Below, piece by piece: positions 1-64,000 of a DNA stretch of 64,000 nucleotides. Below the pieces are notes generated by a model that ran no database searches, was not told the origin of the DNA, and worked only from the letters and a program-made list of their open reading frames with translations. A program made the position numbers and the translations under genes. The DNA is from Bradyrhizobium sp. CIAT3101 (GTDB lineage Bacteria; Pseudomonadota; Alphaproteobacteria; Rhizobiales; Xanthobacteraceae), in NCBI RefSeq assembly GCF_029714945.1, contig NZ_CP121634.1, positions 6,903,001-6,967,000 of the forward strand. Direction: 5' to 3'. Every line of letters starts with the position of its first letter. Within the stretch, counting starts at the first letter, position 1.

Positions 1-3000
1 AAGTTCGCCTGCCGAAACCTCGGAGGTCGCCTTCTGCAATTCGATCTCGCAGAGCATCACCTCCAGCAGCGCGCGGTGGCGCACGTCGCCAACGAAGATC
101 GAGCCACCTGGAATCAACTTTTTCAGCGCGACCGCCAGCACGTCCATGAGATATGCCACACTCGGGAAGTACTGGGCGACCGAGTTGATGACGATCGTGT
201 CGAAGGAGTCGCCCTCGACGGCAGCCAGCGTATCGGCGGCCCTCTGCTCCAATACCACACCGACCAGACCGCGCCGCTCAGCTTCGGCCTTTACTCGTGC
301 CAAGGCTGCAGCAGACAGATCGATGCCGTGATAAAGTTCGCAGTTCGGCGCCACGCGGAAGAGGATCATGCCCGTCCCACAGCCGACCTCAAGTACCCGG
401 CGGGGCCGCAGTTGCAGTATTCTCTCGGTTGTGCACGCGATCCATTCGCTCATTTGCGCTTCGGGAATTAAATCGCCGGTATAACTACTCCTCCACCCCG
501 CAGTCTCGGAGTTACCATCATTCTGATAGGTCTCATCCCAGATGGTTCCCCAGTGACCAATTGTTGGAGCATTGCTCTTGGTGGGCGCGACGATGTAAGC
601 GACGAGCTGCTGCACGCCAGTCGCATCTGGTTTGGCCACAACCACACTCTGTTGCACTGACGGATGACGGTTCAATGCTGCCTCGATCTCGCCCGGTTCG
701 ATCCGGTGACCACGGATCTTAACCTGATGGTCGAGACGTCCGAGGTGCGCAAGCGTGCCATCGGGCAACCACTGCCCAAGATCGCCAGTTCGATACAGAC
801 GAGCCTCAGAATCGCTGAAAGGATCAGGTACGAAGCGCTCTTTGGTTAGCTGCGGTTGTTCCAGGTAGCCTCGGGCCAAACCGGCGCCGCCAATCACGAT
901 CTCGCCTGGTACGCCGACGGGCAACGATCGGAGCGCACGATCGACGACATACACTCTGGTATTCGCAACTGGTCTTCCGATCGTGATGGTGTCGCCTGCC
1001 CTCTCCACCGGACTGACCGTTGACCATATACACGTCTCCGTCGGGCCGTACATATTGAGTATTGCGCCCTGATAGCGCTGCCTCAACCGCTCGACCAGTG
1101 TCTGCGGCAATGGCTCGCCACCCAGGAGAAGCATGCGCAACGAGCTCAGCGCATCGAGCGAAGCATCGTCGGACACCAGCATGCTCGCCAGCGACGGTGT
1201 GGCCTGGAGGTGAGAAACGCCATGACGACGAATCTGCGAGGCAATATCCTGATCGGGCTCTGTTAGGATCTGTGTGAAAGGCAGATTGGCGAGGCGACGC
1301 AATTCATCCAGATGGGGAAGGCTGGCCAGCACATCGTCGGCCGAAACGCCGAAATCGATCAAGCAGGCGATCTCGTCGACGCCAAACTGCTTCAGCTTAT
1401 CGATCGTCGCCAAGCACGAGCTCGGCGACCCAAAAAGGCCCGCGGTGTTGAAGTATCGCTCGAACGCGTGCTCCATAATGACGTTGAGTTCCTCGACGTC
1501 TAGCTCCGCGAGGTTCATTTGTTGCACAGCGGATGCTTGCCGATCGTCGCCCTTGGCGAATGCGGTTAACTCCCATCGCATTTTGGAGATGAGGTCGGTC
1601 GATGTCTTGAGGTATTCCAGGAACGGGCCTCGCACCTTGCTGCGGACCGTTTCCGCATCAGGGCCTACAAATGTGTGCAGCATGAGCGTAACGACTCCTG
1701 CCCCGTCGTACCCCGCGTCGATCCGAGCCTTGCGATAGACTGCAATGTTCGCGACAAGCTCCTCTGACTTCATCACCAGCAGATTCGTCAGCACATTGGC
1801 GCCTAGCCGACCGGCCAGCGCGAACGTGTCGGGATGTGAGCTCGCGGTCACCCACATTTTAGGTTCGCGCTGCACCGGAAGCGGGAAAGTCTTCACTTCG
1901 ACCGGCTGGCCATCCCCGCCGACGGTCTTAACCGCCTCGCCGCGCCAGAGCGCCTTCACTGTCTCGATGCCACTGGCCATGAGTTCGCGGCGGTTCGTGT
2001 AGTTCTCCGGCTGCAGCACGAAGTCACGAGCGTGCCAACCGGATGCAAAGCTTAGTCCGACGCGGCCATTGGACAGGTTGTCGACGACCGACCATTCCTC
2101 CGCGACGCGGATGGGGTTGTGCAGCGGCAGCACCACGCTGCCGGCCCGGATGCCTATGCGCCGGGTGACAGCTGCGACTGCCGCGCTAGTCAGCGCTGCA
2201 TTCGGATACAGGCCACCGAAGGGATGGAAGTGGCGCTCCGGCGTCCATACGGCAGAGAAGCCGTGCTCATCAGCGTACTTCGCGCCTTCGAGCAACAGGC
2301 GGTATTTGTCGCCGCTAACTTCGGCCGCATCAGCGGCGAAGTAGAACAGGCTGAAATCGATCGGTCTAGCGCTCAATGCTTTGCTCGCCGCTCCGCGCGC
2401 CAGCCGCTCGGGCTCATGCTGGATGATCACCCTAAAACCTCGCGCCAGCGTCCAGAACAATTCCAATACAGAAATGTCGAACGAGATGCTGGTGGTCGCG
2501 AGCCAGACGCCTGGCTCCGTCCCCAATGCCTGATCCATGGCCTCGAAGAAGTTGGCGACGTTTCGATGCTCGAGCATCACCCCCTTCGGACGACCGGTGG
2601 AGCCGGACGTGAAAATGACATAGGCAAGGCTTTCACCTGAAAGAGCCACGTGCGGTCGATCCGCTTCGCCGTCCTCCGCGTCAACGCACACAATCGGTGT
2701 GTGCCGGGGCAGCGCGGTAGCTAAATTGGTCGTGGTAACCACCACGCCAGCGCGGGAGTCCTCGAGCATGAGCGCGATCCGCTCATCGGGGTATGAAGGA
2801 TCCATCGGCACATAGGCTGCACCGGCCTTGAGGATACCGAGCAAACCGATCATCATTTCGGCCGATCGCTCGACGTAAATTCCGACCATCTGGTCGGGTT
2901 TCGCACCGTCAGCGATCAGTGCTTGGGCGACATGGTTTGCGCGCCGATCAAGTTCGCGGTAGGTGAGCGAACGGGAGCCGTCGACCAGCGCCACCTTATC

Positions 3001-4434
3001 AGGTGTACGGTCGACCTGCGCTTCAAAGGCCTCATGCACGCAGTGCGGTCCCGATAGCGGTCTCTCAGTGTTGTTCCAGATCTGAAATATCGAACCGGTG
3101 TCCTGCGAAGGCAGCCGAGGCAGATCGCCGAGATTGGCCTTTGGCCGGTCGGCAATCGCGATTAGGATCGCTTGCAACAAATCGGCGATGCGCTCAACGG
3201 CGGCCAGCGCAAAACAGTTCGCGTCGTATGACAATTTGAAAGTCAATTGAGGACCGTCATAGGCCATCACATTGAACGGGAAATTGGTCTGGTCGTGTAG
3301 CGTGAAGTCGCGACGCTGCCATTCCTGACCGAAAGACTTCAGTCGCGCATCATCGGTTTGCGAATTGAAAACGACGATAGAGTCAAAAAGCGACTGTCCG
3401 CGAGGCACCTCGCTGACGCGAAGGATGTCGACGAGCGGCGTGTGTTCGAACTGGCGCAACTCCACGTGCTGTTCGCCCAGTTGGCGGCACAATTCCAGCA
3501 CTGGCAATTCGGAGGGTAATTTGACCCGAATCGGCACGGTATTGATGAACAGCCCGATAACGCGATCTGCGCCTTCGATCGACGACCGCCTGCCGGCCCT
3601 AGTCAGTCCATAGACGACATCCTCCTGGGCGGAAAACGCCGAAAGCACCAGCGACCAGGCCGCCTCCACAAGGACGGACGTGCGCAATGAGGTTCGCGCG
3701 GAGAGATCATGTAGCTTGCCCGTGTCGGCTGGAGATAACGCAAATTTTAGAGTGGCGTGACCTGCGGCGGGACGTGCATCCGAAGCGGCGATCCGCAACG
3801 CCTCGAGATTGGTTGGAGTCCGGAAGCCGGTCAGGATATTGCGCCAGTATGCCTCGGCTGCGGGAGCATTCGTTGCCAAGTGCCGTCGGAGCCAAGCGAT
3901 GTGTTCGCGATAGGCCGGACGCTGCTCGAACAGCGGCTCCGCACCGCATGCCATAGCTGCATAAACTTCGAGCACTTCCTTCACGACGAAGGCGTAGCAG
4001 GAGTCCAAAATGGCGTGCGAATATGTGAAAATGAGGCTGTGGCAATCCGCGCCGAAATGCAGCACCGTCACGCGCCAGAGCGGCGCCACGTCGAGGGCGA
4101 AGGCACGAGATCTATCCGCGGCCAGGAATATCTTCAATGCCTCATCCTGTTGCCCGTGCGTCATCCCCGCCAAGTCCCGCGTCTCGAACGGCACCGCGAC
4201 CTCGTCCACAACCTCCTGTAGCGGAATTTCCAGGCCTTCCCATCGAAACCGGGTGCGCAAAGTGGGGTGCCGGTTCGCGACCACAGCCCACGCATCGGAA
4301 AGGGATTTGGTGTCGATCGGCTCGTTGAACCGCATCTCAAGCTGCTCGACATCCACGCCTTGGGTACGCGCCTCGAGATAATGGAACAGCATGCCTTGCT
4401 GGAGCGGCGAAAGAGGATAGCTTTCCTGAATCAT
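1..4434 (-). CDS. Non-ribosomal peptide synthetase, C-A(luciferase-like monooxygenase insert)-MT, partial
   Basis: This is an NRPS read leftwards whose 3' part lies outside the window (1478 codons visible). The start is the ATG at 4434, where the protein opens MIQESYPLSPLQQGMLFHY, the normal beginning of a condensation domain (about residues 1-440). The condensation active site reads SHAILDS, so the usual HHxxxDG has lost its first His and its Gly. The adenylation domain starts near residue 465 and shows YVIFTSGSTGRPKGV (A3) and FDISVLE (A4). Between A4 and A5 (NMYGPTE) sits a flavin-dependent luciferase-like monooxygenase domain of about 340 residues (about 688-1030), of the MupA/Atu3671 type found in natural-product enzymes. 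After A8 (HQVKIRGHRIEPGEIE) a class I SAM-methyltransferase follows (RVLEVGCGTGMILF) and continues to the edge. The substrate is unknown; the insert suggests oxidation of the activated amino acid and the MT suggests N- or C-methylation. It is divergent from the PKS at 4876. Confidence 0.93.
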   Translation of the reverse strand, partial: MIQESYPLSPLQQGMLFHYLEARTQGVDVEQLEMRFNEPIDTKSLSDAWAVVANRHPTLRTRFRWEGLEIPLQEVVDEVAVPFETRDLAGMTHGQQDEALKIFLAADRSRAFALDVAPLWRVTVLHFGADCHSLIFTYSHAILDSCYAFVVKEVLEVYAAMACGAEPLFEQRPAYREHIAWLRRHLATNAPAAEAYWRNILTGFRTPTNLEALRIAASDARPAAGHATLKFALSPADTGKLHDLSARTSLRTSVLVEAAWSLVLSAFSAQEDVVYGLTRAGRRSSIEGADRVIGLFINTVPIRVKLPSELPVLELCRQLGEQHVELRQFEHTPLVDILRVSEVPRGQSLFDSIVVFNSQTDDARLKSFGQEWQRRDFTLHDQTNFPFNVMAYDGPQLTFKLSYDANCFALAAVERIADLLQAILIAIADRPKANLGDLPRLPSQDTGSIFQIWNNTERPLSGPHCVHEAFEAQVDRTPDKVALVDGSRSLTYRELDRRANHVAQALIADGAKPDQMVGIYVERSAEMMIGLLGILKAGAAYVPMDPSYPDERIALMLEDSRAGVVVTTTNLATALPRHTPIVCVDAEDGEADRPHVALSGESLAYVIFTSGSTGRPKGVMLEHRNVANFFEAMDQALGTEPGVWLATTSISFDISVLELFWTLARGFRVIIQHEPERLARGAASKALSARPIDFSLFYFAADAAEVSGDKYRLLLEGAKYADEHGFSAVWTPERHFHPFGGLYPNAALTSAAVAAVTRRIGIRAGSVVLPLHNPIRVAEEWSVVDNLSNGRVGLSFASGWHARDFVLQPENYTNRRELMASGIETVKALWRGEAVKTVGGDGQPVEVKTFPLPVQREPKMWVTASSHPDTFALAGRLGANVLTNLLVMKSEELVANIAVYRKARIDAGYDGAGVVTLMLHTFVGPDAETVRSKVRGPFLEYLKTSTDLISKMRWELTAFAKGDDRQASAVQQMNLAELDVEELNVIMEHAFERYFNTAGLFGSPSSCLATIDKLKQFGVDEIACLIDFGVSADDVLASLPHLDELRRLANLPFTQILTEPDQDIASQIRRHGVSHLQATPSLASMLVSDDASLDALSSLRMLLLGGEPLPQTLVERLRQRYQGAILNMYGPTETCIWSTVSPVERAGDTITIGRPVANTRVYVVDRALRSLPVGVPGEIVIGGAGLARGYLEQPQLTKERFVPDPFSDSEARLYRTGDLGQWLPDGTLAHLGRLDHQVKIRGHRIEPGEIEAALNRHPSVQQSVVVAKPDATGVQQLVAYIVAPTKSNAPTIGHWGTIWDETYQNDGNSETAGWRSSYTGDLIPEAQMSEWIACTTERILQLRPRRVLEVGCGTGMILFRVAPNCELYHGIDLSAAALARVKAEAERRGLVGVVLEQRAADTLAAVEGDSFDTIVINSVAQYFPSVAYLMDVLAVALKKLIPGGSIFVGDVRHRALLEVMLCEIELQKATSEVSAGEL

Positions 4435-4875
4435 GGTACTCCCAACGTCATCGCGGGCTACCGCGTAGGCGCAAATTTAAGCGGCAGGGCCTCAATACTT
4501 AGTTATCTCAAATACCAAAAATCATACTTTAAATCAGAGCCAACAATACTGTTATATCCGCTATGGTCAGATGCAATTAAAAAATGCCTGGGTTTTCGAT
4601 TGGCATTAACGCTGATGGCAAAAGGGCGTCAGTAGTGCATTTGTATTACTGTTATTGTTTCGCGAAGATGGAATTTCTAATTTCCTTAGACCATTAGATA
4701 ACGATCGCAATCCCACCGCAGCCAGCGGAGCCCTGATCAAAATGCATCTTGACGAAATGTCGTCAGTTGGCTCGGCCGCCGTCGCCTAGCAGTCGTCAAC
4801 TTAGATCGTCTTCGCATTCTCTAGTTTGATTACTCAGTGCTCAGCCGCTGATTTTGGCCTCTTGGAGCGAGCCCA
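4435..4875. promoter_or_regulatory. Divergent promoter region between NRPS and PKS
   Basis: This 441-bp intergenic stretch is clearly more AT-rich than its surroundings, especially 4475-4560 and 4660-4720, and must hold the promoters of both the leftward NRPS and the rightward PKS. I see no convincing nod box, tts box or long inverted repeat. A GGAG at 4864-4867 lies 8 nt before the GTG start of the PKS. The exact promoter elements cannot be placed by eye. Confidence 0.55.
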
Positions 4876-7800
4876 GTGCAAGATCAAATGATGTCAAGTG
4901 CAGGCGAGAGCGAGCGCGAAGCGTCTTCAATCGCAATTATCGGCATGGCCGGACGTTTTCCCGGCGCTCCCAGCGTGGCGACGTTCTGGGAGAACATCCG
5001 CGAAGGTCGTGAAACCATTCGTATCTTCACCGAGCAGGAGCTACTTGCCGTCGGCGAGTCCCCCGAATTGCTGCGCGACGCGTCCTATGTCAAGGCGTGC
5101 GGCTATTTGGATGGCATCGATCAGTTTGATGCAGCATTTTTTGGCATCTCTCCCCGCGACGCGGCAGTGTTCGACCCGCAGCATCGCCTGTTTCTTGAAT
5201 GCTCATCCGAAGCCTTCGAGGATGCGGGCTACGTCAGTGGAAAGATCGGCGGGCCCGTTGCCGTCTTTGCCGCGTCAGGTGCGAGCGAATATTTTACTTA
5301 CAATCTCGCGAGCAATGAAGAGGTCATGCGCTCGATCGGCGCTTGGCTGCTGCGTCACATGGGCAACGATCCAAATTTCCTCGCAACGCGCGTATCTTAC
5401 GAACTCGACCTCGTCGGCCCCAGCATGAATGTGCAGACGGCCTGCTCGTCATCGCTCGTTGCGGTTCATCTCGCCTGCCAGAGTCTGCTCAATGGCGAAT
5501 GCGATGTGGCGCTGGCTGGCGCATCCACCATTTATCCCGACCAGCGAGGCTACTTATACAGACCAGGAGAAATTCTCTCTCCCGATGGACACTGTCGTCC
5601 ATTCGATGCCCAGGCCGGCGGTACGGTAATGGCATCTGCCGTCGGCTGTGTCGTTCTCAAGCGGCTTTCGGACGCCCTGCGCGATGGTGACTGTATCCGT
5701 GCAGTAATCCGCGGCTCGGCAATCAACAATGATGGCTCCGACAAGGTCGGATACCTCGCCCCCAGCGTCAGCGGGCAAGCTCGGGTCATTTCCGAGGCTC
5801 TAGACCTCGCCGGTATCACGCCCGAAGAGGTGTCTTATATCGAGGCGCACGGCACCGGCACGCTGATCGGCGACCCCATCGAGATCGCGGCACTAATTGA
5901 GGCTTTCGGGCCTGACGCCCAACGACAGTCATGCGCAATCGGTTCGGTCAAATCCAACATCGGCCATGCCGGTGAGGCAGCAGGCATGTGCAGCCTGATC
6001 AAGACGATTTGCGCGCTCGAGCATCGTGAGTTGCCGGCCACGCTGCATTATCAGACCCCAAATCCGCAGGTCGGCTTTTCCGATTCACCATTCTTCGTCA
6101 ACGCAAGCTTGCGGCCATGGCCGGCGGCCTTCGGCAGGAAGCGGATCGCGGGTGTCACGAGCCTTGGCGCCGGGGGCACAAACGCTCACCTCATCCTGGA
6201 GGAGGCCCCGCCCCGGTCCTCGCAAAGTCGTCGGGACATGGGACCGCAATTGATTCTGCTGTCATCGCGAACCAGCGTAGCTCTCGACGAGGCGACACGG
6301 AATTTGGCCAACCACCTGCGGACGAGTACTAGTCAGCCGCTTAATGAGGTCGCATTCACTCTGATGGCAGGTCGCGAGGCCTTCGAGGCTCGCCGCTCGT
6401 TGGTGGCCTACGATCCGGCCTCGGCGGCAGCTCAATTGGACACCTGCGATCCACAGCGCGTCGTCACTGGCAAGGCCGCGCGCGAACATGCTTCGACCGT
6501 GTTCCTTTTCCCAGGCGGCGGAGCGCAATACGCCGGCATGGGCGCCGAGCTCTATCAGAAGGAACCGGTTTTCCGCGAAGCAATAGATGCCTGCCTTGCC
6601 GTAGTTCAACCCCGCCTCACTGTCGATCTGCGCAGTTTAATCTTCCCGTCACCCGGCACCGTGGCCGAGGCCGACAAGCAGCTGGAGGCCCCCTCTTTGG
6701 CGCTTCCAGCACTGTTCGCGGTTGAGTACGCTCTTGCGACGCTTCTGCAATCGTGGGGCCTGGTTCCCACCGCTTTGATCGGGCACAGCGCCGGCGAGTA
6801 TGCCGCGGCTTGTGTTTCAGGCGTACTCACAATGCCGGATGCGATGTCGCTGGTTGCGCTACGCGGCAAATTATTTGAAACGCTGCCCTGCGGCGCTATG
6901 CTGTCGGTCGCGCTATCCGAAGAGCAGGTACGGCCGCGGCTTGGTGACGAGCTTTCGCTTGCCGCCGTGAACGGGCCTTCGCTATGCGTCGCGTCGGGCC
7001 CGGTAGATGCGATCGCGCGGCTCGAGGCCGAGCTTGCTGCGGAACATATCGACCATACCCGCATCCACATCAACGTCGCTGCACACTCATCGATGCTCGA
7101 GCCGATCCTGTCGGAATTCGAACACTTCTGCCGAACTATTCGGTTTCAGAAGCCAACAATACCTTTCGTGTCCAATCTGAGCGGGACCTGGATCACCGAC
7201 GCCGAAGCGATGGACTCTGGCTACTGGGTCCGTCATCTTCGAAACACTGTGCGCTTCGACCAAGGCGCCCGGACAGTGCTGGGGAGTGGCAGCCGAGCGT
7301 TGTTAGAAGTAGGCCCCGGCCGCACGCTTGCCAGCCTCTGCCGGCAGCAGCCCATCAAAGCCGCGGTGGTGACTACCTCGCTCCGCCATCCCAACGAAGC
7401 GGCGTCAGACGTCGCCTTCCTGAAGGAGGCGGTTGGCCGACTCTGGGTTGTCGGCATCGAGATCAATCCCTTCAAATTTTTTGCGCGGGATTCGCAGCGC
7501 CGCCTACCGCTGCCGACGTATCCCTTCGAAAGGCAGCGATATTGGATCGAAAAGGGAGCGCAGGCCACTCAGACCACCTCTCTTACACGCCGGCCTGAAG
7601 TGGGTCGATGGTTCTCCGCTCCCACATTCGTGCGTTCAGCGCCCTCCGAAAAGCTTTCTGAAGAAGAGCTTCGCAAGCCTTGGCTGGTTATCACCGATAA
7701 TTCACCATTGGCCACCGCAATCGTCAAACGCTTGCGTGCGTCCGGCGCACGGGTTGCCACGATCACCGCCGGATCCCAATTTGCGGAGCACGGCGCGCTG

Positions 7801-10800
7801 AGTTTCACGATCGATCCCGCTCGCGCTACCGATTACTCCAGACTGATGGAGGGCCTTCGAAGACAGGACGCACTGCCGGCGCACATTGTTCACCTTTGGG
7901 CGCTCGCTCCGAGGCCGAGGAGATTCTTTGGTTCGTCGGGTGACGCCGACCTTGCTGCTTTCGACGACGGAGCGGTTCGAAATTTTTACGGCCTTCTGTT
8001 TCTGTTGCAAGCCCTGACATTTGAGGTTGATCGGGTCCGCCTTACCGCGATCGGTACCGCGATCGAGGCGCTCCCCGGCGAACGCGAGGTACACCCCGAA
8101 AAGTCGAATTTGATGGGCGTCTGCCGCGTGTTGCCGCGCGAGATGCCAGGCGCGACATGTTCGGTCCTCGACGTGGTCATGCCACAGGCCGGATCTGACA
8201 AGGAAGCGCTTCTGGCAAATCGGTTGATCGACGAACTCTACGCCAGCAAACGCGATCCACTTGTGATCCTGCGCGACGGTGGACGCTGGGTACAGCGTTT
8301 CGATCCACTGGTGCTAAATTCCGCACCGGAGGTGCGCAGCTGGCTGCGCCCCGGTGGGGTGTACCTCGTCACCGGCGGACTGGGCGGCATAGGTCTCGAA
8401 CTGATGCAGCATCTAGCGCTGCACGCCAAAGCTCGCCTTGTGTGCGTTGGCAGGACGAAAATGCCGACGGAATCTGCGTGGGATCAATGGCTCCAGGATC
8501 GCGGCGCGGACGATAACACGTCTCGAAAAATCGAGAAGGTGCGGGCATTGCGGGCGCTTGGTGCCGAAGTGATGCTCGCGGCCGCCGACGTCACCGATCG
8601 TGACGCGATGGCCAATGTGGTGGCCGACGCGACGCGACGCTTCGGCCGCATCAACGGTGTTTTCCATTGCGCTGGCGTGCTCAAAGATCAGCTGATCGCG
8701 CTTCGCGCGCCCGAGCCTCAATCAGCCGTGCTTTCGGTCAAGGCCAAGGGTGCTCTAATCCTGCAATCGTTGTTCCGCGATGGCGAGCTGGATGTCCTAA
8801 TCAATTTCTCATCGGTCAGCTCGATCCTTGGGTTGGCTGGACAGGCCGACTATACTGCTGCCAATGCTGTTCTGGACGCGATGGCCAAGGCTCGCACAGC
8901 GCGGGGCAGCCGGACGCGTATCGTAAGCATCAATTGGAATGCTTGGAAAGAGGTGGGCATGCTCGCGACCTTGGTCCACGCGCACCACGGCACGGCTGTT
9001 GGCGATTTCACCAGCGCCAGCTCTCTACTTGGCAATTGTGTGCGCGACAGTATCAAGGAGACCGTGTTTCGATCGCTGCTACATCCCAAAACACATTGGC
9101 CGTTGGGCGAGCACGTCGTTAAGGAAGGCCAAGCAGTCATTCCAGGCACGGGCTTTCTGGAGCTTGCTCGCGCGGCGCTTGCGTACCGGGCCGAAGACCG
9201 GCCAATCGACATTCGAGACCTTACCTTCCTCCAGCCGTTTGTCGTTGGGCCTAACGAAGCCCGCGCGATCAATATTAAGTTGAATCGCGAAGGCGACCAT
9301 AGCCTCGTGATCTACGGTGATTCCAGCGAGCAGCCCTACGTCACGGCGCGCGCCACTTATGTCGATCTTCCAACCGTTTCGAGACGGTCTGTGTCAGCCA
9401 TTCGCGGACGCTGCCGCGGGCGTGGCGAGGTGATAAACGGGCGACTGGTCCAGAATTTCATGGATTTTGGCCCGCGTTGGGCCAACCTCCGGGCGATCAA
9501 TCTCGGCGATGGCGAAGCGCTAATCGATCTCGCGCTGCCAACTACCTTCGCCTCCGATCTCGCAACCTATTCGCTGCACCCGGCGTTGCTCGACATGGCG
9601 ACTGGTGCGGCTCAGCAGCTAATTCCGGGGTTTTCAGGCCATAGCGATTTCTATGTTCCATTCTTTTTCGGCCGCGTGCTGGTAAGGCGACCGGTACCGG
9701 CGACGTTCTCCAGTCACGTGCGCCTGAAGGCTGCGGACGGCAAAAGCGCAGTTTTCGATGTTACGCTGCTCGACGATGAAGGCAATGAGCTGGTCTCGAT
9801 CGAACGGTTCGTCATGCGTCGGGTCGAGGCGTTTGCTACCACTTTGGCTTCGCGCACTTCAGTGCGGCCAGATAGTCTCGAGACGGCCGAAGAAAGCTTC
9901 CTGCGCGAGGGCATGACCACTGCGGAAGGTCTTGAAGCGCTGGATCGAATTCTTGCCTACGATGTTTCGCCGCAAATCGTGGCCTCTACCCTCGACCTCG
10001 ACCTCTGGCTGGAGCGGCTGGACCATGGCGGTCGCGGGACACCGGCGGAGGAGGTCAATTGGTCCATTGGACAGCCAGGCCTCGTTCGCCCTGGGGGAAA
10101 TGCCGACCTCAAAGCCCCCCGAGATGCAACCGAGCGTGATCTGGCCGCTATCTGGCAGGAGATGCTCGGCATTCATCGGGTCTCGATTGACGATGACTTC
10201 TTCGAACTGGGCGGGCAGTCGCTCATCGCGATGCGGCTCTTCAACCGGATCCGCAAAGAGCATGGAGTCGAACTGCCGCTTTCTGTGTTATTTCAGGCGC
10301 CGACCATTGCTGCCACCGCGGTACTATTGCGAGAGGCCAAGGGCTTGGCCGCGATCGATCCTTCGGCGGTTGGTACCGGAGCGCTCCCAGAGGTGGACGC
10401 TCAGAATCTGCCTTCGTCACATGGCGCATTGGCAACCATAGAGCATGAGGCCCACGAAGTCCGGCTCGCAGCGGATATCTCCTCCACGAAGCCTCCAATC
10501 GCGCCGCGATCGTTGGTCGAGATCGCGCGCGGCGGCGATCGGCCGCCATTGTTTTGTGTACATGGCGCTGGAGGTAACGTCCTTAACTTTCGAGATCTCT
10601 CCTGGGGACTGCACCATGATCAGCCTTTCTACGCACTGCAGGCCCGTGGTGTAGACGGCACGAGCAGCTTGCATACATCGATCGAGGATATGGCCCGGGC
10701 CTATATTGAGGAGATCCGCACGTTGAGGCCACACGGCCCCTATTTGCTGGCTGGCTATTCTGGTGGCGGTGTCGTGGCTTTCGAGATGGCACAGCAACTG

Positions 10801-11337
10801 ACCGCTCAGGGTGAACAGGTCCCAATCCTGGTGTTCTTCGACACGTTCCACCCTCAGATGCCGATCCGCAAAGTTTCACCGGACCAAATGTTCCTCCGTT
10901 TGCGCAACGAAGGCCTCGAGTACATCAAAGAGATCATCCGCAAAAGGAGCGAGCGCGCTGATGTGGCGCGCGAGCGGCTGCAAATCAGAATGTATGTTCG
11001 TGGAAACAAAACCGTGCCGCATGCGCTGCGGGATCGCCAGCTTACTGACAATTTTGGCCAAGCGGCCGCATGCTATCGGCCCCAGCCGTGGCAGGGAAAA
11101 GCGATTCTCTTTCGGGCAAAAACTGTTCCTTACATCTATGGTGGCGGAGGGCCGTGCTATGGGTGGGATAGCGTGATCATGGACGGATTAAAGACAATCA
11201 TGATTCCCGGCAATCATGACACGCTGCTGCTCGGAGCCAACGCTAAGGTTTTGATGGGTCCATTGAACGCAGCTCTCGACGAGGCTGGATCGCGGAAGAC
11301 TGAACAGTCTCTACGGAGCGAGCGCTCGAGCGTCTGA
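4876..11337 (+). CDS. Modular type I polyketide synthase, KS-AT-KR-DH-ACP-TE
   Basis: A single-module PKS of 2153 residues. The chosen start is GTG 4876 (GGAG 8 nt upstream); ATG 4888 is an alternative. Ketosynthase (about 15-440): active-site Cys190 in TACSSSL, His325 in EAHGTGT and His364 in SNIGHAGEAAG. Acyltransferase (about 500-880): Ser638 in GHSAGEY. Ketoreductase (about 1160-1345): TGGLGGIG at 1166 and Tyr1326 in the DYTAAN segment. Dehydratase-like domain (about 1390-1690): His1413 in EHVVKEGQAVIPGTG and an Asp in HPALLDM. ACP: Ser1782 in LGGQSLIAM. Thioesterase (about 1900-2130): Ser1962 in GYSGGG and His2114 in GNHDTLLL. All catalytic residues look intact. The KR precedes the DH, unlike the usual DH-(ER)-KR order. 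The terminal TE implies that the product is released here, so the PKS probably acts after the divergent NRPS in a hybrid peptide-polyketide pathway; this pairing is inferred from adjacency. Confidence 0.95.
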   Translation: MQDQMMSSAGESEREASSIAIIGMAGRFPGAPSVATFWENIREGRETIRIFTEQELLAVGESPELLRDASYVKACGYLDGIDQFDAAFFGISPRDAAVFDPQHRLFLECSSEAFEDAGYVSGKIGGPVAVFAASGASEYFTYNLASNEEVMRSIGAWLLRHMGNDPNFLATRVSYELDLVGPSMNVQTACSSSLVAVHLACQSLLNGECDVALAGASTIYPDQRGYLYRPGEILSPDGHCRPFDAQAGGTVMASAVGCVVLKRLSDALRDGDCIRAVIRGSAINNDGSDKVGYLAPSVSGQARVISEALDLAGITPEEVSYIEAHGTGTLIGDPIEIAALIEAFGPDAQRQSCAIGSVKSNIGHAGEAAGMCSLIKTICALEHRELPATLHYQTPNPQVGFSDSPFFVNASLRPWPAAFGRKRIAGVTSLGAGGTNAHLILEEAPPRSSQSRRDMGPQLILLSSRTSVALDEATRNLANHLRTSTSQPLNEVAFTLMAGREAFEARRSLVAYDPASAAAQLDTCDPQRVVTGKAAREHASTVFLFPGGGAQYAGMGAELYQKEPVFREAIDACLAVVQPRLTVDLRSLIFPSPGTVAEADKQLEAPSLALPALFAVEYALATLLQSWGLVPTALIGHSAGEYAAACVSGVLTMPDAMSLVALRGKLFETLPCGAMLSVALSEEQVRPRLGDELSLAAVNGPSLCVASGPVDAIARLEAELAAEHIDHTRIHINVAAHSSMLEPILSEFEHFCRTIRFQKPTIPFVSNLSGTWITDAEAMDSGYWVRHLRNTVRFDQGARTVLGSGSRALLEVGPGRTLASLCRQQPIKAAVVTTSLRHPNEAASDVAFLKEAVGRLWVVGIEINPFKFFARDSQRRLPLPTYPFERQRYWIEKGAQATQTTSLTRRPEVGRWFSAPTFVRSAPSEKLSEEELRKPWLVITDNSPLATAIVKRLRASGARVATITAGSQFAEHGALSFTIDPARATDYSRLMEGLRRQDALPAHIVHLWALAPRPRRFFGSSGDADLAAFDDGAVRNFYGLLFLLQALTFEVDRVRLTAIGTAIEALPGEREVHPEKSNLMGVCRVLPREMPGATCSVLDVVMPQAGSDKEALLANRLIDELYASKRDPLVILRDGGRWVQRFDPLVLNSAPEVRSWLRPGGVYLVTGGLGGIGLELMQHLALHAKARLVCVGRTKMPTESAWDQWLQDRGADDNTSRKIEKVRALRALGAEVMLAAADVTDRDAMANVVADATRRFGRINGVFHCAGVLKDQLIALRAPEPQSAVLSVKAKGALILQSLFRDGELDVLINFSSVSSILGLAGQADYTAANAVLDAMAKARTARGSRTRIVSINWNAWKEVGMLATLVHAHHGTAVGDFTSASSLLGNCVRDSIKETVFRSLLHPKTHWPLGEHVVKEGQAVIPGTGFLELARAALAYRAEDRPIDIRDLTFLQPFVVGPNEARAINIKLNREGDHSLVIYGDSSEQPYVTARATYVDLPTVSRRSVSAIRGRCRGRGEVINGRLVQNFMDFGPRWANLRAINLGDGEALIDLALPTTFASDLATYSLHPALLDMATGAAQQLIPGFSGHSDFYVPFFFGRVLVRRPVPATFSSHVRLKAADGKSAVFDVTLLDDEGNELVSIERFVMRRVEAFATTLASRTSVRPDSLETAEESFLREGMTTAEGLEALDRILAYDVSPQIVASTLDLDLWLERLDHGGRGTPAEEVNWSIGQPGLVRPGGNADLKAPRDATERDLAAIWQEMLGIHRVSIDDDFFELGGQSLIAMRLFNRIRKEHGVELPLSVLFQAPTIAATAVLLREAKGLAAIDPSAVGTGALPEVDAQNLPSSHGALATIEHEAHEVRLAADISSTKPPIAPRSLVEIARGGDRPPLFCVHGAGGNVLNFRDLSWGLHHDQPFYALQARGVDGTSSLHTSIEDMARAYIEEIRTLRPHGPYLLAGYSGGGVVAFEMAQQLTAQGEQVPILVFFDTFHPQMPIRKVSPDQMFLRLRNEGLEYIKEIIRKRSERADVARERLQIRMYVRGNKTVPHALRDRQLTDNFGQAAACYRPQPWQGKAILFRAKTVPYIYGGGGPCYGWDSVIMDGLKTIMIPGNHDTLLLGANAKVLMGPLNAALDEAGSRKTEQSLRSERSSV

Positions 11338-11362
11338 CCTGTTGGCGGCTCACCCCAAATCT

Positions 11363-12436
11363 TCATCGTTTTTCTAGCGAAGCAAACGGATTATCACGAT
11401 CATACGCATTAGCGTAGTCCCGGCAGCAGGAATAGGTTTTGACCAGGCGCTTAATTGCGCCAGGAATCGGCGCACTGTCGCCGTGCCGCAAGGCTACATA
11501 GGCCGGGCAGACGCCCTTCTGCATCAACTCCCGGCAAGCCGCCATATCTCGACCCACGACGGCATCCGCCCGCCGACCGTATGAGAAAGCAAATTGCCCT
11601 GCCAACGTTTGCAGATGCCGTCCTGTCACCGGCGATATTCCCTCAGAGATTGCTGCGCCCTCAGGACAGCCACCAAAGAGGACCGCATAGTTCACCAGCG
11701 CGACGAAGTAGCGACCGAATTCGCTCATATGCACGTTGTCAGAAAACAGCAGGCCCACGCGCTCAGCCGGGGAAACGCTCGCAACGCCGGGCACGCTGCC
11801 TTCCCACAGCGCCGCAGCTAGCTCGGCGAGCGCACTTCCCCCGGGTAGGATGCGAACGCGCGGCATATTGCCAAGCGGCGGCAGCTCGAGGTTCGATCGA
11901 CTGGCGATGCATTCCCACATCGGCAAGACCGCCCGCTCGTAGTCGATCCAGCGTCGGGGCGCCTCGAGATTCACGGGAAGCCAGGATTGATAGAGAAATA
12001 CCTCCGCGTCGGGATTGCCTGCCATAAGGTGTTTTGCCATCTCGATCAGATAGAACGCTGTGCGCTCTTTGCGCGCGATGGCAGGTAGGTCGTGTCGCTC
12101 GGTGACGACAAGGACGTCATAGATGTCGCCGGGCGCCAGTCGTCGGGGTTGGCGTAACTCCTCGGCGACGTCCAGACCGGCGCCTTCGCGGTTCTGACCG
12201 GAACGATAGCCCGGCCAATCGGAAGCCGAAGCCACCTCTCCTTTAGTGCGCTGGCGCAGAAGCGAGTAACTTAAGACCTGCGTCTCGAAATCGAGTTGAC
12301 TACCAAGCGAGCCTGCAATCTGCGCTGCGATCTCCGGAATTCCCTCGGTGAGACTATGACCCGAGTAGAAGGCGCGGACGTGATTCCTACGAGGCCACGA
12401 CGACATGCCGGCAGCATCACGCGTTTGCTCGCTCAT
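11363..12436 (-). CDS. SGNH-type hydrolase/esterase-like protein
   Basis: A 357-residue protein if started at ATG 12436, which has a good GAGGGAG 8 nt upstream. An in-frame extension to 12730 exists but its residues look random and it lacks a ribosome site. Near the N-terminus is a GHSLTEG segment, like block I (GDSL/GHSL) of SGNH hydrolases. Near residue 265 there is SDNVHMSEFGRYF, matching the DxxH of block V. The middle (MAKHLMAGNPDAEVFLYQSW) resembles the block III region where an Asn-containing strand is expected. The fold call is by motif only; substrate and cell location are unknown and no signal peptide is seen. It converges on the PKS with only 25 bp between stops, so it may be a tailoring esterase or acyl hydrolase of the same locus, or an unrelated neighbour. 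Confidence 0.72.
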   Translation of the reverse strand: MSEQTRDAAGMSSWPRRNHVRAFYSGHSLTEGIPEIAAQIAGSLGSQLDFETQVLSYSLLRQRTKGEVASASDWPGYRSGQNREGAGLDVAEELRQPRRLAPGDIYDVLVVTERHDLPAIARKERTAFYLIEMAKHLMAGNPDAEVFLYQSWLPVNLEAPRRWIDYERAVLPMWECIASRSNLELPPLGNMPRVRILPGGSALAELAAALWEGSVPGVASVSPAERVGLLFSDNVHMSEFGRYFVALVNYAVLFGGCPEGAAISEGISPVTGRHLQTLAGQFAFSYGRRADAVVGRDMAACRELMQKGVCPAYVALRHGDSAPIPGAIKRLVKTYSCCRDYANAYDRDNPFASLEKR

Positions 12437-12982
12437 CGCAATAACTCCCTCGCCGCCGCCGCAATCACTGCAAGCCATATCTCTGCGATGTAACTCCTGA
12501 TCCCAAGATACAACAAATGCAGCAGTTTTGCGTACGCGCTTCAAATGTGACATTTTTCGAGCGGTATCAATTTGATCGTATCCCGTTGCGCTCATCGTGG
12601 TTTGAGTATGACGACACGATATGGTCGGCGGCTTGATCCCCGCCGACTGCTGGAAGCCGCCAACTGAAGCGGTCTGCGCGACGCGCGCTGATATCGAGCG
12701 CAAGTATTGAGGGTCGTCTAATTCTGTCACGACCGGGCAGTACCGCAGGACAATCCTGATCCAAACCAGACTTCTGGGGCTCGGAATTGGCCAGAGCGCC
12801 CGAGCACGCCTTGTTACGAATTGGTTAAGGCAAGGCCTCCTGGCCTCAAGAAACGCCCACCAACTTTGCGAGCCATCGGCGATCTCATTTGGACTGCAGA
12901 TTACAGCCGACCGACTGCCGGTGCCCCCTAACTCCTGTCATTCACGCCGGGGAGCCTATTCTGCAAGCAGCTAACGCCCCCC
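12437..12982. other. Intergenic, no gene recognised
   Basis: About 550 bp upstream of the SGNH hydrolase. It should contain that gene's promoter. Open frames here are short, lack ribosome sites and have no recognisable content. Confidence 0.5.
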
Positions 12983-13014
12983 AAAAAAACCCGCTGGCTC
13001 GGCAGCCAGCGGGT
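12983..13014 (-). terminator. Rho-independent terminator, minus-strand transcript
   Basis: A perfect 11-bp stem (12989-12999 pairing with 13004-13014) with a CGGC loop. On the minus strand it is followed by seven Ts (A tract 12983-12989). It would end a leftward transcript coming from right of 13014, but no clear leftward gene ends there. Confidence 0.8.
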
Positions 13015-13973
13015 CCTCAATGCCCATGCGTACCGCGGTACTCGTCACCAATCCGCGATGGAAGACGCTACGCCGAAATCGCTTGACGCCCGGTTACCGC
13101 CCAACCCATCGAGGGTGCGTCACTGGTACGCTGCCAATCGCCCCTCCCGAAAGCAAGTAGCGCATCGGACTGAAGCAGCGTGAGGATTGGCGGCGGTGTC
13201 CCCTGTGAAGGAGTCGCAATTATCCGGGGCGCACGGCAGACGGAATTCGCACCATGGGCCGCCCTCAGTTCCCCCCTCGAGTTGCCGCCCTAGAACAGGC
13301 AGCTGCCCGTGCCGGGCGGCAACGATTCGGAAGCCAGCGCCGCACGCTCGAGGCGAAGGCAATCGAAGCAAGGTTCCGCCCCTAACACCGCCTTATCTCC
13401 AAACGATGCCCGACAAACGGTACTTTGGGGATCTCATTGCCAGTCAATCGTTGGCGAACTGCTTACCGACGCCTTTCAACACCGCCTTGGGATATCCGAT
13501 GATTTGCTATACGACCGTGTTGGACGCTGTGCATCTGAAACGGCGAGAGGGACTGGACCGACCAAAAAAAGCGCGATTCGCCGATATTATGGCCTTAAGA
13601 ATAGAGACACATCGCCGCCGACACCAATATCTTGGCACGACTGAATGCGACGAATTGCATTGGGTAACTCGACCGCGGAAGGGCCTCGTCGCCTGCTTCC
13701 AACGTTTTCAGGGATTAAAAACGCCGCCCGCTAGAATACCGCCGAGGCGCGAGAAAAATTTTGCTCGACCGCTTGTGCGTGCACCGCACAAACCTGCTTA
13801 ATGACGGAACTTTATCGAATCATTGACATTGTGATGGCAACCTTGAAGCCAGCAAAAGCAGGCGGTCCCGCCACAGGTGGTCCATGGTCAAAACAATACA
13901 AATCAACCTAGCGCTTTGGGGAATGATAATTTGCGCGGCAATAAAGCTGGCGCAGGTTTGCTTTTGAACGGCC
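13015..13973. other. Gene-poor stretch, nothing firmly recognised
   Basis: Long random-looking frames on both strands reflect GC richness. The only tidy small ORF is a 36-codon one from ATG 13801 to 13911 (plus) with a central Gly/Pro-rich part; it has no clear ribosome site and I do not call it. A leftward transcript feeding the terminator at 12983 may start here. Confidence 0.4.
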
Positions 13974-14135
13974 TTACCCCAAATTTGCGAGCCAGCCCAG
14001 CATCTTCCAGGACACCCATGCGAGCGCGCTTATCCATCCAAGCATTGCTACTCCGCATGAGATGGCCCAGATCACGCGGACAGTCCGGAGGCGGTTTCCG
14101 CTCGGTTGTGCCACGTTTGCTACATCCGCACTCAT
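13974..14135 (-). CDS. Small single-pass membrane protein
   Basis: A 53-residue protein starting at ATG 14135 with GGGGACAAG just upstream. After a short polar N-terminus and basic residues (NRLRTVR) there is one hydrophobic segment of about 30 residues rich in Trp, Ala, Ile and Gly, ending near the C-terminus. Upstream in-frame ATGs would add up to 57 residues. I do not recognise the family; it looks like the short conserved membrane proteins common in Bradyrhizobium. No neighbour suggests a role. Confidence 0.45.
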   Translation of the reverse strand: MSADVANVAQPSGNRLRTVRVIWAISCGVAMLGWISALAWVSWKMLGWLANLG

Positions 14136-14541
14136 CTTGTCCCCGCGAGTCTGTGTTTTGTTGGTCTTGATGCGGCGGCGGAGGTTCATTGGCACTGAGC
14201 CCGGAAGCGATTTTCTGCCTGTTGGAAAAATACGTCCCAAAAGACCGATGGTTTCCGACCGCGACAAACTGAATATTGGGTCCGAAAAAACAAGCTGACA
14301 TCCCAAGTATGTTGGTGCGCCGGTTCCGTCTTGGGTAAACTCGGACTAAGGGTGTCGGAGGAAGATTATCAGGTGATGCCAATCTACTCTGAGACCCAAT
14401 TGGCGCCCACCAAACTCCGAAATTAAGCTTGATGTCCCGACCGAGGGTTAATGCCCGGTCCCAAATGGACTGGCACTCTCTTTGCTCCATGGCTCAACAC
14501 AACGCCCCAAGGTCGAAGGGCTGTTTCAAGTTGAGGCAACG

Positions 14542-14790
14542 ATGCAAGAAGTGTCCCGATCCGGCATCACCGGAGAACTACAGCTCAGCGCGCTGATTGC
14601 GGATCTATGGTGGCGCGTTGATCTTATGAACTCCGACATCCTTGAGGAAGAGGCCCGGGCCGGCGTCTTTGATGCGCGCCAACCGACGTACTCACTGCTC
14701 GCGCTAAATCTCAGAGCGCGGCGAGACAATCTCGTATCAACGATCGAGGTCTTGGAAAGGCGCTCGAGGTCGACCTCGCAGGCCGCATAA
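14542..14790 (+). CDS. Small hypothetical protein
   Basis: An 82-residue soluble protein. ATG 14542 is preferred because GAGG lies 5 nt upstream; an upstream ATG at 14482 has no such site. The sequence is amphipathic and probably helical, with two Trp (LWWRVDLMNSDI) and a conserved-looking C-terminal helix (RRDNLVSTIEVLERR). No known domain is recognised. Its composition is that of a real protein (mixed charged and hydrophobic residues, unlike the Arg/Ser-rich shadow frames around it). Confidence 0.5.
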   Translation: MQEVSRSGITGELQLSALIADLWWRVDLMNSDILEEEARAGVFDARQPTYSLLALNLRARRDNLVSTIEVLERRSRSTSQAA

Positions 14791-15156
14791 ACTCGAAAAA
14801 GCTGATTTGTATCGTCGACGCAATTTCCGCTGGCATCGCCGACGAACAGTGTGCTCGGCAAGTAAATCTGTTAGCGAATTCATCAAGTGGCATGTCGTCG
14901 ATGTGGCATAGATATTCGCATCGCTCTTTCGGGGTGAGCAACGTGGAAATGATGAGAGCCAAAGCAGCATCTTCCACGTCTGGAGCTATTTGCGCTGCGG
15001 CCGATGCCAACTCTGCCAATATTGCGCGGCAACGCGAACCGTGAGACTGCGGTGTCAATCGGCTACCGGCAAAGTATTACGTCTAGGTATGTAGCCGGGA
15101 TTGGGAGTAATCAGGATCCAATGCTGCGAATGAGCAACCTGCGGACCCGTTCCGAT
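14791..15156. other. Possible decayed minus-strand gene
   Basis: On the minus strand from about 15058 to 14860 a frame reads like real protein (helical, acidic, with a PKERCEYLCHIDDMPLDEF segment). It would need a TTG start without a clear ribosome site, and it turns into a Ser/Arg-rich shadow of the 14542 gene. It may be a small gene with a frameshifted end; function unknown. Confidence 0.3.
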
Positions 15157-15360
15157 TCAATATGCAGAAGTTCTAATGCGATAGGGAGCCGTCAGCAGCA
15201 ATTGGAACATGGCCCTAGTGGACCTGTAATTTGCCTCAAGCCGGCTATGCCCAGTGCCGACCATTATAAAATCTCCCGCTTGGTCTGAGACGGCCCACCG
15301 CCAAACGCGGCCTCGCTTAATTACCACGCAATCAAAACGAGCAAACTCGTCGGCGGTCAT
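15157..15360 (-). CDS. Small hypothetical protein
   Basis: A 67-residue ORF beginning MTADEFARFDCVV, with a basic, aromatic middle (KRGRVWRWAV) and a helical C-terminus. No domain is recognised and the ribosome site is weak. Residue composition supports coding, and a gene-sized AT-rich gap of about 250 bp lies on its upstream side before the divergent NYN gene at 15612. Confidence 0.42.
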   Translation of the reverse strand: MTADEFARFDCVVIKRGRVWRWAVSDQAGDFIMVGTGHSRLEANYRSTRAMFQLLLTAPYRIRTSAY

Positions 15361-15611
15361 GACATGCCCCGCATCTGGAAATAAGCTTATTTAAAATAAG
15401 CAAAATATGTGACAAATTTACCCTGACAACTTGTGGCGGCGGGCAAGGTTCCACGAGCATGTTATTTTGCGACATAATTTCATTGAGAGTTGAACCTTTA
15501 CGCGAAAGCGACCACGTAGACCGTTACAAAAAATTGATTGCGTACCAAATTACTTTGCGTCGTCGACTCGGTGGCCTTCGCCACTACGTCCGCTCCTAAG
15601 GACCGCACTGA
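15361..15611. promoter_or_regulatory. AT-rich region upstream of NYN gene
   Basis: An AT-rich divergent intergenic region (notably 15380-15420 and 15460-15550) between a small minus-strand ORF and the plus-strand NYN gene. AAGGA lies about 8 nt before ATG 15612. Promoters are expected here, but I cannot place -35/-10 boxes with confidence. Confidence 0.4.
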
Positions 15612-16229
15612 ATGTCACCTTACCCTACCAACAAGATCGCGCTCTTCATCGACGGGGCCAATCTTTACGCAACGGCGAAAACTCTAGGCTTCGACATCGA
15701 TTACAAGCGCCTTCTGAAGGAATTTCAGAGCCGCGGCACGCTGCTGCGGGCGTTCTACTACACAGCGATCATCGAGGATCAGGAGTATTCCTCGATCCGT
15801 CCCCTGACCGACTGGCTCGACTACAACGGCTACGCCGTCGTCACCAAGGCGACCAAGGAATTCATCGACGCCTCCGGCCGCCGCAAGGTCAAGGGCAACA
15901 TGGACATCGAGCTCGCGGTCGATGCCATGGAGGTCGCCGAGCACATCGACCAGATGGTGCTGTTCTCGGGCGACGGCGACTTCCGCTCGCTGGTCGAAGC
16001 TGTGCAGCGCCGCGGCGTGCGGGTGACCGTGGTCTCCACCATCGCCAGCCAGCCGCCGATGATCGCCGACGAGTTGCGCCGCCAGGCCGACGTCTTCACC
16101 GACCTCGTCGAGTTGCAGTCCAAGCTTGGCCGCGACCCGTCCGAACGCCCCGCCCCGCGAAATCGTGAAGCGCGAGGACCTGCGCCGAAATTCATGCACG
16201 AGCCGAAGGGAAACGACCCTCCAGGCTAG
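15612..16229 (+). CDS. NYN-domain (LabA/DUF88-type) protein
   Basis: A 205-residue protein of the NYN/PIN-like nuclease fold. The opening strand carries IALFIDGANLYATAK with the conserved first Asp, the middle has the acidic KGNMDIELAVDAM, and the third motif is LFSGDGDFRSLVEA. These three acidic positions are the metal-binding site expected of the family, so an RNase role is plausible but untested. The start at 15612 has AAGGA upstream. The domain fills residues 5-170; the basic, Pro-rich C-terminus (from about residue 172) looks low-complexity. The codon use is more GC-rich than the neighbourhood, like core chromosomal genes. It stands alone. Confidence 0.88.
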   Translation: MSPYPTNKIALFIDGANLYATAKTLGFDIDYKRLLKEFQSRGTLLRAFYYTAIIEDQEYSSIRPLTDWLDYNGYAVVTKATKEFIDASGRRKVKGNMDIELAVDAMEVAEHIDQMVLFSGDGDFRSLVEAVQRRGVRVTVVSTIASQPPMIADELRRQADVFTDLVELQSKLGRDPSERPAPRNREARGPAPKFMHEPKGNDPPG

Positions 16230-16965
16230 ACTGTTGAGACGGACGCCCAGTCAGCGAGTTCGGATACACTGGTCTCAATCGAAGCATCGTCATCCACGAT
16301 CACGCCGCAGCTCCGGAAAACATTCTATGCGCTTCGCCATCGCATTGTGGTGGCACGCTGGCGTTCCCAGCGAGCTCGATCGGCTGGTCACGGCAACAGC
16401 CTTTGGGAAGCGTTCGTCGAGGAAGTGCGATCGTGAAGAGAATGTTCCGCCTTTACTCTCGCAGCGTCGTCAAGGAGACAATCCGGCGTTGGGAAAGGTG
16501 AAGTCTTGATCGTAGATAAAATAAGTTAGAGCCTGCGATCTCGCAGAGCGTACGCAGACGCTTCGAGGACTTCTGTTGCAAAACAAGAACCCGCCGACCT
16601 TGCGGGCCGACGGGGAGTTGCAGATAGCGAGAGGCGGACACCTGTCGCTCTGGCATGTGTAGCACAACGGTCCGCCAACGCGACCGTGCGCTCAGCTCAA
16701 CGTTAATGCCATGAGTCTTAGCGGGATAGTGAATACTCCGCCCTTGGTTCCAAGGTTGGAGCCGCAAGCAGCTGCCAACTAACCTTCCTTCATCCGCCCG
16801 CCGACAGACGAAGAGATTAAATACTTTACGACGCAGGCGGATTTAAAATACATTGGAGAATTATGGTAGGATTTCTTACCGGGCTTGGCTGAATATTTCA
16901 CTTTCCAATTTAACCCGGCCTTTCTTCTACTGATCGCCTATATTTATTTTAAAGGACTTAACCTA
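16230..16965. other. Intergenic, nothing recognised
   Basis: About 735 bp between the NYN gene and the next small gene. Frames are short or shadow-like, and the last 150 bp are AT-rich and probably promoter-bearing. Confidence 0.4.
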
Positions 16966-17178
16966 ATGTCCAAGGACCATTGCCTAATCGTCCGCGCGGC
17001 TGGAAGACAGTTGGATCTGCTGCGCGGGGAAGCCGCACGCATCGCAAATGGCAGCAAGTTAGGCTGGTGGACCGATCGTGCAGTTATCGGTACTCGTTTT
17101 TGCTTTGAAGATGCAAAGGCGAAGGAAGCCTTCGCCTTGACCTGCGACAACTTCGGCGTTCCGTGCAGTGACGGCTAA
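16966..17178 (+). CDS. Small hypothetical protein
   Basis: A 70-residue protein starting MSKDHCLIVRAAGRQLDLL, with AAAGGA 8 nt before the ATG. The in-frame extension to 16885 is hydrophobic and AT-rich and is probably leader sequence. It has a clear mixed alpha/beta look with a GWWTDRAVIGTRFCFED core and two late Cys residues. I do not recognise a family. The start is decided by the ribosome site. Confidence 0.55.
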   Translation: MSKDHCLIVRAAGRQLDLLRGEAARIANGSKLGWWTDRAVIGTRFCFEDAKAKEAFALTCDNFGVPCSDG

Positions 17179-17445
17179 GGCTCAGCCAGCGGATGCACCC
17201 GTAAATTTGGCTGAGGTCCAGCTCGCTAGACCGCAAACTTGCGCCAGCTGAAGGAACATGCCTGCTAACCTTACTCACATACGATGAATCGGTGACTAAG
17301 TCGCATCCGCCGTGATTTCCATTTGAGTTTCTGCTGAAGTGATTTAGGAGCGCCTTGTGTAAATTACTAAGATGCAGCGACAACTCGAAAACAACGCCGC
17401 TCAGAGCAAGACCGCGCGCAAGCTGTTTCACTGAGTATATTCAAA

Positions 17446-17521
17446 ACCGGTTTAGCTCAGTGGTAGAGCTCCGTCCCTGTATGGCAGAGGTCGGAGGCTC
17501 AATTCCTCTCAACCGGCACCA
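17446..17521 (+). tRNA. Degenerate tRNA-Thr (anticodon TGT), probable pseudo-tRNA
   Basis: A 76-nt cloverleaf with encoded CCA. The D arm (GCTC/GAGC), the T arm (GGAGG/CCTCT) and six of seven acceptor pairs are good. There is an A1:C72 mismatch, one mismatch in the anticodon stem, C instead of the universal U33 and an unusual T loop (CTCAATT). The acceptor and D arm match tRNA-Thr. The defects suggest a decaying copy, such as one left after integration, rather than an active tRNA. Confidence 0.65.
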
Positions 17522-17585
17522 CTATTTCTCTTGACACAGTCCTGGCATTTGCATCCGACTACTACTCGAGACGTTTTTTGCCGCC

Positions 17586-17774
17586 ATGAAATTTGAGAAG
17601 TTAAGCGATATCAGCGTTCTTCGTCTTTACGAGAACATCAGGCAGCAAGTCGCTGCCGACAACAGCAATGATCGATATCATTTCCTAGGTGAAGCAGCCA
17701 AACAACAAGCTGCGGACCTTCGCAGAGAAATCGAGCGCCGAAATCTCTATGCGCCGCCGATCGAATGGACGTAG
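17586..17774 (+). CDS. Small conserved-type hypothetical protein
   Basis: A 62-residue, helix-rich soluble protein (MKFEKLSDISVLRLYENIRQ at the start; a charged AADLRREIERRNLY helix near the end). It resembles a family of short Bradyrhizobium proteins I have seen, but I know of no function. It begins 64 bp after the degenerate tRNA. There are no cysteines, signal or membrane segment. Confidence 0.6.
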   Translation: MKFEKLSDISVLRLYENIRQQVAADNSNDRYHFLGEAAKQQAADLRREIERRNLYAPPIEWT

Positions 17775-18295
17775 TTCAACAGCTATGGGATTGACCTCTC
17801 TCCGAGAGTTCCGCTGCATGAAAACCGTAGAAGTAAGCCTGCACAAAAACTATCTGAAGGCCCGCTCTCTCCAGGAACCTCTACCTCCAAGAGCGAGCTT
17901 TTTCGTTCTGATCGGCTTGCCGCAACGGTTAGCCATGGCTACGGATGCCAACCAGAGCGCCCTTTCCAATGGACGGCCTTCCCCGATTTTGGCGCCGTTT
18001 GTCTTAGAGAACTCAAGAACAGCGGAATTAAAATCTGCCAAATTATTCAAATGGTCCTTTGAAAAACTAACGATGTACCCTAGCAATTTCAACAGCTTGC
18101 CGCCGTTTCCAAAAGGGAAAACCCCTAGTTTCGGGGGTACTGAGGTTATCGGCTCGCGGAGCTTTCCTCGACGAGATCTATCAGCCACGCTGCTCTGTTT
18201 GACGTTTACTTTCGAAAAGTGGGCTTCGACGCAATATCAGCTTTTGACCGGTAGGCAGTTTCCGGAGCGGGATGGCCCGCGGGCGGAGCTGAACG
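17775..18295. other. Intergenic, uncertain ORFs only
   Basis: About 520 bp. A 112-codon minus-strand frame (18188-17850, GTG start) has partly protein-like content but no ribosome site or known motif, so I leave it uncalled. The last 11 bp carry the GGAG site of the next gene. Confidence 0.4.
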
Positions 18296-19621
18296 ATGAC
18301 CCTCGTTAGCGGCTGGGGGCGCTTCCCGGTCGTCGATAGCGAAGTGCTGCGGCCGCGGTCGTTCGAGGCCGTGGGCGAAGCCGTGGTGACCGGTTCCGTG
18401 GCGGGCGGCAACGGCCGCGCCTATGGCGATGCCGCGATCGGTGCCGTCAGGACGATCGGGATGACCGGGTTCGACCGGGTCAGGTCGTTCGATCCGGCAA
18501 CTGGCCGCATCCGCCTGGAAGCCGGCGTGCTGCTGTCCGACCTGATCGATACCTTTGGCCCGCGCGGCTTCCTGCCGTTCGTGGTGCCGGGCACGCGGTT
18601 CGTCTCGGTTGGCGGCGCTATCGCTGCCGACGTGCACGGCAAGAACCATCATGGCGAGGGCGGTTTCGGCCGCTATGTCGACAGCATCCTGCTCCGCACC
18701 GGGCAGGGTGAGACCATCGAGATCTCGCGCGAGCAGAATTCCGATGCCTTCTTCGCGACCGTCGGCGGCATGGGCCTCACCGGAATCATCCTCGAAGCCA
18801 CGATGCGACTGCGCCCGGTCGAGACCGGCTGGATCCGCGAGCGCGTGATTTCGGCGTCCGATCTCGACGCTGCGATGCGCGCGCTCGAGGCCGGTGACTC
18901 CGCGACCTATTCGGTGGCGTGGATCGATTGCGTGGCGCGCGGCAACGATCTCGGCCGTTCGCTGATCTATCTCGGCGAGCACGCCCGCACCGACGAGCTC
19001 TCCGAGGGCGCCGATCGCTTTCCCGTGGGTAAAAATCCCGGGCTCGCGGTGCCGATCGATCTGCCGTCGATGACGCTCAATCGCATCAGCATCCGCGCCT
19101 TCAACGAGCTCTATTACCGCATGGGCGCCAGGCGCGCCGGCGGCGACCATGTGGTCTCGCTCTATCCGTATTTCTTTCCGCTCGACAGCATTGCCGACTG
19201 GAATCGCATCTATGGGCGGCGCGGCTTCCTCCAGCATCAATGCGTGATTCCCCAAGCCAGTGCGCGCGCCGTGCTCGGTGATATCCTCGATCGTGTTGCG
19301 AAGCGCGGCGATGCCTCGTTCCTCGCGGTGCTGAAGAAGCTAGGCCATGGCGACGGTCTGTTGTCGTTCCCGCTGCCCGGTTACACGCTGGCGCTGGATT
19401 TCCCGGTCAAGGGCGACATCCTGAATTTCCTCGACGAGATCGACCGCCTCGTCGTCGCTGCTGGCGGGCGGCTTTATCTTGCCAAGGATGCGCGCCAGTC
19501 GCGTGCGACGTTCGAGGCCGGTTACCCCGCGCTGGCACGCTTCAACGCGATCCGCAAATCGCTCGATCCCGCCCAAAACATCCGCTCGAAACTTTCACAA
19601 CGCCTGTTCGATGAGGTTTGA
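18296..19621 (+). CDS. FAD-linked oxidoreductase, DprE1-like
   Basis: A 441-residue protein of the FAD-binding (VAO/PCMH) family, close in layout to decaprenylphosphoryl-ribose oxidase DprE1. The N-terminal FAD domain has AGGNGRAYGD, VPGTRFVSVGGAIAADVHG and HGKNHHGEGGFG, the flavin- and substrate-contacting stretch of DprE1. The C-terminal substrate domain contains GGRLYLAKDAR. The position of the Mycobacterium DprE1 cysteine attacked by benzothiazinones appears to be Ala366 here (YTLALDFPV), if my alignment from memory is right. GGAG lies 7 nt before the ATG. It is followed after 3 bp by the SDR partner. In the known pathway the pair epimerises a polyprenyl-phospho-ribose to the arabinose form; here the polyprenyl sugar substrate is inferred. 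Codon use is strongly GC-rich, like core genes. Confidence 0.9.
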   Translation: MTLVSGWGRFPVVDSEVLRPRSFEAVGEAVVTGSVAGGNGRAYGDAAIGAVRTIGMTGFDRVRSFDPATGRIRLEAGVLLSDLIDTFGPRGFLPFVVPGTRFVSVGGAIAADVHGKNHHGEGGFGRYVDSILLRTGQGETIEISREQNSDAFFATVGGMGLTGIILEATMRLRPVETGWIRERVISASDLDAAMRALEAGDSATYSVAWIDCVARGNDLGRSLIYLGEHARTDELSEGADRFPVGKNPGLAVPIDLPSMTLNRISIRAFNELYYRMGARRAGGDHVVSLYPYFFPLDSIADWNRIYGRRGFLQHQCVIPQASARAVLGDILDRVAKRGDASFLAVLKKLGHGDGLLSFPLPGYTLALDFPVKGDILNFLDEIDRLVVAAGGRLYLAKDARQSRATFEAGYPALARFNAIRKSLDPAQNIRSKLSQRLFDEV

Positions 19622-19624
19622 ACC

Positions 19625-20365
19625 GTGACGTCACGCAAGACCGTTCTGGTGCTCGGTGGCTCCTCCGATATCGGCCGCGCTGCGGCACGCGCCTTTGCCA
19701 AGGCTGGTTACGATGTCGGCCTCGCCGGCCGCGATGCCGCCGCGCTCGAGCCTGACGCCGCCGATCTGCGCGCGCGCTACAATATCGAAGTGAGCACGCG
19801 AACGTTCGACGTGCTCGACACCGCCTCATTCGATGGCTTTGTCGCAGGCCTTCCGGCGTTGCCCGATGTCGTCGTCTCGATCATCGGCCTGCTGGGCGTG
19901 CAGCCGAACGCCGAGAGCGATCTCGCGCACGCCACCACCATCATGCGCTCGAACTACGAGGGCCCGTCGCTGATCCTCGGCCTGTTCGCGGAAAAGTTTT
20001 TAAGCCGCGGCAATGGCACGATCGTCGGCGTGTCGTCGGTCGCCGGCGATCGCGGCCGCGCCTCGAACTATGTCTACGGCTCGGCGAAAGCCGGCTTCTC
20101 CGCCTTCCTGTCCGGCCTGCGCGCCCGCGCCAGCCGAGGCGGTGTCCACGTCGTCACCGTGAAGCCCGGCTTCGTCCGCACCAAGATGACCGAAGGCATG
20201 AAGCTGATCGGCCCGCTCACCGTCGATGCACCAGTGGTTGGCGATGCGATCCTCAACGCCGTCGAGAAGAAGGCCGACGTCGTCTATGTCAGCGGCAAAT
20301 GGCGTCTCGTGATGCTGATCATCAAGACGCTGCCCGAGGCGGTGTTCAAAAAGTTGAAGTTCTAA
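19625..20365 (+). CDS. Short-chain dehydrogenase, DprE2-like
   Basis: A 246-residue SDR with a GTG start at 19625, 3 bp after the DprE1-like stop and therefore co-translated. The Rossmann motif is VLGGSSDIGRAAARAF and the catalytic part has VSSVAGDRG followed by YGSAK (YxxxK). The C-terminus is hydrophobic (LVMLIIKTLPEAVFKKLKF), as in DprE2, suggesting membrane association. Together with the upstream flavoprotein it is expected to complete an oxidation-reduction (epimerisation) of a lipid-linked pentose, the keto intermediate being reduced here with NAD(P)H. The substrate is not shown by the sequence. No glycosyltransferase or prenyltransferase follows within the window. Confidence 0.88.
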   Translation: MTSRKTVLVLGGSSDIGRAAARAFAKAGYDVGLAGRDAAALEPDAADLRARYNIEVSTRTFDVLDTASFDGFVAGLPALPDVVVSIIGLLGVQPNAESDLAHATTIMRSNYEGPSLILGLFAEKFLSRGNGTIVGVSSVAGDRGRASNYVYGSAKAGFSAFLSGLRARASRGGVHVVTVKPGFVRTKMTEGMKLIGPLTVDAPVVGDAILNAVEKKADVVYVSGKWRLVMLIIKTLPEAVFKKLKF

Positions 20366-21061
20366 CTTTTGCGCGGCGCAACCGCTCAAACCGGCGAATA
20401 GCACTAAAAATTGCAAAGTCCTGCATCCTGCAGCTCGCAGAGCTTCAAATCGCAACCAGCATGTGAGGTCAATAACGAGCGCTTATCAACTGTAGGGAGC
20501 TTAGGTCCGGCTCCACCGAGGAAAGATACTCCATCTCCCCGAAGAGGCGGTGATCCGTGAAGTACCTCGCCAAATGCCGCCCATGCCTGAAGTCATTCAC
20601 GCTGCACTCCGGCCGGATGTTTCCTTCTACTGGTCGCCGCGACCTAGCCGCCGACCTCAGTCCGGCCCTCCCGGCCCCTGCGAAGTTCTTGTGCTATTCT
20701 CCACCACGATACCGGCTGTGTTTCATTTATTAGCTCCACGCAGGCTCGGTGACGGCGAGAGGCAAGCTTGTCAGCCGCAAATTTCTGGGAAGCGATTGCG
20801 ATGCACCCGAAGATTCACTTCGCTCGATTAGCTCATGATAGAGAAGAAAGCGCATCGACTGGAACGGCTCGAAAAACCGAAGGTCGACCTGAAGGCAGAA
20901 TTCACCAAGAATGATGCCGACGACATCTTGCTTGCGCAGGAGGCAAATGCGAGAGCCGCAAGCTATCCGATCACGCTTTTGGCGACGTTATCTGCTCGGA
21001 ATTGCTGGGCGTGCAGCGGTTTCGCGATGAACTGAAGCTGCTAGCCGGTCGTTACGGTCCT
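20366..21061. pseudogene. Decayed region with frameshifted small ORF
   Basis: Between the SDR and the next small gene only one stretch looks like protein. A frame from ATG 20835 (helical and charged, DLKAEFTKNDADDILLAQ) breaks off near 20980 and continues in another frame as a CSELLGVQRFRDELKLLAG segment to about 21060. It looks like a frameshifted gene of unknown function. The remaining sequence shows nothing. Confidence 0.35.
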
Positions 21062-21280
21062 TTACCGCGCGCTAGCCTGAATCGACGCGTGCTGCTCTGG
21101 CGAGTTTACGTTCTGTGTGACCGCAATCGCGACCGCACCGGCCAGAAGAACGCAGGCGTAAAATGCGGTAAGGCCGCGCGCCCAACGCTTACGAGTGACC
21201 CTGTCTTCAGACGTACCGTTCGCTGGCTCTGGCAGAAGCCTGCTCGCGATGTGAGCGCAATCCTGCTGGAAGTCATCCAT
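21062..21280 (-). CDS. Small membrane protein
   Basis: A 72-residue protein with a strong ribosome site (AGGAGG 7 nt before ATG 21280). It has a polar N-terminus of about 35 residues with Arg/Lys at the end (VTRKRWARG), one hydrophobic segment of about 22 residues (LTAFYACVLLAGAVAIAV) and a short polar tail. This fits a single-pass inner-membrane protein with a cytoplasmic N-terminus. The family is not recognised and no operon partner is seen. Confidence 0.6.
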   Translation of the reverse strand: MDDFQQDCAHIASRLLPEPANGTSEDRVTRKRWARGLTAFYACVLLAGAVAIAVTQNVNSPEQHASIQASAR

Positions 21281-21974
21281 GGGAACAGCCTCCTAGCTAA
21301 CACTACCCGTTACGATCCGCCCTGGATGCTTCCGCTTTATTTCGTGAGAGGCGGAAAATGGTTTCGTTGCCTTCGTCAGAAGGGCTGAAAGCGTGTTATT
21401 GGCAGTGAGCTTCACCCAGCGCCGACCAAGCCCTCAAACGCCCCACGGGCCACACCGCACGTCTGGAGCGTATGCCGCCGCCCTGCCATGTAGGGGCCCA
21501 CCCCAAGCGGTTGTGCGCTTGTTAGTAACCCGATTATTCCGATCAACCCGGTTATTCATTAAAGGAGTAAGACCATTTCAGAGGCCAGCCGGACTGGGGT
21601 TCGGCTACGGTGCGGCGCTGGTGCTGGGCGCATCTATCGCAGCGACCCTGTCCCGGGAAGTCTGCGAATCGATCACGACGCCCCTCCTGCCTACATGATC
21701 CATCCAAGTTTGGCGGCAATTGATCTACCGTGATCAATCACCGCAGCACCGCAACGGGTCACGAACAGATCCTGCGCCATGAACCCAACCAGGTCCAGAT
21801 CACTCGCCGGAAACTGTCTGCCCCACGAACCGACATCGGCAGCCGGAGTCTCGGTACGTTTTGGGGGCATCCCCGACATTAACCCTGTCGACAAATGATT
21901 CGGGCGTCGCCGAGAAGCTGCGTCATTGGAGCGGAGAGTTCTCTGACGGCACAAACTGAGTTTAGAGGCGCATC
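21281..21974. other. Intergenic, nothing recognised
   Basis: About 690 bp without a supported gene. Open frames here are Arg/Ser/Pro-rich shadow types and there is no clear repeat or RNA. Confidence 0.4.
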
Positions 21975-22442
21975 ATGCTGAGGATGATGTTGTTGGGCCT
22001 GCTTATCCCGTTATGCATGGGAGTGTTGTCAGCAATGGAGCTCAGAACTCCACCGTGCAGCGCGATCGCGATCGTCCCGCCCCCCAAGCCAAGCCAAGAT
22101 ATTTCAGAGTCACATGGCGTGTTGGCAAAGGCCGATCGCCTCGAAGTCGCCGCTTTGAGCAGCGAGAGGCCAGTACAATTTGCTTCGGTTGACGAGCGCA
22201 TTGCTCCGCCCGAAAACATCGGCATGGGTTCTTTGGAGCCGGCAAGGCCGGTCTCTCGTCAGCGGCCTTCTCCGAAGAAAGTCACCACCGCTGTGCACCC
22301 CAAATCAGAGGCAAAGGCAGCCGCCATGAAGCGAACTGCGATCGTTCAACCTTCAAAGGCCGGCGGCGATACCGAGCCGTGTCGGCTCAAGGCGTTTGGT
22401 GGTTTACGCAAGGCTTTGAATTCAACCGGTTGCGAAATTTGA
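21975..22442 (+). CDS. Exported hypothetical protein
   Basis: A 155-residue protein. The N-terminus (MLRMMLLGLLIPLCMGVLSA) is a signal peptide or anchor, followed by a long Pro/Lys/Ala-rich disordered stretch (about 35-135). A compact C-terminal motif (PCRLKAFGGLRKALNSTGCE) has two Cys residues that could pair. The TAGAGG upstream is an acceptable ribosome site. This architecture, secretion signal plus disordered linker plus a short Cys-bounded end, looks like a periplasmic protein typical of Bradyrhizobium. I know of no function. Confidence 0.55.
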   Translation: MLRMMLLGLLIPLCMGVLSAMELRTPPCSAIAIVPPPKPSQDISESHGVLAKADRLEVAALSSERPVQFASVDERIAPPENIGMGSLEPARPVSRQRPSPKKVTTAVHPKSEAKAAAMKRTAIVQPSKAGGDTEPCRLKAFGGLRKALNSTGCEI

Positions 22443-22620
22443 GGGCCAACGCGTGCCCCCTCGAGCACGGCAGCACAATTTGGGGACTGCTGCTACTAAA
22501 GTACGTGGTCACTCTGTCGTTGATAGCAGACCTGCTAGGAAGCGCCCATTTGCTGCGACGTCGCGGCGACCCGATCCAGATCGGGGCCTAGCGCCTTAGC
22601 GCGCGTGGCATCGCGCAGGA

Positions 22621-22986
22621 CTATCCCTCCAGGTTGCCGGTCTTGGCTGTCGTGATCGCGGAACGCGCCCCCCGCGCCCCGGCGAACGTATCGCGATGCC
22701 ATGCGAGACGATAGGCAAAGCTCGTTCGAAATTCGTCGAACGATAGATCGAGGTCAGTCGATGTGGTCGGAGTACCTTTTAGCAGAATGCCGGCGCCATA
22801 AATCGAGAAGTTTTGCATTGCGCGGGGCGTGACTGTTGCACCGCCTAAGAGAAAGATCATCACTGTGTGGTCGACCGCGTTGCGTGCGAGGAGTCGCCGC
22901 TCAACACCCAGCCATTCAACAGAAACTTTCGGCCTCTCAAGGGTTCCGTCAGCATCATAGGGCGGGGTCGCCAAGGGGGCTGACAT
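22621..22986 (-). CDS. PilZ-like domain protein
   Basis: A protein of about 121 residues (ATG 22986 chosen; ATG 22998 also possible). The middle shows ERRLLARNAVDHTV followed about 20 residues later by QNFSIYGAGILL. These correspond to the RxxxR and (D/N)xSxxG motifs with which PilZ domains bind cyclic di-GMP. The spacing and the beta-rich remainder agree. The final 30 residues contain a basic AWHRDTFAGARGARSA segment. It is a stand-alone PilZ-type protein, probably a c-di-GMP-responsive adaptor in the cytoplasm. The call rests on two short motifs only. Confidence 0.6.
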   Translation of the reverse strand: MSAPLATPPYDADGTLERPKVSVEWLGVERRLLARNAVDHTVMIFLLGGATVTPRAMQNFSIYGAGILLKGTPTTSTDLDLSFDEFRTSFAYRLAWHRDTFAGARGARSAITTAKTGNLEG

Positions 22987-23266
22987 CGTGTCGTTCACGT
23001 TCAGTTACTAGACCGCGAAGAGCTGGCAATCCTTTCTCAATAGTTCAACGATATTGTGTTGCCGCATGGATCACGAGGACGCATCCGCTCGGTTCGTGCC
23101 GACCCTTCGGCGCAGCTACGCTCGGCTAGCGGCGTGGATGGTCCGCGATAACCGGGTGCCTGAGCCTGGCCGATTGCCGGCGCCACCACGGGTCGAGCGG
23201 CCAAACCGAATTCCTGAAAATCCGCGGCGAGCTGCGCCGCCGCGCGCTTGAGCAGCGGGGGCGCGA

Positions 23267-23479
23267 GTGACAAACAATCGCGGGTTGGCGCGGCCTTGGC
23301 TGCCCGAGGAAGAAGTACGGCTGCTTCGGCTCATTGGCGATGGAGCCACGGCTGACGAGGTCGGAGAATTCTTAGGGCGTACACGACAGTCGGTCTATGC
23401 TCGTTTACAACGTTTTCAAAAGCAGCGGGGCCGAGCCAGCAGAACGACCGGAAAGTCGTTTGCGCAGTTGCCGGAGTAG
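23267..23479 (+). CDS. Small helix-turn-helix (Myb/SANT-like) protein
   Basis: A 70-residue protein with a PWLPEEEVRLLRLIGDGATADEV start, a GEFLGRTRQSVYARLQRFQK recognition-helix region and a basic tail. This is the three-helix pattern of small bacterial Myb/SANT- or GcrA-like DNA-binding domains (W...EE...LL...G...A..LGRT..AV..R). It is probably a small DNA-binding protein; the target is unknown. There is no obvious operon. Confidence 0.6.
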   Translation: MTNNRGLARPWLPEEEVRLLRLIGDGATADEVGEFLGRTRQSVYARLQRFQKQRGRASRTTGKSFAQLPE

Positions 23480-24110
23480 TTGGGGCGGATATCAACCCTG
23501 TTGGTCAGCTTATCCGTACCTTGGCCTTCGCCTCGCCGTCCGATGACGGTGATACCCATATCTTTGCAAGCCTCTCCCGACACTCTCCTAATCCAACTCC
23601 TGCGCAAGAGTTACTGGATGGCCGGCGTCGCTTTCTTTCGCGCTTGCCAGCCAACAGTTTGGACCAAAGAGGGGGCGAATGATCGCCGCGCGTCTGAAAT
23701 GCTTCCTGCACTGCGCCTCCGATCAACTCTCCGCGGATCGCACCAAGATCAGCTCGCGGGGGATGAGGTCTAGCCGTTCACACTGGCTAGCCTAAGCAGT
23801 CCGACACTCTAGTCCGCAAATGGACTAGCAGCCGGCAGCATCGGACCGGAAAACGAGCCGTGGATGTTCGCTAGATGCAACCCTCGAACGGCAAGCTCCG
23901 ATAGTTTGACGGAATCCATTTTCAAAATGGTGCGTTCTGCTGTAAGAATACCGAAAATTAAATATTAAATCATTTCTAATTGTCCCGATGGCGGCAGTGG
24001 GGTTGGAACCAGTCTGCAGACTTTCTATGCAACTTCTGCGAGCGTCGACATTTTATCAGACGACATTTTTGCGCAGCAATCTTGACCGCAAAAGTTCATT
24101 TGGAGCAGTG
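23480..24110. other. Intergenic, nothing recognised
   Basis: About 630 bp. No supported gene. 23940-23985 is AT-rich and could carry the promoter of the small genes that follow. Confidence 0.4.
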
Positions 24111-24218
24111 ATGTCTCATCTCTTGGCATGCGCACTTTTTGCGCCCGTTGCGACTGCAATGATCTGGACGGGAATTGTCCTCTACCTGAACATGACGCTT
24201 CCAGAGGAACTGGACTAG
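24111..24218 (+). CDS. Micro membrane protein (35 aa)
   Basis: A 35-residue protein (MSHLLACALFAPVATAMIWT...) made almost wholly of one hydrophobic segment, ending in the acidic tail PEELD. GGAG lies 5 nt before the ATG. A longer in-frame reading from 23988 lacks a site. It is followed by another micro membrane protein after 17 bp, so the two probably share a transcript. Function unknown. Confidence 0.5.
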   Translation: MSHLLACALFAPVATAMIWTGIVLYLNMTLPEELD

Positions 24219-24235
24219 GAGCAAGAGACGAGGAT

Positions 24236-24370
24236 ATGGGCAAGATCGGCTTCGCAATAATCCTTGCCGCCGTCGTAGCGTACGGCGCCGATCAACGCTG
24301 GAACGATGGTCGCTACACGCAAAGCATCGAGACCGTACTCCATGCTATGCAACATGAACTGGGTTGGTGA
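24236..24370 (+). CDS. Micro membrane protein (44 aa)
   Basis: A 44-residue protein. MGKIGFAIILAAVVAYGAD is a membrane segment or uncleaved signal, followed by a polar helix with NDGRYT and ending HELGW. I have the impression of a recurrent short Bradyrhizobium family (hydrophobic N-terminus, NGRYT, FGW/LGW end), but its function is unknown. AGGA lies just before the start. It is the second of a pair with the 35-residue gene. Confidence 0.55.
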   Translation: MGKIGFAIILAAVVAYGADQRWNDGRYTQSIETVLHAMQHELGW

Positions 24371-25095
24371 CATGGTTTGTTGGCGGCCTTTGTCGTCCAT
24401 CTGCCTTCAGCTTGCGCCGATCCCGACCGGCTCTTTTCCCTTTGGGTTGAACTCCGGTACGCGCATGGTCCAGATCCGAACAAACCTAATGTAATTCGAC
24501 AGCCGCCCCCCTGACAGAAGGAACCTAGTTCGAGGCGCGACTTGTCCCGAAGGGTCTGTCCCGGTCGCGCCAACAAAAACTGCAGTTCACGTAAGACTTC
24601 GGCTACCGAGTAAAATTCCAGACGAAATCGTCATCGAGTTATTTTTTGCCATGGCGACAATCGTGAACCCGCCCTTACAGGTGAGATATTTGATATTTCG
24701 GTAGCGGTTCTCTTGGGGGTTATAGCGGCAAAATCAAGTGCGCGGAAACCGGTCCCTGCAAAATCCGCGTATGTATTACCGGATGGCGGCAGGTCCGAAC
24801 TGTGACGCAGGTCCCGAGGGTCATGCTGTGCAATGAGGCGGCTTAAGCAATCGAGCAACTCATCAGTCGTTCGCCAAGTACGATGGAAACCTTGGGACGG
24901 AACTTTGCTTGCAGCGTTCCTGCACTTTTGATCGATCAGTGCGGCGCGCCGGCATCGCCCTGGGGCGGACTGATCGTGCCCTTCGCGACAGCTTTGCAAT
25001 TGGCCAACCCCGGGTATCCAGGATACAGGCGCGCAAATAGATGCTGCCCCAAGTCAACTCTCAGATTCTAAATTCCGCGTCCAAGTTAAGATCCT
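24371..25095. other. Intergenic, nothing recognised
   Basis: About 725 bp without a supported gene. The frames are shadow-like. Confidence 0.4.
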
Positions 25096-25461
25096 TCAAT
25101 GCTGGCTTAGGCTTCGGCCGACATCGCGGCCAGCCCCCTTCCGATGAGGCGATGGTCGGAGCTGGAAATCCTCGAGCTTCTTCCCGGATTTGAGTTGAGC
25201 AGTCACCCACCGCGGCTGCTTACCGCGGCCCGCCCAAGTCTCCGACGGTTTGTCGGGGTTTCGGTACTTAGGGAGCACTCGTGGATAGGGCCGCGGTTCT
25301 CGTCCATTTTTTTCCTCAGATGCACCCTGCTTCAGTTGTCGCAGTCGCTGGTCAAGTTGAAGTTTTTTCGCAGATATCTTGCGAGTCAGAGCCACGTCTA
25401 TTTCAAGGTGAAGAGCCCAGAGCTCGTCGATCGACATTAATTCGAAATCGGTGCGTTTCAT
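25096..25461 (-). CDS. H-NS-family nucleoid protein
   Basis: A protein of 121-123 residues (ATG 25461, or GTG 25467). The N-terminal half is a charged helix (ELWALHLEIDVALTRKIS, QLDQRLRQLKQG), the oligomerisation coiled coil of H-NS proteins. The C-terminal domain has YRNPDKPSETWAGRGKQP, the hallmark H-NS DNA-binding loop (Y-NP---ETW-GRG--P). It probably silences AT-rich horizontally acquired DNA. The C-terminal tail after about residue 95 is longer and more basic than usual (RPSPHRKGAGRDVGRSLSQH), so the end may be frameshifted. It stands at the edge of an integration hot spot, fitting a foreign or island-borne xenogeneic silencer. Confidence 0.85.
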   Translation of the reverse strand: MKRTDFELMSIDELWALHLEIDVALTRKISAKKLQLDQRLRQLKQGASEEKNGREPRPYPRVLPKYRNPDKPSETWAGRGKQPRWVTAQLKSGKKLEDFQLRPSPHRKGAGRDVGRSLSQH

Positions 25462-25889
25462 GTTCACACCACAAGTAACTGGTCAAGCGGGCTGCTCGAA
25501 TTTCAGAAATTTCCGGAGTCTCGCGGAGCGGTCAATGGCTCAAGAGAATCGCACGACGGCGAACTGGACTAACCCCAAGGGATTAATCACGAACAAAAGC
25601 GCGAAAATTCGGTCGGTTGGCGGATAGTCAACCTGGGACGGTGACGTTGCCAACCGTCTGGCTATCGCTGGCGATGAGAGTGCCAGGGCCCCGCTTTTCA
25701 CGACCATGCGCTTGGAGCCTTCGCCCTGCATCTTGATCGCGATGTCCTTGATGTTACGCGAGAACCCTGCAATCTCGAACAACCTTTGGTTTCCGCCGGC
25801 TCTTTTGGTCTGCGATGGATTGGATCGTTCGAGGAGACGGCTCCTCGCATTCAGCCCAGAGAGGAGATTTTCCAACTTAACTAAGTCGC

Positions 25890-26560
25890 GCAACTTTCAA
25901 GGACTGCCTGTTGGCCGAGACCATCCTCTGATCAGCGAAGCTATCGACCCGGTCAGCCCAATGCTGCATCAACTTGGCGCGCGAACCGATCAGCGCAAGT
26001 GGTCCGTGCCGTTTGTAGACTGCCTTCACCGAGTCGCTTTCAAGATGGGCTAGTTGCAACTCGATAACATCGCCATCCCACGTCTTAGTTTCCTCAAACT
26101 CCTCATGGTGGCAAAGCGTTGAAAATGTTGCGCGGAAGCCATGAGCACAATGCTCAGTCTTGGTGTCGATACCAAGTGCACGCAACCGTTGACAAAGCGT
26201 CCTAGATAATGGTGCGTCATTGGCACAAGCGAAGACGTAGCGTCGATTCCCGGTAATTTGCTGACCCGTCGCAAAATTACGATGGCTTGCCTTGATAGCG
26301 GAACGACGTGGTCCCATCCGGTTTTCATTTTCCCTGACGGAATGGTCCAGCGCTTGGAATCCCAATCAACTTCGGTCCACTCCATGTTGTTGATCATACC
26401 TGGGCGAGGAATCGTTAATGCATCCATTCTGAGGGCATCACCGACCACGTCGCCAAATCTGGCTCTCTCCCAAGGCGGCATAATCAAACTGAAAAGACGA
26501 ACTACGTCGCGCGGCTCAGTGATGCCGGGCCGTGGCGTCGAGACGTTGATGGTGAGTTGC
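25890..26560 (-). pseudogene. P4-type tyrosine integrase, C-terminal remnant
   Basis: Minus-strand remnant of a P4-family phage integrase. From 26520 to about 26240 one frame reads the central catalytic part (LIMPPWERARFGDVV, WTIPSGKMKTGWDHVVPLS). From there a different frame continues with HGFRATFSTL, the LAH box and KAVYKRHGPLALIGSRAKLMQHW, which holds the nucleophilic Tyr region. So there is a frameshift near 26240. The N-terminal two thirds of the gene are missing: at about 26540-26560 the sequence passes into an unrelated, oppositely oriented integrase. It is not functional; it marks a former island or prophage integration. Confidence 0.85.
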
Positions 26561-27504
26561 TTCTTGCAGGCGCGGAATGGCGTATCGGCGAGCGACAGAT
26601 CCGGGAAGTGACGCCCCGAGCAGCTGACAAGATCTACGACAGGATCATCAACGGGCCGAACGGTCTTAGGCTGCGACAAGGCGAAAAGGTCGTCGGGCTG
26701 TGCCGCAAGGTTTGGCGCATCATGGGCCGCCTGCACCCAGACCTGTTCGATAAGAAGCACCCGAATCCCTGGGATGATTTTACTCTCAAATCCCGGACCA
26801 AGACCAAGAAGCATGCGGTCACGCGAGAAGAGGTCTACCGGTTTGCGTGGGGTTGCATCGAGCACGGCCGGCCCGAGCCGGCCGCTGTTGCGGTTATCTG
26901 CTTTGAATGGCTGCAGCGGCCGGAGAATGTCGTGGCCGGGTTTTTGACCTGGCCAGACTACCGCAGCAAGAACTGGCCACAGGCGGTGCGGATCGAGCAC
27001 CACAAGAACAAGTCCCTGGTTTGGCATCCTCTCGAAGAAAAGCAGGATGGTGAAATCGTCAAGTTCTATGCCGAGGCAGAAGACATCTTAGGCCATCTCC
27101 CCAAGATCGGCGTTCCCATGATTTTGCGCCGGATCGAGCGCGGGGAATCTAAGGGAGCAGCAAAAGTCTGATCTTACCCTGGCATGGAAAAAGTTGTGCA
27201 GCAGATGCGCAAGAAGATCGAGGGCGTGTCCAAGCTGTTCACGCTCGATGCTTGCCGGCATGGCGGCATGACCGAATTGGAAGAAGCCGAACTAACGGAT
27301 GGTCAGGGCCGCGCGCTGTCGGGACACAAAACAGCACAAGCCTATCGAGGCTACGCCAAGGAAACGATGCAACGCGCCTTAGCGGCGACCCGCAAGCGGC
27401 ATGCGCATCTCCTGGCGCAAAAGCAAGTTGAGCACCAGGATAGCGACGTAGCTGGAGCTCAAGACCAGATCAGTGACGGCAATATCCGTCACACCGCTTC
27501 TTAA
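26557..27504 (+). pseudogene. Tyrosine recombinase remnant, truncated and frameshifted
   Basis: Plus-strand phage-type integrase lacking its N-terminus. It reads in one frame to 27171 (helical core-binding part, then VICFEWLQRPENVVAGFLTW with the first catalytic Arg), hits a stop, and resumes in another frame from about 27184 (SKLFTLDACRHGGMTELE, then LSGHKTAQAYRGYAKETM with the His and nucleophilic Tyr). A single frameshift between 27150 and 27184 explains this. It abuts the oppositely oriented P4 integrase remnant at 26557 and lies about 280 bp from a tRNA-Gln 3' end. Confidence 0.8.
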
Positions 27505-27786
27505 GCAACACCAAGCGCCTCACCCCGACTGCTGTTCCTCGCGCGAAGGAAGCAAGTCGATACGCGCTGCCCAACTGCGGCAGTTGATGCGCGTTGCCCG
27601 TTTCTCACCGCCAATGACACGTTGAAGAACATGCGGCGGGCCACGTGCAACCCACATGGCATGCGGGTGGCGGGGAAACGAAAACAGCACAGAATTTCCA
27701 AATGCCGGGGCAAACGAATTTCCAAACGCGCTCACAACGCGACAGAGAACAAAGCTGATTTGGAAAGAAATTCAGGGTGTTGCACC

Positions 27787-27817
27787 TGGCTGGGGCGGGA
27801 GGGATCGAACCCCGCAA
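27787..27817 (-). repeat. tRNA-Gln 3' end (putative attachment site remnant)
   Basis: On the minus strand this reads as the T arm (GGGGTTCGATCCCTCC) and acceptor (CGCCCCAGCCA, CCA encoded) of a tRNA-Gln. There is no 5' half. Such isolated tRNA 3' ends next to integrase genes are the att sites left by tyrosine-recombinase islands. Confidence 0.6.
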
Positions 27818-27901
27818 TAATCCATTGCAACACAAGCATTTTTCTATTCCGGCCCGCCCGCTTGATTCCATCTTTGATTCCAAAGCAAAGTCCTCGTCAG
27901 A

Positions 27902-28012
27902 ATGACCGACGACGAGGTGGCCTACATCGAGGCCAAGGGCTGGAAAGCGAGCGTCGTTCCCGAGCTGAGCATCATCCACCAAACTTCTGTGGATGAAACG
28001 CCGGAGCTTTGA
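27902..28012 (+). other. Short ORF, possible gene fragment
   Basis: A 36-codon ORF starting MTDDEVAYIEAKGWKASVV, protein-like in composition and ending in an acidic tail. It lies between the two tRNA 3' ends, with no ribosome site I trust and no recognised family. It could be the end of a gene cut by integration. Confidence 0.3.
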
Positions 28013-28248
28013 GGTCCGCCATATCGCTGGGAGCGTTGGTGGCCCAGCGATGGAATCATAGGCAACTACCGACACGACGGACCGCTGTTTGTCCTTAGTG
28101 TGGCGGCGTGAGCGCTTGGGGCGAAGAGAAACAGAAGTCGTACAGCAATCTGGCCGTGGGACGTCCGACCACAAAAGCGTCGCACGAGACCGTTTTGTTT
28201 TCGGCGAGCGCCCCCATCACTTATTGAAGAAGAAGACTCTTTCCTTCG

Positions 28249-28296
28249 TGGCCGCACCCGGGCTCGAGCCTGGGACCCGCTGATTAAGAGTCAGAT
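28249..28296 (-). repeat. tRNA-Lys (CTT) 3' half, putative attachment site
   Basis: Minus-strand sequence with the anticodon arm CTGACTCTTAATCAG (anticodon CTT) followed by a variable region and a T arm with a CTCGAGC loop, then part of an acceptor. The 5' half is absent. It lies 125 bp upstream of an integrase start, as expected of an att core made by an enzyme that targets the 3' half of tRNA-Lys. Confidence 0.65.
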
Positions 28297-28420
28297 TTTT
28301 TGCTGCCACATAGCGCCACATAGCATGCGTCACTTTGTGTAACTCCTTGTTCTGCCGATCGTTTCGTTTACATAGCACTCCGCTGCTGCAACCTGCAGCA
28401 CGCGTCCTCGGAGTGCCAAA

Positions 28421-29510
28421 TTGGTAGAACAGCATCCACCACTGACCGACGTTTTGCTGAGAGCGGCGAAGCCGCCAGAGCGTGGCACGACCACGCTGTG
28501 GGATGGCACGCTGAAGCATTTCCGTATCCGGATCAGCAGCGGCGGCGCAAAATCCTTCATCATCCTTTTGGGCTCCGGCCGACGTCAGGCGATCGGCCGC
28601 TATCCGGCCATCAGCCTGGCGAAGGCCCGTGAGAAGGCCAAGGCGATCCTAGCCGAACGAACGCTTGGGAAGCATCGCCCAAATTCGATCTCTTGGAAGA
28701 AGGCGCTTGAGCTGTACTTGGCCGATGCGAAAACCAAGAACCGGCCGCGCACATACAACGAGTATGAACGGGCGCTGCGCCGTTACTTCCCTTTCGGCGA
28801 CACCAAGCTCGCTGACATCACCAAACAGGATATATCCGCAAAGCTTGCACGCCTCAGCGATACGCCGTCGCAGCAAAAGCACGCAGCCGTGTACCTCAAG
28901 ACGTTCTTCAATTGGGTAGTCGACCAAGAATACCTCACCGCCAATCCGCTCCAGTCATTCAAGCAAGGCAAGGCAAAGCGCCGCAAACGTGTGTTGAACG
29001 ATGATGAGGTGCGGGCCGTTTCGTTCGCCGCCGACCAGGTCGGCGACCTCTTCGGCGCAATCGTGAAGCTTGTCCTCCTCACCGGTCAACGCCGCGGCGA
29101 AATCGCGGCCCTCCTCGATACGTTCTACTCCCACAATCAGCAAACAATCACGCTGCCTGGTACGCTCACCAAGAACCACCTGGACCACACCTTCCCGGTC
29201 GGACCGATCGCGGCAGCACTGATATCAGCGCAGCTCAAGTCGGACGACCGTCGCGACAGCGCCTTTCTCTTTCCTTCGCGCACCTCGATCGAGCGCCCGT
29301 TCAACGGTTGGTCCAAGTGCAAACGCGAGTTGGATACGCTCGCGAACATCGCGCCTTGGACGCTGCATGACCTGCGCAGGACCTTCCGCAGCCGCCTCGG
29401 CCGCCTGGGCGTTCGTCCCGACATCGCCGAGCGCTTGGTCAACCACGTCTGATCTCGCAGTGATATGGAAGAGACCTACGATCTTTGGACTTACCTACCG
29501 GAAATGCGCG
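28421..29510 (+). pseudogene. Tyrosine integrase, C-terminus frameshifted
   Basis: Integrase of 343 residues to the first stop at 29452. It has an N-terminal DUF4102-like arm (LWDGTLKHFRIRISSGGAKSF, AIGRYPAISLAKAREKA), a SAM-like core-binding domain (about 85-190), and a catalytic domain with LTGQRRGEIAAL (Arg), LHDLRRTFRSRL (HxxR) and RLVNHV. The stop follows directly. In a neighbouring frame the sequence continues MEETYDLWTYLPEMRAA to about 29510, which is the normal end of this family and holds the nucleophilic Tyr. A one-base indel near 29450 therefore removes the catalytic Tyr. It sits next to the tRNA-Lys 3' half (28249-28296), its likely former target. Confidence 0.85.
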
Positions 29511-29656
29511 CGGCTACACAAGTACGAGTCGAGAGGATGTCGTGACGACACGCCTTTTTTGACTCCCCTTCCTCTCTTTATTAAACGACTCCGGCCACCA
29601 CCACAGACTCACTTGCGCTTCAGCATGCGCATGGTAGCATGACGGTATTAACCTCA

Positions 29657-29690
29657 CTGCCGCTGCCCCGTGAAGGGCAGCGGCAGTTTC
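29657..29690 (+). terminator. Strong intrinsic terminator-like hairpin
   Basis: A perfect 12-bp stem (29657-29668 with 29675-29686), loop CGTGAA, then TTTCGTTT. It would end plus-strand transcription from the integrase region. It lies just left of the IS5-type element. Confidence 0.7.
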
Positions 29691-29765
29691 GTTTGGTATA
29701 CTACCTGCATATGCAGGCAAGCCAGGAGCCGGGCGCCATCTATATTGATGTAAATACTTTCTAGA

Positions 29766-31151
29766 GTCGTCCGTTAAGAACAAGCAAGCCGTTGAGCCGG
29801 ATTCGCTTTTCGGCGTGGAGGCAGTTTTGGAATCGCAAGGTTTTGCAGTCTGTGGCCGCAGAACCTTGCGATATGCTTTTTGAGACTCGCTCGATCGGCG
29901 AAGCGTGATGGTGTGTTCGCATCACGGGGGGTGACGATGCGACCGAAGCAAGGCAAGACGACTGGTGCGGGCGATCTGTTCCGGGCGCGGCTCGATCAGA
30001 TCATCAATCTGAAGCACGAGCTGGTTCAGCTCGCCGGCCGGGTCGACTGGTCATGGATCGATCAACAGGTCGCGCCGCTCTACAGCGAGCACGGCCGGCC
30101 GGGCACCGAGACCCGCTTCATGATCGGGCTGTTGTTGCTCAAGCACATCTACGGCCTGTCGGATGAAGGCGTGTGCGAGCGCTGGGTCCATGATCCGTAC
30201 TTCCAGTACTTCACCGGCGAGGAGTTTTTCCAACATCACGTCCCGCATGAGCGCTCCGGGCTGAGCCACTGGTACAGTCGGCCCGGCGACAAGCTCGAGC
30301 TGCTGCTGGCGGAGAGCCTGCGGGTGGCGCACGACGTCGGCGCCTTGCGCGGCCAGGACCTGGTCCGGGTCACGGTCGACACCACGGTGCAACCCAAGGC
30401 CATCAGCTTCCCGACCGACGCCAAACTGCTGCATGCAGCGAGCCGCGGCATGAACCGCCTGGCGACCCGGCACGGGGTGAAGCTGCGACAATCCTACCTG
30501 CGTGTCGCCAAGTGCGCGGCGATGATGGCGGGGCGCTATGCCCACGCCAAGCAGTTCAACCGCCATCGCACGCAGCTGCGGCTGTTGCGAACCAGGCTCG
30601 GTCGCATCGTTCGCGATATCCGCCGCAAGATCGTGGATCGACCGGAGCTGGCATCGACCTTCGCGATCTGGCTGACGCGTGCCGATCAGATCCGCTCGCA
30701 GCAGCAGCGCCAGCGCGGCTACAAGCTCTACTCCTTCCGCGCTCCGGAGGTCGAGTGCATCGGTAAGGGCAAGGCTTCGACGCCTTACGAGTTCGGCGTA
30801 AAGACCTCCATCGTCACCACCAACGCCCGCGCTCCCGGTGGTCAGTTCGTTCGGCACGCCCAGACCCTTCCGGATAATCCTTACGATGGGCACACACTGC
30901 GCGACGTCATCGATCGCACCGAAAGGCTCACCGGATGCGCGATCGAGCGCGCCTATGTCGATAAGGGATACCGTGGCCATGACACGCGCAATCCACGCCG
31001 GGTCTGCCGCCAACGCCGTCCTCTCCGCCATCGGCTACAACTTCCGGCGCATCCTCGCCTGGCTGAGCAGCTTTTTGGCCCTCATTTGGGCGGTACTCTC
31101 AGCGCTCCTGTCAGCCCCTTCGCCCCTCAATCAAGGTTCCTAACGGACGAC
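29766..31151 (+). mobile_element. IS5-type element, copy A (defective)
   Basis: 1386-bp element bounded by inverted repeats GTCGTCCGTTAAGAAC (from 29766) and its complement ending at 31151 (one mismatch). It holds one transposase gene with an internal deletion. The same family recurs at 35475-36260 and 58597-63776. I see no clear target duplication. Confidence 0.85.
29937..31143 (+). pseudogene. IS5-type transposase, internal deletion
   Basis: DDE transposase beginning MRPKQGKTTGAGDLFRARLD at ATG 29937. The N-terminal DUF772-like domain (RPGTETRFMIGLLLLKHIYG), VTVDTTVQPKAI (first catalytic Asp region) and ERAYVDKGYRGHD (second Asp) are intact. After NPRRV about 130 bp are missing compared with the copies at 35941 and 63480. 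The deletion removes the GQKRGVFGIIKRELRRRSAIEP part with the catalytic Glu, and the last residues (NFRRILAWL) lie in another frame. It is therefore inactive. Confidence 0.85.
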
Positions 31152-31559
31152 CATTTCTGCTCGACGTGAGAGACCAATAGCGCTCGCTCGGGCGCACAGG
31201 TGAATGGCGATCTACTCCCCCCACATATCGTTCAGGCGTTCAGGCAGCCACAAACGCGCTAGAGAGTTGGGTCACGAGGGCACTGACGTCAGGCGCCGCA
31301 GGCATAAGATAAGCGACGGCCTTATCACAGAACCCCATTATTTTCCCGTCTACTCGAAGCTCCATCCTTCGACCCGGAGTTCTCAAACTGACTGTGTCGG
31401 GCAATTTCAATCCAGTTGGATGGAGCCGTTGGTGTGCGCTTTTCGCACATATTTCCGGGCTGGTCCGACCGAGCCTGCGGGACGGATGTCAACCCGAGAG
31501 ACTTGCGAAGGTCGTGCCGACACGTCGCCTCCAATCGCGACCGCGTTGCGGCACTCATT

Positions 31560-31760
31560 TTCCAACGAAACTGCTGTTCTGCACGCGGGATATCGTCGCG
31601 ATCCAATGACCAAAGCTGTGGCAGCGCCGATCTACCAGAATACGGCTTATGACCTCGGCGGCGACCCAAACCGTACTGCTGACTCAACGTAAAGGATACG
31701 GCTTCAACTATGCTCGGACTATCAATCCGACCCCCACGCTGGAAGGAAGGCATGTTATCT
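31560..31760 (+). pseudogene. O-acetylhomoserine sulfhydrylase-like N-terminal fragment
   Basis: Plus-strand fragment reading ETAVLHAGYRRDPMTKAVAA, PIYQNTAYDLG and then, after a frameshift near 31685, KGYGFNYARTINPTP. This is the opening of the MetY/MetZ family of PLP enzymes (Cys/Met metabolism). The rest of the gene, including the PLP lysine, is absent. It is a leftover fragment between two insertion sequences. Confidence 0.75.
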
Positions 31761-31800
31761 CGCCCGGCGGGCTCAATCCAGCTTGAAGTCCGTTCTGGCC

Positions 31801-32225
31801 CAAGACGAGGACCGGAGCATGAAGCGCAGTCACTTTTCGGAAGAGCAAATCATCGGAATTTTGAAGGAGCATGAGGCCGGCGTTGCGGTCGCCGATCTGT
31901 GCCGCAAGCACGGCGTCAGCGACGCTAGCATCTACAAATGGAAGGCGAAGTTCCGCGGGTTGGAGGTCTTCGAGGCCAAGCGGTTGAAGAACTGGAGGAT
32001 GAGAACATGCGGTTGAGGCGGCTGCTGGCCGACGCCATGCTGGAGTACGCGGCGCTGGAGGACCTGCTGGCAAAGAAATCGTGACGCCCGTGGGAAGGCG
32101 AACAGCTGTCGCCCATCTGCCGGAAGCATTCGGGATGAAGGAACTCCTGGCGTGTTAAGCCATCGCCTGCTGCACACGAGGAATGCGATGGGCGGGCTCT
32201 GCGCGGCGCCTGTTGCTGCGTTAGG
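31801..32225 (+). pseudogene. IS3-family element remnant (OrfA and start of OrfB)
   Basis: ATG 31819 begins MKRSHFSEEQIIGILKEHEA, the helix-turn-helix OrfA of the IS3 family, followed by HGVSDASIYKWKAKF. A frameshift near 31990 is followed in another frame by DENMRLRRLLADAMLEYAAL, the OrfA leucine zipper end. Past 32084 a short, corrupted piece of OrfB (TPVGRRTAVAHLPEAFGMKE) follows and then homology stops. The catalytic OrfB domain is missing. Confidence 0.8.
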
Positions 32226-32542
32226 ACATTTAAACCTGCGGTTCAATCGGTTCGCCAAGTGGCGAGAACGTGCCCTTATGTAGCACCAACCATGCCCCGA
32301 TAAACGTACGTATAGTATTCGCAACCCTTTCCATATTGGCCACCTATCTTCGTACAAATTGAGCCTGCCATCAACTTCACATGGGATCGGTCAAATTCTT
32401 CCGTGACCAAATGGTTCGAACGTCATTGTCGGGACACAGGATGCAGGTGAAGTGGTTTTCATGTCACGTGCCAGGTGAGCAGCGCTGCCGCTATTTTCTT
32501 CGAGCAGCCGATCACCTTGTGCAGGCATAAGGGTTTGGAACC
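32226..32542. other. Intergenic, upstream of sulfotransferase
   Basis: About 320 bp without a gene. It presumably holds the promoter of the sulfotransferase. I see no nod box, tts box or NifA site that I would defend. Confidence 0.4.
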
Positions 32543-33694
32543 ATGAATCGGCATCTTAACCATTCGCCAGCGGTTGGCTTTCTTCTCGGCCTTCCGCGCT
32601 CCGGCACGACACTGCTGGCGTATTTGCTCCAGCGACATCCGGATATCATGTCGCCGCCTGAGCCCTGGCTGATGCTGGCACTTGAGGCATTTGGCACGGT
32701 GGACCATCGTCACCCAGCGGGAAGTTCACTGGTTGGGGCCGCTACCTCCGAGTTCTTGGACCGAATAGACCGCACTGTCGTTAGCCGAGCTCTTGCCGAT
32801 GCGGCTTACGGCCAATATTTGGCGGCCGCAGGCAAGCGCACGTTCATAGACAAGACTCCGCGCTATTGGATGGTCCTCGATTTCTTGGATTCGCTTTACC
32901 CGGAAGCGCCAAGAATTCTTATAATGCGTAATCCGTACGCTATCGCCGCATCACTGAAGTCAACGTGGGGCATTCCGCTCCTGTCCGCAGGTTGCCCGTC
33001 CGCCATCGCATCTTGTCTTACCGATCTGGCGCGGGACTTGCCTACGCCTGCTGTCGTATCTAGCCTCGCCGATCTCGTTCTAGGCCTGCCGACGCTCGCT
33101 GCGTTACGTGGCCGCCGCCAGACGCAAGTGGTGCAGTACGAACTCCTGGTGGTGCGCCCCGACGAGGAAACCCGGCGCGTCATCGCAGGATTAGGCTACG
33201 ATCCCGCAGACTTGACATCGGCCACAATGGAGCAAACCGATCAGTTCCGGTCCAGTACCTTTGGGGACCGAAAGATCCTGGAGAAAAAGACAATCGATGA
33301 TCGCTCTCTCCAAGCTTGGCGAACCGAATTGAGCATCGAAGAGATGCAGGTGGTGACCAATCTGGTCGGCACCGAGCTCTTGATAGAGCTCGGTTATGAG
33401 CAGGAACTTCGATATGCACAGCAAGTCGGGATCGTCGATCGGGGTCCGGCAGTAACCGAGGCGTATCGTCAATTGTTTCGAACCTGCTGGGATCTGCGCG
33501 TCGGTACGTCAAGCGCGTCGTTCGGCGTCTCCACTCACGCGCGCGAGCGCAACGGCATTGTTAGGCAAGCTGGAGAGAGCTCCTTAGCTTCCGAGGCGCA
33601 ACGTTTAGCTGAGAAGACGGAGGAGAATTTGCGGCTGATGAGTTCCATGGCAGCGCAGTTGGAGCAGGCGTTGACGGCTTCGAAAGCCGATTGA
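32543..33694 (+). CDS. Sulfotransferase with C-terminal coiled coil
   Basis: A 383-residue PAPS-dependent sulfotransferase. The 5'-phosphosulfate loop is GFLLGLPRSGTTLLAYLLQR (residues about 11-30) and the 3'-phosphate motif is ILIMRNPYAIAAS (about 128-140). A conserved FIDKTPRYW strand lies between. The last 40 residues (SSLASEAQRLAEKTEENLRL and on) form a coiled coil, unusual for a simple sulfotransferase. After the stop, coil-like but out-of-frame sequence continues to about 33800, so the protein may once have been longer. The acceptor is unknown: glycolipid, polysaccharide, Nod factor or peptide are all possible. It is cytoplasmic, with no signal. It is followed after 160 bp by an FAD/NAD(P)-binding protein on the same strand. 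Confidence 0.88.
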   Translation: MNRHLNHSPAVGFLLGLPRSGTTLLAYLLQRHPDIMSPPEPWLMLALEAFGTVDHRHPAGSSLVGAATSEFLDRIDRTVVSRALADAAYGQYLAAAGKRTFIDKTPRYWMVLDFLDSLYPEAPRILIMRNPYAIAASLKSTWGIPLLSAGCPSAIASCLTDLARDLPTPAVVSSLADLVLGLPTLAALRGRRQTQVVQYELLVVRPDEETRRVIAGLGYDPADLTSATMEQTDQFRSSTFGDRKILEKKTIDDRSLQAWRTELSIEEMQVVTNLVGTELLIELGYEQELRYAQQVGIVDRGPAVTEAYRQLFRTCWDLRVGTSSASFGVSTHARERNGIVRQAGESSLASEAQRLAEKTEENLRLMSSMAAQLEQALTASKAD

Positions 33695-33854
33695 GATGTA
33701 CGGCTTGAACACAATTCGTAGTCGCTACACGACTTTCCAACGTTGCGGGTGAAGTTGTGCGGCTTGAGCAGATCTCGGTTGAGCTGGTGCGATACTGCCC
33801 CCGCCGAAGAGCGCGGCTGCATGAGCATTCGCTCGGATCTTGGGGTGAAGTCTC

Positions 33855-35231
33855 ATGAACGATTTCGCTACTAGGCATGCGATCATCGTCGGCGGCGGCG
33901 CGAGCGGCGTGTTGCTCGCCTATCAGCTTCTGCAAAATCCGGAGTTCGGATTTCGCGTCTCGCTGATCGAGCGACGGCTCGAGATCGGCCGCGGTCTAGC
34001 CTATCACACCAACAATCCCGAACATGTCCTGAATGTTCGCGCCGCGAACATGAGTGCACTGCCGGACGACCCCGAGCATTTCTGGCGCTGGCTTTCGAAC
34101 CGCGTAGAGGGGCCGCTGTGTCCTGATCCGTATTGTTTCGTGCCGCGGCGAGCCTATGGCGATTATCTTGCAAGCCTAACCAGACCCTTTACGTCATCCG
34201 AAAGCGGAACCCCTCGCCTAAACATTGTACATGGCCAATGCGTAGACGTCGTTGAAGGTGCTGCGGGCACCGTCGTGACACTTGACGACGGCTCATCCCA
34301 TACTGGCGATGTCGTCATCCTCGCCACCGGAAATGAGAGGCCGGTTGCCAGATTCCCCTGCGATGCCGATCCTTGGGCACCACCGTCCACGTCTGTCGAC
34401 AGGGATACGACGGTGCTGATCCTCGGCACGGGGCTTACGATGATCGACTACCTTTTGTCGTTGCTGCGAAGCGGTCATCGGGGCCAGATTGTCGCAATGT
34501 CGCGACGCGGCCTTCTGGCCAGAACTCATCGCCGCACGGATCCGACTCGAATCGACGAAAGTGACGTCCCCTTCGGGGCAAGTGCCAGTCGGCTATTGCG
34601 ATGGCTGCGTGACCGCGTCGATGCGCAGACGGCCGCAGGGGGCGACTGGCGCAGCGTGATCGACGCCATCAGACCCCATACGCAACGGCTCTGGCACGAG
34701 TTGCCGCTCCCCTCAAGGCGTAGCTTCCTCGAGCACGCACGTGCCTGGTGGGATATCCACCGCCATCGTACGGCGCCTGAGGTCGAGGCGTGCCTCACCC
34801 AAGTGCTCGCCTCGGGGCGCCTCTCCCTCTTGGCTGGTAAGGTCACCGGCATCGAACCGAATGCGGCTGGCGCGCTGGTTCGCTATCGCCGGCGAGGCCA
34901 ACAGGATACCGCGAGCCTCCAGGTCGGCTTGATCGTCGATTGCACGGGCATTGTGAAGGACCCGCGCGCGACCAACAATCCCGTGATCCAGAGCCTGTTC
35001 GGGCAAGGCCTGGCACGAGCGGACGCCCTGCAGATCGGGATCGACATCGCGTATGATTGCGCCGTGATCAACTGGAACGGCATTGCCTCACGGCGGCTGT
35101 TCGCTGTGGGCCCACTGACCCGCGCCGCCTTCTGGGAGATCGTGGCGATTCCCGACATCCGCACCCAGTGTGCCGAACTGGCGCAGCGCCTCGCGGCCGT
35201 CTGCAACCCGATCGTCTCCCCGCCGTACTAA
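33855..35231 (+). CDS. FAD/NAD(P)-binding oxidoreductase (NAD_binding_9-type)
   Basis: A 458-residue flavoprotein. The N-terminus has an FAD-binding Rossmann motif AIIVGGGASGVLLAYQLL, then the family-typical GRGLAYHTNNPEHVLNVRA. A second nucleotide-binding fold follows around residue 185 (VLILGTGLTMIDYLLSLL) after VILATGNERP. Near the end lie LIVDCTGIV and FAVGPLTRAAFWEIVAIPDI, also characteristic of this group (PF13454-like). The reaction is unknown; homologous proteins are annotated only as FAD-dependent oxidoreductases and sometimes as hydroxyacylglutathione-hydrolase-like, without proof. It is on the same strand as the sulfotransferase and may be co-transcribed with it. Confidence 0.85.
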   Translation: MNDFATRHAIIVGGGASGVLLAYQLLQNPEFGFRVSLIERRLEIGRGLAYHTNNPEHVLNVRAANMSALPDDPEHFWRWLSNRVEGPLCPDPYCFVPRRAYGDYLASLTRPFTSSESGTPRLNIVHGQCVDVVEGAAGTVVTLDDGSSHTGDVVILATGNERPVARFPCDADPWAPPSTSVDRDTTVLILGTGLTMIDYLLSLLRSGHRGQIVAMSRRGLLARTHRRTDPTRIDESDVPFGASASRLLRWLRDRVDAQTAAGGDWRSVIDAIRPHTQRLWHELPLPSRRSFLEHARAWWDIHRHRTAPEVEACLTQVLASGRLSLLAGKVTGIEPNAAGALVRYRRRGQQDTASLQVGLIVDCTGIVKDPRATNNPVIQSLFGQGLARADALQIGIDIAYDCAVINWNGIASRRLFAVGPLTRAAFWEIVAIPDIRTQCAELAQRLAAVCNPIVSPPY

Positions 35232-35288
35232 CCGGCGCTGAGTGGAGAAGCGTCGTCACCGGGGATGTCAGCGATGACGCGCTAAGGA

Positions 35289-35423
35289 TCAACTATTGAA
35301 GCCGCGGGCCGTCATGAATGAAGCTGTAATGGCAATGATCGTGGTACCGAGCGCCACGACCAGAGCAGCTACCCAGATGGACTGTGGACCCTGAGCAACA
35401 ATAGTGAGTTCGAACCTCTCCAT
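35289..35423 (-). CDS. 44-residue single-pass membrane peptide
   Basis: Small ORF starting MERFELTIVAQGPQSIW at ATG 35423, with CGAGGA 9 nt upstream. After 15 polar residues there is one hydrophobic segment (VAALVVALGTTIIAITASFM) and a short basic tail (TARGFNS). It converges on the FAD oxidoreductase with 57 bp between stops. No family is recognised. The clean hydrophobic pattern and ribosome site favour a real gene. Confidence 0.5.
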   Translation of the reverse strand: MERFELTIVAQGPQSIWVAALVVALGTTIIAITASFMTARGFNS

Positions 35424-35474
35424 GCTAGCTAGTCCTCGAACTCTTCACGCTCGCGCAGAGAGCGCCTGATTTCG

Positions 35475-36260
35475 CCTTGAACAAGCCTGTAAGCGATTGA
35501 GCAGGAGTCGGATGCGGAGGCATTTGAGATTGCAGGGATTGGGAGCTTGAGAAGCCCAAAGTCTGCAATTTCGTTTTATGGATTTCCCTTCGCTACGGAC
35601 CATGATTCTGTGTTGCATCGGAGGGGACGATGCGGCCGAAGAAGCATAAGACGACGGGATCGAACGATCTGTTCCGGGCACGGCTGGACCAGATCATCAA
35701 CATGAAGCACGAGCTGGTTCTGCTCGCTGGCAAGGTCGAAAGGCCAGCGCACCTTACGAGTTCGGCGTGAAGGCCTCCATCGTCACCAACAACCGCCGGG
35801 CTCCCGGTGGCCTGTTCGTGCTGCACGCCAGGGCGATGCCCGATAACCCGTACGATGGCCACACCTTGCGGGACGTCCTTGACCGCACCGAGACGCTCAC
35901 CGGCTGTTCGATCGAGCGGGCCTATGTCGACAAGGGATACCGCGGCCACGACGCACAAAATCCCCGTCGCGTCTTCATCTCCGGCCAGAAGCGCGGCGTC
36001 TTCGGTATCATCAAGCGCGAGCTGCGCCGCCGCTCCGCCATCGAACCCATCATCGGACACCTGAAGACCGAAGGTCACCTCGGACGCTGCTACCTCAAGG
36101 GCCGCGCAGGAGATGCCGCCAACGTCATCCTCTCGGCCGTGGGCCACAACTTCCGCCGCATCCTTGCCTGGCTCAGAGAACTCTTGTGCCTCTTCCTGGT
36201 CCAGCTATGGCGCATGCTCGCCTGTCCAGCCGCGCTCAATTCGGCTTCTTAACGGACGAC
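35475..36260 (+). mobile_element. IS5-type element, copy B (internally deleted)
   Basis: The left end near 35475 has lost the terminal repeat but matches the subterminal sequence of copy C (AACAAG then TAAGCGATTGAGC). The right end GAAGCCGAAT...CTTAACGGACGAC finishes at 36260 with the intact inverted repeat. The transposase starts at ATG 35631 (MRPKKHKTTGSNDLF) but jumps from the N-terminal ELVLLAGKVE directly to the C-terminal APYEFGVKASIVTNN, a deletion of about 700 bp. The C-terminal part includes YVDKGYRGHD and the GQKRGVFGII to RRILAWL segment. Its right end truncates an NYN gene. Confidence 0.82.
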
Positions 36261-36261
36261 T

Positions 36262-36759
36262 CTATAACGGGCTGAAGAAGGCCGGTCACCCGAAAGGGGC
36301 GCGCCTCGATCACTCCGGCCTTGTCACGCTGCTGGCGCGCGGCCGACCCCTTGCCTCAAAGCGCTACTATATTGGTTCGCTGCGCAATCACGATAACTCG
36401 GAGAAGAGCGCCCAGCTGCTCGCCAGCCAGCAAAAATTCTTAGGCGGCCTGGAAAACGAAGGCTTTACGGTGAAGCGCGGTCGCATTGTGTACGACCACA
36501 AAATTCGCGAGAAGGGTGTCGACGTCAAAATCGCCGTTGATCTGATTGTGGGTGCCGTAGACGATCTGTACGATATCGCCATTATCGTGAGCTCCGATAC
36601 CGATCTCATTCCAGCAATCCAGTACGTGCAATTCAAAGGCAAGAAGGTCGAGTACGTCGGGTTCTCACAGCACCCGTCGCTCGGCATGGCTAAGCATGGT
36701 AATCTGAGCGTTCTCTTGCTCCCAGAGGATTTACAAAAGTTGACCAGCGTAGGAGCATA
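36262..36759 (+). pseudogene. NYN-domain gene, 5' end removed by IS5-type copy B
   Basis: Open from the IS border: LYNGLKKAGHPKGARLDHSG, then KIREKGVDVKIAVDLIVGAV and IVSSDTDLIPAIQYVQFKGK. This is a NYN/LabA-like nuclease domain with two of three acidic motifs present. The first motif (xxIDGxN) lies where the IS inverted repeat now stands, so the first catalytic Asp and the start codon are gone. The remaining 165 codons have no stop or frameshift, so the insertion looks recent. A readthrough frame from inside the IS exists but is probably not meaningful. Confidence 0.82.
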
Positions 36760-36796
36760 ATTACTCAACCCTGCTCTATGGCAAACACCACGCTAT

Positions 36797-37021
36797 AACT
36801 CGCCATACGCAAAGCATTAGCGCTACCTGAGGCAGCCCAAGAGCGCATTGGGATCGAGCTACTTGAGTGGATTGCGAAGTACCACCGCCTCAAGGCCGAT
36901 ATCGAAGTCGGTATTCGTCAGCTCGATGCCGGATTGAGCGAAGAGTTTCGATATAGAAGAGTTTCTCAAACGAGTGCGCGCAAAACTCCTGAAACTTAGG
37001 AACGGCAAAAGCCCAAACTGA
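36797..37021 (+). pseudogene. ParD-like antitoxin remnant
   Basis: Plus-strand sequence reads LPEAAQERIGIELLEWIAKY, HRLKADIEVGIRQLDAGLSE and, after a frameshift near 36948, FDIEEFLKRVRAKLLKLRNG. The order (helix, then 'ieaGirxLDaG', then an acid-rich stretch and FLxRxRAK) is that of ParD/RHH-type antitoxins. A start codon and intact frame are missing, and no ParE toxin follows. It looks like a decayed half of a type II toxin-antitoxin pair. Confidence 0.6.
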
Positions 37022-37099
37022 ACCGCCCACCTTTTCCTTCCTGGCAAAGGATCCTAGGCGCCCTACGAATTCATCACAATAAACTTAGCTCTAGCTAGC

Positions 37100-37603
37100 A
37101 ACTCGTCGAAGGTTATGATCTCTGGCGACAATGTATTAACCACGCTTGCCTTAGCAAACATGCTGTCGGAAATGACAAAATACCGACTTGGATTTACGGT
37201 CGCCACACAATATCTGCAGCAACTTGAACCCGCGATCCGCAATGCTATCCTTGGCAACATCGGCACGCTGATCTCATTCCGCGTCGGGGCCGAAGATGCC
37301 CCCTTCTTAGCGAAGGAGTTTCAGGCCCGGTTTGAGCCGCTCGACCTTATGCAGTTACTCCCTAAGAACGGCCCTCTCAAGTGCGCAGCAAGGGGCGCTA
37401 AACTTTTCCTGGCCAACATTGCGCTACGTCCAACAACCTTGCTGCACCTGCCGCTACCTGGCGACCTTAGACTTTCCGAGAGGTTTTGGTTAGCGATGAC
37501 GTATGCACGCAACGATCCGCAAAAACCGTCCACGTACGAAACGCCAGCCGCTCATACTGCGCACGGTTGGCCCTCGGCATTTCAAGATACTCACCGCGAT
37601 TGA
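37100..37603 (+). pseudogene. TraD/TraG-like conjugative ATPase fragment
   Basis: Fragment beginning near 37100 and reading ALANMLSEMTKYRLGFTVAT, QYLQQLEPAIRNAILGNIGT, LISFRVGAEDAPFLAKEFQA and FEPLDLMQLL. This matches the C-terminal part of a VirD4/TraD/HerA-like coupling ATPase (the region after Walker B that recognises the relaxosome). After LLPKNGPLKC the reading becomes disordered up to the stop at 37603, suggesting indels. Walker A and Walker B are absent. It is a relic of an integrative conjugative element. Confidence 0.7.
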
Positions 37604-37785
37604 ACGCTACGGCCTATCCGATACGCACCATCTGCTCGCGTTGACAGGTCTCGACTACCGAAACTTCGAAGCGCCCGCCCGCGATCTTTTCCACGCCGGA
37701 CTCGTCGACCGTCCGCCGAACAAAAAGTACAATCGCGACGAATTGAAAGACGCGCAGGTCTATAAGAATGCGGCGCTCGGTACCG
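37503..37785 (+). pseudogene. Replication-relaxation-type protein, N-terminal fragment
   Basis: ORF starting MHATIRKNRPRTKRQPLILR, then HFKILTAIERYGLSDTHHLL, ALTGLDYRNFEAPARDLFHA and GLVDRPPNKKYNRD. The winged-helix layout and its place directly after a TraD-like gene resemble the replication-relaxation family (PF13814-like) found in conjugative elements. The frame is cut near 37785 where an IS66 remnant begins. The family call is tentative. Confidence 0.5.
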
Positions 37786-37819
37786 ACTGTAAGCGCTCGG
37801 CCGTCACCCTATCGATGCG

Positions 37820-37947
37820 GGCTTGACGCCTTGGGGAATCGCCACGGCATGAGGTCTTCGATTCTGCTATGGGGATGGCCGTCGATGATCGCCTCGAGTG
37901 TTTCGGCGATGTAGGCCACCGGGTTGATGTCGTTAAGCTTGCAGGTT
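37820..37947 (-). mobile_element. IS66 tnpC 3'-end remnant
   Basis: About 125 bp nearly identical to the 3' end of the IS66 transposase gene at 60235-60363 (minus strand; encodes GHPHSRIEDLMPWRF and the preceding NPVAYIAETLEAIIDG). Neither inverted repeat is complete. It separates the replication-relaxation-like fragment from the ORF at 37948. Confidence 0.8.
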
Positions 37948-38268
37948 TATCCGCCCGGCACGCGCCAGGTCGTATTCTTGACCGACGATCCCGACAGCCT
38001 TGAGGAGGACGAGTCCCTTCAGGAGGCCCTCTGCACCGTCGTAAGAGATATGCCACAGCAACGCGGGCACCTCTTTGCGGACGAAGCTTGGGACATCGAT
38101 GGAGATTTCAAACTATATGTTGTTGGCGTGTTCGGCGACGATCGCACCTTTACACTCTCGAGCATGCTCTGCGATGGGCTCGATGCTCATTACCGCGCCG
38201 AATTTCCTGCCGGAGTTCCGAAACGCTTCACACAAGCGATTGCTGATCTTAGGGACACGCGCGATTGA
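37948..38268 (+). CDS. Hypothetical protein, 5' end displaced by IS66 remnant
   Basis: About 106 codons of protein-like sequence directly after the IS66 remnant: TRQVVFLTDDPDSLEEDESL, then HLFADEAWDIDGDFKLYVVG and KRFTQAIADLR. It is acidic and alpha/beta, with no membrane segment. The in-frame ATG at 37924 lies inside the IS66 remnant, so the natural start has probably been lost or the gene now uses an IS-derived start. Not recognised. It is followed after 73 bp by the small gene at 38342 on the same strand, with which it may form a unit. Confidence 0.4.
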   Translation, partial: YPPGTRQVVFLTDDPDSLEEDESLQEALCTVVRDMPQQRGHLFADEAWDIDGDFKLYVVGVFGDDRTFTLSSMLCDGLDAHYRAEFPAGVPKRFTQAIADLRDTRD

Positions 38269-38341
38269 GAGCTACTCTGACCAGCAATTGCTTCGTTCCA
38301 AGATCGAGGCACAGCAAAGGCGGCGTTAGACGGAGAACAGC

Positions 38342-38692
38342 ATGGCCAATGTACTCGTTATTTCTCATGAAGCTACGATCCTCGAAACGCGACGCGATTT
38401 AGACAGCCGAATTATGGGTGATAAGACAAGCAATATCCCGGCCGATACGCTGCAGAAGAGTTTTCAGAACCTGGTAGCGGTGCTGAGTAGCTCGCTCACA
38501 CTACCAACGACGATCGGCGCCTTCGAAGTCGACTCACTTGATGTCGAGCTCGAACTAACGGCAGAAGGTCAAATAGGGCTCCTTGGAAACGGAGGCAAAG
38601 TTGGCGGAAAAGGCAGCTTGACCCTGCGGCTCAAGCGACCCGAAAATGCATCGGGCAAAAATGCTGCGCGAGCATCGGCTAAAGCAAAGTGA
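38342..38692 (+). CDS. Small protein resembling Pepco/Trypco-type domains
   Basis: A 116-residue soluble protein, GGAGAACAGC directly before ATG 38342. The core has ASSLTLPTTIGAFEVDSLDV-like strands (written from about residue 50), then ELELTAEGQIGLLGNGGKVG and KGSLTLRLKRP. This 'vdxvxvxlxvsaxGxvgllGxgG...Gxxxlxf+R' pattern reminds me of the small peptidase- or trypsin-co-occurring domains (Pepco, Trypco1) that accompany proteases and NTPases in bacterial conflict systems. No protease is seen here. The basic C-terminal tail (NAARASAKAK) is probably disordered. The domain name is tentative. Confidence 0.55.
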   Translation: MANVLVISHEATILETRRDLDSRIMGDKTSNIPADTLQKSFQNLVAVLSSSLTLPTTIGAFEVDSLDVELELTAEGQIGLLGNGGKVGGKGSLTLRLKRPENASGKNAARASAKAK

Positions 38693-38699
38693 TGTCAGA

Positions 38700-38801
38700 G
38701 CCCGACTTGAGCTCAATGTTTGGCTCGCGCCTCGGTTCAGACCGAAACGGACGCCGCCGTAGAGCAGTTTCTGGCGCAGGGTTTCAGTGAGCAGTTTCAT
38801 G
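38700..38801 (-). pseudogene. DUF2958-like N-terminal fragment
   Basis: Minus-strand start MKLLTETLRQKLLYGGVRFG at ATG 38801, with AAAGGA 6 nt upstream. DUF2958 proteins of plasmids and conjugative elements open this way (MKLLT...R..LL.NG). Protein-like sequence stops after about 30 codons and the frame runs into the end of the 38342 gene, so only the 5' end remains. Confidence 0.5.
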
Positions 38802-39148
38802 GCAAGTCCTTTCGGTAAAGAGACCGCCGGGATTGGCGATCTCGTTGCCGTTCGGACGCGCGAGGCGGAAACGAGCGAAGCGGTCAAGACCGTAATGGGA
38901 GGCGCCGCGCACTCCTGCCGGAGACCATCCAACGTGCCATCATGGCGCCCGCCGCCCGTGCACAAGCCTATCTACGCAGCGGCTGAAGACCTCCTGCATG
39001 TCCCGTGCTGGGCAGGCAATTAAAGGGCCGATTGACAGGTTATCCGCGGGGACGTATCGGCAGCAGAACAACTTATCTTCAGCTAACGCACGCGCAAGAC
39101 TTTCCTGATAATGGCTCACACCTAAGCCCCCAAAGATTGACGGCTTGC
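38802..39148. other. Intergenic, nothing recognised
   Basis: About 350 bp downstream of the copper monooxygenase operon. No gene and no convincing terminator hairpin seen. Confidence 0.4.
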
Positions 39149-39661
39149 TCATTTTGTTTCCTTCACAACCAGGTTGAGGGTCTGTACCGTCTCGGAGATT
39201 GTGTGATGCTGCGGATCCGCCCAATAGAGTCTTATTGTGTGCCGACCAGGCTTGGCAGGGAGATCGAAAACATAGAGATAGCGGCCATCACCAAGCTGGA
39301 TCAGCTGGTCTGCCATTGGCATGAGCTCGGTTTCGTCCATCGCAACATGCAGATGAACGCTGGGATTGGCAGAGCTCATGGTCATTTCTGCGATGTTATC
39401 GTCGGCTTGGAAAACGAAAGCAACACGCTCGCCGATGGTATTACCCGATTGCGGCAGGAGGATCTTCAACGCGGGCAGCTCGCCGGTATTTCCCGATTTT
39501 GCAACAGGCGCACCGTAAGACCCGTGCATATGGTGCATGCCCGGCTCATGGTGTTGTGCGTGGGCTGGAGCCGCGACCAGAGCGCCAGCCACAAGAATCA
39601 TGCACCCAATGAACTGTTCGAATCGATCGCCAAACCGGTTGGGACGGGATGATATTTGCAT
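39149..39661 (-). CDS. Exported His-rich protein, last gene of CuMMO operon
   Basis: A 170-residue protein with AGGAGG before ATG 39661. An N-terminal signal peptide ends at PAHAQ, and the mature protein would open HHEPGMHHMHG, a His/Met-rich stretch suited to binding copper. The rest is a beta-sandwich-like domain with SVHLHVAMDETE and PGRHTIRLYWADPQHH; it resembles DUF6130-type proteins (HLHV-D ... PG-HT--L-LAD--H). It is probably periplasmic. It lies 42 bp after the CopD fusion and closes the operon. I infer a role in copper delivery or storage for the monooxygenase; this is not shown. Confidence 0.7.
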   Translation of the reverse strand: MQISSRPNRFGDRFEQFIGCMILVAGALVAAPAHAQHHEPGMHHMHGSYGAPVAKSGNTGELPALKILLPQSGNTIGERVAFVFQADDNIAEMTMSSANPSVHLHVAMDETELMPMADQLIQLGDGRYLYVFDLPAKPGRHTIRLYWADPQHHTISETVQTLNLVVKETK

Positions 39662-39703
39662 GCTTTCCTCCTTTGTTTGCGAGCCTGAAAGATTTCCACT
39701 AAT

Positions 39704-41695
39704 TCAGTGCACGTGTTGAGCGGGTGGCGGGAGAATTTTGGACTCTCTATTGAGAACTCGGACCTGCGAGATCAGCTCGTCGGAATTTTGCCAACCACAT
39801 TCGTCCTCCTCTTGCAACCAGCGCGCACGGATGTATCCGAACCTGTCGATTAGGAATTCCATGGAACGTCTTCCCATTTCCAAACGCTTGGGATCTCCAC
39901 GATTTGTTGTGCTCCGGGAGAGCAGATCGTAACTTTCTCTAACCTCTTGTGCTCCATGCCGGACATTCGGGACGCCCGCCGCCAGCTTTGCGTCCGGCGA
40001 CACGATAATCGCCCACAATCGTTCTTTCCGGAATCTTTTCTGCTCAAGGCGCAGCTGTTTAACGCGCATTGCGTCGGACTTTTCGGGAAACACGAGCAGC
40101 ACATTGCTTTCCTCACGGAAGTCCTTCAGCTCCCTCTCCGCCCCATTCTCGTCCTCTAAGAAAAAGTTTGGAGCCCCCAGCCACGGATGATCGGGTACGA
40201 TTTCAGGCGACAGGAGGCGCGCCTGAAATCCCTCTGAAAACGTCCGCAGGAAGTTGATCACATCCCAGCGGGCCTGTTCGGCCAATACATCAGCAAATCC
40301 GGGCATGCCGCTTTTTGGAATTCCATGGCTAAGCCACCAAAACATGTCGCCGGCCGTGTGCAGCGCAGTATGCGGTTCGCTCAAATTCGCGGGCGGCTTG
40401 GGAAGGGTCGATGCCGCCGGACCATCGCCAAGCCCTCCGCTGCCGTGGCAAGCCGCACAATTCTGGGCAAATAGACGCTTTCCATTGGTTATTGATATCG
40501 TCGAATAGGCAACCGACGGGCGGCGGTAAGTATCGGGATAGGCTTGCACTGATATCTGCCACAGACCGCCAGCGACCAAAATAACGGCGGCGGCGCCTGC
40601 TGCAACTGCTTTTACCTTTTGCGGCTTTCTCAAACAAACGAGCAGGCCCCAGAAGAGTGACAATAGTGCTAGTGAGAAGGCGCCCCCCGCGATAACGGGC
40701 GTCGGCCACGCCGGCCACGTGGCTTCGATCGAAAAGCGAAACGGCAGCCACCAGATGGGCTGATCATGTCGTGCTGGTATGACTGAAGAGAGCGCGGCTG
40801 CGCAGCCGACGATCAGAACACCGCAAAAGAATTCAGTTGCTGCCCATCCAGCTCCTGCAAGAAAAGCCGCGGGTTTTGCTCCTACGGTTTCCATGACGGG
40901 TAGGAAGCGCGTGCGAATCCGATTGGCCACCAACAGGATGCATGCAAGTAGAGCAAGCTTCGTTATAATTAGTTGACCGTAGGTCGTGCCAAGCCACTCG
41001 CCAGCCGAACTAGCGGAGCTAAACGCGAGCACCAAACCTGATGCGACGACGACGACCACGAAACCGATTGCTAGTTGGGAGAAACGTCGCAGCGTCGCTG
41101 CGACATAGACGCGCCGAGTCTCCGTGGGGGTGACAGCGACCGAAGCCACCAGCCAGATCCAAGCCGGTAAGGCCCCAAGCCAAGCAGAAACCGCGAGCAC
41201 GTGAAGTTGATAGGTCGGAACGAGCCAACGGCTGTCGTCTTCCCCGGCGGCGTGTCCAGCAAGTGGACCAATCAGCGCGATCAGTGCTGCTGTCCCGGCT
41301 GTCACGATTGAAGCTAAACGTTGCTGCTCCCTCGACCAGCCGCGAATTAGGATCGCTGTCGGCAGCAGCAAAAGAAGAGAGAGCGCTAACCTTGCAAGCG
41401 TGATCCGACCGTGATGTGTGTCAAATCCGAAGCTTTCCAGCGTCTGGCCAGACGCTACTATCTCCGGTAGTGCCATATCTGTCGCAATCGCGACTTGAGC
41501 GATAAATAACCCAGCGGTAGCGAAGAGGTGAATGCCGGCCGCCCAGTGAAAGCTCACCTGCGCTCGTCTTTGCCAAGTGGCAAGGAACGGATCGGAAGAC
41601 GGCGCTGCCAGCAACAGAAAGAGTACTCCGCCTATGACCCATGCAAGCGCAATGTCAGCGATGGCCTTGCACAGAGCTGGAAACAATACCGTCAT
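39704..41695 (-). CDS. CopD-cytochrome c-thioredoxin-like fusion protein
   Basis: A 663-residue three-part protein. Residues 1 to about 375 form a CopD-type copper-transport membrane domain with many hydrophobic segments (starts VLFPALCKAIADIALAWVIG; includes AGHAAGEDDSRWLVPTYQLH). Residues about 395-490 form a class I cytochrome c with CAACH (Cys413, Cys416, His417) and an axial-Met candidate in KSGMPGF. Residues about 500-650 form a thioredoxin/DUF4174-like domain (ELKDFREESNVLLVFPEKSD; IVSPDAKLAAGVP) without a CxxC. The C-terminal domains should face the periplasm. A single protein joining copper import, electron transfer and a thioredoxin fold is unusual; CopD proteins usually lack the last two parts. 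It lies 10 bp after copC and is co-transcribed with pmoCAB. The proposed role is copper supply and/or electron delivery to the monooxygenase. Confidence 0.85.
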   Translation of the reverse strand: MTVLFPALCKAIADIALAWVIGGVLFLLLAAPSSDPFLATWQRRAQVSFHWAAGIHLFATAGLFIAQVAIATDMALPEIVASGQTLESFGFDTHHGRITLARLALSLLLLLPTAILIRGWSREQQRLASIVTAGTAALIALIGPLAGHAAGEDDSRWLVPTYQLHVLAVSAWLGALPAWIWLVASVAVTPTETRRVYVAATLRRFSQLAIGFVVVVVASGLVLAFSSASSAGEWLGTTYGQLIITKLALLACILLVANRIRTRFLPVMETVGAKPAAFLAGAGWAATEFFCGVLIVGCAAALSSVIPARHDQPIWWLPFRFSIEATWPAWPTPVIAGGAFSLALLSLFWGLLVCLRKPQKVKAVAAGAAAVILVAGGLWQISVQAYPDTYRRPSVAYSTISITNGKRLFAQNCAACHGSGGLGDGPAASTLPKPPANLSEPHTALHTAGDMFWWLSHGIPKSGMPGFADVLAEQARWDVINFLRTFSEGFQARLLSPEIVPDHPWLGAPNFFLEDENGAERELKDFREESNVLLVFPEKSDAMRVKQLRLEQKRFRKERLWAIIVSPDAKLAAGVPNVRHGAQEVRESYDLLSRSTTNRGDPKRLEMGRRSMEFLIDRFGYIRARWLQEEDECGWQNSDELISQVRVLNRESKILPPPAQHVH

Positions 41696-41704
41696 TCCGC
41701 ATGC

Positions 41705-42307
41705 CTAACGTTCCTCGACGGTGAACTGATAGCCGTAGTCCACCACATGCCCGTCTTGCGAGAGCACGCGGTAATGAACCGAATAGCTGCCCGGTCTCAT
41801 GTCAGATACTGCCGTTACCATGCACTTCGGATCATTGCCTGCTTTCAAATCGCCGAGCGTTAGCGACTGACCGTTGGCGTTCTTGAGCTCCACTTTCGAA
41901 AACTTGAGCTCTATGCGTTCGTTGAAGCATAGTTCGATCTGCTGCGGCGAATGAGCTAACACTGCCCGGCTCGCGGGATCGGACTTCACGAGAGCGGCAT
42001 GTGCAGAGGCAGCCGTCGGCAGGCACACTAGGCCAACGCACAGCAACGTGATGCCAAGCGCTGATACCGGACGCCTGCTTGCGGACGAGAGTTCTTTTAC
42101 CGTCCCTTGAATCAGCCTAGTTCGCGCCCTGCCGGTGCCGGCGGTCAAGTTTGGCGTGCCAGCATGATCGAGTGACGGCCCCGTCGCTACTCGGATGTAA
42201 TCGATCTTGTTTCCGTGTTTTTCGTGAGACATGAGTGTGACCCTTATTGCCGGACAGCGGCCGACAAAGTAATAGCCTAGCTTTCCTTGAGCAACGTGGA
42301 GTACCAA
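41705..42307 (-). CDS. copC: CopC-domain periplasmic copper protein
   Basis: The C-terminal 120 residues are a CopC domain: AHAALVKSDPASRAVLAHSP, ELCFNERIELKFSKVELKNA and RPGSYSVHYRVLSQDGHVVD. The first residue after signal cleavage would be His (SAHAAL), the copper(II) ligand of CopC, and the DGH near the end supplies further ligands. A signal-peptide core (LGITLLCVGLVCLPTAASA) precedes it. The frame is open to ATG 42307, overlapping the upstream gene by 31 bp, but this would place about 75 residues before the signal. The true start may be ATG 42232 (AAGGGT upstream) or later. CopC next to CopD is the standard copper-acquisition pair, here tied to a copper monooxygenase. Confidence 0.85.
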   Translation of the reverse strand: MVLHVAQGKLGYYFVGRCPAIRVTLMSHEKHGNKIDYIRVATGPSLDHAGTPNLTAGTGRARTRLIQGTVKELSSASRRPVSALGITLLCVGLVCLPTAASAHAALVKSDPASRAVLAHSPQQIELCFNERIELKFSKVELKNANGQSLTLGDLKAGNDPKCMVTAVSDMRPGSYSVHYRVLSQDGHVVDYGYQFTVEER

Positions 42308-42843
42308 AACAGGGCGGCCCCGGCTGCCAGCGTTCCTAGAACGATTGCGAAACTGTCCCTATATCGGACCCAAATCCCGTTGCCGTAACCAACCGAAAAC
42401 GGAAATCTCGATACGTATTTCTGTCCGTCGCCGACTGTCACGAGGCCCACAAAGCGCCCGGATTCGGGGAACGTGTACTGAAACGATAGTGAGCCTGTCG
42501 GATATTGTTTTGGCGGGATTCGAAGGACGGCCTCGCTGTCTACGTCGTTGCCGGCGTCTCGCAACAACCGCACCTCGATGGGCAGATCACGTAGCACATC
42601 GCCGACGGCATCCAATACGATGACCGTGCGGCCGACTTCCGGAATGTCCTCGCAAAATTCCTGATTCCCCTGCTTGGCCGGCTGGTATCCGGTAAAATGC
42701 ATCATATAGGGCCCAGCGCGAAGCTTGCACACGTCTTTCTCCATCGATACTCCCCCGTGTGCAATCGCTGGCCGCGCCCCACCGCAGTCTAGGATGAGGA
42801 GCAAAGATGGAATTCCAAGCACTGCGGCTTTTACGATGTTCAA
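42277..42843 (-). CDS. Membrane-anchored periplasmic protein of CuMMO operon
   Basis: A 188-residue protein with a TTG start at 42843 that shares bases with the pmoB stop (TTGA), with GGAGG 6 nt upstream: tight translational coupling. An N-terminal signal (AVLGIPSLLLILDCGGARPA) is followed by a beta-rich domain with two Cys (VCKLRAG, FCEDIPEVG) and PIEVRLLRD, and a C-terminal membrane helix (SFAIVLGTLAAGAALFWY). The layout is that of a periplasmic immunoglobulin-like domain anchored at its C-terminus. It is not PmoD by any motif I know. Its position between pmoB and copC suggests an accessory or assembly factor. Confidence 0.7.
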   Translation of the reverse strand: MNIVKAAVLGIPSLLLILDCGGARPAIAHGGVSMEKDVCKLRAGPYMMHFTGYQPAKQGNQEFCEDIPEVGRTVIVLDAVGDVLRDLPIEVRLLRDAGNDVDSEAVLRIPPKQYPTGSLSFQYTFPESGRFVGLVTVGDGQKYVSRFPFSVGYGNGIWVRYRDSFAIVLGTLAAGAALFWYSTLLKES

Positions 42844-44162
42844 CCCGGACCTCCTTTCGGATTCTCAGCCGTGCGGTTGTCGGGATCGGTGAATACAGGG
42901 ACCATGGGGCCGCTGACGTTTGAGATTGTCCGTTTGCCGTGCTCGTCATAGAAGAACAACAGTCCTCCCAACGTGTTGTCCGGATCGTTGATCAGGCTAC
43001 TCAAGCGCTCCGTCTCCCATGCCGCGTCGGCCGCTTCGATATCGACTGTCTTCGTTTCACCCGGCTTGAGCGGTCGGCTGTCGCTCACCTTAAGCCCATT
43101 CGGAGGAAGCAATTCCTTGGGGTAATTCGGATCCACCGTCGCCATTGCCTGGCTAACCTCATGGTTGATGAAGCGCTGATTGGAAGTTAAGAACTCGCCA
43201 AGCTGTGCTGACGTGCTCCCATTGTTCGTCAGTGTCACATTCATACGAAGCGAGCGGCCAGGGACGTCATAGTTTGACTTGTTGACCACAACTTTGACCT
43301 GCTCAGGCACTTCCGATAGGGGCTCGACGGTTGCGCGGGACCCCTGCAGCGGCACGGTCCTTGGATAAGCGGTGTCGGTCGCCTGAAAGCCGAAGAATAC
43401 GATGAGAATCGTCGCCACGAGCAAACCGGCCCCAAATAGGCGATCGGTGCTGGTAACGAGCTGAGATTGATCGCCGCCTTTTTCCGTCAACGCGCGAAAA
43501 CGAGGCAGCAGCAGCGGCCGGCGCAACCACCAGACAAGCCACACGATGGCGATCGCAACCCACAAGCCATGCCAGAAGAACACCCTGCCAAGGCCCCAGG
43601 TTTCGAGATTGTCGATAGTCTCGCCACTGAGAGTTTTGATTGGAAGCTTGAAGTCGCTTTCGTTCCCCGTCACCGTCAGCCAGTTTCCCGGTCCGAGCAG
43701 CGGCCCGGCTCCCATCACGTTGATCATCGGATGGACGTGATGGTGGCCTGGCACTCGTCCTTTGAGCACTGTTTTGAATTCATAGTCCCGGTTCAGCTCC
43801 AATTTGGTGGACTGAATTGCTGGGACGCCATTAATGTAGCTCTCGGTTCGGGCTAGCACCGGGCCCGGCGTCCCGTTTCCCAGAAAGGCCGCTTCGGGAA
43901 GGGGTAGATTGACTGGCCAGATCGGGAAGAGTCGGAACTTGCCGGTGACAACGATTTCACCGTTCACGGGAATTTCGTTCGTGCTCCACTTCACATCGTA
44001 AAAATGAGCCGTTCGCATCCGCAGAAACGGCTCTTGATTGCGCTCACCATGCGCCAGAGCAGCATCTGGGACGAAGGTCAGTATTCCGATCGGCATGATC
44101 GCCGCCGCTGCCGATAAGATTACACGCACGCATGAGCTTTTGCGGAAACAGAATGTTCTCAT
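42840..44162 (-). CDS. pmoB: Copper membrane monooxygenase subunit B (PmoB/AmoB family)
   Basis: A 440-residue subunit B. GGAGGA lies 6 nt before ATG 44162. The signal peptide is followed by AHGERNQEPFLRMRTAHFYD. His38, the first residue of the mature protein, is the expected CuB ligand, and VPGHHHVHPMINVMGAGPLL supplies the HxH pair (His142, His144), as His33/137/139 do in Methylococcus PmoB. The two cupredoxin-like periplasmic domains flank two membrane helices (RVFFWHGLWVAIAIVWLVWW; LFGAGLLVATILIVFFGF). The second cupredoxin ends about residue 425 and the tail is Pro/Gly-rich. All elements of a functional subunit are present. Substrate specificity cannot be read from it. Confidence 0.95.
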   Translation of the reverse strand: MRTFCFRKSSCVRVILSAAAAIMPIGILTFVPDAALAHGERNQEPFLRMRTAHFYDVKWSTNEIPVNGEIVVTGKFRLFPIWPVNLPLPEAAFLGNGTPGPVLARTESYINGVPAIQSTKLELNRDYEFKTVLKGRVPGHHHVHPMINVMGAGPLLGPGNWLTVTGNESDFKLPIKTLSGETIDNLETWGLGRVFFWHGLWVAIAIVWLVWWLRRPLLLPRFRALTEKGGDQSQLVTSTDRLFGAGLLVATILIVFFGFQATDTAYPRTVPLQGSRATVEPLSEVPEQVKVVVNKSNYDVPGRSLRMNVTLTNNGSTSAQLGEFLTSNQRFINHEVSQAMATVDPNYPKELLPPNGLKVSDSRPLKPGETKTVDIEAADAAWETERLSSLINDPDNTLGGLLFFYDEHGKRTISNVSGPMVPVFTDPDNRTAENPKGGPG

Positions 44163-44189
44163 TTGGAGTCCTCCACAGTCCCAGCAGGA

Positions 44190-45047
44190 TCATTCGGCTG
44201 CGACGAAGCGCCCTTGCAGGCTAGTGCCGTCTATGGCTTTTTGGGCTGTCTCAGCTGGCTCATCCTTATCCGTGAGCCCCATGAAATTTTTCAGGGTGTT
44301 TGGCGTCGTTACCACACGAGCGAGGAGCATTCCGATATGCCACCACGCCAAATACATCAGTATGGATACGAACGCCGAGAAAAAGGACGCGATAATGGCT
44401 GAGTGGCCACCAAAAGTTCGAAGCGTGCCCCGCTCTATCAGCCGGATATACTCAGGCAGGGCGGTGCGGGTGAAGGCATAGCTGATGTAATCGCCCACGG
44501 AAACAAGCTGCCCCATCACTTCTACGGGTAGCCGATATGGCGCCAGCCAAAACCAGTTAGCCGGGTAGAAAAGCAGTGCGAATGCAAAGGCGCCGGACAT
44601 CGCCGTGAACAAAAAATTCCCGGTCAGCAAAAGAGCGACATCGAGGACTAGTGCGCCAGGTATCAGCAGCGCTGGAATGACCTCGCTCATCGGAAAGTAC
44701 GACCACAGGTGGAAACCGAAATATCGATTTATCCACTGACCGAACAGGAGACAAACGACCGCAAATGTAGCGGCGATTGGAAGTCTAAATTTCGTCCAAA
44801 ACACATACTGCAAAGCTGCAGGGAATGTTATGGCCATAATTGGAGTCAGGGTGACCCACCACTGTCTGTCTTTCCAATCGATCCACATATCCCAGTCCCC
44901 TGCGGTCAGCATGTAATGCAGGTGGAATGCGCCGGAGACGGCCAGAAAAAGGATGGCGGCGACGAGAAGGTCAAACACTCTTGAGATTCCTGCTGACTCT
45001 TTAGGCCATTCGAGCCCATACAGTCTCACAGACGTTCCTCCTTGCAT
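44190..45047 (-). CDS. pmoA: Copper membrane monooxygenase subunit A (PmoA/AmoA family)
   Basis: A 285-residue integral membrane subunit. The signature segment is TAGDWDMWIDWKDRQWWVTL, followed by INRYFGFHLWSYFPMSEVIP and LRTFGGHSAIIASFFSAFVS, all typical of PmoA/AmoA. Most relatives have GDWDFW; here it is GDWDMW. Two nested starts are possible: ATG 45047 (AGGAGG 5 nt upstream) and GTG 45029 (AAGGAGG 7 nt upstream), so the product may be 285 or 279 residues. The last 35 residues (TPNTLKNFMGLTDKDEPAET and on) form a polar extension beyond the usual PmoA end. It lies between pmoC and pmoB in the standard CAB order. Confidence 0.95.
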   Translation of the reverse strand: MQGGTSVRLYGLEWPKESAGISRVFDLLVAAILFLAVSGAFHLHYMLTAGDWDMWIDWKDRQWWVTLTPIMAITFPAALQYVFWTKFRLPIAATFAVVCLLFGQWINRYFGFHLWSYFPMSEVIPALLIPGALVLDVALLLTGNFLFTAMSGAFAFALLFYPANWFWLAPYRLPVEVMGQLVSVGDYISYAFTRTALPEYIRLIERGTLRTFGGHSAIIASFFSAFVSILMYLAWWHIGMLLARVVTTPNTLKNFMGLTDKDEPAETAQKAIDGTSLQGRFVAAE

Positions 45048-45119
45048 GGCTTCCTCCTAATTCTCTTACCGAGTTGAGATCGACCTTCCTGGAAACCGAC
45101 GCCCGACATGATTACAAGA

Positions 45120-45140
45120 CGGCATGCTTTGCACATGCCG
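45120..45140 (-). promoter_or_regulatory. Stem-loop between pmoC and pmoA
   Basis: A perfect 7-bp stem, CGGCATG (45120-45126) and CATGCCG (45134-45140), with a 7-nt loop in the 125-bp pmoC-pmoA gap. It is not followed by a T run on the transcribed strand. It may be a processing or partial attenuation structure allowing different amounts of C and A/B message. Confidence 0.5.
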
Positions 45141-45172
45141 GGCTGTCAGCGATAAATGGTTCATAAGCGGTT

Positions 45173-45964
45173 TCAGCGCTGGGTAGCGACCGAAACTTCG
45201 TCCTCTTGGGAAAGCCGCCCGATCACTTCAAGCATGTGCATCGCGATCTGGATCAGGAGCCCACCCAAGGCCAGCACACTCCAGCCCATCACGACAAAAC
45301 CCCAGTGCAAGGGATAGGAGAACACCTCTTCCATCAGGAAGAAGGCATGGCCCCACTCGTTGTAGCCCAAGTTCGGCAATATTAGAAACGGACCTACAAC
45401 CACGAGCACGAATGGAATTGAGATCTGCGTTGCGAACTTCGGCAGCCTCGTCATCGCGTACAGAAATGATCCCACGCCAAACAGCACGTAAAGTGGCATG
45501 GTGCCGTAGAACAGCACGATGTGACTCGGCGTGAAGCTTGTATCCCGGACCACAACCTGATGCCATGAGGCGTCCTGCTCGGCAAAGAAGCTGGTAGCGA
45601 ACCAGACGCAAAAGGCATAGACGAAGATGAACAGGACCAGATTGAAGTAACGCCGGAGCTCTTCCCGCGGTTTGAGCGCGCCAAGATTGCGGTCTCGCGT
45701 AAACCATAGATACGCCCAGGTCACCACCCAGAGCAAAGGGATGACGCTAAGCTCAACCTTCAGCAACGTCATCCAGGCGGCATCGAACGCGGGCTCAGTC
45801 GAATCCAGGCCGGCACTCCAAGCATAGACCTGCTGAAAGATGCGCCAGAACACCATCAGCGCTAACACTGCCAGAGTGACTCCTGCTGCAAGTTTGAAAT
45901 TCGCCAACGGCTGAGTACGGTCCTCAGCGGCGGACTTGGCGTTATGAGTCATCGTGATCGACAT
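45173..45964 (-). CDS. pmoC: Copper membrane monooxygenase subunit C (PmoC/AmoC family)
   Basis: A 263-residue integral membrane subunit with AGGAGGAGAG directly before ATG 45964. The metal site of PmoC is fully conserved: Asp131, His135 and His148 in AEQDASWHQVVVRDTSFTPSH, equivalent to Asp156, His160 and His173 of Methylococcus PmoC. Further family marks are SAGLDSTEPAFDAAWMTLLK and LPNLGYNEWGHAFFLMEEVF. About six membrane segments are visible. It is the first of the structural genes, and a PqqA-like micro-gene lies 92 bp upstream. Together with A and B it should form a trimeric inner-membrane enzyme oxidising a small apolar substrate or ammonia. Confidence 0.96.
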   Translation of the reverse strand: MSITMTHNAKSAAEDRTQPLANFKLAAGVTLAVLALMVFWRIFQQVYAWSAGLDSTEPAFDAAWMTLLKVELSVIPLLWVVTWAYLWFTRDRNLGALKPREELRRYFNLVLFIFVYAFCVWFATSFFAEQDASWHQVVVRDTSFTPSHIVLFYGTMPLYVLFGVGSFLYAMTRLPKFATQISIPFVLVVVGPFLILPNLGYNEWGHAFFLMEEVFSYPLHWGFVVMGWSVLALGGLLIQIAMHMLEVIGRLSQEDEVSVATQR

Positions 45965-46056
45965 CTTCTCTCCTCCTTGGAGATTGCCTCAGGTGTGGTG
46001 TTGTTTACGAGGGAAGTTCTCACTCCGATCGTTGATCGCAAGGATAGGATCTGTCT

Positions 46057-46161
46057 TCAAGCTCCCAGCGTTCTGGTTACCTCTTTGCGAACGGCGCACG
46101 CATACATGTTGATTTCGAGATCGACCGGCAATTCGACGATTTTTGGGGCTTTCCAGCTCAT
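46057..46161 (-). CDS. pqqA: PqqA-like coenzyme PQQ precursor peptide
   Basis: A 34-residue peptide starting MSWKAPKIVELPVDLEINMY at ATG 46161, with AGGAG 9 nt upstream. It matches PqqA: an initial xWxxPxIVExxVxxE, and the essential Glu16 and Tyr20 in EINMY (ExxxY) that are cross-linked to make pyrroloquinoline quinone. After YACAVRK it carries eight extra residues (EVTRTLGA) compared with most PqqA. No pqqBCDE genes are in the window, so maturation would rely on enzymes elsewhere. The location directly upstream of pmoC suggests that PQQ supply (for a methanol or alcohol dehydrogenase acting on the product) is co-regulated with the monooxygenase. It is short, so the call rests on the motif. 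Confidence 0.78.
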   Translation of the reverse strand: MSWKAPKIVELPVDLEINMYACAVRKEVTRTLGA

Positions 46162-46202
46162 ATCGGTTTGCTCCTGGCTAGATGAATGCGGCGCAAAAAG
46201 TC

Positions 46203-46223
46203 GCGAGGACACGAGGTCCTCGC
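46203..46223 (-). promoter_or_regulatory. Stem-loop upstream of pqqA-like gene
   Basis: A perfect 8-bp stem (46203-46210 with 46216-46223) with a 5-nt loop, about 40 nt before the pqqA-like start. On the minus strand it is followed by GACTTTTTGCG, so a partial terminator or attenuator in the operon leader is possible. Confidence 0.5.
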
Positions 46224-46312
46224 AGTGGGGGAGAACTCACCGAGTGCGCTGCAAGTGCTCGGCGAAAAAGAAACCCATAATCACGCCATCCCTGCCACCG
46301 CGCGCTGTGCCA

Positions 46313-46456
46313 TCACCCTGATGAGATTGGCGCGATAATCCGACGATCCGCAGGAATATGATCCGACTCTTGCCTCGCCCGCTGCTGCTCTTGCAAAGCA
46401 GCGTATTGATGCATCCAAGCGTCCATATTGAACCATTCGTTATAGTTGGACTCCAC
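46313..46456 (-). CDS. 47-residue leader ORF upstream of CuMMO operon
   Basis: Small ORF with a GTG start at 46456 and AGGGAG 7 nt upstream. The peptide opens MESNYNEWFNMDAWMHQYAA, then LQEQQRARQESDHIPADRR: a Trp/Tyr-rich helix followed by a charged helix. No family is recognised. It is on the same strand as the operon, 150 bp before the pqqA-like gene, with a hairpin in between, so it could be a leader peptide or a small accessory protein. Confidence 0.45.
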   Translation of the reverse strand: MESNYNEWFNMDAWMHQYAALQEQQRARQESDHIPADRRIIAPISSG

Positions 46457-46814
46457 ATCACTCTCCCTAGATGAGGTAAATCTTCATAGCTGACCCGGAG
46501 CTAAGCCGTTCACTCAGGTCGACGACCGCAACAAAGCCAAAGAAACACAGTCCTCCCCCTTCTCTCTGTTCGCTCATTACCCGCACCCTCCCTTTGAAAG
46601 AGCGGTGCGGCGCGTCGGGTTTGAACCTGGCCCGTATAGACGCAAGACGTCCGCTTTCATCTCAAACAACCCGTCCTGCTCCGGCTTCAATTTGGAAATT
46701 AATCCGCGCGTTCGGTCTCAGGTTACAACCTCACGCCACGTACGAATCAAGCCTCGCCATGACCGGCGCCAGAAAGAGCTTGAGGCCTGCGTGGGGTCAG
46801 GTTGTACAACCGGC
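46457..46814. other. Probable promoter region of CuMMO operon, otherwise empty
   Basis: About 360 bp. The part nearest 46457-46600 should contain the operon promoter. No gene-like frame, IS or clear operator seen. Confidence 0.4.
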
Positions 46815-46968
46815 TGAAGCATGTTGACCGTTCGCAGGAGCGAACTCTTGCCGCTTCCGCTCGGGCCGATGATGACGACGACCTCGCCTTGCCGGACCGA
46901 GAGGTCGACGCCCTTCAGAACTTCGTTTGACCCGTACGAAACCCGAATGCCGCGCAGATCGAGGTGTC
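46815..46968 (-). pseudogene. ABC transporter ATPase, N-terminal fragment
   Basis: Minus-strand fragment of about 51 codons: LDLRGIRVSYGSNEVLKGVD, LSVRQGEVVVIIGPSGSGKS and LLRTVNML. This is the first strand and Walker A (GPSGSGKS) of a polar-amino-acid-type ABC ATPase. It is cut on both sides; the Q-loop, signature and Walker B are absent. It is a relic beside an IS110 copy. Confidence 0.85.
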
Positions 46969-47320
46969 ATTCGGCCCTTTAATTGCAGTTTGGTGTCAAG
47001 CCTGCATTTCTGAACTCGCCAATGGCACGGTGGTAGTGCTCGCGCCGTCGGAGCTGTTCCGGGTTGCGGAGACGGCGCGGGCGCGGCTGATACGTGCTTG
47101 CCGGCCAGGCATGGATCGTTTGGACTGTTGATGTCTTCGCTGGGGTCATGGTCCTTTCCGAGGTCGCTCAGCGCCTCATGATGATGTCCGGGCCGGGCGC
47201 CTCAACGTCTGCAGCGGAGTACGGACAAGCCGTCACCAGCCGAATGAACGAGGTCGCCACAACACCGTCCCAGCGGGACATCGCCAGTCCGGCGGACCGG
47301 ACCAGGAACTACAAAATCGG
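46969..47320. other. Intergenic, IS110 flank
   Basis: About 350 bp. A short protein-like stretch near 47025-47125 (plus; TVVVLAPSELFRVAETARAR) may be the tail of an unknown gene. The rest is probably the 3' non-coding end of the IS110 copy; I could not define that end. Confidence 0.35.
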
Positions 47321-48449
47321 TCAGGCTTCCTTCACCAGACCCCAGTCGAACGATGTGCCGTCCACCCAAATGCAATGAAGAACCACGGCGATCTTTCGGG
47401 CGATGGCGACCTTTGCCTTCCTCATGCCAATCCTCTTGGCGAGCTTCATGTCCCAAGCCTTTAGGGAAGACCATTTCTTAGTTCGATAAAGTAGCACGGT
47501 CGCGGCCTCAAACAGGTAGGTTCGGAGAAGACGGTCGCCCCAACGTGATATCTTGCCGTTGATGTCGGTTTCGCCAGATTGGTTGCGCCGAGGTGTGAGA
47601 CCGAGATAGGCGCCGACACTCGATGCTGATCTGAAGCGCGACGGGTCATCGATCGTATGGCGGAAGGTCAACGCCGTCACCACGCCGACACCGGGAACCG
47701 TCATTAAGCGGCGCGTGGTCTCATCCGCCTTCGCCAACTGGCGGACTTCATTGTCGAAGTTGTTCTGTTGCTTGCAGATCTGTTCATGGATCGATAGCAG
47801 CGGGGCGATTACACTAAGGAGCTGATGATCTTCGCCCAATAGTTCGCAGACCTGATTTCGAAATCGGATTCCGATCGCGCGTGGGAAGAGCAAGCCATAT
47901 TCTTTGATTAGACTGCGGACTTGGTTCTCGATGTCTCGACGAATAGCCACGAGCCGAGATCTCGCGACAATTATCGCGCGTATTTTCTGACTTTCCTCGC
48001 TCTTGACTTTGACTTCTCGATACCAGCCGACCCGCACCAGTTCGGCCAACCCTCGAGCATCATTCTGATCGCTTTTGTTCATCCGTACCGACAAAGCCGC
48101 GTGGGCATGACGCGCGTCGATACAAACTACCGGAAGATCAACCCTACGAAGTTCATGCCATAGCCAACTCGCCATCGCCCCGGTCTCAAATCCGATGCGC
48201 TCCGCCTGTGGCGCCACTTGCGAAGCAGTGTCGTCAACGCCCCCGGGTCGGACTTGGCCTTTCCCTCGAACAAGACCTGACCCACTTCGTCGACCACGCA
48301 TACCGACGTTTCTTTTTGCGAGACGTCCAGCCCAACATATTGCTTCATAGTCCCCTCCGATTCGCGAGATTGCGGAAGGTTTGAAGATAGCGGACCTTTC
48401 GAGCCGCAGGTGCCGACCGCAATTACGTCATCGTCTGCAATATTGACCC
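47321..48449 (-). mobile_element. IS110-family element, transposase frameshifted
   Basis: The transposase starts at ATG 48348 ([20 protein letters not shown], with the first catalytic Asp of the DEDD domain) and ends at 47321. Near 48230 the reading changes frame and continues [20 protein letters not shown], then [20 protein letters not shown], and the C-terminal domain [35 protein letters not shown] single indel thus breaks the protein. The upstream flank to about 48449 (ends TGCAATATTGACCCC) is repeated at 50305-50405, marking the element's left end. Confidence 0.85.
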
Positions 48450-48459
48450 CCCGTATTGC

Positions 48460-50240
48460 TGCATCAGCGAATGTTACCCTCGCCGCGCCATTGTAGTGGT
48501 TGATGCGATCTCGAAGTATCGGCCGCGCCAAGTGGCTTTTCCGGCTTGCTCGACGAGAGGGGCTGTGGGCGGGTCGGGCCCTACATAGCCCGAGCCGTCC
48601 ACAACCCCGGGCAATGGGGCAGCGGTCGTGGCGTCGTCGAGCAGGCCCTGGGCGACCAACCGTTCGGCAGCCCTCCGTCTGAGTGCCCTCAGCAGACGTT
48701 GCACAATCGAATGCTGTCTCTTTCCGAACTCCTCGGGGTATTTTTCGCGCAAGCGGCCAACAATTGCGAGCGCCGTCAGCTGTGGCTGCTCTGCGAGCCA
48801 CGCTTCGATCGCGGCAATATGCGGGTCGAGCTTGGACGGCATGCGAACTCTGGTCTTATAGGGCCGACGAGTTCGCCGGTGCGTGGCACGCGGCTCGCCG
48901 ACCGTCGCGGTCTTGCCGAGCGTCTTCGCAAACGTCGCCGCGGTCGCTGGCAGGACGCTAGTGTGAGCGGGTTGCAGGCCGCGCGCCTGTCCGGCACGAC
49001 GATCGACGCGATTGCCGAGTTCCTCTTGGGTTGCGCGAATCTCCGCCAACAGCGCGACCGGATCGAGCGAGCGATACTGATCACGCAGCCGCTTCTTCAC
49101 GGCCGCGGTCACCTTGGGGTGCGTCAAGGCACGCTCATAGGGCGTCGATGGGAGATGATAGCGCTTGATCACTTTAGCCCCTTCGCGACGCTTCTCCTTC
49201 AGCTTGAACGACGGCTGGAAGAAGTTGACGTAAAGACGTGCCGCCGCATAGAGGCGGCCCATCATGCGCGCTGTCTCGACGCCATCGAAGCGGCCATAGC
49301 CCATGAGGCGGCGGACAACCGCACCATTCTTCTGCTCGACAAACGCTTGGTCGTTCTTCTTGTAGGCACGCGAGCGTGTGACTTCGAGCTTCTGTTCACG
49401 ACACCGTGGCACGACGACATCGTTCATGAAAGCGCTGTCATTGTCGAAGTCCACGCCGCGCAACAGCCAGGGGAACAGGCTCTGTGCTCTGTTAATCGCC
49501 TCGACGACCAGCGAGCCTTCCCGCGTCAGCAACGGCAGGCACTCCGTCCAGCCGGTGGCGACATCGACCATCGTCAGGGTCTGGATGAACGAGCCAGCCA
49601 CCGACGTCCCGCCATGGGCGACCATGTCGACCTCGCAGAAGCCCGGCACCGGGCTGTTCCAGTCATTGAACGTGCGGATCGGGACCTCACGCCGGATTGC
49701 TGAATAGAATCCGGCACGGCGCCGCCTGCCGCCGCTCGCCGCCATCTTCACATCGACGAGCAGGCGATCAATGGTGGCGGCGCTGTTAGCCAGAACACGA
49801 TCACGGTCCGACGGGCCAAGCTGCAATCGGCCATGCCGCTCAAGGGCAGGCAGCAAGGTCGGAATCATCACCTTAAGCCGCTTGCCGCACACCCTATCTG
49901 ACGCCTCCCACAGCGCCGTCAGCGTGTCCTTGATCGTCGCGCCATATCTGCGTCTTCGCTGTCTTGTTGCCTCGACCTCGCCCGGTCCAACTCTCTCGCG
50001 TCGCCGGAGTACGCGCACCGCATGCTTGCGATGCCAGCCCGTCGTCGCGCACAGCTCGTCGAGGATCCGTCCCTTCTCCGCTCGTTTGGCCGACCGGTAA
50101 CGCTCCATTACCGCCGACACTACCTCGCGCCGCGCGCCCATGCTGATCTTTCCCGCCATAGACGCCACCGAACCAATTCGATGGCACCGACCCAATCATC
50201 GGCGAGAAGTTGTCCAGTAACATTCTGGGTGAGGCAATGC
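48460..50240 (-). mobile_element. Integrase-core insertion sequence inside an IS110 copy
   Basis: Element of about 1.78 kb carrying one long transposase gene. The ends are imperfect inverted repeats sharing GAATGTTAC (left near 48472, right near 50220) within TGCxTCA-type tips. On the right it interrupts an IS110 copy after codon 22 (VVDE). I did not find a convincing target duplication. Confidence 0.7.
48474..50195 (-). CDS. Integrase-core (DDE) transposase, ISNCY/IS481-like
   Basis: An apparently intact ORF of up to 573 residues; Met13 (50159) is a likely alternative start. The N-terminal helix-turn-helix has [30 protein letters not shown]. The central rve catalytic core has [20 protein letters not shown] (first Asp), [20 protein letters not shown] (second Asp) and [20 protein letters not shown] (Glu). 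The C-terminus is basic, with a second small helical region about 470-530. The three acidic residues are present, so the enzyme could be active. The closest type I can name is the ISNCY group with an IS481-like core; the exact family needs a search. Confidence 0.85.
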
Positions 50241-50405
50241 GCTCGTCGACCACACATACTGACGTTTCTTTCTGCGAGACATCCAGCCCAACATATTGCT
50301 TCATAGCCCCTCCGATTCGTAAGATTGCGGAAGGCTTGAAGATAGCGGACTTTTCGTGCCGCGGGCGCCGACCGCAATTACGTCATCGTCTGCAATATTG
50401 ACCCC
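50241..50405 (-). mobile_element. IS110 5' fragment, second copy
   Basis: Begins at ATG 50304 ([20 protein letters not shown], identical to the copy starting at 48348) and is broken after codon 22 by the integrase-core element. The upstream 100 bp match 48349-48449 closely. The remainder of this copy is not found on the other side, so a deletion accompanied or followed the insertion. Confidence 0.85.
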
Positions 50406-50459
50406 TAAGCCGGGGAGGGGTCAAATTTGGGCTCTGTCGGAGTTTTGGTGCAGCTCTGA

Positions 50460-51020
50460 TTATTCTCCGCCGATTAGTCTGGCCTGAAGCAGATCGATTT
50501 TCCCCCGGCCATACATCTGACGTCTGACGAGCTTGAGGCGCGTGATCTGACCTTCAGTCTGTCCGTTGGACCAAGGCGAGGTGATTGCCCCCCGAACCGC
50601 CGCTTCATCCCTTACGACACCGCTCGCGAACGAGGCGACGAGACTGATGCGGGCGCGCTCGATCCACGGGGTGAGCCCTTCCTCAGCCTTGCGCCGGATC
50701 ATCACGTGGAATTCGGCGATGATGTCGCGGGCCTCGACCAAGGTTGGTACGCCGGCTTCGATCGCCGCGATCGTGACGGTCTCCGCTTTCGTCAGCAAGT
50801 CCCGGCCGATCGTCATGAGACGAGCGATCGTTCTGGCCGACGGAATCCGTTGAAGGTTTTGCGTGTCAACCTTTTCAGCTCGTCGTCTGCGGGTCGCCCA
50901 CTCGCTGATGACGCGAAGCGAGCCTCGGAAGCCTCGCGCCTTCAGGCGGCGCCAAAGTTCAGCTCCGTTTCGACAGCCGGACGCCCACTGATCGTCGAGC
51001 CATGGCAAATGCAGGTCCAA
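50460..51020 (-). pseudogene. ISL3-family transposase, C-terminal remnant
   Basis: 186 codons open. It holds the end of an ISL3 transposase: GFRGSLRVISEWATRRRRAE, an HTH-like middle, and the C-terminal AITSPWSNGQTEGQITRLKL, VRRQMYGRGKIDLLQARL with the last catalytic Glu. The first two Asp motifs lie upstream and are missing, because the sequence right of about 51000 is unrelated (an AMP-forming ligase fragment). Confidence 0.85.
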
Positions 51021-51478
51021 CGAACCTTGGCCGCCGCTCCAACTGTTTACCGCTCGATGCGCGGATTCGATGGCCCGCGACCGAAGCTGACGAAGCTGCG
51101 CTGCGCCTCAAGCGCTGGCGAACCGCTCACCCCGGAAGTGAATCTCTGGGCCGTGGATGCGTTGGGCGTCGCCGTTCACGATCACTATGGGCAGACTGAA
51201 GCTGGCATGCTGATCAATAATCATCATCATCCCGACTTGGTCGCGCCTCTGAAGCAGGGCTCCATGGGCAGGCCGCTGCCCGGCTGGTCAGCGTTGGTGC
51301 TGAAGGAAAAGGAGGACGTTCCCCCGCAGACGGCGAACTTGGACGCGTCGCAATCGAGCTGAAAGACAGCCCCCTCGCCTGGTTCAGCGGCTATATCGAC
51401 CTGATCGAACGCCAAATTAGCGTGATTTCCCAACTTCTCTCGGCGCAGGCCGCAGGGCTACATAAGATCCGCGAATAA
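51000..51478 (+). pseudogene. AMP-forming acyl-CoA/acetyl-CoA synthetase fragment
   Basis: Plus-strand internal fragment: AAPTVYRSMRGFDGPRPKLT, LRCASSAGEPLTPEVNLWAV, HDHYGQTEAGMLINNHHHPD and GSMGRPLPGWSALVLKEKED. A frameshift near 51335 is followed by VAIELKDSPLAWFSGY. YGQTE is the A5 motif of acyl-adenylating enzymes. Both ends are missing, including the P-loop and the C-terminal lysine. It abuts the ISL3 remnant. Confidence 0.8.
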
Positions 51479-51837
51479 AGCCCCGCTCGACCAGCACCAG
51501 CCCGAGCTACCCGGGCGTGACAGCCCGTCGTCATATCGGCAAGGCAGGCGACGGCGATTTCCCTCGTCCCGACCGGGTCCCGCCAGACCGAACGAAGCCG
51601 CGCGCGTGATCGGCGATTCCGGCAATCGTTATTGGCGGCTTGGCCTCGGCACTGGCGTTGAAGCTGGTTCTGGAGTTGTTCCGCGAGACCTGGCCATGAT
51701 TTGCGAACAGCGAAAGTACTTCCTCTCTGAAGCTTTCGGGCTACGGACTGCTGTATGACCCTGACTACGCCCGCTGGCTCCCGATTTCGTCGGTCTGACT
51801 AATGATGTCACCACGTTTCAATACTCGACCGCGTGCC
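51479..51837. other. Intergenic, nothing recognised
   Basis: About 360 bp downstream of the effector candidate's stop. There is no clear terminator or gene. Confidence 0.4.
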
Positions 51838-54114
51838 CTAGATCCCAAGTCGAGCGGCCTGCGTCGACAGTTGGTCCGCCTCGGCAAGCCGATAGTGTAG
51901 AATGTCGCTATGCACTGTGCTCAACAAGGACTTGCATAATGCAGGCGTGAGCTTGCCGCGGTGAACCACGACGTCTTCGCGACCTGTCGCAGCCCGGGCG
52001 TTCTGCCACTGGCGATTGCAGCCGCGTTGTGCATTTGACTTGACGTGGCAAGCGGCGAATTCGGCGTCATCCAGCGTCGTCAACTGCCACACATGTACCG
52101 GTCGCTTCGTATGGATGTGCACCCACATCGGGCTCGGCATTGCACCATTGCGCAGCGCCTTGGGTTGCAGCTTGACCTCGAACAGCACCCCTGGCTCACC
52201 CTTTAACGCGCGCGGTAAACCGGCAGGCGTCAACTCCTCGGCCGCGCGCAACTGTTCAAGGTAGTTCTGCGACGGATAGGCATACGTCTTCATGCAATCG
52301 ACCGTCATCGTGCCCCTTCGCTCGTTCAAAGCCGTCCCCAGCCCCTGCGCCTCGGACCGCAGCATCTTGAGTCGGACGATTTTGTCGTGCACTTCGCGCA
52401 CTTGTGCAGGCGTGAGTAGGACACGTCGACGAGGCTCCTCCAACGCAGCTACACAGGCCTGCATCTCGGCTACCTGGGTCTTCAGGCGCCCGATCGCAGT
52501 ATCCACGACGTGTTCGGCGTCCTCGGGCTTCATGTGGCGGGCTTGCGAGGCGGCCCTTTGCTGACCAGGCAGATCGAATTGCAAAAGTTCGTCCAACCGC
52601 TTGAGGAGCCCCGTCAGTGCTTCCATCGACGGCGGGGCCTGCCAGATCGCCAAGTGCGCCGTCTCCGACGATGACGCCCTCGCATGCGCCTCCTCCGCGG
52701 TCACGAGCCTCTTCGTACCAAATTCCGAGAGCACGACAACTTTGGCTGCTGGCGCCGCGGCGTTGGCGTCCATAGCGACATGCGCCTGGGTCTGCCCAGG
52801 CGCCGAGCTCCCAGCGCCAGCGGACCGCGTGTTCTTGCCTTTCCCCTTCTTCCGCGCTCCAGCGCCTTCGGCGGCTACAGCCTCGCCGATAGTGCTGGCG
52901 GGCATCGCAGCCCGAGGGTCGGTCGGCGGCACAATGACCGCTGACGCTTTCGGCTGCAGTGACAGGAAGCGCATGACCTCCTGCGCAGTGACCCACGCAC
53001 CTTCCACTATCTGGCCTGACAGTTCCAATGGGAGGTTGGCTGTCCCAGTATCGCTTAGGTTTGCAACGATGTTGTGCCACGCCAGCCCAAATTCCGAAAG
53101 GCGCTCCATAACTCCTTCCAAAACAGCGCAGTGCGCTGCGTCGAGTGCACGCCCTTTGCTGTTTAGAACAGCCTCGCTCGTAGAGTTGAATGCCGGGAAA
53201 ACGTCATCGATGAACGTTCCTAGCAGACGTACCCGCCCGTTCTCATCCATGAGGGCTTCCCTCGTGGCTGGCTCGAATGTGCTCATCTGCGGCTCAACCA
53301 TGATTCGCAATAGAGCGATCTGCGATTGCAAATGCAGGCACTTCATATTCAGTGCCCAGCCGGTGTGCAGCCGCAGGTCGGCCTCTTCGGCTTGCCGCAT
53401 CTCAGCCGTCGTACTTGGTAAATTGTAAGTGGCGGTGCAGACGGACTGCATCCTTTCTAGGCGCAATGCCTTCTTTCCCCACCACTCCATACAGGCCGTA
53501 TAACGGTTTGCTACGCTGGAGATCGCTCGACTCAGCTGGTCGAAGGGAGCGCTCGATTGGACCATCCGATCGAGCACAGTGGCCGCACTCTTCCTGCTCT
53601 GCTCCAGGGCGTAGATGGTCGGGGTCGCTAGTAGGTTGCATTGGTTCCCCGCATGGAGCACCTCGTCTCGGAGACGGCGAGCCTGATCGTCGGAGAGAAT
53701 GCTAGGCGCCTCATGCTGGGGTAGCCTCGCGTAGTACTCCAGAACGTTTGAGCCTGCCTTGATGAGCTGGTCAATCAGCTCTTGTGCCACCAACGCGTTC
53801 GGCGCCGGCTGCATGGCCGCATTGCGGCAAGTATCAAGTTCTGCCAGCAGGCTGTCCATTTGGCGCTTCGCTGCCTTGATCTCGTCGCCGGTCCAAGGAA
53901 TGGGGCCCGCCACATCCGAAGTTTGCAGCTGGCTTGCGACCGGCCCCGCTCCATCTTGAGCCCCAGAGCGCATCCGCTCCACGACGGAATTGAACAATTG
54001 GCTGCCCTCAGCATGGGTGAGACTTGATTCCGAGCGCGAACTGCTCGATCTCCACGTGCTGTCAGCTCCAGTAGCCTCAACGTGCGCTTTACCAGGTCGG
54101 CCAATGCCCGTCAT
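51838..54114 (-). CDS. Candidate type III secreted effector, unknown function
   Basis: A 758-residue protein with GGAGG 6 nt before ATG 54114 and a tts-like box about 40 bp further upstream. The N-terminus (first 40 residues: TWRSSSSRSESSLTHAEGSQ) is Ser-rich and polar, as type III secretion signals are. The rest is mostly helical and cytoplasmic in character, with no signal peptide or membrane segment. A linker rich in Ala, Gly and Lys at about 395-445 (GAGARKKGKGKNTRSAGAGS) divides an N-terminal helical part from a C-terminal part. Near the end are MWVHIHTKRPVHVWQLTTLD and HFACHVKSNAQRGCN-type segments (residue about 680-705) that look like a compact catalytic or binding domain. I do not recognise the family and give no name. 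Assignment as an effector rests on the promoter site, composition and neighbourhood. Confidence 0.65.
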   Translation of the reverse strand: MTGIGRPGKAHVEATGADSTWRSSSSRSESSLTHAEGSQLFNSVVERMRSGAQDGAGPVASQLQTSDVAGPIPWTGDEIKAAKRQMDSLLAELDTCRNAAMQPAPNALVAQELIDQLIKAGSNVLEYYARLPQHEAPSILSDDQARRLRDEVLHAGNQCNLLATPTIYALEQSRKSAATVLDRMVQSSAPFDQLSRAISSVANRYTACMEWWGKKALRLERMQSVCTATYNLPSTTAEMRQAEEADLRLHTGWALNMKCLHLQSQIALLRIMVEPQMSTFEPATREALMDENGRVRLLGTFIDDVFPAFNSTSEAVLNSKGRALDAAHCAVLEGVMERLSEFGLAWHNIVANLSDTGTANLPLELSGQIVEGAWVTAQEVMRFLSLQPKASAVIVPPTDPRAAMPASTIGEAVAAEGAGARKKGKGKNTRSAGAGSSAPGQTQAHVAMDANAAAPAAKVVVLSEFGTKRLVTAEEAHARASSSETAHLAIWQAPPSMEALTGLLKRLDELLQFDLPGQQRAASQARHMKPEDAEHVVDTAIGRLKTQVAEMQACVAALEEPRRRVLLTPAQVREVHDKIVRLKMLRSEAQGLGTALNERRGTMTVDCMKTYAYPSQNYLEQLRAAEELTPAGLPRALKGEPGVLFEVKLQPKALRNGAMPSPMWVHIHTKRPVHVWQLTTLDDAEFAACHVKSNAQRGCNRQWQNARAATGREDVVVHRGKLTPALCKSLLSTVHSDILHYRLAEADQLSTQAARLGI

Positions 54115-54154
54115 ATTCCACCTCCGATCCAGGGAGAATGCGAAGCGAATTTAG

Positions 54155-54184
54155 ATAGACCGCCTGGCTGACGATTAGCTGACG
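54155..54184 (-). promoter_or_regulatory. tts-like box upstream of effector candidate
   Basis: The minus strand reads GTCAGCTAATCGTCAGCC, then AGGCGGTCTAT. Compared with the tts consensus (GTCAGCTTxTCGAAAGCT) the GTCAGCT, TCG and AGC blocks are kept and about four positions differ. It lies about 40 bp before the start of the 758-residue ORF, the usual distance for TtsI sites. Confidence 0.6.
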
Positions 54185-54499
54185 AACGGCGTTGCCGCGG
54201 ATGCACTAAGGAAATCAGAATGGGGGCTTCCACTTTCATGAAAGATGGCGTGTGTTTTTCCGCCTTGCAGACACGCGTTCTCTTCGCAAGCGCCACTTCC
54301 GTGTTCTGACCATCCTCCGCAGAGGTCAGCACAGTCCGGGTTCTCAGAGCCAGCGCCTGCGCCTTTCCGCCGCATCGTCAGCGACCTTAGTTCGGGATGC
54401 TCATCATCGCTCAATATCAGGGGAGCAAGTTGCTGGACCGCTATCGGAGACTCCGTCGCTGTTTGCCCCATCCTTGGCACTGCGCAACGGTTGCTCCAG

Positions 54500-55204
54500 T
54501 CACCTGCTCGTCTCTATGGCGTCCAGCATCTCTTGATGGCTGTCGAGAAAGCCTGCGAACACATCGATGATGAATTCGGCGTCGGAGCGAGTCATTGGTG
54601 TCGAGATCGAAGCGGCAGCGCTATGCGGCAGGATGATGCCGTTTTCCGCGAAGAAACGCGAGAGCTGCTTCATTAAAGCTGCTGCGCCTGGCGCAGGATA
54701 GGCCTCACGATAGTCGCTCGGGATGTGTGCCATCGGATGGATACGAAAGAGCGAGGCGGCTCCAGTCACGTACACGGTACGCGCCGGGTTGAGATGGCCC
54801 GACCAATCCCGTCTCGGACAATGTTTCCAAGCGTCTCAAGATGTGCAAAAGCCGCATGATCTAAATGCCGCATTGCGACGAGTCCCGCTGTCATCGATAG
54901 TGGATTCCCGGAAAATGTTCCACCTTGCGGAAGCAGTGGCGGGCCGGATGAGGCGTCGAAAACCTTCATCACATCCTCGCGACCGCCAACTGCCCCAATT
55001 GGCAAACCGCCGCCGATAATCTTGCCCATTGTGATGAGGTCCGGAACAAGGCCATAGCGGGTGGAAGCCCCTCGGAAACCTTGTCTGAGATTCAGGACTT
55101 CATCGGCAATGACCAGAATGCCATGCTTACTGGCAGTTTCCTGAACTGCAGCAATAAATTCGGGCTTCGCCGCAATTAGCCCTCGACGGCTAGCACTACT
55201 TTGG
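54500..55204 (-). pseudogene. Glutamate-1-semialdehyde aminotransferase-like remnant
   Basis: The C-terminal half of a class III PLP aminotransferase of the GSA-aminomutase type. From 55200 it reads GLIAAKPEFIAAVQETASKH, GILVIADEVLNLRQGFRGAS (PLP-contacting Asp in the IADEV strand), LVPDLITMGKIIGGGLPIGA (Lys of the Schiff base in MGK) and GGTFSGNPLSMTAGLVAMRH. A frameshift near 54770 separates the end (YVTGAASLFRIHPMAHIPSD, GIILPHSAAASISTPMTRSD). The N-terminal half is missing: at 55205 a group II intron fragment begins on the opposite strand. It is non-functional as it stands. Confidence 0.85.
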
Positions 55205-55370
55205 GTGCGCCGGGAGACCGGCAAGGAGTAGATGGTGAAAGTCCATTGCGATGAGGGTGTAGCGAACCACATCGGCCCCGAGCCGTGCGCAGGCCTCCGC
55301 GAGGGTGTCGGCGAAGCGTCGGTAGGGGAGCATGCAGGCCAGCCGCCTCATGGCGAGGCTCGGAAGCGTT
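55205..55370 (+). ncRNA. Group II intron 5' fragment (domain I)
   Basis: Begins GTGCGCCGGGAG at 55205 (intron 5' ends are GTGCG/GTGYG) and continues with GGTGAAAGTCC, GAGGGTGTAGCGAACC, CGAGCCGTGCGC and GGCGAAGCGTCGGTAGGGG, the typical order of conserved words in the 5' RNA part of rhizobial group II introns. No reverse transcriptase or domain V follows within the next 600 bp, so the 3' part is lost. It interrupts the aminotransferase remnant in antisense. Confidence 0.65.
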
Positions 55371-55998
55371 CATTCGCTCAGTCATTGATCCCGATGAAAC
55401 CATGCATCATGAGCATTGGCGTCGGGAAGTTTGCCGTCATCTCGGGTATGGGTTTGTCGATCCTGACGATGCCATTGCTTGTGGGGCGGACCGGGCGACG
55501 ATGTGGCCACGGGCACCATCGGACCCGAAGGGTCGATGCTATTCGACGTTCCGCTGCCCGCCATCTTCGGTAGCAATGCAAATCCGAGAGAAGTGCGAGC
55601 TACCCTCGCGTGGCTTGCGCCGAGACTCTGGATGCTTACCCTTCGCAAAAAAAACGATGCGCTTGGGGGCTCTTGCATCGGAGCTATTGGTCGATCTCCA
55701 ACAAAGTCGCGCTGGAGAAGTTCGCTTTTGAGGCCTCTTCGGAAGATATGGGCATGCAGAGGCAGGCATTGCGGGCGTTACGTTCCGTGGACGAGGCAAG
55801 CAACGAAATTGCGATATTTCCCAGCATGACTTATTGCCGGCGCCCACAAGCGCGAAGGTTCTGAAGAGAGGCTCAGAATTGGCCTCTCGAAACGCCGTAT
55901 GGTCCGGCCTTGGCAAGTCGAACTGCAGCTACGGGCAATTAAGAGGCGGTAACCATCCCGGGGAGATCTCAGAGGACAGATCCGATCATTCTGATTCC
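55371..55998. other. Intergenic, decayed sequence
   Basis: About 630 bp upstream of the NEL effector's tts box. Frames here are mutually overlapping shadows. The missing 5' half of the aminotransferase could have stood here but I cannot recognise it. Confidence 0.4.
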
Positions 55999-56029
55999 TC
56001 GTCAGCTTCTCGAAAGCTAAACCTCTCAG
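55999..56029 (+). promoter_or_regulatory. tts box (TtsI operator) of NEL effector
   Basis: Reads TCGTCAGCTTCTCGAAAGCT followed by AAACCTCTCAG. The core GTCAGCTTCTCGAAAGCT is a full match to the rhizobial tts box bound by the activator TtsI. It ends about 55 bp before ATG 56084. It implies induction by flavonoids through NodD and TtsI. Confidence 0.92.
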
Positions 56030-56083
56030 AACGTGTTTATCCAGGGGCCGGCGTTAACTGCCTAGATCTGCCAGGAGAATGGG

Positions 56084-58552
56084 ATGGATCCGTTCAACAA
56101 CGTCAACCCATTCGAGGCCTCGGACGTAGAGCGGACGCATGACGACAGGCTGCTGACGCAGCAGGCGGACGCCGGGTTTCAGCAGCACCTGAACGAGTTG
56201 CATCCGCACGAGCGCCAATCCTCCAATTCAAATAGCCTCGGCCAGCCCCATGTTGTGTCGCACAGAGATGCAGAGCAGTTGAGTATGCCGCGCGAGGATC
56301 GCGTCGGACAAAGCACCTCGTGGTCGCCATCGGATCCGCCCTCTGAACAATGGGGTAATCAGAATGTGCGTTTTGCGGCCGCGGATCACGGTCGCCAGTT
56401 GCCGGGCAGTTTCAGCCTGACAGATTGCTGGCAGGGCATGGATGCAGCTGCCGATTGGCCGACGCATAGTGTCGATCAGGAGGAGCATTCGTGGGCTGAG
56501 GCCGATGATGTGGTGTCGGAGTGGCCAACGTCCCCCGCAATTCCTTGGGAGCACAGCCTCGAGGCATCGACCCTCGGCCGACAGCCCCGGCCGGGCGATG
56601 GCAATACTTCAAGAGGAGGCCACTGGCTCCCCCTCCCGCCGGCCCCGGCGCAGTGGACCGACGGCTTGCACGGCACAGGCGCCTCCACATCTAGCTATTC
56701 TAGCAATCTGACGAACCTTGAAGACCCCGTCCTCAGGGAAGCGCAGCTTGAGCAGATCCTGGACAGTTGGGCTGGCGAACCGGGGCAGACGGAAAACGAG
56801 GACCGGCACGAGGCCGCAAGACGAATAAGAGCCTGGGCAGAAGCCGGAGACGTCTATGCACGGCTGGAGCTGCCACGCCTGGGCCTGACGACATTGCCCG
56901 CCGCCTTTCCGGCCGGACTCCAGTCTCTTGACGTGAGCGACAACGACTTGGTGCACCTGCCCGACACGCTCCCGGCCGGACTCCGGACGCTCGGCGCCAG
57001 CGGCAACCGGTTGACCAGCCTGCCCGACATCCTTCCGATCGGACTCCAGTCACTGTTAATCGGCGACAATCTGCTGACCAGACTGCCCGCAACTCTTCCG
57101 GAGAACCTTTCGACGCTTGCTGTCGTCAACTGCCGGCTGACTAGCCTGCCGGACGCACTGCCGACGGGGCTCCAGGACCTCGATGTCCGCGGCAACCTGC
57201 TGACCAGCCTGCCCAACACACTCCCAACCGGACTTCAGACACTTGCCGTTGGCGGCAACCGGCTGACCAGCCTACCCGAGAGTCTGCCGCCCGACCTCCA
57301 GGAGCTCGAAGCCGACGGCAACCGGCTGACCAGCCTGCCCAACGCCCTTCCCGCCGAGCTCCCGTTGCTCTTCGCCCGCGACAACGACTTGACCAGCCTG
57401 CCCGACACCCTCCCGCCTGAGCTTCAGAGACTCCATGTTGGCGGCAACAGGCTGACGAGCTTGCCTGAGACCCTCCCGGCCGAGCTCCAGGTGCTCGAGG
57501 TACGAGGCAACCGGCTGACCAGCCTGCCGGAGACGCTGCTGACCCAGCTGGGTTCTGGGTGCATCGTGTATGTAGAGGATAATCCGCTATCCGAGCGGGT
57601 GCGGACTAATTTGGCGGCAGCCCTGAATGCCCCGGGCTATAGCGGTCCGCGAGTGTTCTTCTCGATGAGTGAGGGAACGGCGGGCGATTCAGCGCGACCC
57701 CTGAGCCACGCGGTAGCGAACTGGATGGAGGGCGAGCCGGAGGTGATCGCTGCATGGCAGAACTTCGCCGGCGAAGCGGGCGCGTCGGAATATGCGCTTT
57801 TCCTCGACAGGCTGCGTAGCACCGTGAATAGCGGCAATCCGGAGTTTAGAAAAGCGGTAGCCGATGATCTGCGGCGAGCAGCGATCAGGCCGGGGTTGCG
57901 CCAACAGTATTTCCAGCTGGCGTTTGGGGCGAGCGAGACCTGCGAAGATCGCATCACCCTGTCCTGGAACGGCATGCAGACAGCACGCCTGAACGCTGAC
58001 GTCGAGGAGGGGGCCTATGACAACCGTCTCGGCGAGCTCGTCGACCAGGCGCGGGTCCTGTTCCGCCTGGGCGCGCTCGAGCCCATCGCTCGTCAGAAAG
58101 TCGGTTCGCTCCAATTCGTCGACGAGATCGAGGTCTATCTTGCCTATCAGGTCAAGCTACGCGAGCGGCTGGACCTGCAGCTCATCGCTCCGGACATGCG
58201 GTTCTTTGATGTCTCCTACGTCACTGAGCACGACCTCACCGCGGCCGAGACCAAGGTTCGGAATGAGGAGGCGGCAGGATTCGCCGATTATCTGGCAACC
58301 CGCTGGCAACCTTGGGAGACGGTGGTGAGCCGGATCGCCCCCGAAGCCCACGCACAGATGCAGGACCGGTTGATCGGGGCGATGGACGGGGAGTTCCAGA
58401 GTCGGCTCGAGCAACGGCTCGCCGATCATGACCTGACCGGAGACAGCGATGCCGAGTTGCAGTTCGGAGCAAAGATCCGCGACGAGATCGCCTGCGAGAT
58501 CAAAGGCGCGCTGATGCGCGAGGTGCTCAGGGACCACGGCCTTGAGCTGTGA
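56084..58552 (+). CDS. NEL-type E3 ubiquitin ligase effector (NopM/IpaH family)
   Basis: An 822-residue type III effector. AGGAG lies 6 nt before ATG 56084, and the tts box ends 55 bp upstream. The N-terminus (1-220) is polar and Gln/Ser/Asp-rich, a secretion and translocation region longer than in typical NopM. Ten leucine-rich repeats of 21 residues follow (about 276-486; pattern LQxLxVxGNxLTSLPxxLP). The C-terminal NEL domain (about 520-815) has the catalytic Cys620 in SETCEDRITLSWN, with the acid-base residues CEDR expected for this ligase class, and GAYDNRLGELVDQARVLFRL. It should be injected into plant cells and ubiquitinate host proteins through a Cys-linked intermediate. The LRR part would bind the target and inhibit the ligase. 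It is related to NopM of Sinorhizobium and several Bradyrhizobium paralogues; which one cannot be said. An IS5-type element starts 44 bp after the stop. Confidence 0.95.
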   Translation: MDPFNNVNPFEASDVERTHDDRLLTQQADAGFQQHLNELHPHERQSSNSNSLGQPHVVSHRDAEQLSMPREDRVGQSTSWSPSDPPSEQWGNQNVRFAAADHGRQLPGSFSLTDCWQGMDAAADWPTHSVDQEEHSWAEADDVVSEWPTSPAIPWEHSLEASTLGRQPRPGDGNTSRGGHWLPLPPAPAQWTDGLHGTGASTSSYSSNLTNLEDPVLREAQLEQILDSWAGEPGQTENEDRHEAARRIRAWAEAGDVYARLELPRLGLTTLPAAFPAGLQSLDVSDNDLVHLPDTLPAGLRTLGASGNRLTSLPDILPIGLQSLLIGDNLLTRLPATLPENLSTLAVVNCRLTSLPDALPTGLQDLDVRGNLLTSLPNTLPTGLQTLAVGGNRLTSLPESLPPDLQELEADGNRLTSLPNALPAELPLLFARDNDLTSLPDTLPPELQRLHVGGNRLTSLPETLPAELQVLEVRGNRLTSLPETLLTQLGSGCIVYVEDNPLSERVRTNLAAALNAPGYSGPRVFFSMSEGTAGDSARPLSHAVANWMEGEPEVIAAWQNFAGEAGASEYALFLDRLRSTVNSGNPEFRKAVADDLRRAAIRPGLRQQYFQLAFGASETCEDRITLSWNGMQTARLNADVEEGAYDNRLGELVDQARVLFRLGALEPIARQKVGSLQFVDEIEVYLAYQVKLRERLDLQLIAPDMRFFDVSYVTEHDLTAAETKVRNEEAAGFADYLATRWQPWETVVSRIAPEAHAQMQDRLIGAMDGEFQSRLEQRLADHDLTGDSDAELQFGAKIRDEIACEIKGALMREVLRDHGLEL
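56911..57541 (+). repeat. Ten 63-bp tandem repeats encoding LRRs
   Basis: The leucine-rich repeat part is also a DNA-level tandem array: units of 63 bp sharing GGCAACCGGCTGACCAGC and a CTGCCC...CTCCC stretch. Similarity between units is high enough for slippage or recombination to change the repeat number between strains. Confidence 0.8.
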
Positions 58553-58718
58553 AGCAGCCATCCGATTGCGATGACTGCTAACGCGTGAATTAATCTGTCG
58601 TCCGTGAACAAGGCTCTAAGCGATTGAGCGAGAGTCTATTTTTCGGATTCGAGACGGTTTGAGATTGCAGGGATTGCGGAGTAGAGGCGGCCAAACCCTG
58701 CAATTTCTTTTGTGGATT

Positions 58719-59066
58719 AATCGGGATAGGGGGACGTCTCGCCACCCACCGGGTCACCGGAGGCGGTCGCCCGCCCCCGATTCCCACAGAACGTGGCGTG
58801 CGGATTTCCCGCACCGACGCTCTTCGACAGTTGGTTCACAGCACTGCAAGCGCTTGCAGCTCCCGATAAGGGAGGCGCAGCTTAGGCTTCAGCAACGGTG
58901 TCCGTTCTTTGATTTGGTTGAAGGCGTCCTAAGTGAGGCGTCGGCCTGCCCAGCTGCGGCTGCGCAGCATTCCGCGCCAGTAACGCCTCCACGGCCCGAT
59001 AGACTTTTACGAGGCTCCGGAGATTTCCGGCGACGCCGTAATAGCCATAGTGGCCGCGCAGGACGA
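58719..59066 (-). pseudogene. Group II intron 3' part: maturase end and domain V-VI
   Basis: Minus strand: LRGHYGYYGVAGNLRSLVKV (maturase/domain X of group II intron reverse transcriptases), then after a frameshift near 58940 ERTPLLKPKLRLPYRELQAL ending in a stop near 58855. After it comes a domain V-like hairpin: GAGC, then GTGCGGGAAATCCGCAC, and CACGTTCTGTGGGAAT, ending in CCCTATCCCGAT near 58722. The reverse-transcriptase domain is missing; the sequence right of 59066 belongs to an IS91 fragment. Confidence 0.75.
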
Positions 59067-59094
59067 GGTTGATTTCATCCGCCTGGTCACTGAT

Positions 59095-59860
59095 CCTGTA
59101 ATGCCGTATACGCATCGCGTCGCCATCGCCAACAGCAGGCTGATCTCGCTTGTCGAAGGCAAGGTGAGCTTTTCCTGGAAGGACTATCGCCAGGAGGGCA
59201 AGACCAAGCTGATGACGCTCGATGCCGATGAGTTCATTCGTCGCTTTCTCCTGCACACTCTGCCGGACGGCTTCCACCGCATCCGCCACTACGGCTTTCT
59301 CGCCAATGGCGGACGCAACGATAAGATCGCCCTCTGTCGTCAACTCCTTGCTGTCCGCAACGCGCCAACTGATCAAGAAGCCACCACCGATCCCCTCGCC
59401 ACATGCGAGATCCCAGCCTGCTCACATTGCGGCGGCACCATGCGGCGCGTCGATGTCGTCCCGCGAGCCTGCGCGCGCAACCAACCGTTTCGTTGCGATA
59501 CCTCATGACCAACACCTGCACCATCCACCCCTTCCGTGGTCAGCTTCTCGGCGGTGACGTCCGATGTCGCCGTGCCCGCGCTCGTCACCGAACATCCCGT
59601 CAATCGTTCGGCCGCGCATCCCAGCGCAGAAAATCCCTCGCCGCGCCGCGCCATCGGCCCAATCAATGCAGCCACTTACATCAGCTGAATGTCCCGCCGA
59701 CGCGCGGCGACCACAGGCGCGTCTTCTCCACAGCCGCACCAGCTGCACTATTCTCATAGCGCCTACAACTCCGCAGCTTCGTTCAATCCGGCTTCTATGA
59801 GGTCGCCACTAGCGGCACAGCACGCGGTTGGCTTTCCCTGCGACCTCACAGAACCCTCAA
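59095..59860 (+). pseudogene. IS91-family transposase, C-terminal fragment
   Basis: Plus strand from YTHRVAIANSRLISLVEGKV through FSWKDYRQEGKTKLMTLDAD, EFIRRFLLHTLPDGFHRIRH and YGFLANGGRNDKIALCRQLL to the stop at 59508. This is the region after the catalytic Tyr pair of IS91/IS801 (rolling-circle Y2) transposases. The N-terminal HUH and Tyr motifs are absent. The 350 bp after the stop is probably the end of the IS91 element; the IS5-type sequence resumes near 59862. Confidence 0.85.
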
Positions 59861-59909
59861 GATTCCCTTTCGCCGTGGACCATGATTCTGTGGTGCATCG
59901 GAGGGGACG

Positions 59910-60197
59910 ATGCGGCCGAAGAAGCACAAGACGTCGGGATCGAATGATCTGTTCCGGGCGCGGCTGGACCAGATCATCAACATGAAGCACGAGCTGGTTC
60001 AGCTCGCGGGCAAGATCGATTGGGACTGGATCGACGGCGAGGTCGCGCCGCTCTACAGCGAGAATGGCCGGCCCGGGATCGAGACCCGCTTCATGATCGG
60101 GCTGCTGTTGCTCAAGCACATTTACGGGCTGTCCGATGAGGGCATTTGTGAGCGCTGGGTCCACGATCCGCATTTCCAGTTCTTCACCGGCGAAGAG
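59910..60197 (+). pseudogene. IS5-type transposase copy C, 5' piece
   Basis: N-terminal 96 codons (MRPKKHKTSGSNDLFRARLD; RPGIETRFMIGLLLLKHIYG; DPHFQFFTGEEFF) almost identical to copy A. The IS66 element enters after the codons for EEFF. The reading then runs into IS66 sequence and stops at 60269. It continues, after the IS66 element, at 62723. Confidence 0.9.
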
Positions 60198-60225
60198 TTC
60201 TTCCGTAAGCGCTTAGCCGGGACCC

Positions 60226-61792
60226 TTATTGGGGCTGGCTTGACGATTTGCGGAATCGCCACGGCATGAGGTCTTCAATCCTGCTATGAGGATGGCCGTC
60301 GATGATCGCCTCGAGTGTTTCGGCGATGTAGGCAGCCGGGTTGACGTCGTTGAGCTTGCAGGTGGCGACGATCGACGCGAGCAAGGCCCAGTTTTCTGCC
60401 CCGATTTCGTGACCGGCGAAGAGCGCATTTTTCCTGGTCAGGCAAACTGGCCGGATGGCGTTCTCGACCGGGTTGGTGTCGAGCTCGAGGCGCCCGTCTT
60501 CGAGGAAGCGGGTCAGCCCCTGCCAATGATTGAGCGCATAGCGGATGTCTTCGGCCAGTGTCGAGCCGCTGGAGATCATGGACAGCTGCTTCTCGAACCA
60601 CATTTTTAAAGCGGCGACGAGCCAACGAATGCTCCTTTCGCGCGGCGAGCCGGACGTCTGGCGATGAGCCGCGTACCAAGGCTTCGATGGCGTAAAGCTG
60701 TGCGATGTGCCGAACGGCGGCCTCGGCGATCGGCGATTTGCTGTTACGGGCCAATTTGACGAAGCGCCGGCGCAAATGACTCCAGCAATGCACAAGCGTC
60801 CAAGGTCCTTGCAGTCGAGCGACTTCGGTCAGCCGGTCATAACCATCGTAGGCATCGCATTGCAGGAAGCGTCCGCAAAAGCCATCCAGGAACTGCTCCG
60901 CAAAGGCACCGCTGCGACCAGGGGCGTATCGGAACAGCACGATCGGCGGACTTGGGCCGCTGTGGCCGCGGTCGTCTGAGGCGATCGCCCAGAAGTAGCC
61001 TTTCTTCGTTTGGCCGCGCCCGGGATCGAGTACCGGCGCCGTGGTTTCGTCCATGAACAGACGATCCGCCATGGCCAGGTGGCGGCGCATGTGGTCCGCG
61101 AGGGGTTGAAGGTGGAAGCAGGCGCGACCGGACCAGTTGCCCAGTGTCGCCCGATCAAGCCGGATGCCCTGGCGCGCATAGATCTCGGACTGGCGGTAAA
61201 ACGGCGTATGGTCACCAAACTTGGAGACGATCACGTGCGCAATGGCCGCTTCGGTCGGCAACCCGCTGGGTACGACGTGCTCCGGCGCGTGCGCCTGCAC
61301 GACAGGGCCGGAGCAGCGGCGGCAGATGTATTTCGGGCGGCGTGTGACCAGCACGCGCCACTGTGCCGGGATCACGTCAAGGCGCTTGCTGACGTCCTCG
61401 CCAATCTTCGTCATGGCGCCGCAACCGCACGGGCAGAGCGTGCTCGCAGGCTCGATGATCCGCTCCACCCGCGGCAAATGGGCAGGCAAGCAGCCGCGAT
61501 TGCGGTGAGAGCCTTGATCGGTCACGCTCCGCGATCGGCCCTGGATGACCTTCTCGGCTCTCTCCTGCGCGGCATCCAGGATGCCTTGCGCAATCTCCAC
61601 GTCTTCGAGCGGCAAATGATACTGATCTGGTCGCAGCTTCTCGGACTTCGCGCCGAACCTGTCGCGTCGTAATTCGCCGAGAATGACCTCCAACGCCGCC
61701 AGCGCCCCCTGATGCTCGCTCAAGGCCGCCTGCGTTTGCGCTAAAAGCGCCTTCAGGCGTTCGTTTTCGTCGCGCAGCGCCGCGATGCTCAT
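60226..61792 (-). pseudogene. tnpC: IS66 transposase TnpC, frameshifted
   Basis: Starts at ATG 61792 (MSIAALRDENERLKALLAQT, leucine zipper). It contains the zinc-finger-like CPCGCG and CRRCSGPVVQAH, then the DDE core LFMDETTAPVLDPGRGQTKK (Asp) and FLQCDAYDGYDRL (Asp). Near 60650 the reading shifts: in the other frame it continues SIRWLVAALKMWFEKQLSMI, LELDTNPVENAIRPVCLTRK (catalytic Glu) and ENWALLASIVATCKLNDVNP to a stop at 60226. One indel therefore splits the enzyme before its Glu. Confidence 0.9.
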
Positions 61793-61861
61793 GCGCTATT
61801 TCGAGCACATCGCCGCCGCGCGTGCCACGTTCAAAGTAGCTTCCGAGTCATTCTGCCGCAG

Positions 61862-62215
61862 TTATCCAGCCGCCTGAGGACGCCGCGCTTCTTCCGGGCG
61901 GACCAACCTCCAATCCAGCCCGTCGAACAGGGCCGCGAACATCGCCGGCGATATGCGCATCACGCCGTCTGCGATCGTTGGCCAAACGAACTTGCAACCT
62001 TCGAGGCGTTTGTGAACCAACACCAGGCCCGTTCGATCCCAGACCAAAATCTTGATCCGGTCAGCTCGTTTCGATCGGAACACGAAGGCCGCGCCGCTGA
62101 ACGGATCGAGACGCAGCATCTCCTGCACCTTCGTCGCAAGCCCATCATGGCCACAGCGGAAGTCGATCGGCCGTGTTGCAATGTAAATCTTCAGATCCGC
62201 ACCAGCCGCGATCAT
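61862..62215 (-). CDS. tnpB: IS66 accessory protein TnpB
   Basis: A 117-residue protein typical of IS66 OrfB: IYIATRPIDFRCGHDGLATK, VQEMLRLDPFSGAAFVFRSK, RADRIKILVWDRTGLVLVHK and a basic C-terminus. It appears intact. The start ATG 62215 overlaps the tnpA stop (ATGA), the usual coupling in this family. It is needed together with TnpA and TnpC for transposition; the exact role is unknown. Confidence 0.93.
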   Translation of the reverse strand: MIAAGADLKIYIATRPIDFRCGHDGLATKVQEMLRLDPFSGAAFVFRSKRADRIKILVWDRTGLVLVHKRLEGCKFVWPTIADGVMRISPAMFAALFDGLDWRLVRPEEARRPQAAG

Positions 62216-62634
62216 CGTGACGCTCGCACCGCGCGGATCACCCGGGACAGCTGCTCGGCATCAATGGCCATATCCGTCCGCAGCACGACATCGCCGATCG
62301 CGATCTCAAGCTTGATCGCCGGAATCTGACGCTCCTCCAACGCACCTTCCACGACCAGCGGCGCGAATGTCGGCTGCGACGCCTCGCACGGCGGCTACAT
62401 GCCTCGCTGTCGAAACCGCCGTCGCCAATCGTAGATCTGCCAGCGCGTCGCTCCGTGCTTGCGCGCCACCTCGGACACCTGGGCACCGGGTAACAGACTC
62501 TCGGCGACGATCCGAGCTCTCTCAGCTTCCGAACGTACGCGACGCCCCGATGGTCCTTCAAGAACCTCCAGACGGCTCACCGACCCCGTCGGTGAGCCGT
62601 CCAAATGGACGTCCTTTTTGCTGTCCAATCCCAT
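62212..62634 (-). pseudogene. tnpA: IS66 TnpA, interrupted by an in-frame stop
   Basis: ATG 62634 opens MGLDSKKDVHLDGSPTGSVS, followed by a helix-turn-helix (RARIVAESLLPGAQVSEVAR; HGATRWQIYDWRRRFRQRGM). A TAG at 62395-62397 follows directly. The same frame then continues PPCEASQPTFAPLVVEGALE, KLEIAIGDVVLRTDMAIDAE and ends VIRAVRASR at 62212. The family has one continuous protein here, so the TAG is a nonsense mutation (or is read through). Confidence 0.88.
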
Positions 62635-62722
62635 CCCAAACCTCCGTCCAAGCCGGAGGCTTCTTTCGCACAGCTATACGGATCCCGAAGCAAGGGTTCC
62701 GGCTAAGCGCTTACGTTCTTCC

Positions 62723-63775
62723 AGCACGCCTTCCCGCACGAGCGAAGCGACCTGAGCCATTGGCGCAAGCGGCTCGGCGACAAGCTGGAGCTGCTGCTGG
62801 CCGAGAGCCTGCGGGTGGCGCACGAGGCCGTTGCATTGCGCAGCCAGGACCTCAAGCGCGTCACGGTCGACACCACGGTTGCAGCTGAAGGCCATCACCT
62901 TTCCGACCGACGCCAAACTGTTGCACGCGGCCATCAAGGGGCTCAATCGCCTGGCGAGGAGGCATGGGGTCAGGCTGCGGCAATCCTATGCGCGTGTGGC
63001 CAAGGCCGCCGCGATGATGGCAGGCCGATACGCCCACGCCAAACAGTTCAGGCGGCATCAGCGGCAGTTGCGTATCCTGCGCAGCCGGCTGGGCCGGATC
63101 ATTCGCGACATCCGCCGCAAGATTGAGGTTCAGTTGGCACTGGAGGAGGCGTTCGCCCTTCCGCTCGGCCGGGCCGCGCAGATCCGCTCGCAGCAGCAGC
63201 GCCAGCGCGGCTGGAAGCTCTAATCCTTTCATGCCCCGGAGGTGGAGTGCATCGGCAAGGGCAAGGCTGCCTCCCCTTACGAGTTCGGCGTGAAGGCCTC
63301 CATCGTCACCAACAACCGCCGGGCTCCCGGCGGCCTGTTCGTGCTGCACGCCAGCTCGCTGCCCGATAATCCCTACGACGGTCATACCTTGCGGGACGTC
63401 ATCGACCGCACCGAGACACTTACCGGCTGTCCGATCGAGCGGGCCTATGTCGACAAGGGATACCGCGGTCACGACGCGCAAAATCCCCGGCGCGCCTTCA
63501 TCTCCGGCCAGAAGCGCGGCGTCTTCGGTATCATCAAGCGCGAGCTGCGCCGCCGCTCCGCCATCGAGCCCATCATCGGACACCTGAAGGCCGAAGGTCA
63601 CCTCGGACGCTGCCACCTCAAAGGCCGTGCCGGCGATGCCGCCAACGTCATCCTCTCAGCCGTCGGCCACAACTTCCGCCGCATCCTCGCCTGGCTCAGA
63701 GAATTCTTGGCCCTGTTCCTGCGGCTGCTATGGCGAACGCTCGCCTGTCCAGACCAGCTCAATCCGGCTTCTTAA
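62723..63775 (+). pseudogene. IS5-type transposase copy C, 3' piece with further mutations
   Basis: Continues the 59910 piece: HAFPHERSDLSHWRKRLGDK, LLLAESLRVAHEAVALRSQD. A one-base insertion near 62875 shifts the frame at VDTTV, then FPTDAKLLHAAIKGLNRLAR follows. A TAA at 63221-63223 replaces the Tyr codon in KLYSF. The C-terminal half from 63242 is open (ERAYVDKGYRGHDAQNPRRA; GQKRGVFGIIKRELRRRSAI) to 63775. So besides the IS66 insertion it carries a frameshift and a nonsense mutation. Confidence 0.9.
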
Positions 63776-63865
63776 CATGGCGTAATCGCGGCCGACGACT
63801 TCTTGAGGACACGAGAGTCGGTAGGATGGATGGCCTCAGCAGACTATCGAAAAGGGAGCAGCACT

Positions 63866-64000
63866 ATGAAGCAGTACGTTGGTCTGGACATCTCTATGGA
63901 AGAAACCAGCATTTGCGTTTTGGACCAGAGCGGCGATGTGACATTCGAAGGTTGCGTGTCCACCAAGCCGGAGGCGATCGCTCAACTCTTGCGACGTCAT
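63866..64000 (+). CDS. IS110-family transposase, 5' part (runs off the window)
   Basis: Starts [20 protein letters not shown] with AAGGGAGCAG about 9 nt upstream. It is followed by QSGDVTFEGCVSTKPEAIAQ, the N-terminal RuvC-like DEDD domain of IS110 transposases (first catalytic Asp in GLD). It is related to but distinct from the copies at 48348 and 50304. The upstream 90 bp (63777-63865) should be its left end, which replaced the right inverted repeat of IS5-type copy C. Confidence 0.9.
   Translation, partial: MKQYVGLDISMEETSICVLDQSGDVTFEGCVSTKPEAIAQLLRRH

Follow-up and report, generated by a model that had tools for sequence, protein, structure and literature searches.

Copper membrane monooxygenases (CuMMOs) acting on small hydrocarbons are known from marine gammaproteobacteria, in which ethane/ethylene enzymes of Haliea ETY-M, ET-SHO and ET-HIRO stand beside the 'particulate hydrocarbon monooxygenase' (pHMO), and from actinobacteria, in which the HMO of Mycolicibacterium NBB4 and Rhodococcus WAY2 is encoded by a CAB operon that is followed by an AMP-binding synthetase gene; a CuMMO of alkane-utilizing Betaproteobacteria is reportedly the subject of Rochman 2020. 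For Bradyrhizobium sp. ERR11, the available part of PMC6215863 names a CuMMO operon and describes it as 'of unknown function'. A sequence-only reading of the present locus had anticipated a new physiology for a rhizobium; since the ERR11 CuMMO was named in 2018, the presence of such an enzyme in Bradyrhizobium is not new, whereas our search, which lay mostly outside subscription journals, found no published account of an assignment to hydrocarbons, of several lineages or of a link to nodulating strains. No Bradyrhizobium CuMMO is reported in the available portions of PMC11931723, PMC4036023, PMC6189053, PMC11507031, PMC9213486, PMC9038741, PMC8630023, PMC12533140, PMC6843303 and PMC4041235.

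The window, that is, the whole analyzed stretch of 64,000 nucleotides from Bradyrhizobium sp. CIAT3101, contained the following features at the locus.

46161 to 39149, minus strand: operon pqqA-pmoC-pmoA-pmoB-pmoD-copC-copD/cytochrome c-orf170
46057..46161, minus strand: pqqA, PQQ precursor peptide (TIGR02107, PF08042)
45173..45964, minus strand: pmoC/hmoC, CuMMO subunit C (PF04896)
44190..45047, minus strand: pmoA/hmoA, CuMMO subunit A (PF02461)
42840..44162, minus strand: pmoB/hmoB, CuMMO subunit B (PF04744)
42277..42843, minus strand: pmoD/amoD-like gene starting with TTG, for a periplasmic copper protein of 188 aa (PDB 6cpd)
41705..42307, minus strand: copC (PF04234; NF033814 below cut-off)
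39704..41695, minus strand: fusion of copD with a cytochrome c domain (PF05425, PF00034; NF033808 below cut-off)
39149..39661, minus strand: orf170, His/Met-rich secreted protein, 170 aa (identity across lineage-1 loci)
39078..39152, minus strand: remnant of an acetyl/propionyl-CoA synthetase gene, first 25 codons (a longer piece in locus L023 matches PF16177)

The upper coordinate of the operon is the ATG of the 34-codon pqqA, and the lower one is the end of orf170. The seven larger genes are all intact in the window and subunits C, A and B are encoded within one operon, as in the CuMMO superfamily, bearing out the earlier claim of a complete pmoCAB operon with copC and copD; the good ribosome site attributed to each gene holds for pmoC, the sole gene inspected. 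The start codon of copC is uncertain and may sit further in. Scans for promoters and terminators stayed at chance level, and those for repeats and tRNAs gave nothing bearing on the operon. The operon showed no sigma-54/NifA or FixK site, the matches elsewhere in the window did not exceed chance, and nodule control through such sites was therefore dropped.

Comparison with protein families revealed a match of PmoC to PF04896 (E 4.2e-94; NF041641 and TIGR03078 over cut-off), of PmoA to PF02461 (E 8.4e-94; NF041557 over and TIGR03080 below cut-off) and of PmoB to PF04744 (E 8.4e-142; NF041640 and TIGR03079 over cut-off). The ligands named by the sequence-only reading, D131/H135/H148 in PmoC and H38/H142/H144 in PmoB, were recovered by alignment, the latter, for which the pMMO PmoB of 3rgb was also aligned, being the Cu_B histidines, and PmoC carries a second set, N202/H206/H220. 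These PmoC residues, which we take to be its Asp/His/His and Asn/His/His copper ligands, are identical in 42/42 aligned PmoC, and copper ligands are kept in 8/8 rows of the lineage to which this operon belongs (lineage 1). With family matches and intact ligands, the proteins form a genuine CuMMO, as had been proposed.

The 188-aa gene product matched the PmoD structure 6cpd (E 2.2e-19) and no Pfam family. It has the two invariant cysteines, the M/H ligand motif and the periplasmic domain of PmoD/AmoD, and its motif fits both Cx7MxH...C and Cx8MH...C as defined in the available part of PMC6189053. orf170 is 94–96% identical in four lineage-1 loci and 41–42% identical in two others (L040 and L112). 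All Pfam families remained below cut-off for its product (DUF4399, 19.4 vs 28 bits), which is predicted to form a beta-sandwich (mean pLDDT 66); a fold search with this model returned generic Ig-like sandwiches and nothing specific. orf170 probably functions in copper handling.

In the PmoA tree, lineage 1 nested in a starred branch of 64 rows (95/89) together with Haliea ETY-M, ET-SHO, ET-HIRO and the marine pHMO, while the three pMMO structures, as well as AMO plus Pxm, lay apart from it; the Cycloclasticus PmoA P0120 fell outside this branch and the actinobacterial HMO was far away. The PmoCAB tree, which held neither cultured C2 users nor gamma/alpha pMMO, showed a similar arrangement (99/98). 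The locus thus groups with C2–C4 oxidizers, beside users of ethane and ethylene. The sequence-only reading had left the substrate at the level of the CuMMO class; the class stands, and the evidence favors a hydrocarbon over methane or ammonia, although a grouping with AMO survives the topology (AU) test with PmoA alone. Overall, we consider that the operon probably encodes a functional hydrocarbon-type CuMMO, as judged from its sequence.

The gene context also favors a hydrocarbon, through pqqA, a broken acyl-CoA synthetase gene, dehydrogenase genes beside a related operon, and the lack of the hydroxylamine oxidoreductase (HAO) family. The pqqA peptide (34 aa, E16xxxY20) scored 33.3 bits with TIGR02107 (cut-off 20) and 24.6 bits with PF08042 (cut-off 21.1), and the gene was recovered by pattern in 6/10 lineage-1 loci of the genome set and 4/7 named loci. 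Behind orf170 lies the cut-off start of the acyl-CoA synthetase gene, which is broken at points differing between strains in all eight copies that read past orf170 (the window, L022, L023, L025, L027, L028, L106 and L107). A second-lineage copy (G250) has aldehyde and PQQ alcohol dehydrogenase genes directly upstream of pmoC, another genome (G028) has FA_desaturase-family (AlkB-like by eye) and rubredoxin genes downstream of its CuMMO, and L043 and L044 have acyl-CoA synthetase-like genes nearby. The 20 kb surrounding each of the copies in the window, G196 and G211 contained no match to alcohol dehydrogenase, aldehyde dehydrogenase or AlkB-like genes, and likewise for L109 and L111. The host chromosome encodes pqqE and three PQQ alcohol dehydrogenases over cut-off; such host genes are independent of the operon-bearing DNA block, since the same-species genome G198 has PQQ genes without it.

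The enzyme might instead oxidize methane to methanol, which the strain's own PQQ methanol/ethanol-type dehydrogenases would then process. Such dehydrogenases are indeed encoded by the host, the best solved match of PmoB is a pMMO (3rgb), and CuMMOs co-oxidize similar substrates according to the available part of PMC6215863; however, PmoA does not group with methanotroph pMMO, for which the tree held three rows, Haliea, among the nearest cultured relatives, lacks methane degradation (PMC4036023, available part), and four desert Bradyrhizobium isolates, which may or may not carry this operon, are termed non-methanotrophic in the available part of PMC11931723. We regard a methane monooxygenase as unlikely.

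CuMMO genes were detected in 21/265 genomes of the genus, and lineage 1 in 10, the PmoA of the other nine being 96–99% identical; with ten carriers, the operon is far beyond chance. All 10 lineage-1 genomes contain nodC, vs 125/255 of the other genomes. Three further features were annotated, the two genes as context.

39079..46754: DNA block shared with other Bradyrhizobium at 97–98% identity (shorter versions 39079-46087)
32543..33694, plus strand: noeE, nodulation sulfotransferase (NF052394, 695.8 bits; cut-off 500)
56084..58552, plus strand: LRR-NEL type effector gene (PF14496)

IS elements, integrases and the effector gene were found around the operon, in agreement with the accessory region described earlier, and noeE lies 5.5 kb away. 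The proposed mobile transfer held in part. Movement between species is supported by the block of 7.0–7.7 kb, which is 97–98% identical at the DNA level in different contexts, vs 88–90% for two core regions; the explanation by an ICE was abandoned, since the block ends differ between strains and resemble truncations at differing points. Neither end of the shared block is constant, and no integrase lies within it, the integrase-family genes being about 9.6 and 12 kb off. A plasmid origin was also rejected, PmoA matching five plasmid records, all at <60% identity. Given near-identical copies in other nodule-forming species, some rhizobia may possess gas oxidation as a mobile trait.

Alternatively, the operon could be a decaying passenger of mobile DNA, carried with no present benefit. 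The broken acyl-CoA synthetase in 8/8 copies, the lack of a sigma-54 or FixK site at the operon, a one-base gap in the pmoA of G196 and the absence of the operon from G198 are consistent with it, as is the state of pqqA, which was truncated, stopped or undetected in 7/17 lineage-1 loci, some possibly of the same strain (truncated in L025, L028 and L106; stopped in L027). However, the intact larger genes, the ligands retained in every lineage-1 row and dN/dS values of 0.23–0.48 argue against decay; selection appears, from these sequence comparisons, to keep the operon, and the passenger explanation has a low probability.

An ammonia monooxygenase or ammonia co-oxidizer is highly improbable: the AmoA/B/C scores over the NCBIfam bacterial cut-offs, the AMO structures as best solved matches of PmoA and PmoC, and the CAB-D-copC-copD order shared with betaproteobacterial AMO, including that of Nitrosomonas, oppose the hydrocarbon type, and a joint grouping of lineage 1 and AMO was not rejected by the AU test with PmoA alone (p 0.34), but with PmoCAB the grouping of lineage 1, near relatives and AMO was rejected (p 0.0098), PmoB positions 53/77 are H/R in 8/8 lineage-1 rows vs Q/H in 6/6 AMO, and HAO (PF13447) was found in 0/10 lineage-1 genomes vs 2/2 Nitrosomonas controls. 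Genome surveys relying on these NCBIfam models may accordingly count these rhizobia among ammonia oxidizers.

If the enzyme is of the hydrocarbon type, PmoCAB would hydroxylate a short hydrocarbon, most likely C2–C4, at the PmoC copper site, and PmoD, CopC, CopD and orf170 would serve in copper loading or electron transfer. The alcohol could then be oxidized in the periplasm by the PQQ alcohol dehydrogenases encoded elsewhere in the chromosome, a supply of PQQ being supported by pqqA in the block, and the aldehyde and acid would enter metabolism as acyl-CoA. The block may have spread among nodulating Bradyrhizobium, apparently along with symbiosis regions.

Ethylene is a plant hormone that restrains nodulation. 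A symbiosis-linked trait, in which nodulating Bradyrhizobium oxidize a plant-made gas, above all ethylene, through a C2-type CuMMO, is suggested by nodC in all lineage-1 genomes, the nearby noeE and the relationship to Haliea, which grows on ethylene (PMC4036023, available part), and we regard it as a doubtful, speculative reading; if true, the signal would be removed at its source and not via its precursor. More generally, with an active enzyme some nodule bacteria could use small gaseous hydrocarbons as an energy source or clear them, and a symbiont would have a testable means of altering a gaseous plant hormone. It would also widen the soil sinks for C2–C4 gases and might account for some unassigned soil pmoA/amoA-like sequences. 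To our knowledge, small-hydrocarbon oxidation is not among the traits usually ascribed to rhizobia.

Among known systems, betaproteobacterial AMO shares the operon order and lies in a separate branch. The ERR11 CuMMO belongs to the same genus (PMC6215863, available part). The actinobacterial HMO, whose downstream synthetase can be compared with the broken acyl-CoA synthetase of the Bradyrhizobium block, differs in its PmoA (39–40% identical), and pmoD, copC and copD are not annotated in the stretches compared. The closest named-genome relatives are uncultured beta/gammaproteobacterial CuMMOs (L029-L039; PmoA 61–66% identical), with pmoD-, copC- and copD-like genes nearby in most of the contigs that extend sufficiently; they differ in having no orf170 match and a CopD only 34–37% identical. 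For the Cycloclasticus loci of the starred branch, copC/copD matched nothing in the stretch compared. The marine gammaproteobacterial ethane/ethylene CuMMOs share that PmoA branch with lineage 1 but differ in their marine hosts and in a PmoA that is 49–54% identical.

Analysis of the gene order in the complete 9.37-Mb genome of the strain (G000; window, G000:C1:6903001-6967000) revealed a complete copper membrane monooxygenase (CuMMO) operon on the minus strand, with pmoC, pmoA, pmoB and copC/copD in the order that the sequence-only reading had described:

46161-46057, minus strand, pqqA, first gene of the operon
45964-45173, minus strand, pmoC
45047-44190, minus strand, pmoA
44162-42840, minus strand, pmoB
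42843-42277, minus strand, pmoD
42307-41705, minus strand, copC
41695-39704, minus strand, copD-cytochrome c
39661-39149, minus strand, orf170, last gene of the operon

From pmoA to orf170, intergenic gaps were at most 42 bases and some genes overlapped; the pqqA/pmoC and pmoC/pmoA spacings were 92 and 125 bases. The ribosome site of pmoC, the only one examined, was a strong AAGGAGG. We regard the operon as a genuine, apparently maintained and mobile CuMMO, most likely for C2–C4 hydrocarbons.

PF02461 was found in 21 of the 265 genomes of the genus, and score and identity divided these CuMMOs into three groups: lineage 1 (10 genomes including that of the window; PmoA 96–99% identical), lineage 2 (10 genomes; PmoA 43–46% identical to that of the window) and genome G156 (55%). 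Within the alignment columns used, PmoA of G156 did not differ from that of a Bradyrhizobium MAG (L040), and the G156 host is uncertain, since its contig matched L040 as well as L041, a Sulfotelmatobacter MAG from the same site. The CuMMO contigs of these two MAGs are themselves closely similar, and one of the binnings is probably wrong. The window PmoA shared 98–99% identity with the PmoA of seven named Bradyrhizobium, and among the best 80 of 323 matches in the species-genome scan only these seven exceeded 70% (the window's genome was possibly excluded). Outside the genus, the nearest proteins, with 70 and 74% identity at best, were encoded on short contigs, and the nearest named-genome loci were beta- and gammaproteobacterial MAGs (PmoA 61–66%). 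Two further CuMMO contigs (L033, L038) lie within MAGs titled Klebsiella pneumoniae, apparently through an error of naming or binning. The B. niftali copy already bears the protein-bank name "methane/ammonia monooxygenase subunit A". PMC6215863 names Bradyrhizobium sp. ERR11 as a carrier of a CuMMO whose function is unknown, and its authors prefer not to treat such sequences in detail. The literature searched, with partial coverage, yielded no report of a role in hydrocarbon oxidation, of multiple lineages within the genus or of a nodulation link.

The phylogeny that the sequence-only reading had proposed as a check placed lineage 1 among CuMMOs, together with ethane and ethylene oxidisers. 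In the PmoA tree (82 rows, with 8 of the 10 lineage-2 genomes), it fell inside a 64-row branch (95/89, starred) that also holds the ethylene oxidiser Haliea ETY-M, the ethane oxidisers ET-HIRO and ET-SHO, Cycloclasticus, a marine "particulate hydrocarbon monooxygenase" and lineage 2. Three pMMO structures fell outside this branch, as did beta-AMO with Pxm, the Verrucomicrobia and Actinobacteria rows and another protein of Cycloclasticus (P0120); methane as the substrate appears unlikely. A PmoC+A+B tree (42 rows), built without cultured C2 users and gamma-/alphaproteobacterial pMMO, had a like arrangement (99/98). Both trees had branches flagged as long, and the placement of lineage 1 is good but not final. 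Lineages 1 and 2 were separate in the trees; thus the genus acquired CuMMOs at least twice.

A block of 7.0–7.7 kb was shared at 97–98% DNA identity by the window, loci L022–L028 (to contig ends), G196 and G211, and its flanks mostly differed between copies; flanks were common to L023 and G211, partly L027, and short pieces to L025, L028 and L106. Two core regions, around pqqE and around a PQQ alcohol dehydrogenase, were 88–90% identical between G000 and G196 or G211. The operon was absent from G198, a second genome of the window's species. Pooled over pairs of 9 or 10 copies, dN/dS of eight genes was 0.23–0.48, at low divergence and with some copies maybe from one strain; pmoA of G196 has a one-base gap near the gene end. 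That the operon is a passenger seems improbable. Elsewhere in the window lie a tRNA-Thr (17447-17517) and two integrase-family genes (26050-27027 and 28421-29452, one below the Pfam cut-off), which together may mark the border of an older island, and, in the same accessory region, a single-module type I polyketide synthase with thioesterase (4876-11337, 2153 aa).

Comparison of nodC matches over the cut-off, with relatedness ignored in every test, revealed the gene in 10/10 lineage-1 genomes versus 125/255 others (Fisher p 0.0017), in 17 of the 21 CuMMO genomes versus 118 of 244 without CuMMO (p 0.005), and in 7 of the 10 lineage-2 genomes (p 0.34). In the window, 5.5 kb separate noeE from the operon, and in other genomes noeE is ~56 kb (G211) and ~110 kb (G196) from pmoA; nodC is ~178 kb (G211), ~151 kb (G196) and 1.45 Mb (G000) away, and nifH and hrcV of G000 lie 1.4 and 1.8 Mb from the operon. 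These distances therefore place the operon in symbiosis-type DNA, not always in the main island. G000 has three noeE-type sulfotransferase genes over the cut-off (window 32543-33694; G000:C1:6970291-6971448 and 8679431-8680588).

The metal ligands named from the sequence alone were borne out by the alignments: PmoC D131, H135 and H148, as well as N202, H206 and H220, were identical in 42/42 PmoC, and the Cu_B histidines H38, H142 and H144 of PmoB were conserved in 39/42 PmoB, the exceptions being two Verrucomicrobia and G250 (L021). In lineage-2 genome G250 (L021/L112), L and Q align with H38 and H144, so that two Cu_B histidines are missing, as Cu_B likewise is in the two Verrucomicrobia rows; this copy still has all PmoC ligands and adjoining pathway genes. 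PmoB positions 53/77 were H/R in 8/8 lineage-1 rows versus Q/H in 6/6 AMO rows. Ammonia as the substrate is very improbable: the AU test with three subunits rejected a grouping of lineage 1 and near relatives with AMO (p 0.0098) and no HAO-family gene occurred in the 10 lineage-1 genomes (Nitrosomonas control, 2/2 positive), although the test with PmoA alone, which set lineage 1, P0002, P0003 and AMO apart from eight hydrocarbon rows, gave no rejection (p 0.34).

Among lineage-2 copies, G250 (L112) carries aldehyde dehydrogenase and PQQ alcohol dehydrogenase genes immediately upstream of pmoC, and G028 (L110) an FA_desaturase-family protein, a double rubredoxin and a LuxR-type regulator, all within ~7 kb downstream of the pmoD-like gene. 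The FA_desaturase-family protein had no NCBIfam match and, by eye, may be AlkB-like. Neither genome had nodC over the cut-off, and these pathway genes had no match in L106–L109 or L111 (the window's copy, G196, G211, G263 and G221). Acyl-CoA synthetase-like genes lie close to the CuMMO in L043 and L044. In L109 (G263), a cystathionine gamma-synthase family gene (5992-7275; NF005455 over, methionine gamma-lyase model below cut-off) lies ~1.2 kb upstream of the lineage-2 pmoC, and sulfur volatiles are a conceivable substrate source. In the host, a 79% DNA match to the operon's pqqA and a PQQ alcohol dehydrogenase are ~0.9 kb apart, and another such match lies ~2 kb from pqqE. orf170 is followed by the start of an acetyl/propionyl-CoA synthetase (PF16177; TIGR02316 partial), which breaks off at differing points among strains, with no match past ~74 residues. 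The host has its own copy of this gene, to which the start here is 73% identical. In actinobacterial hmo operons, an AMP-binding gene stands behind CAB.
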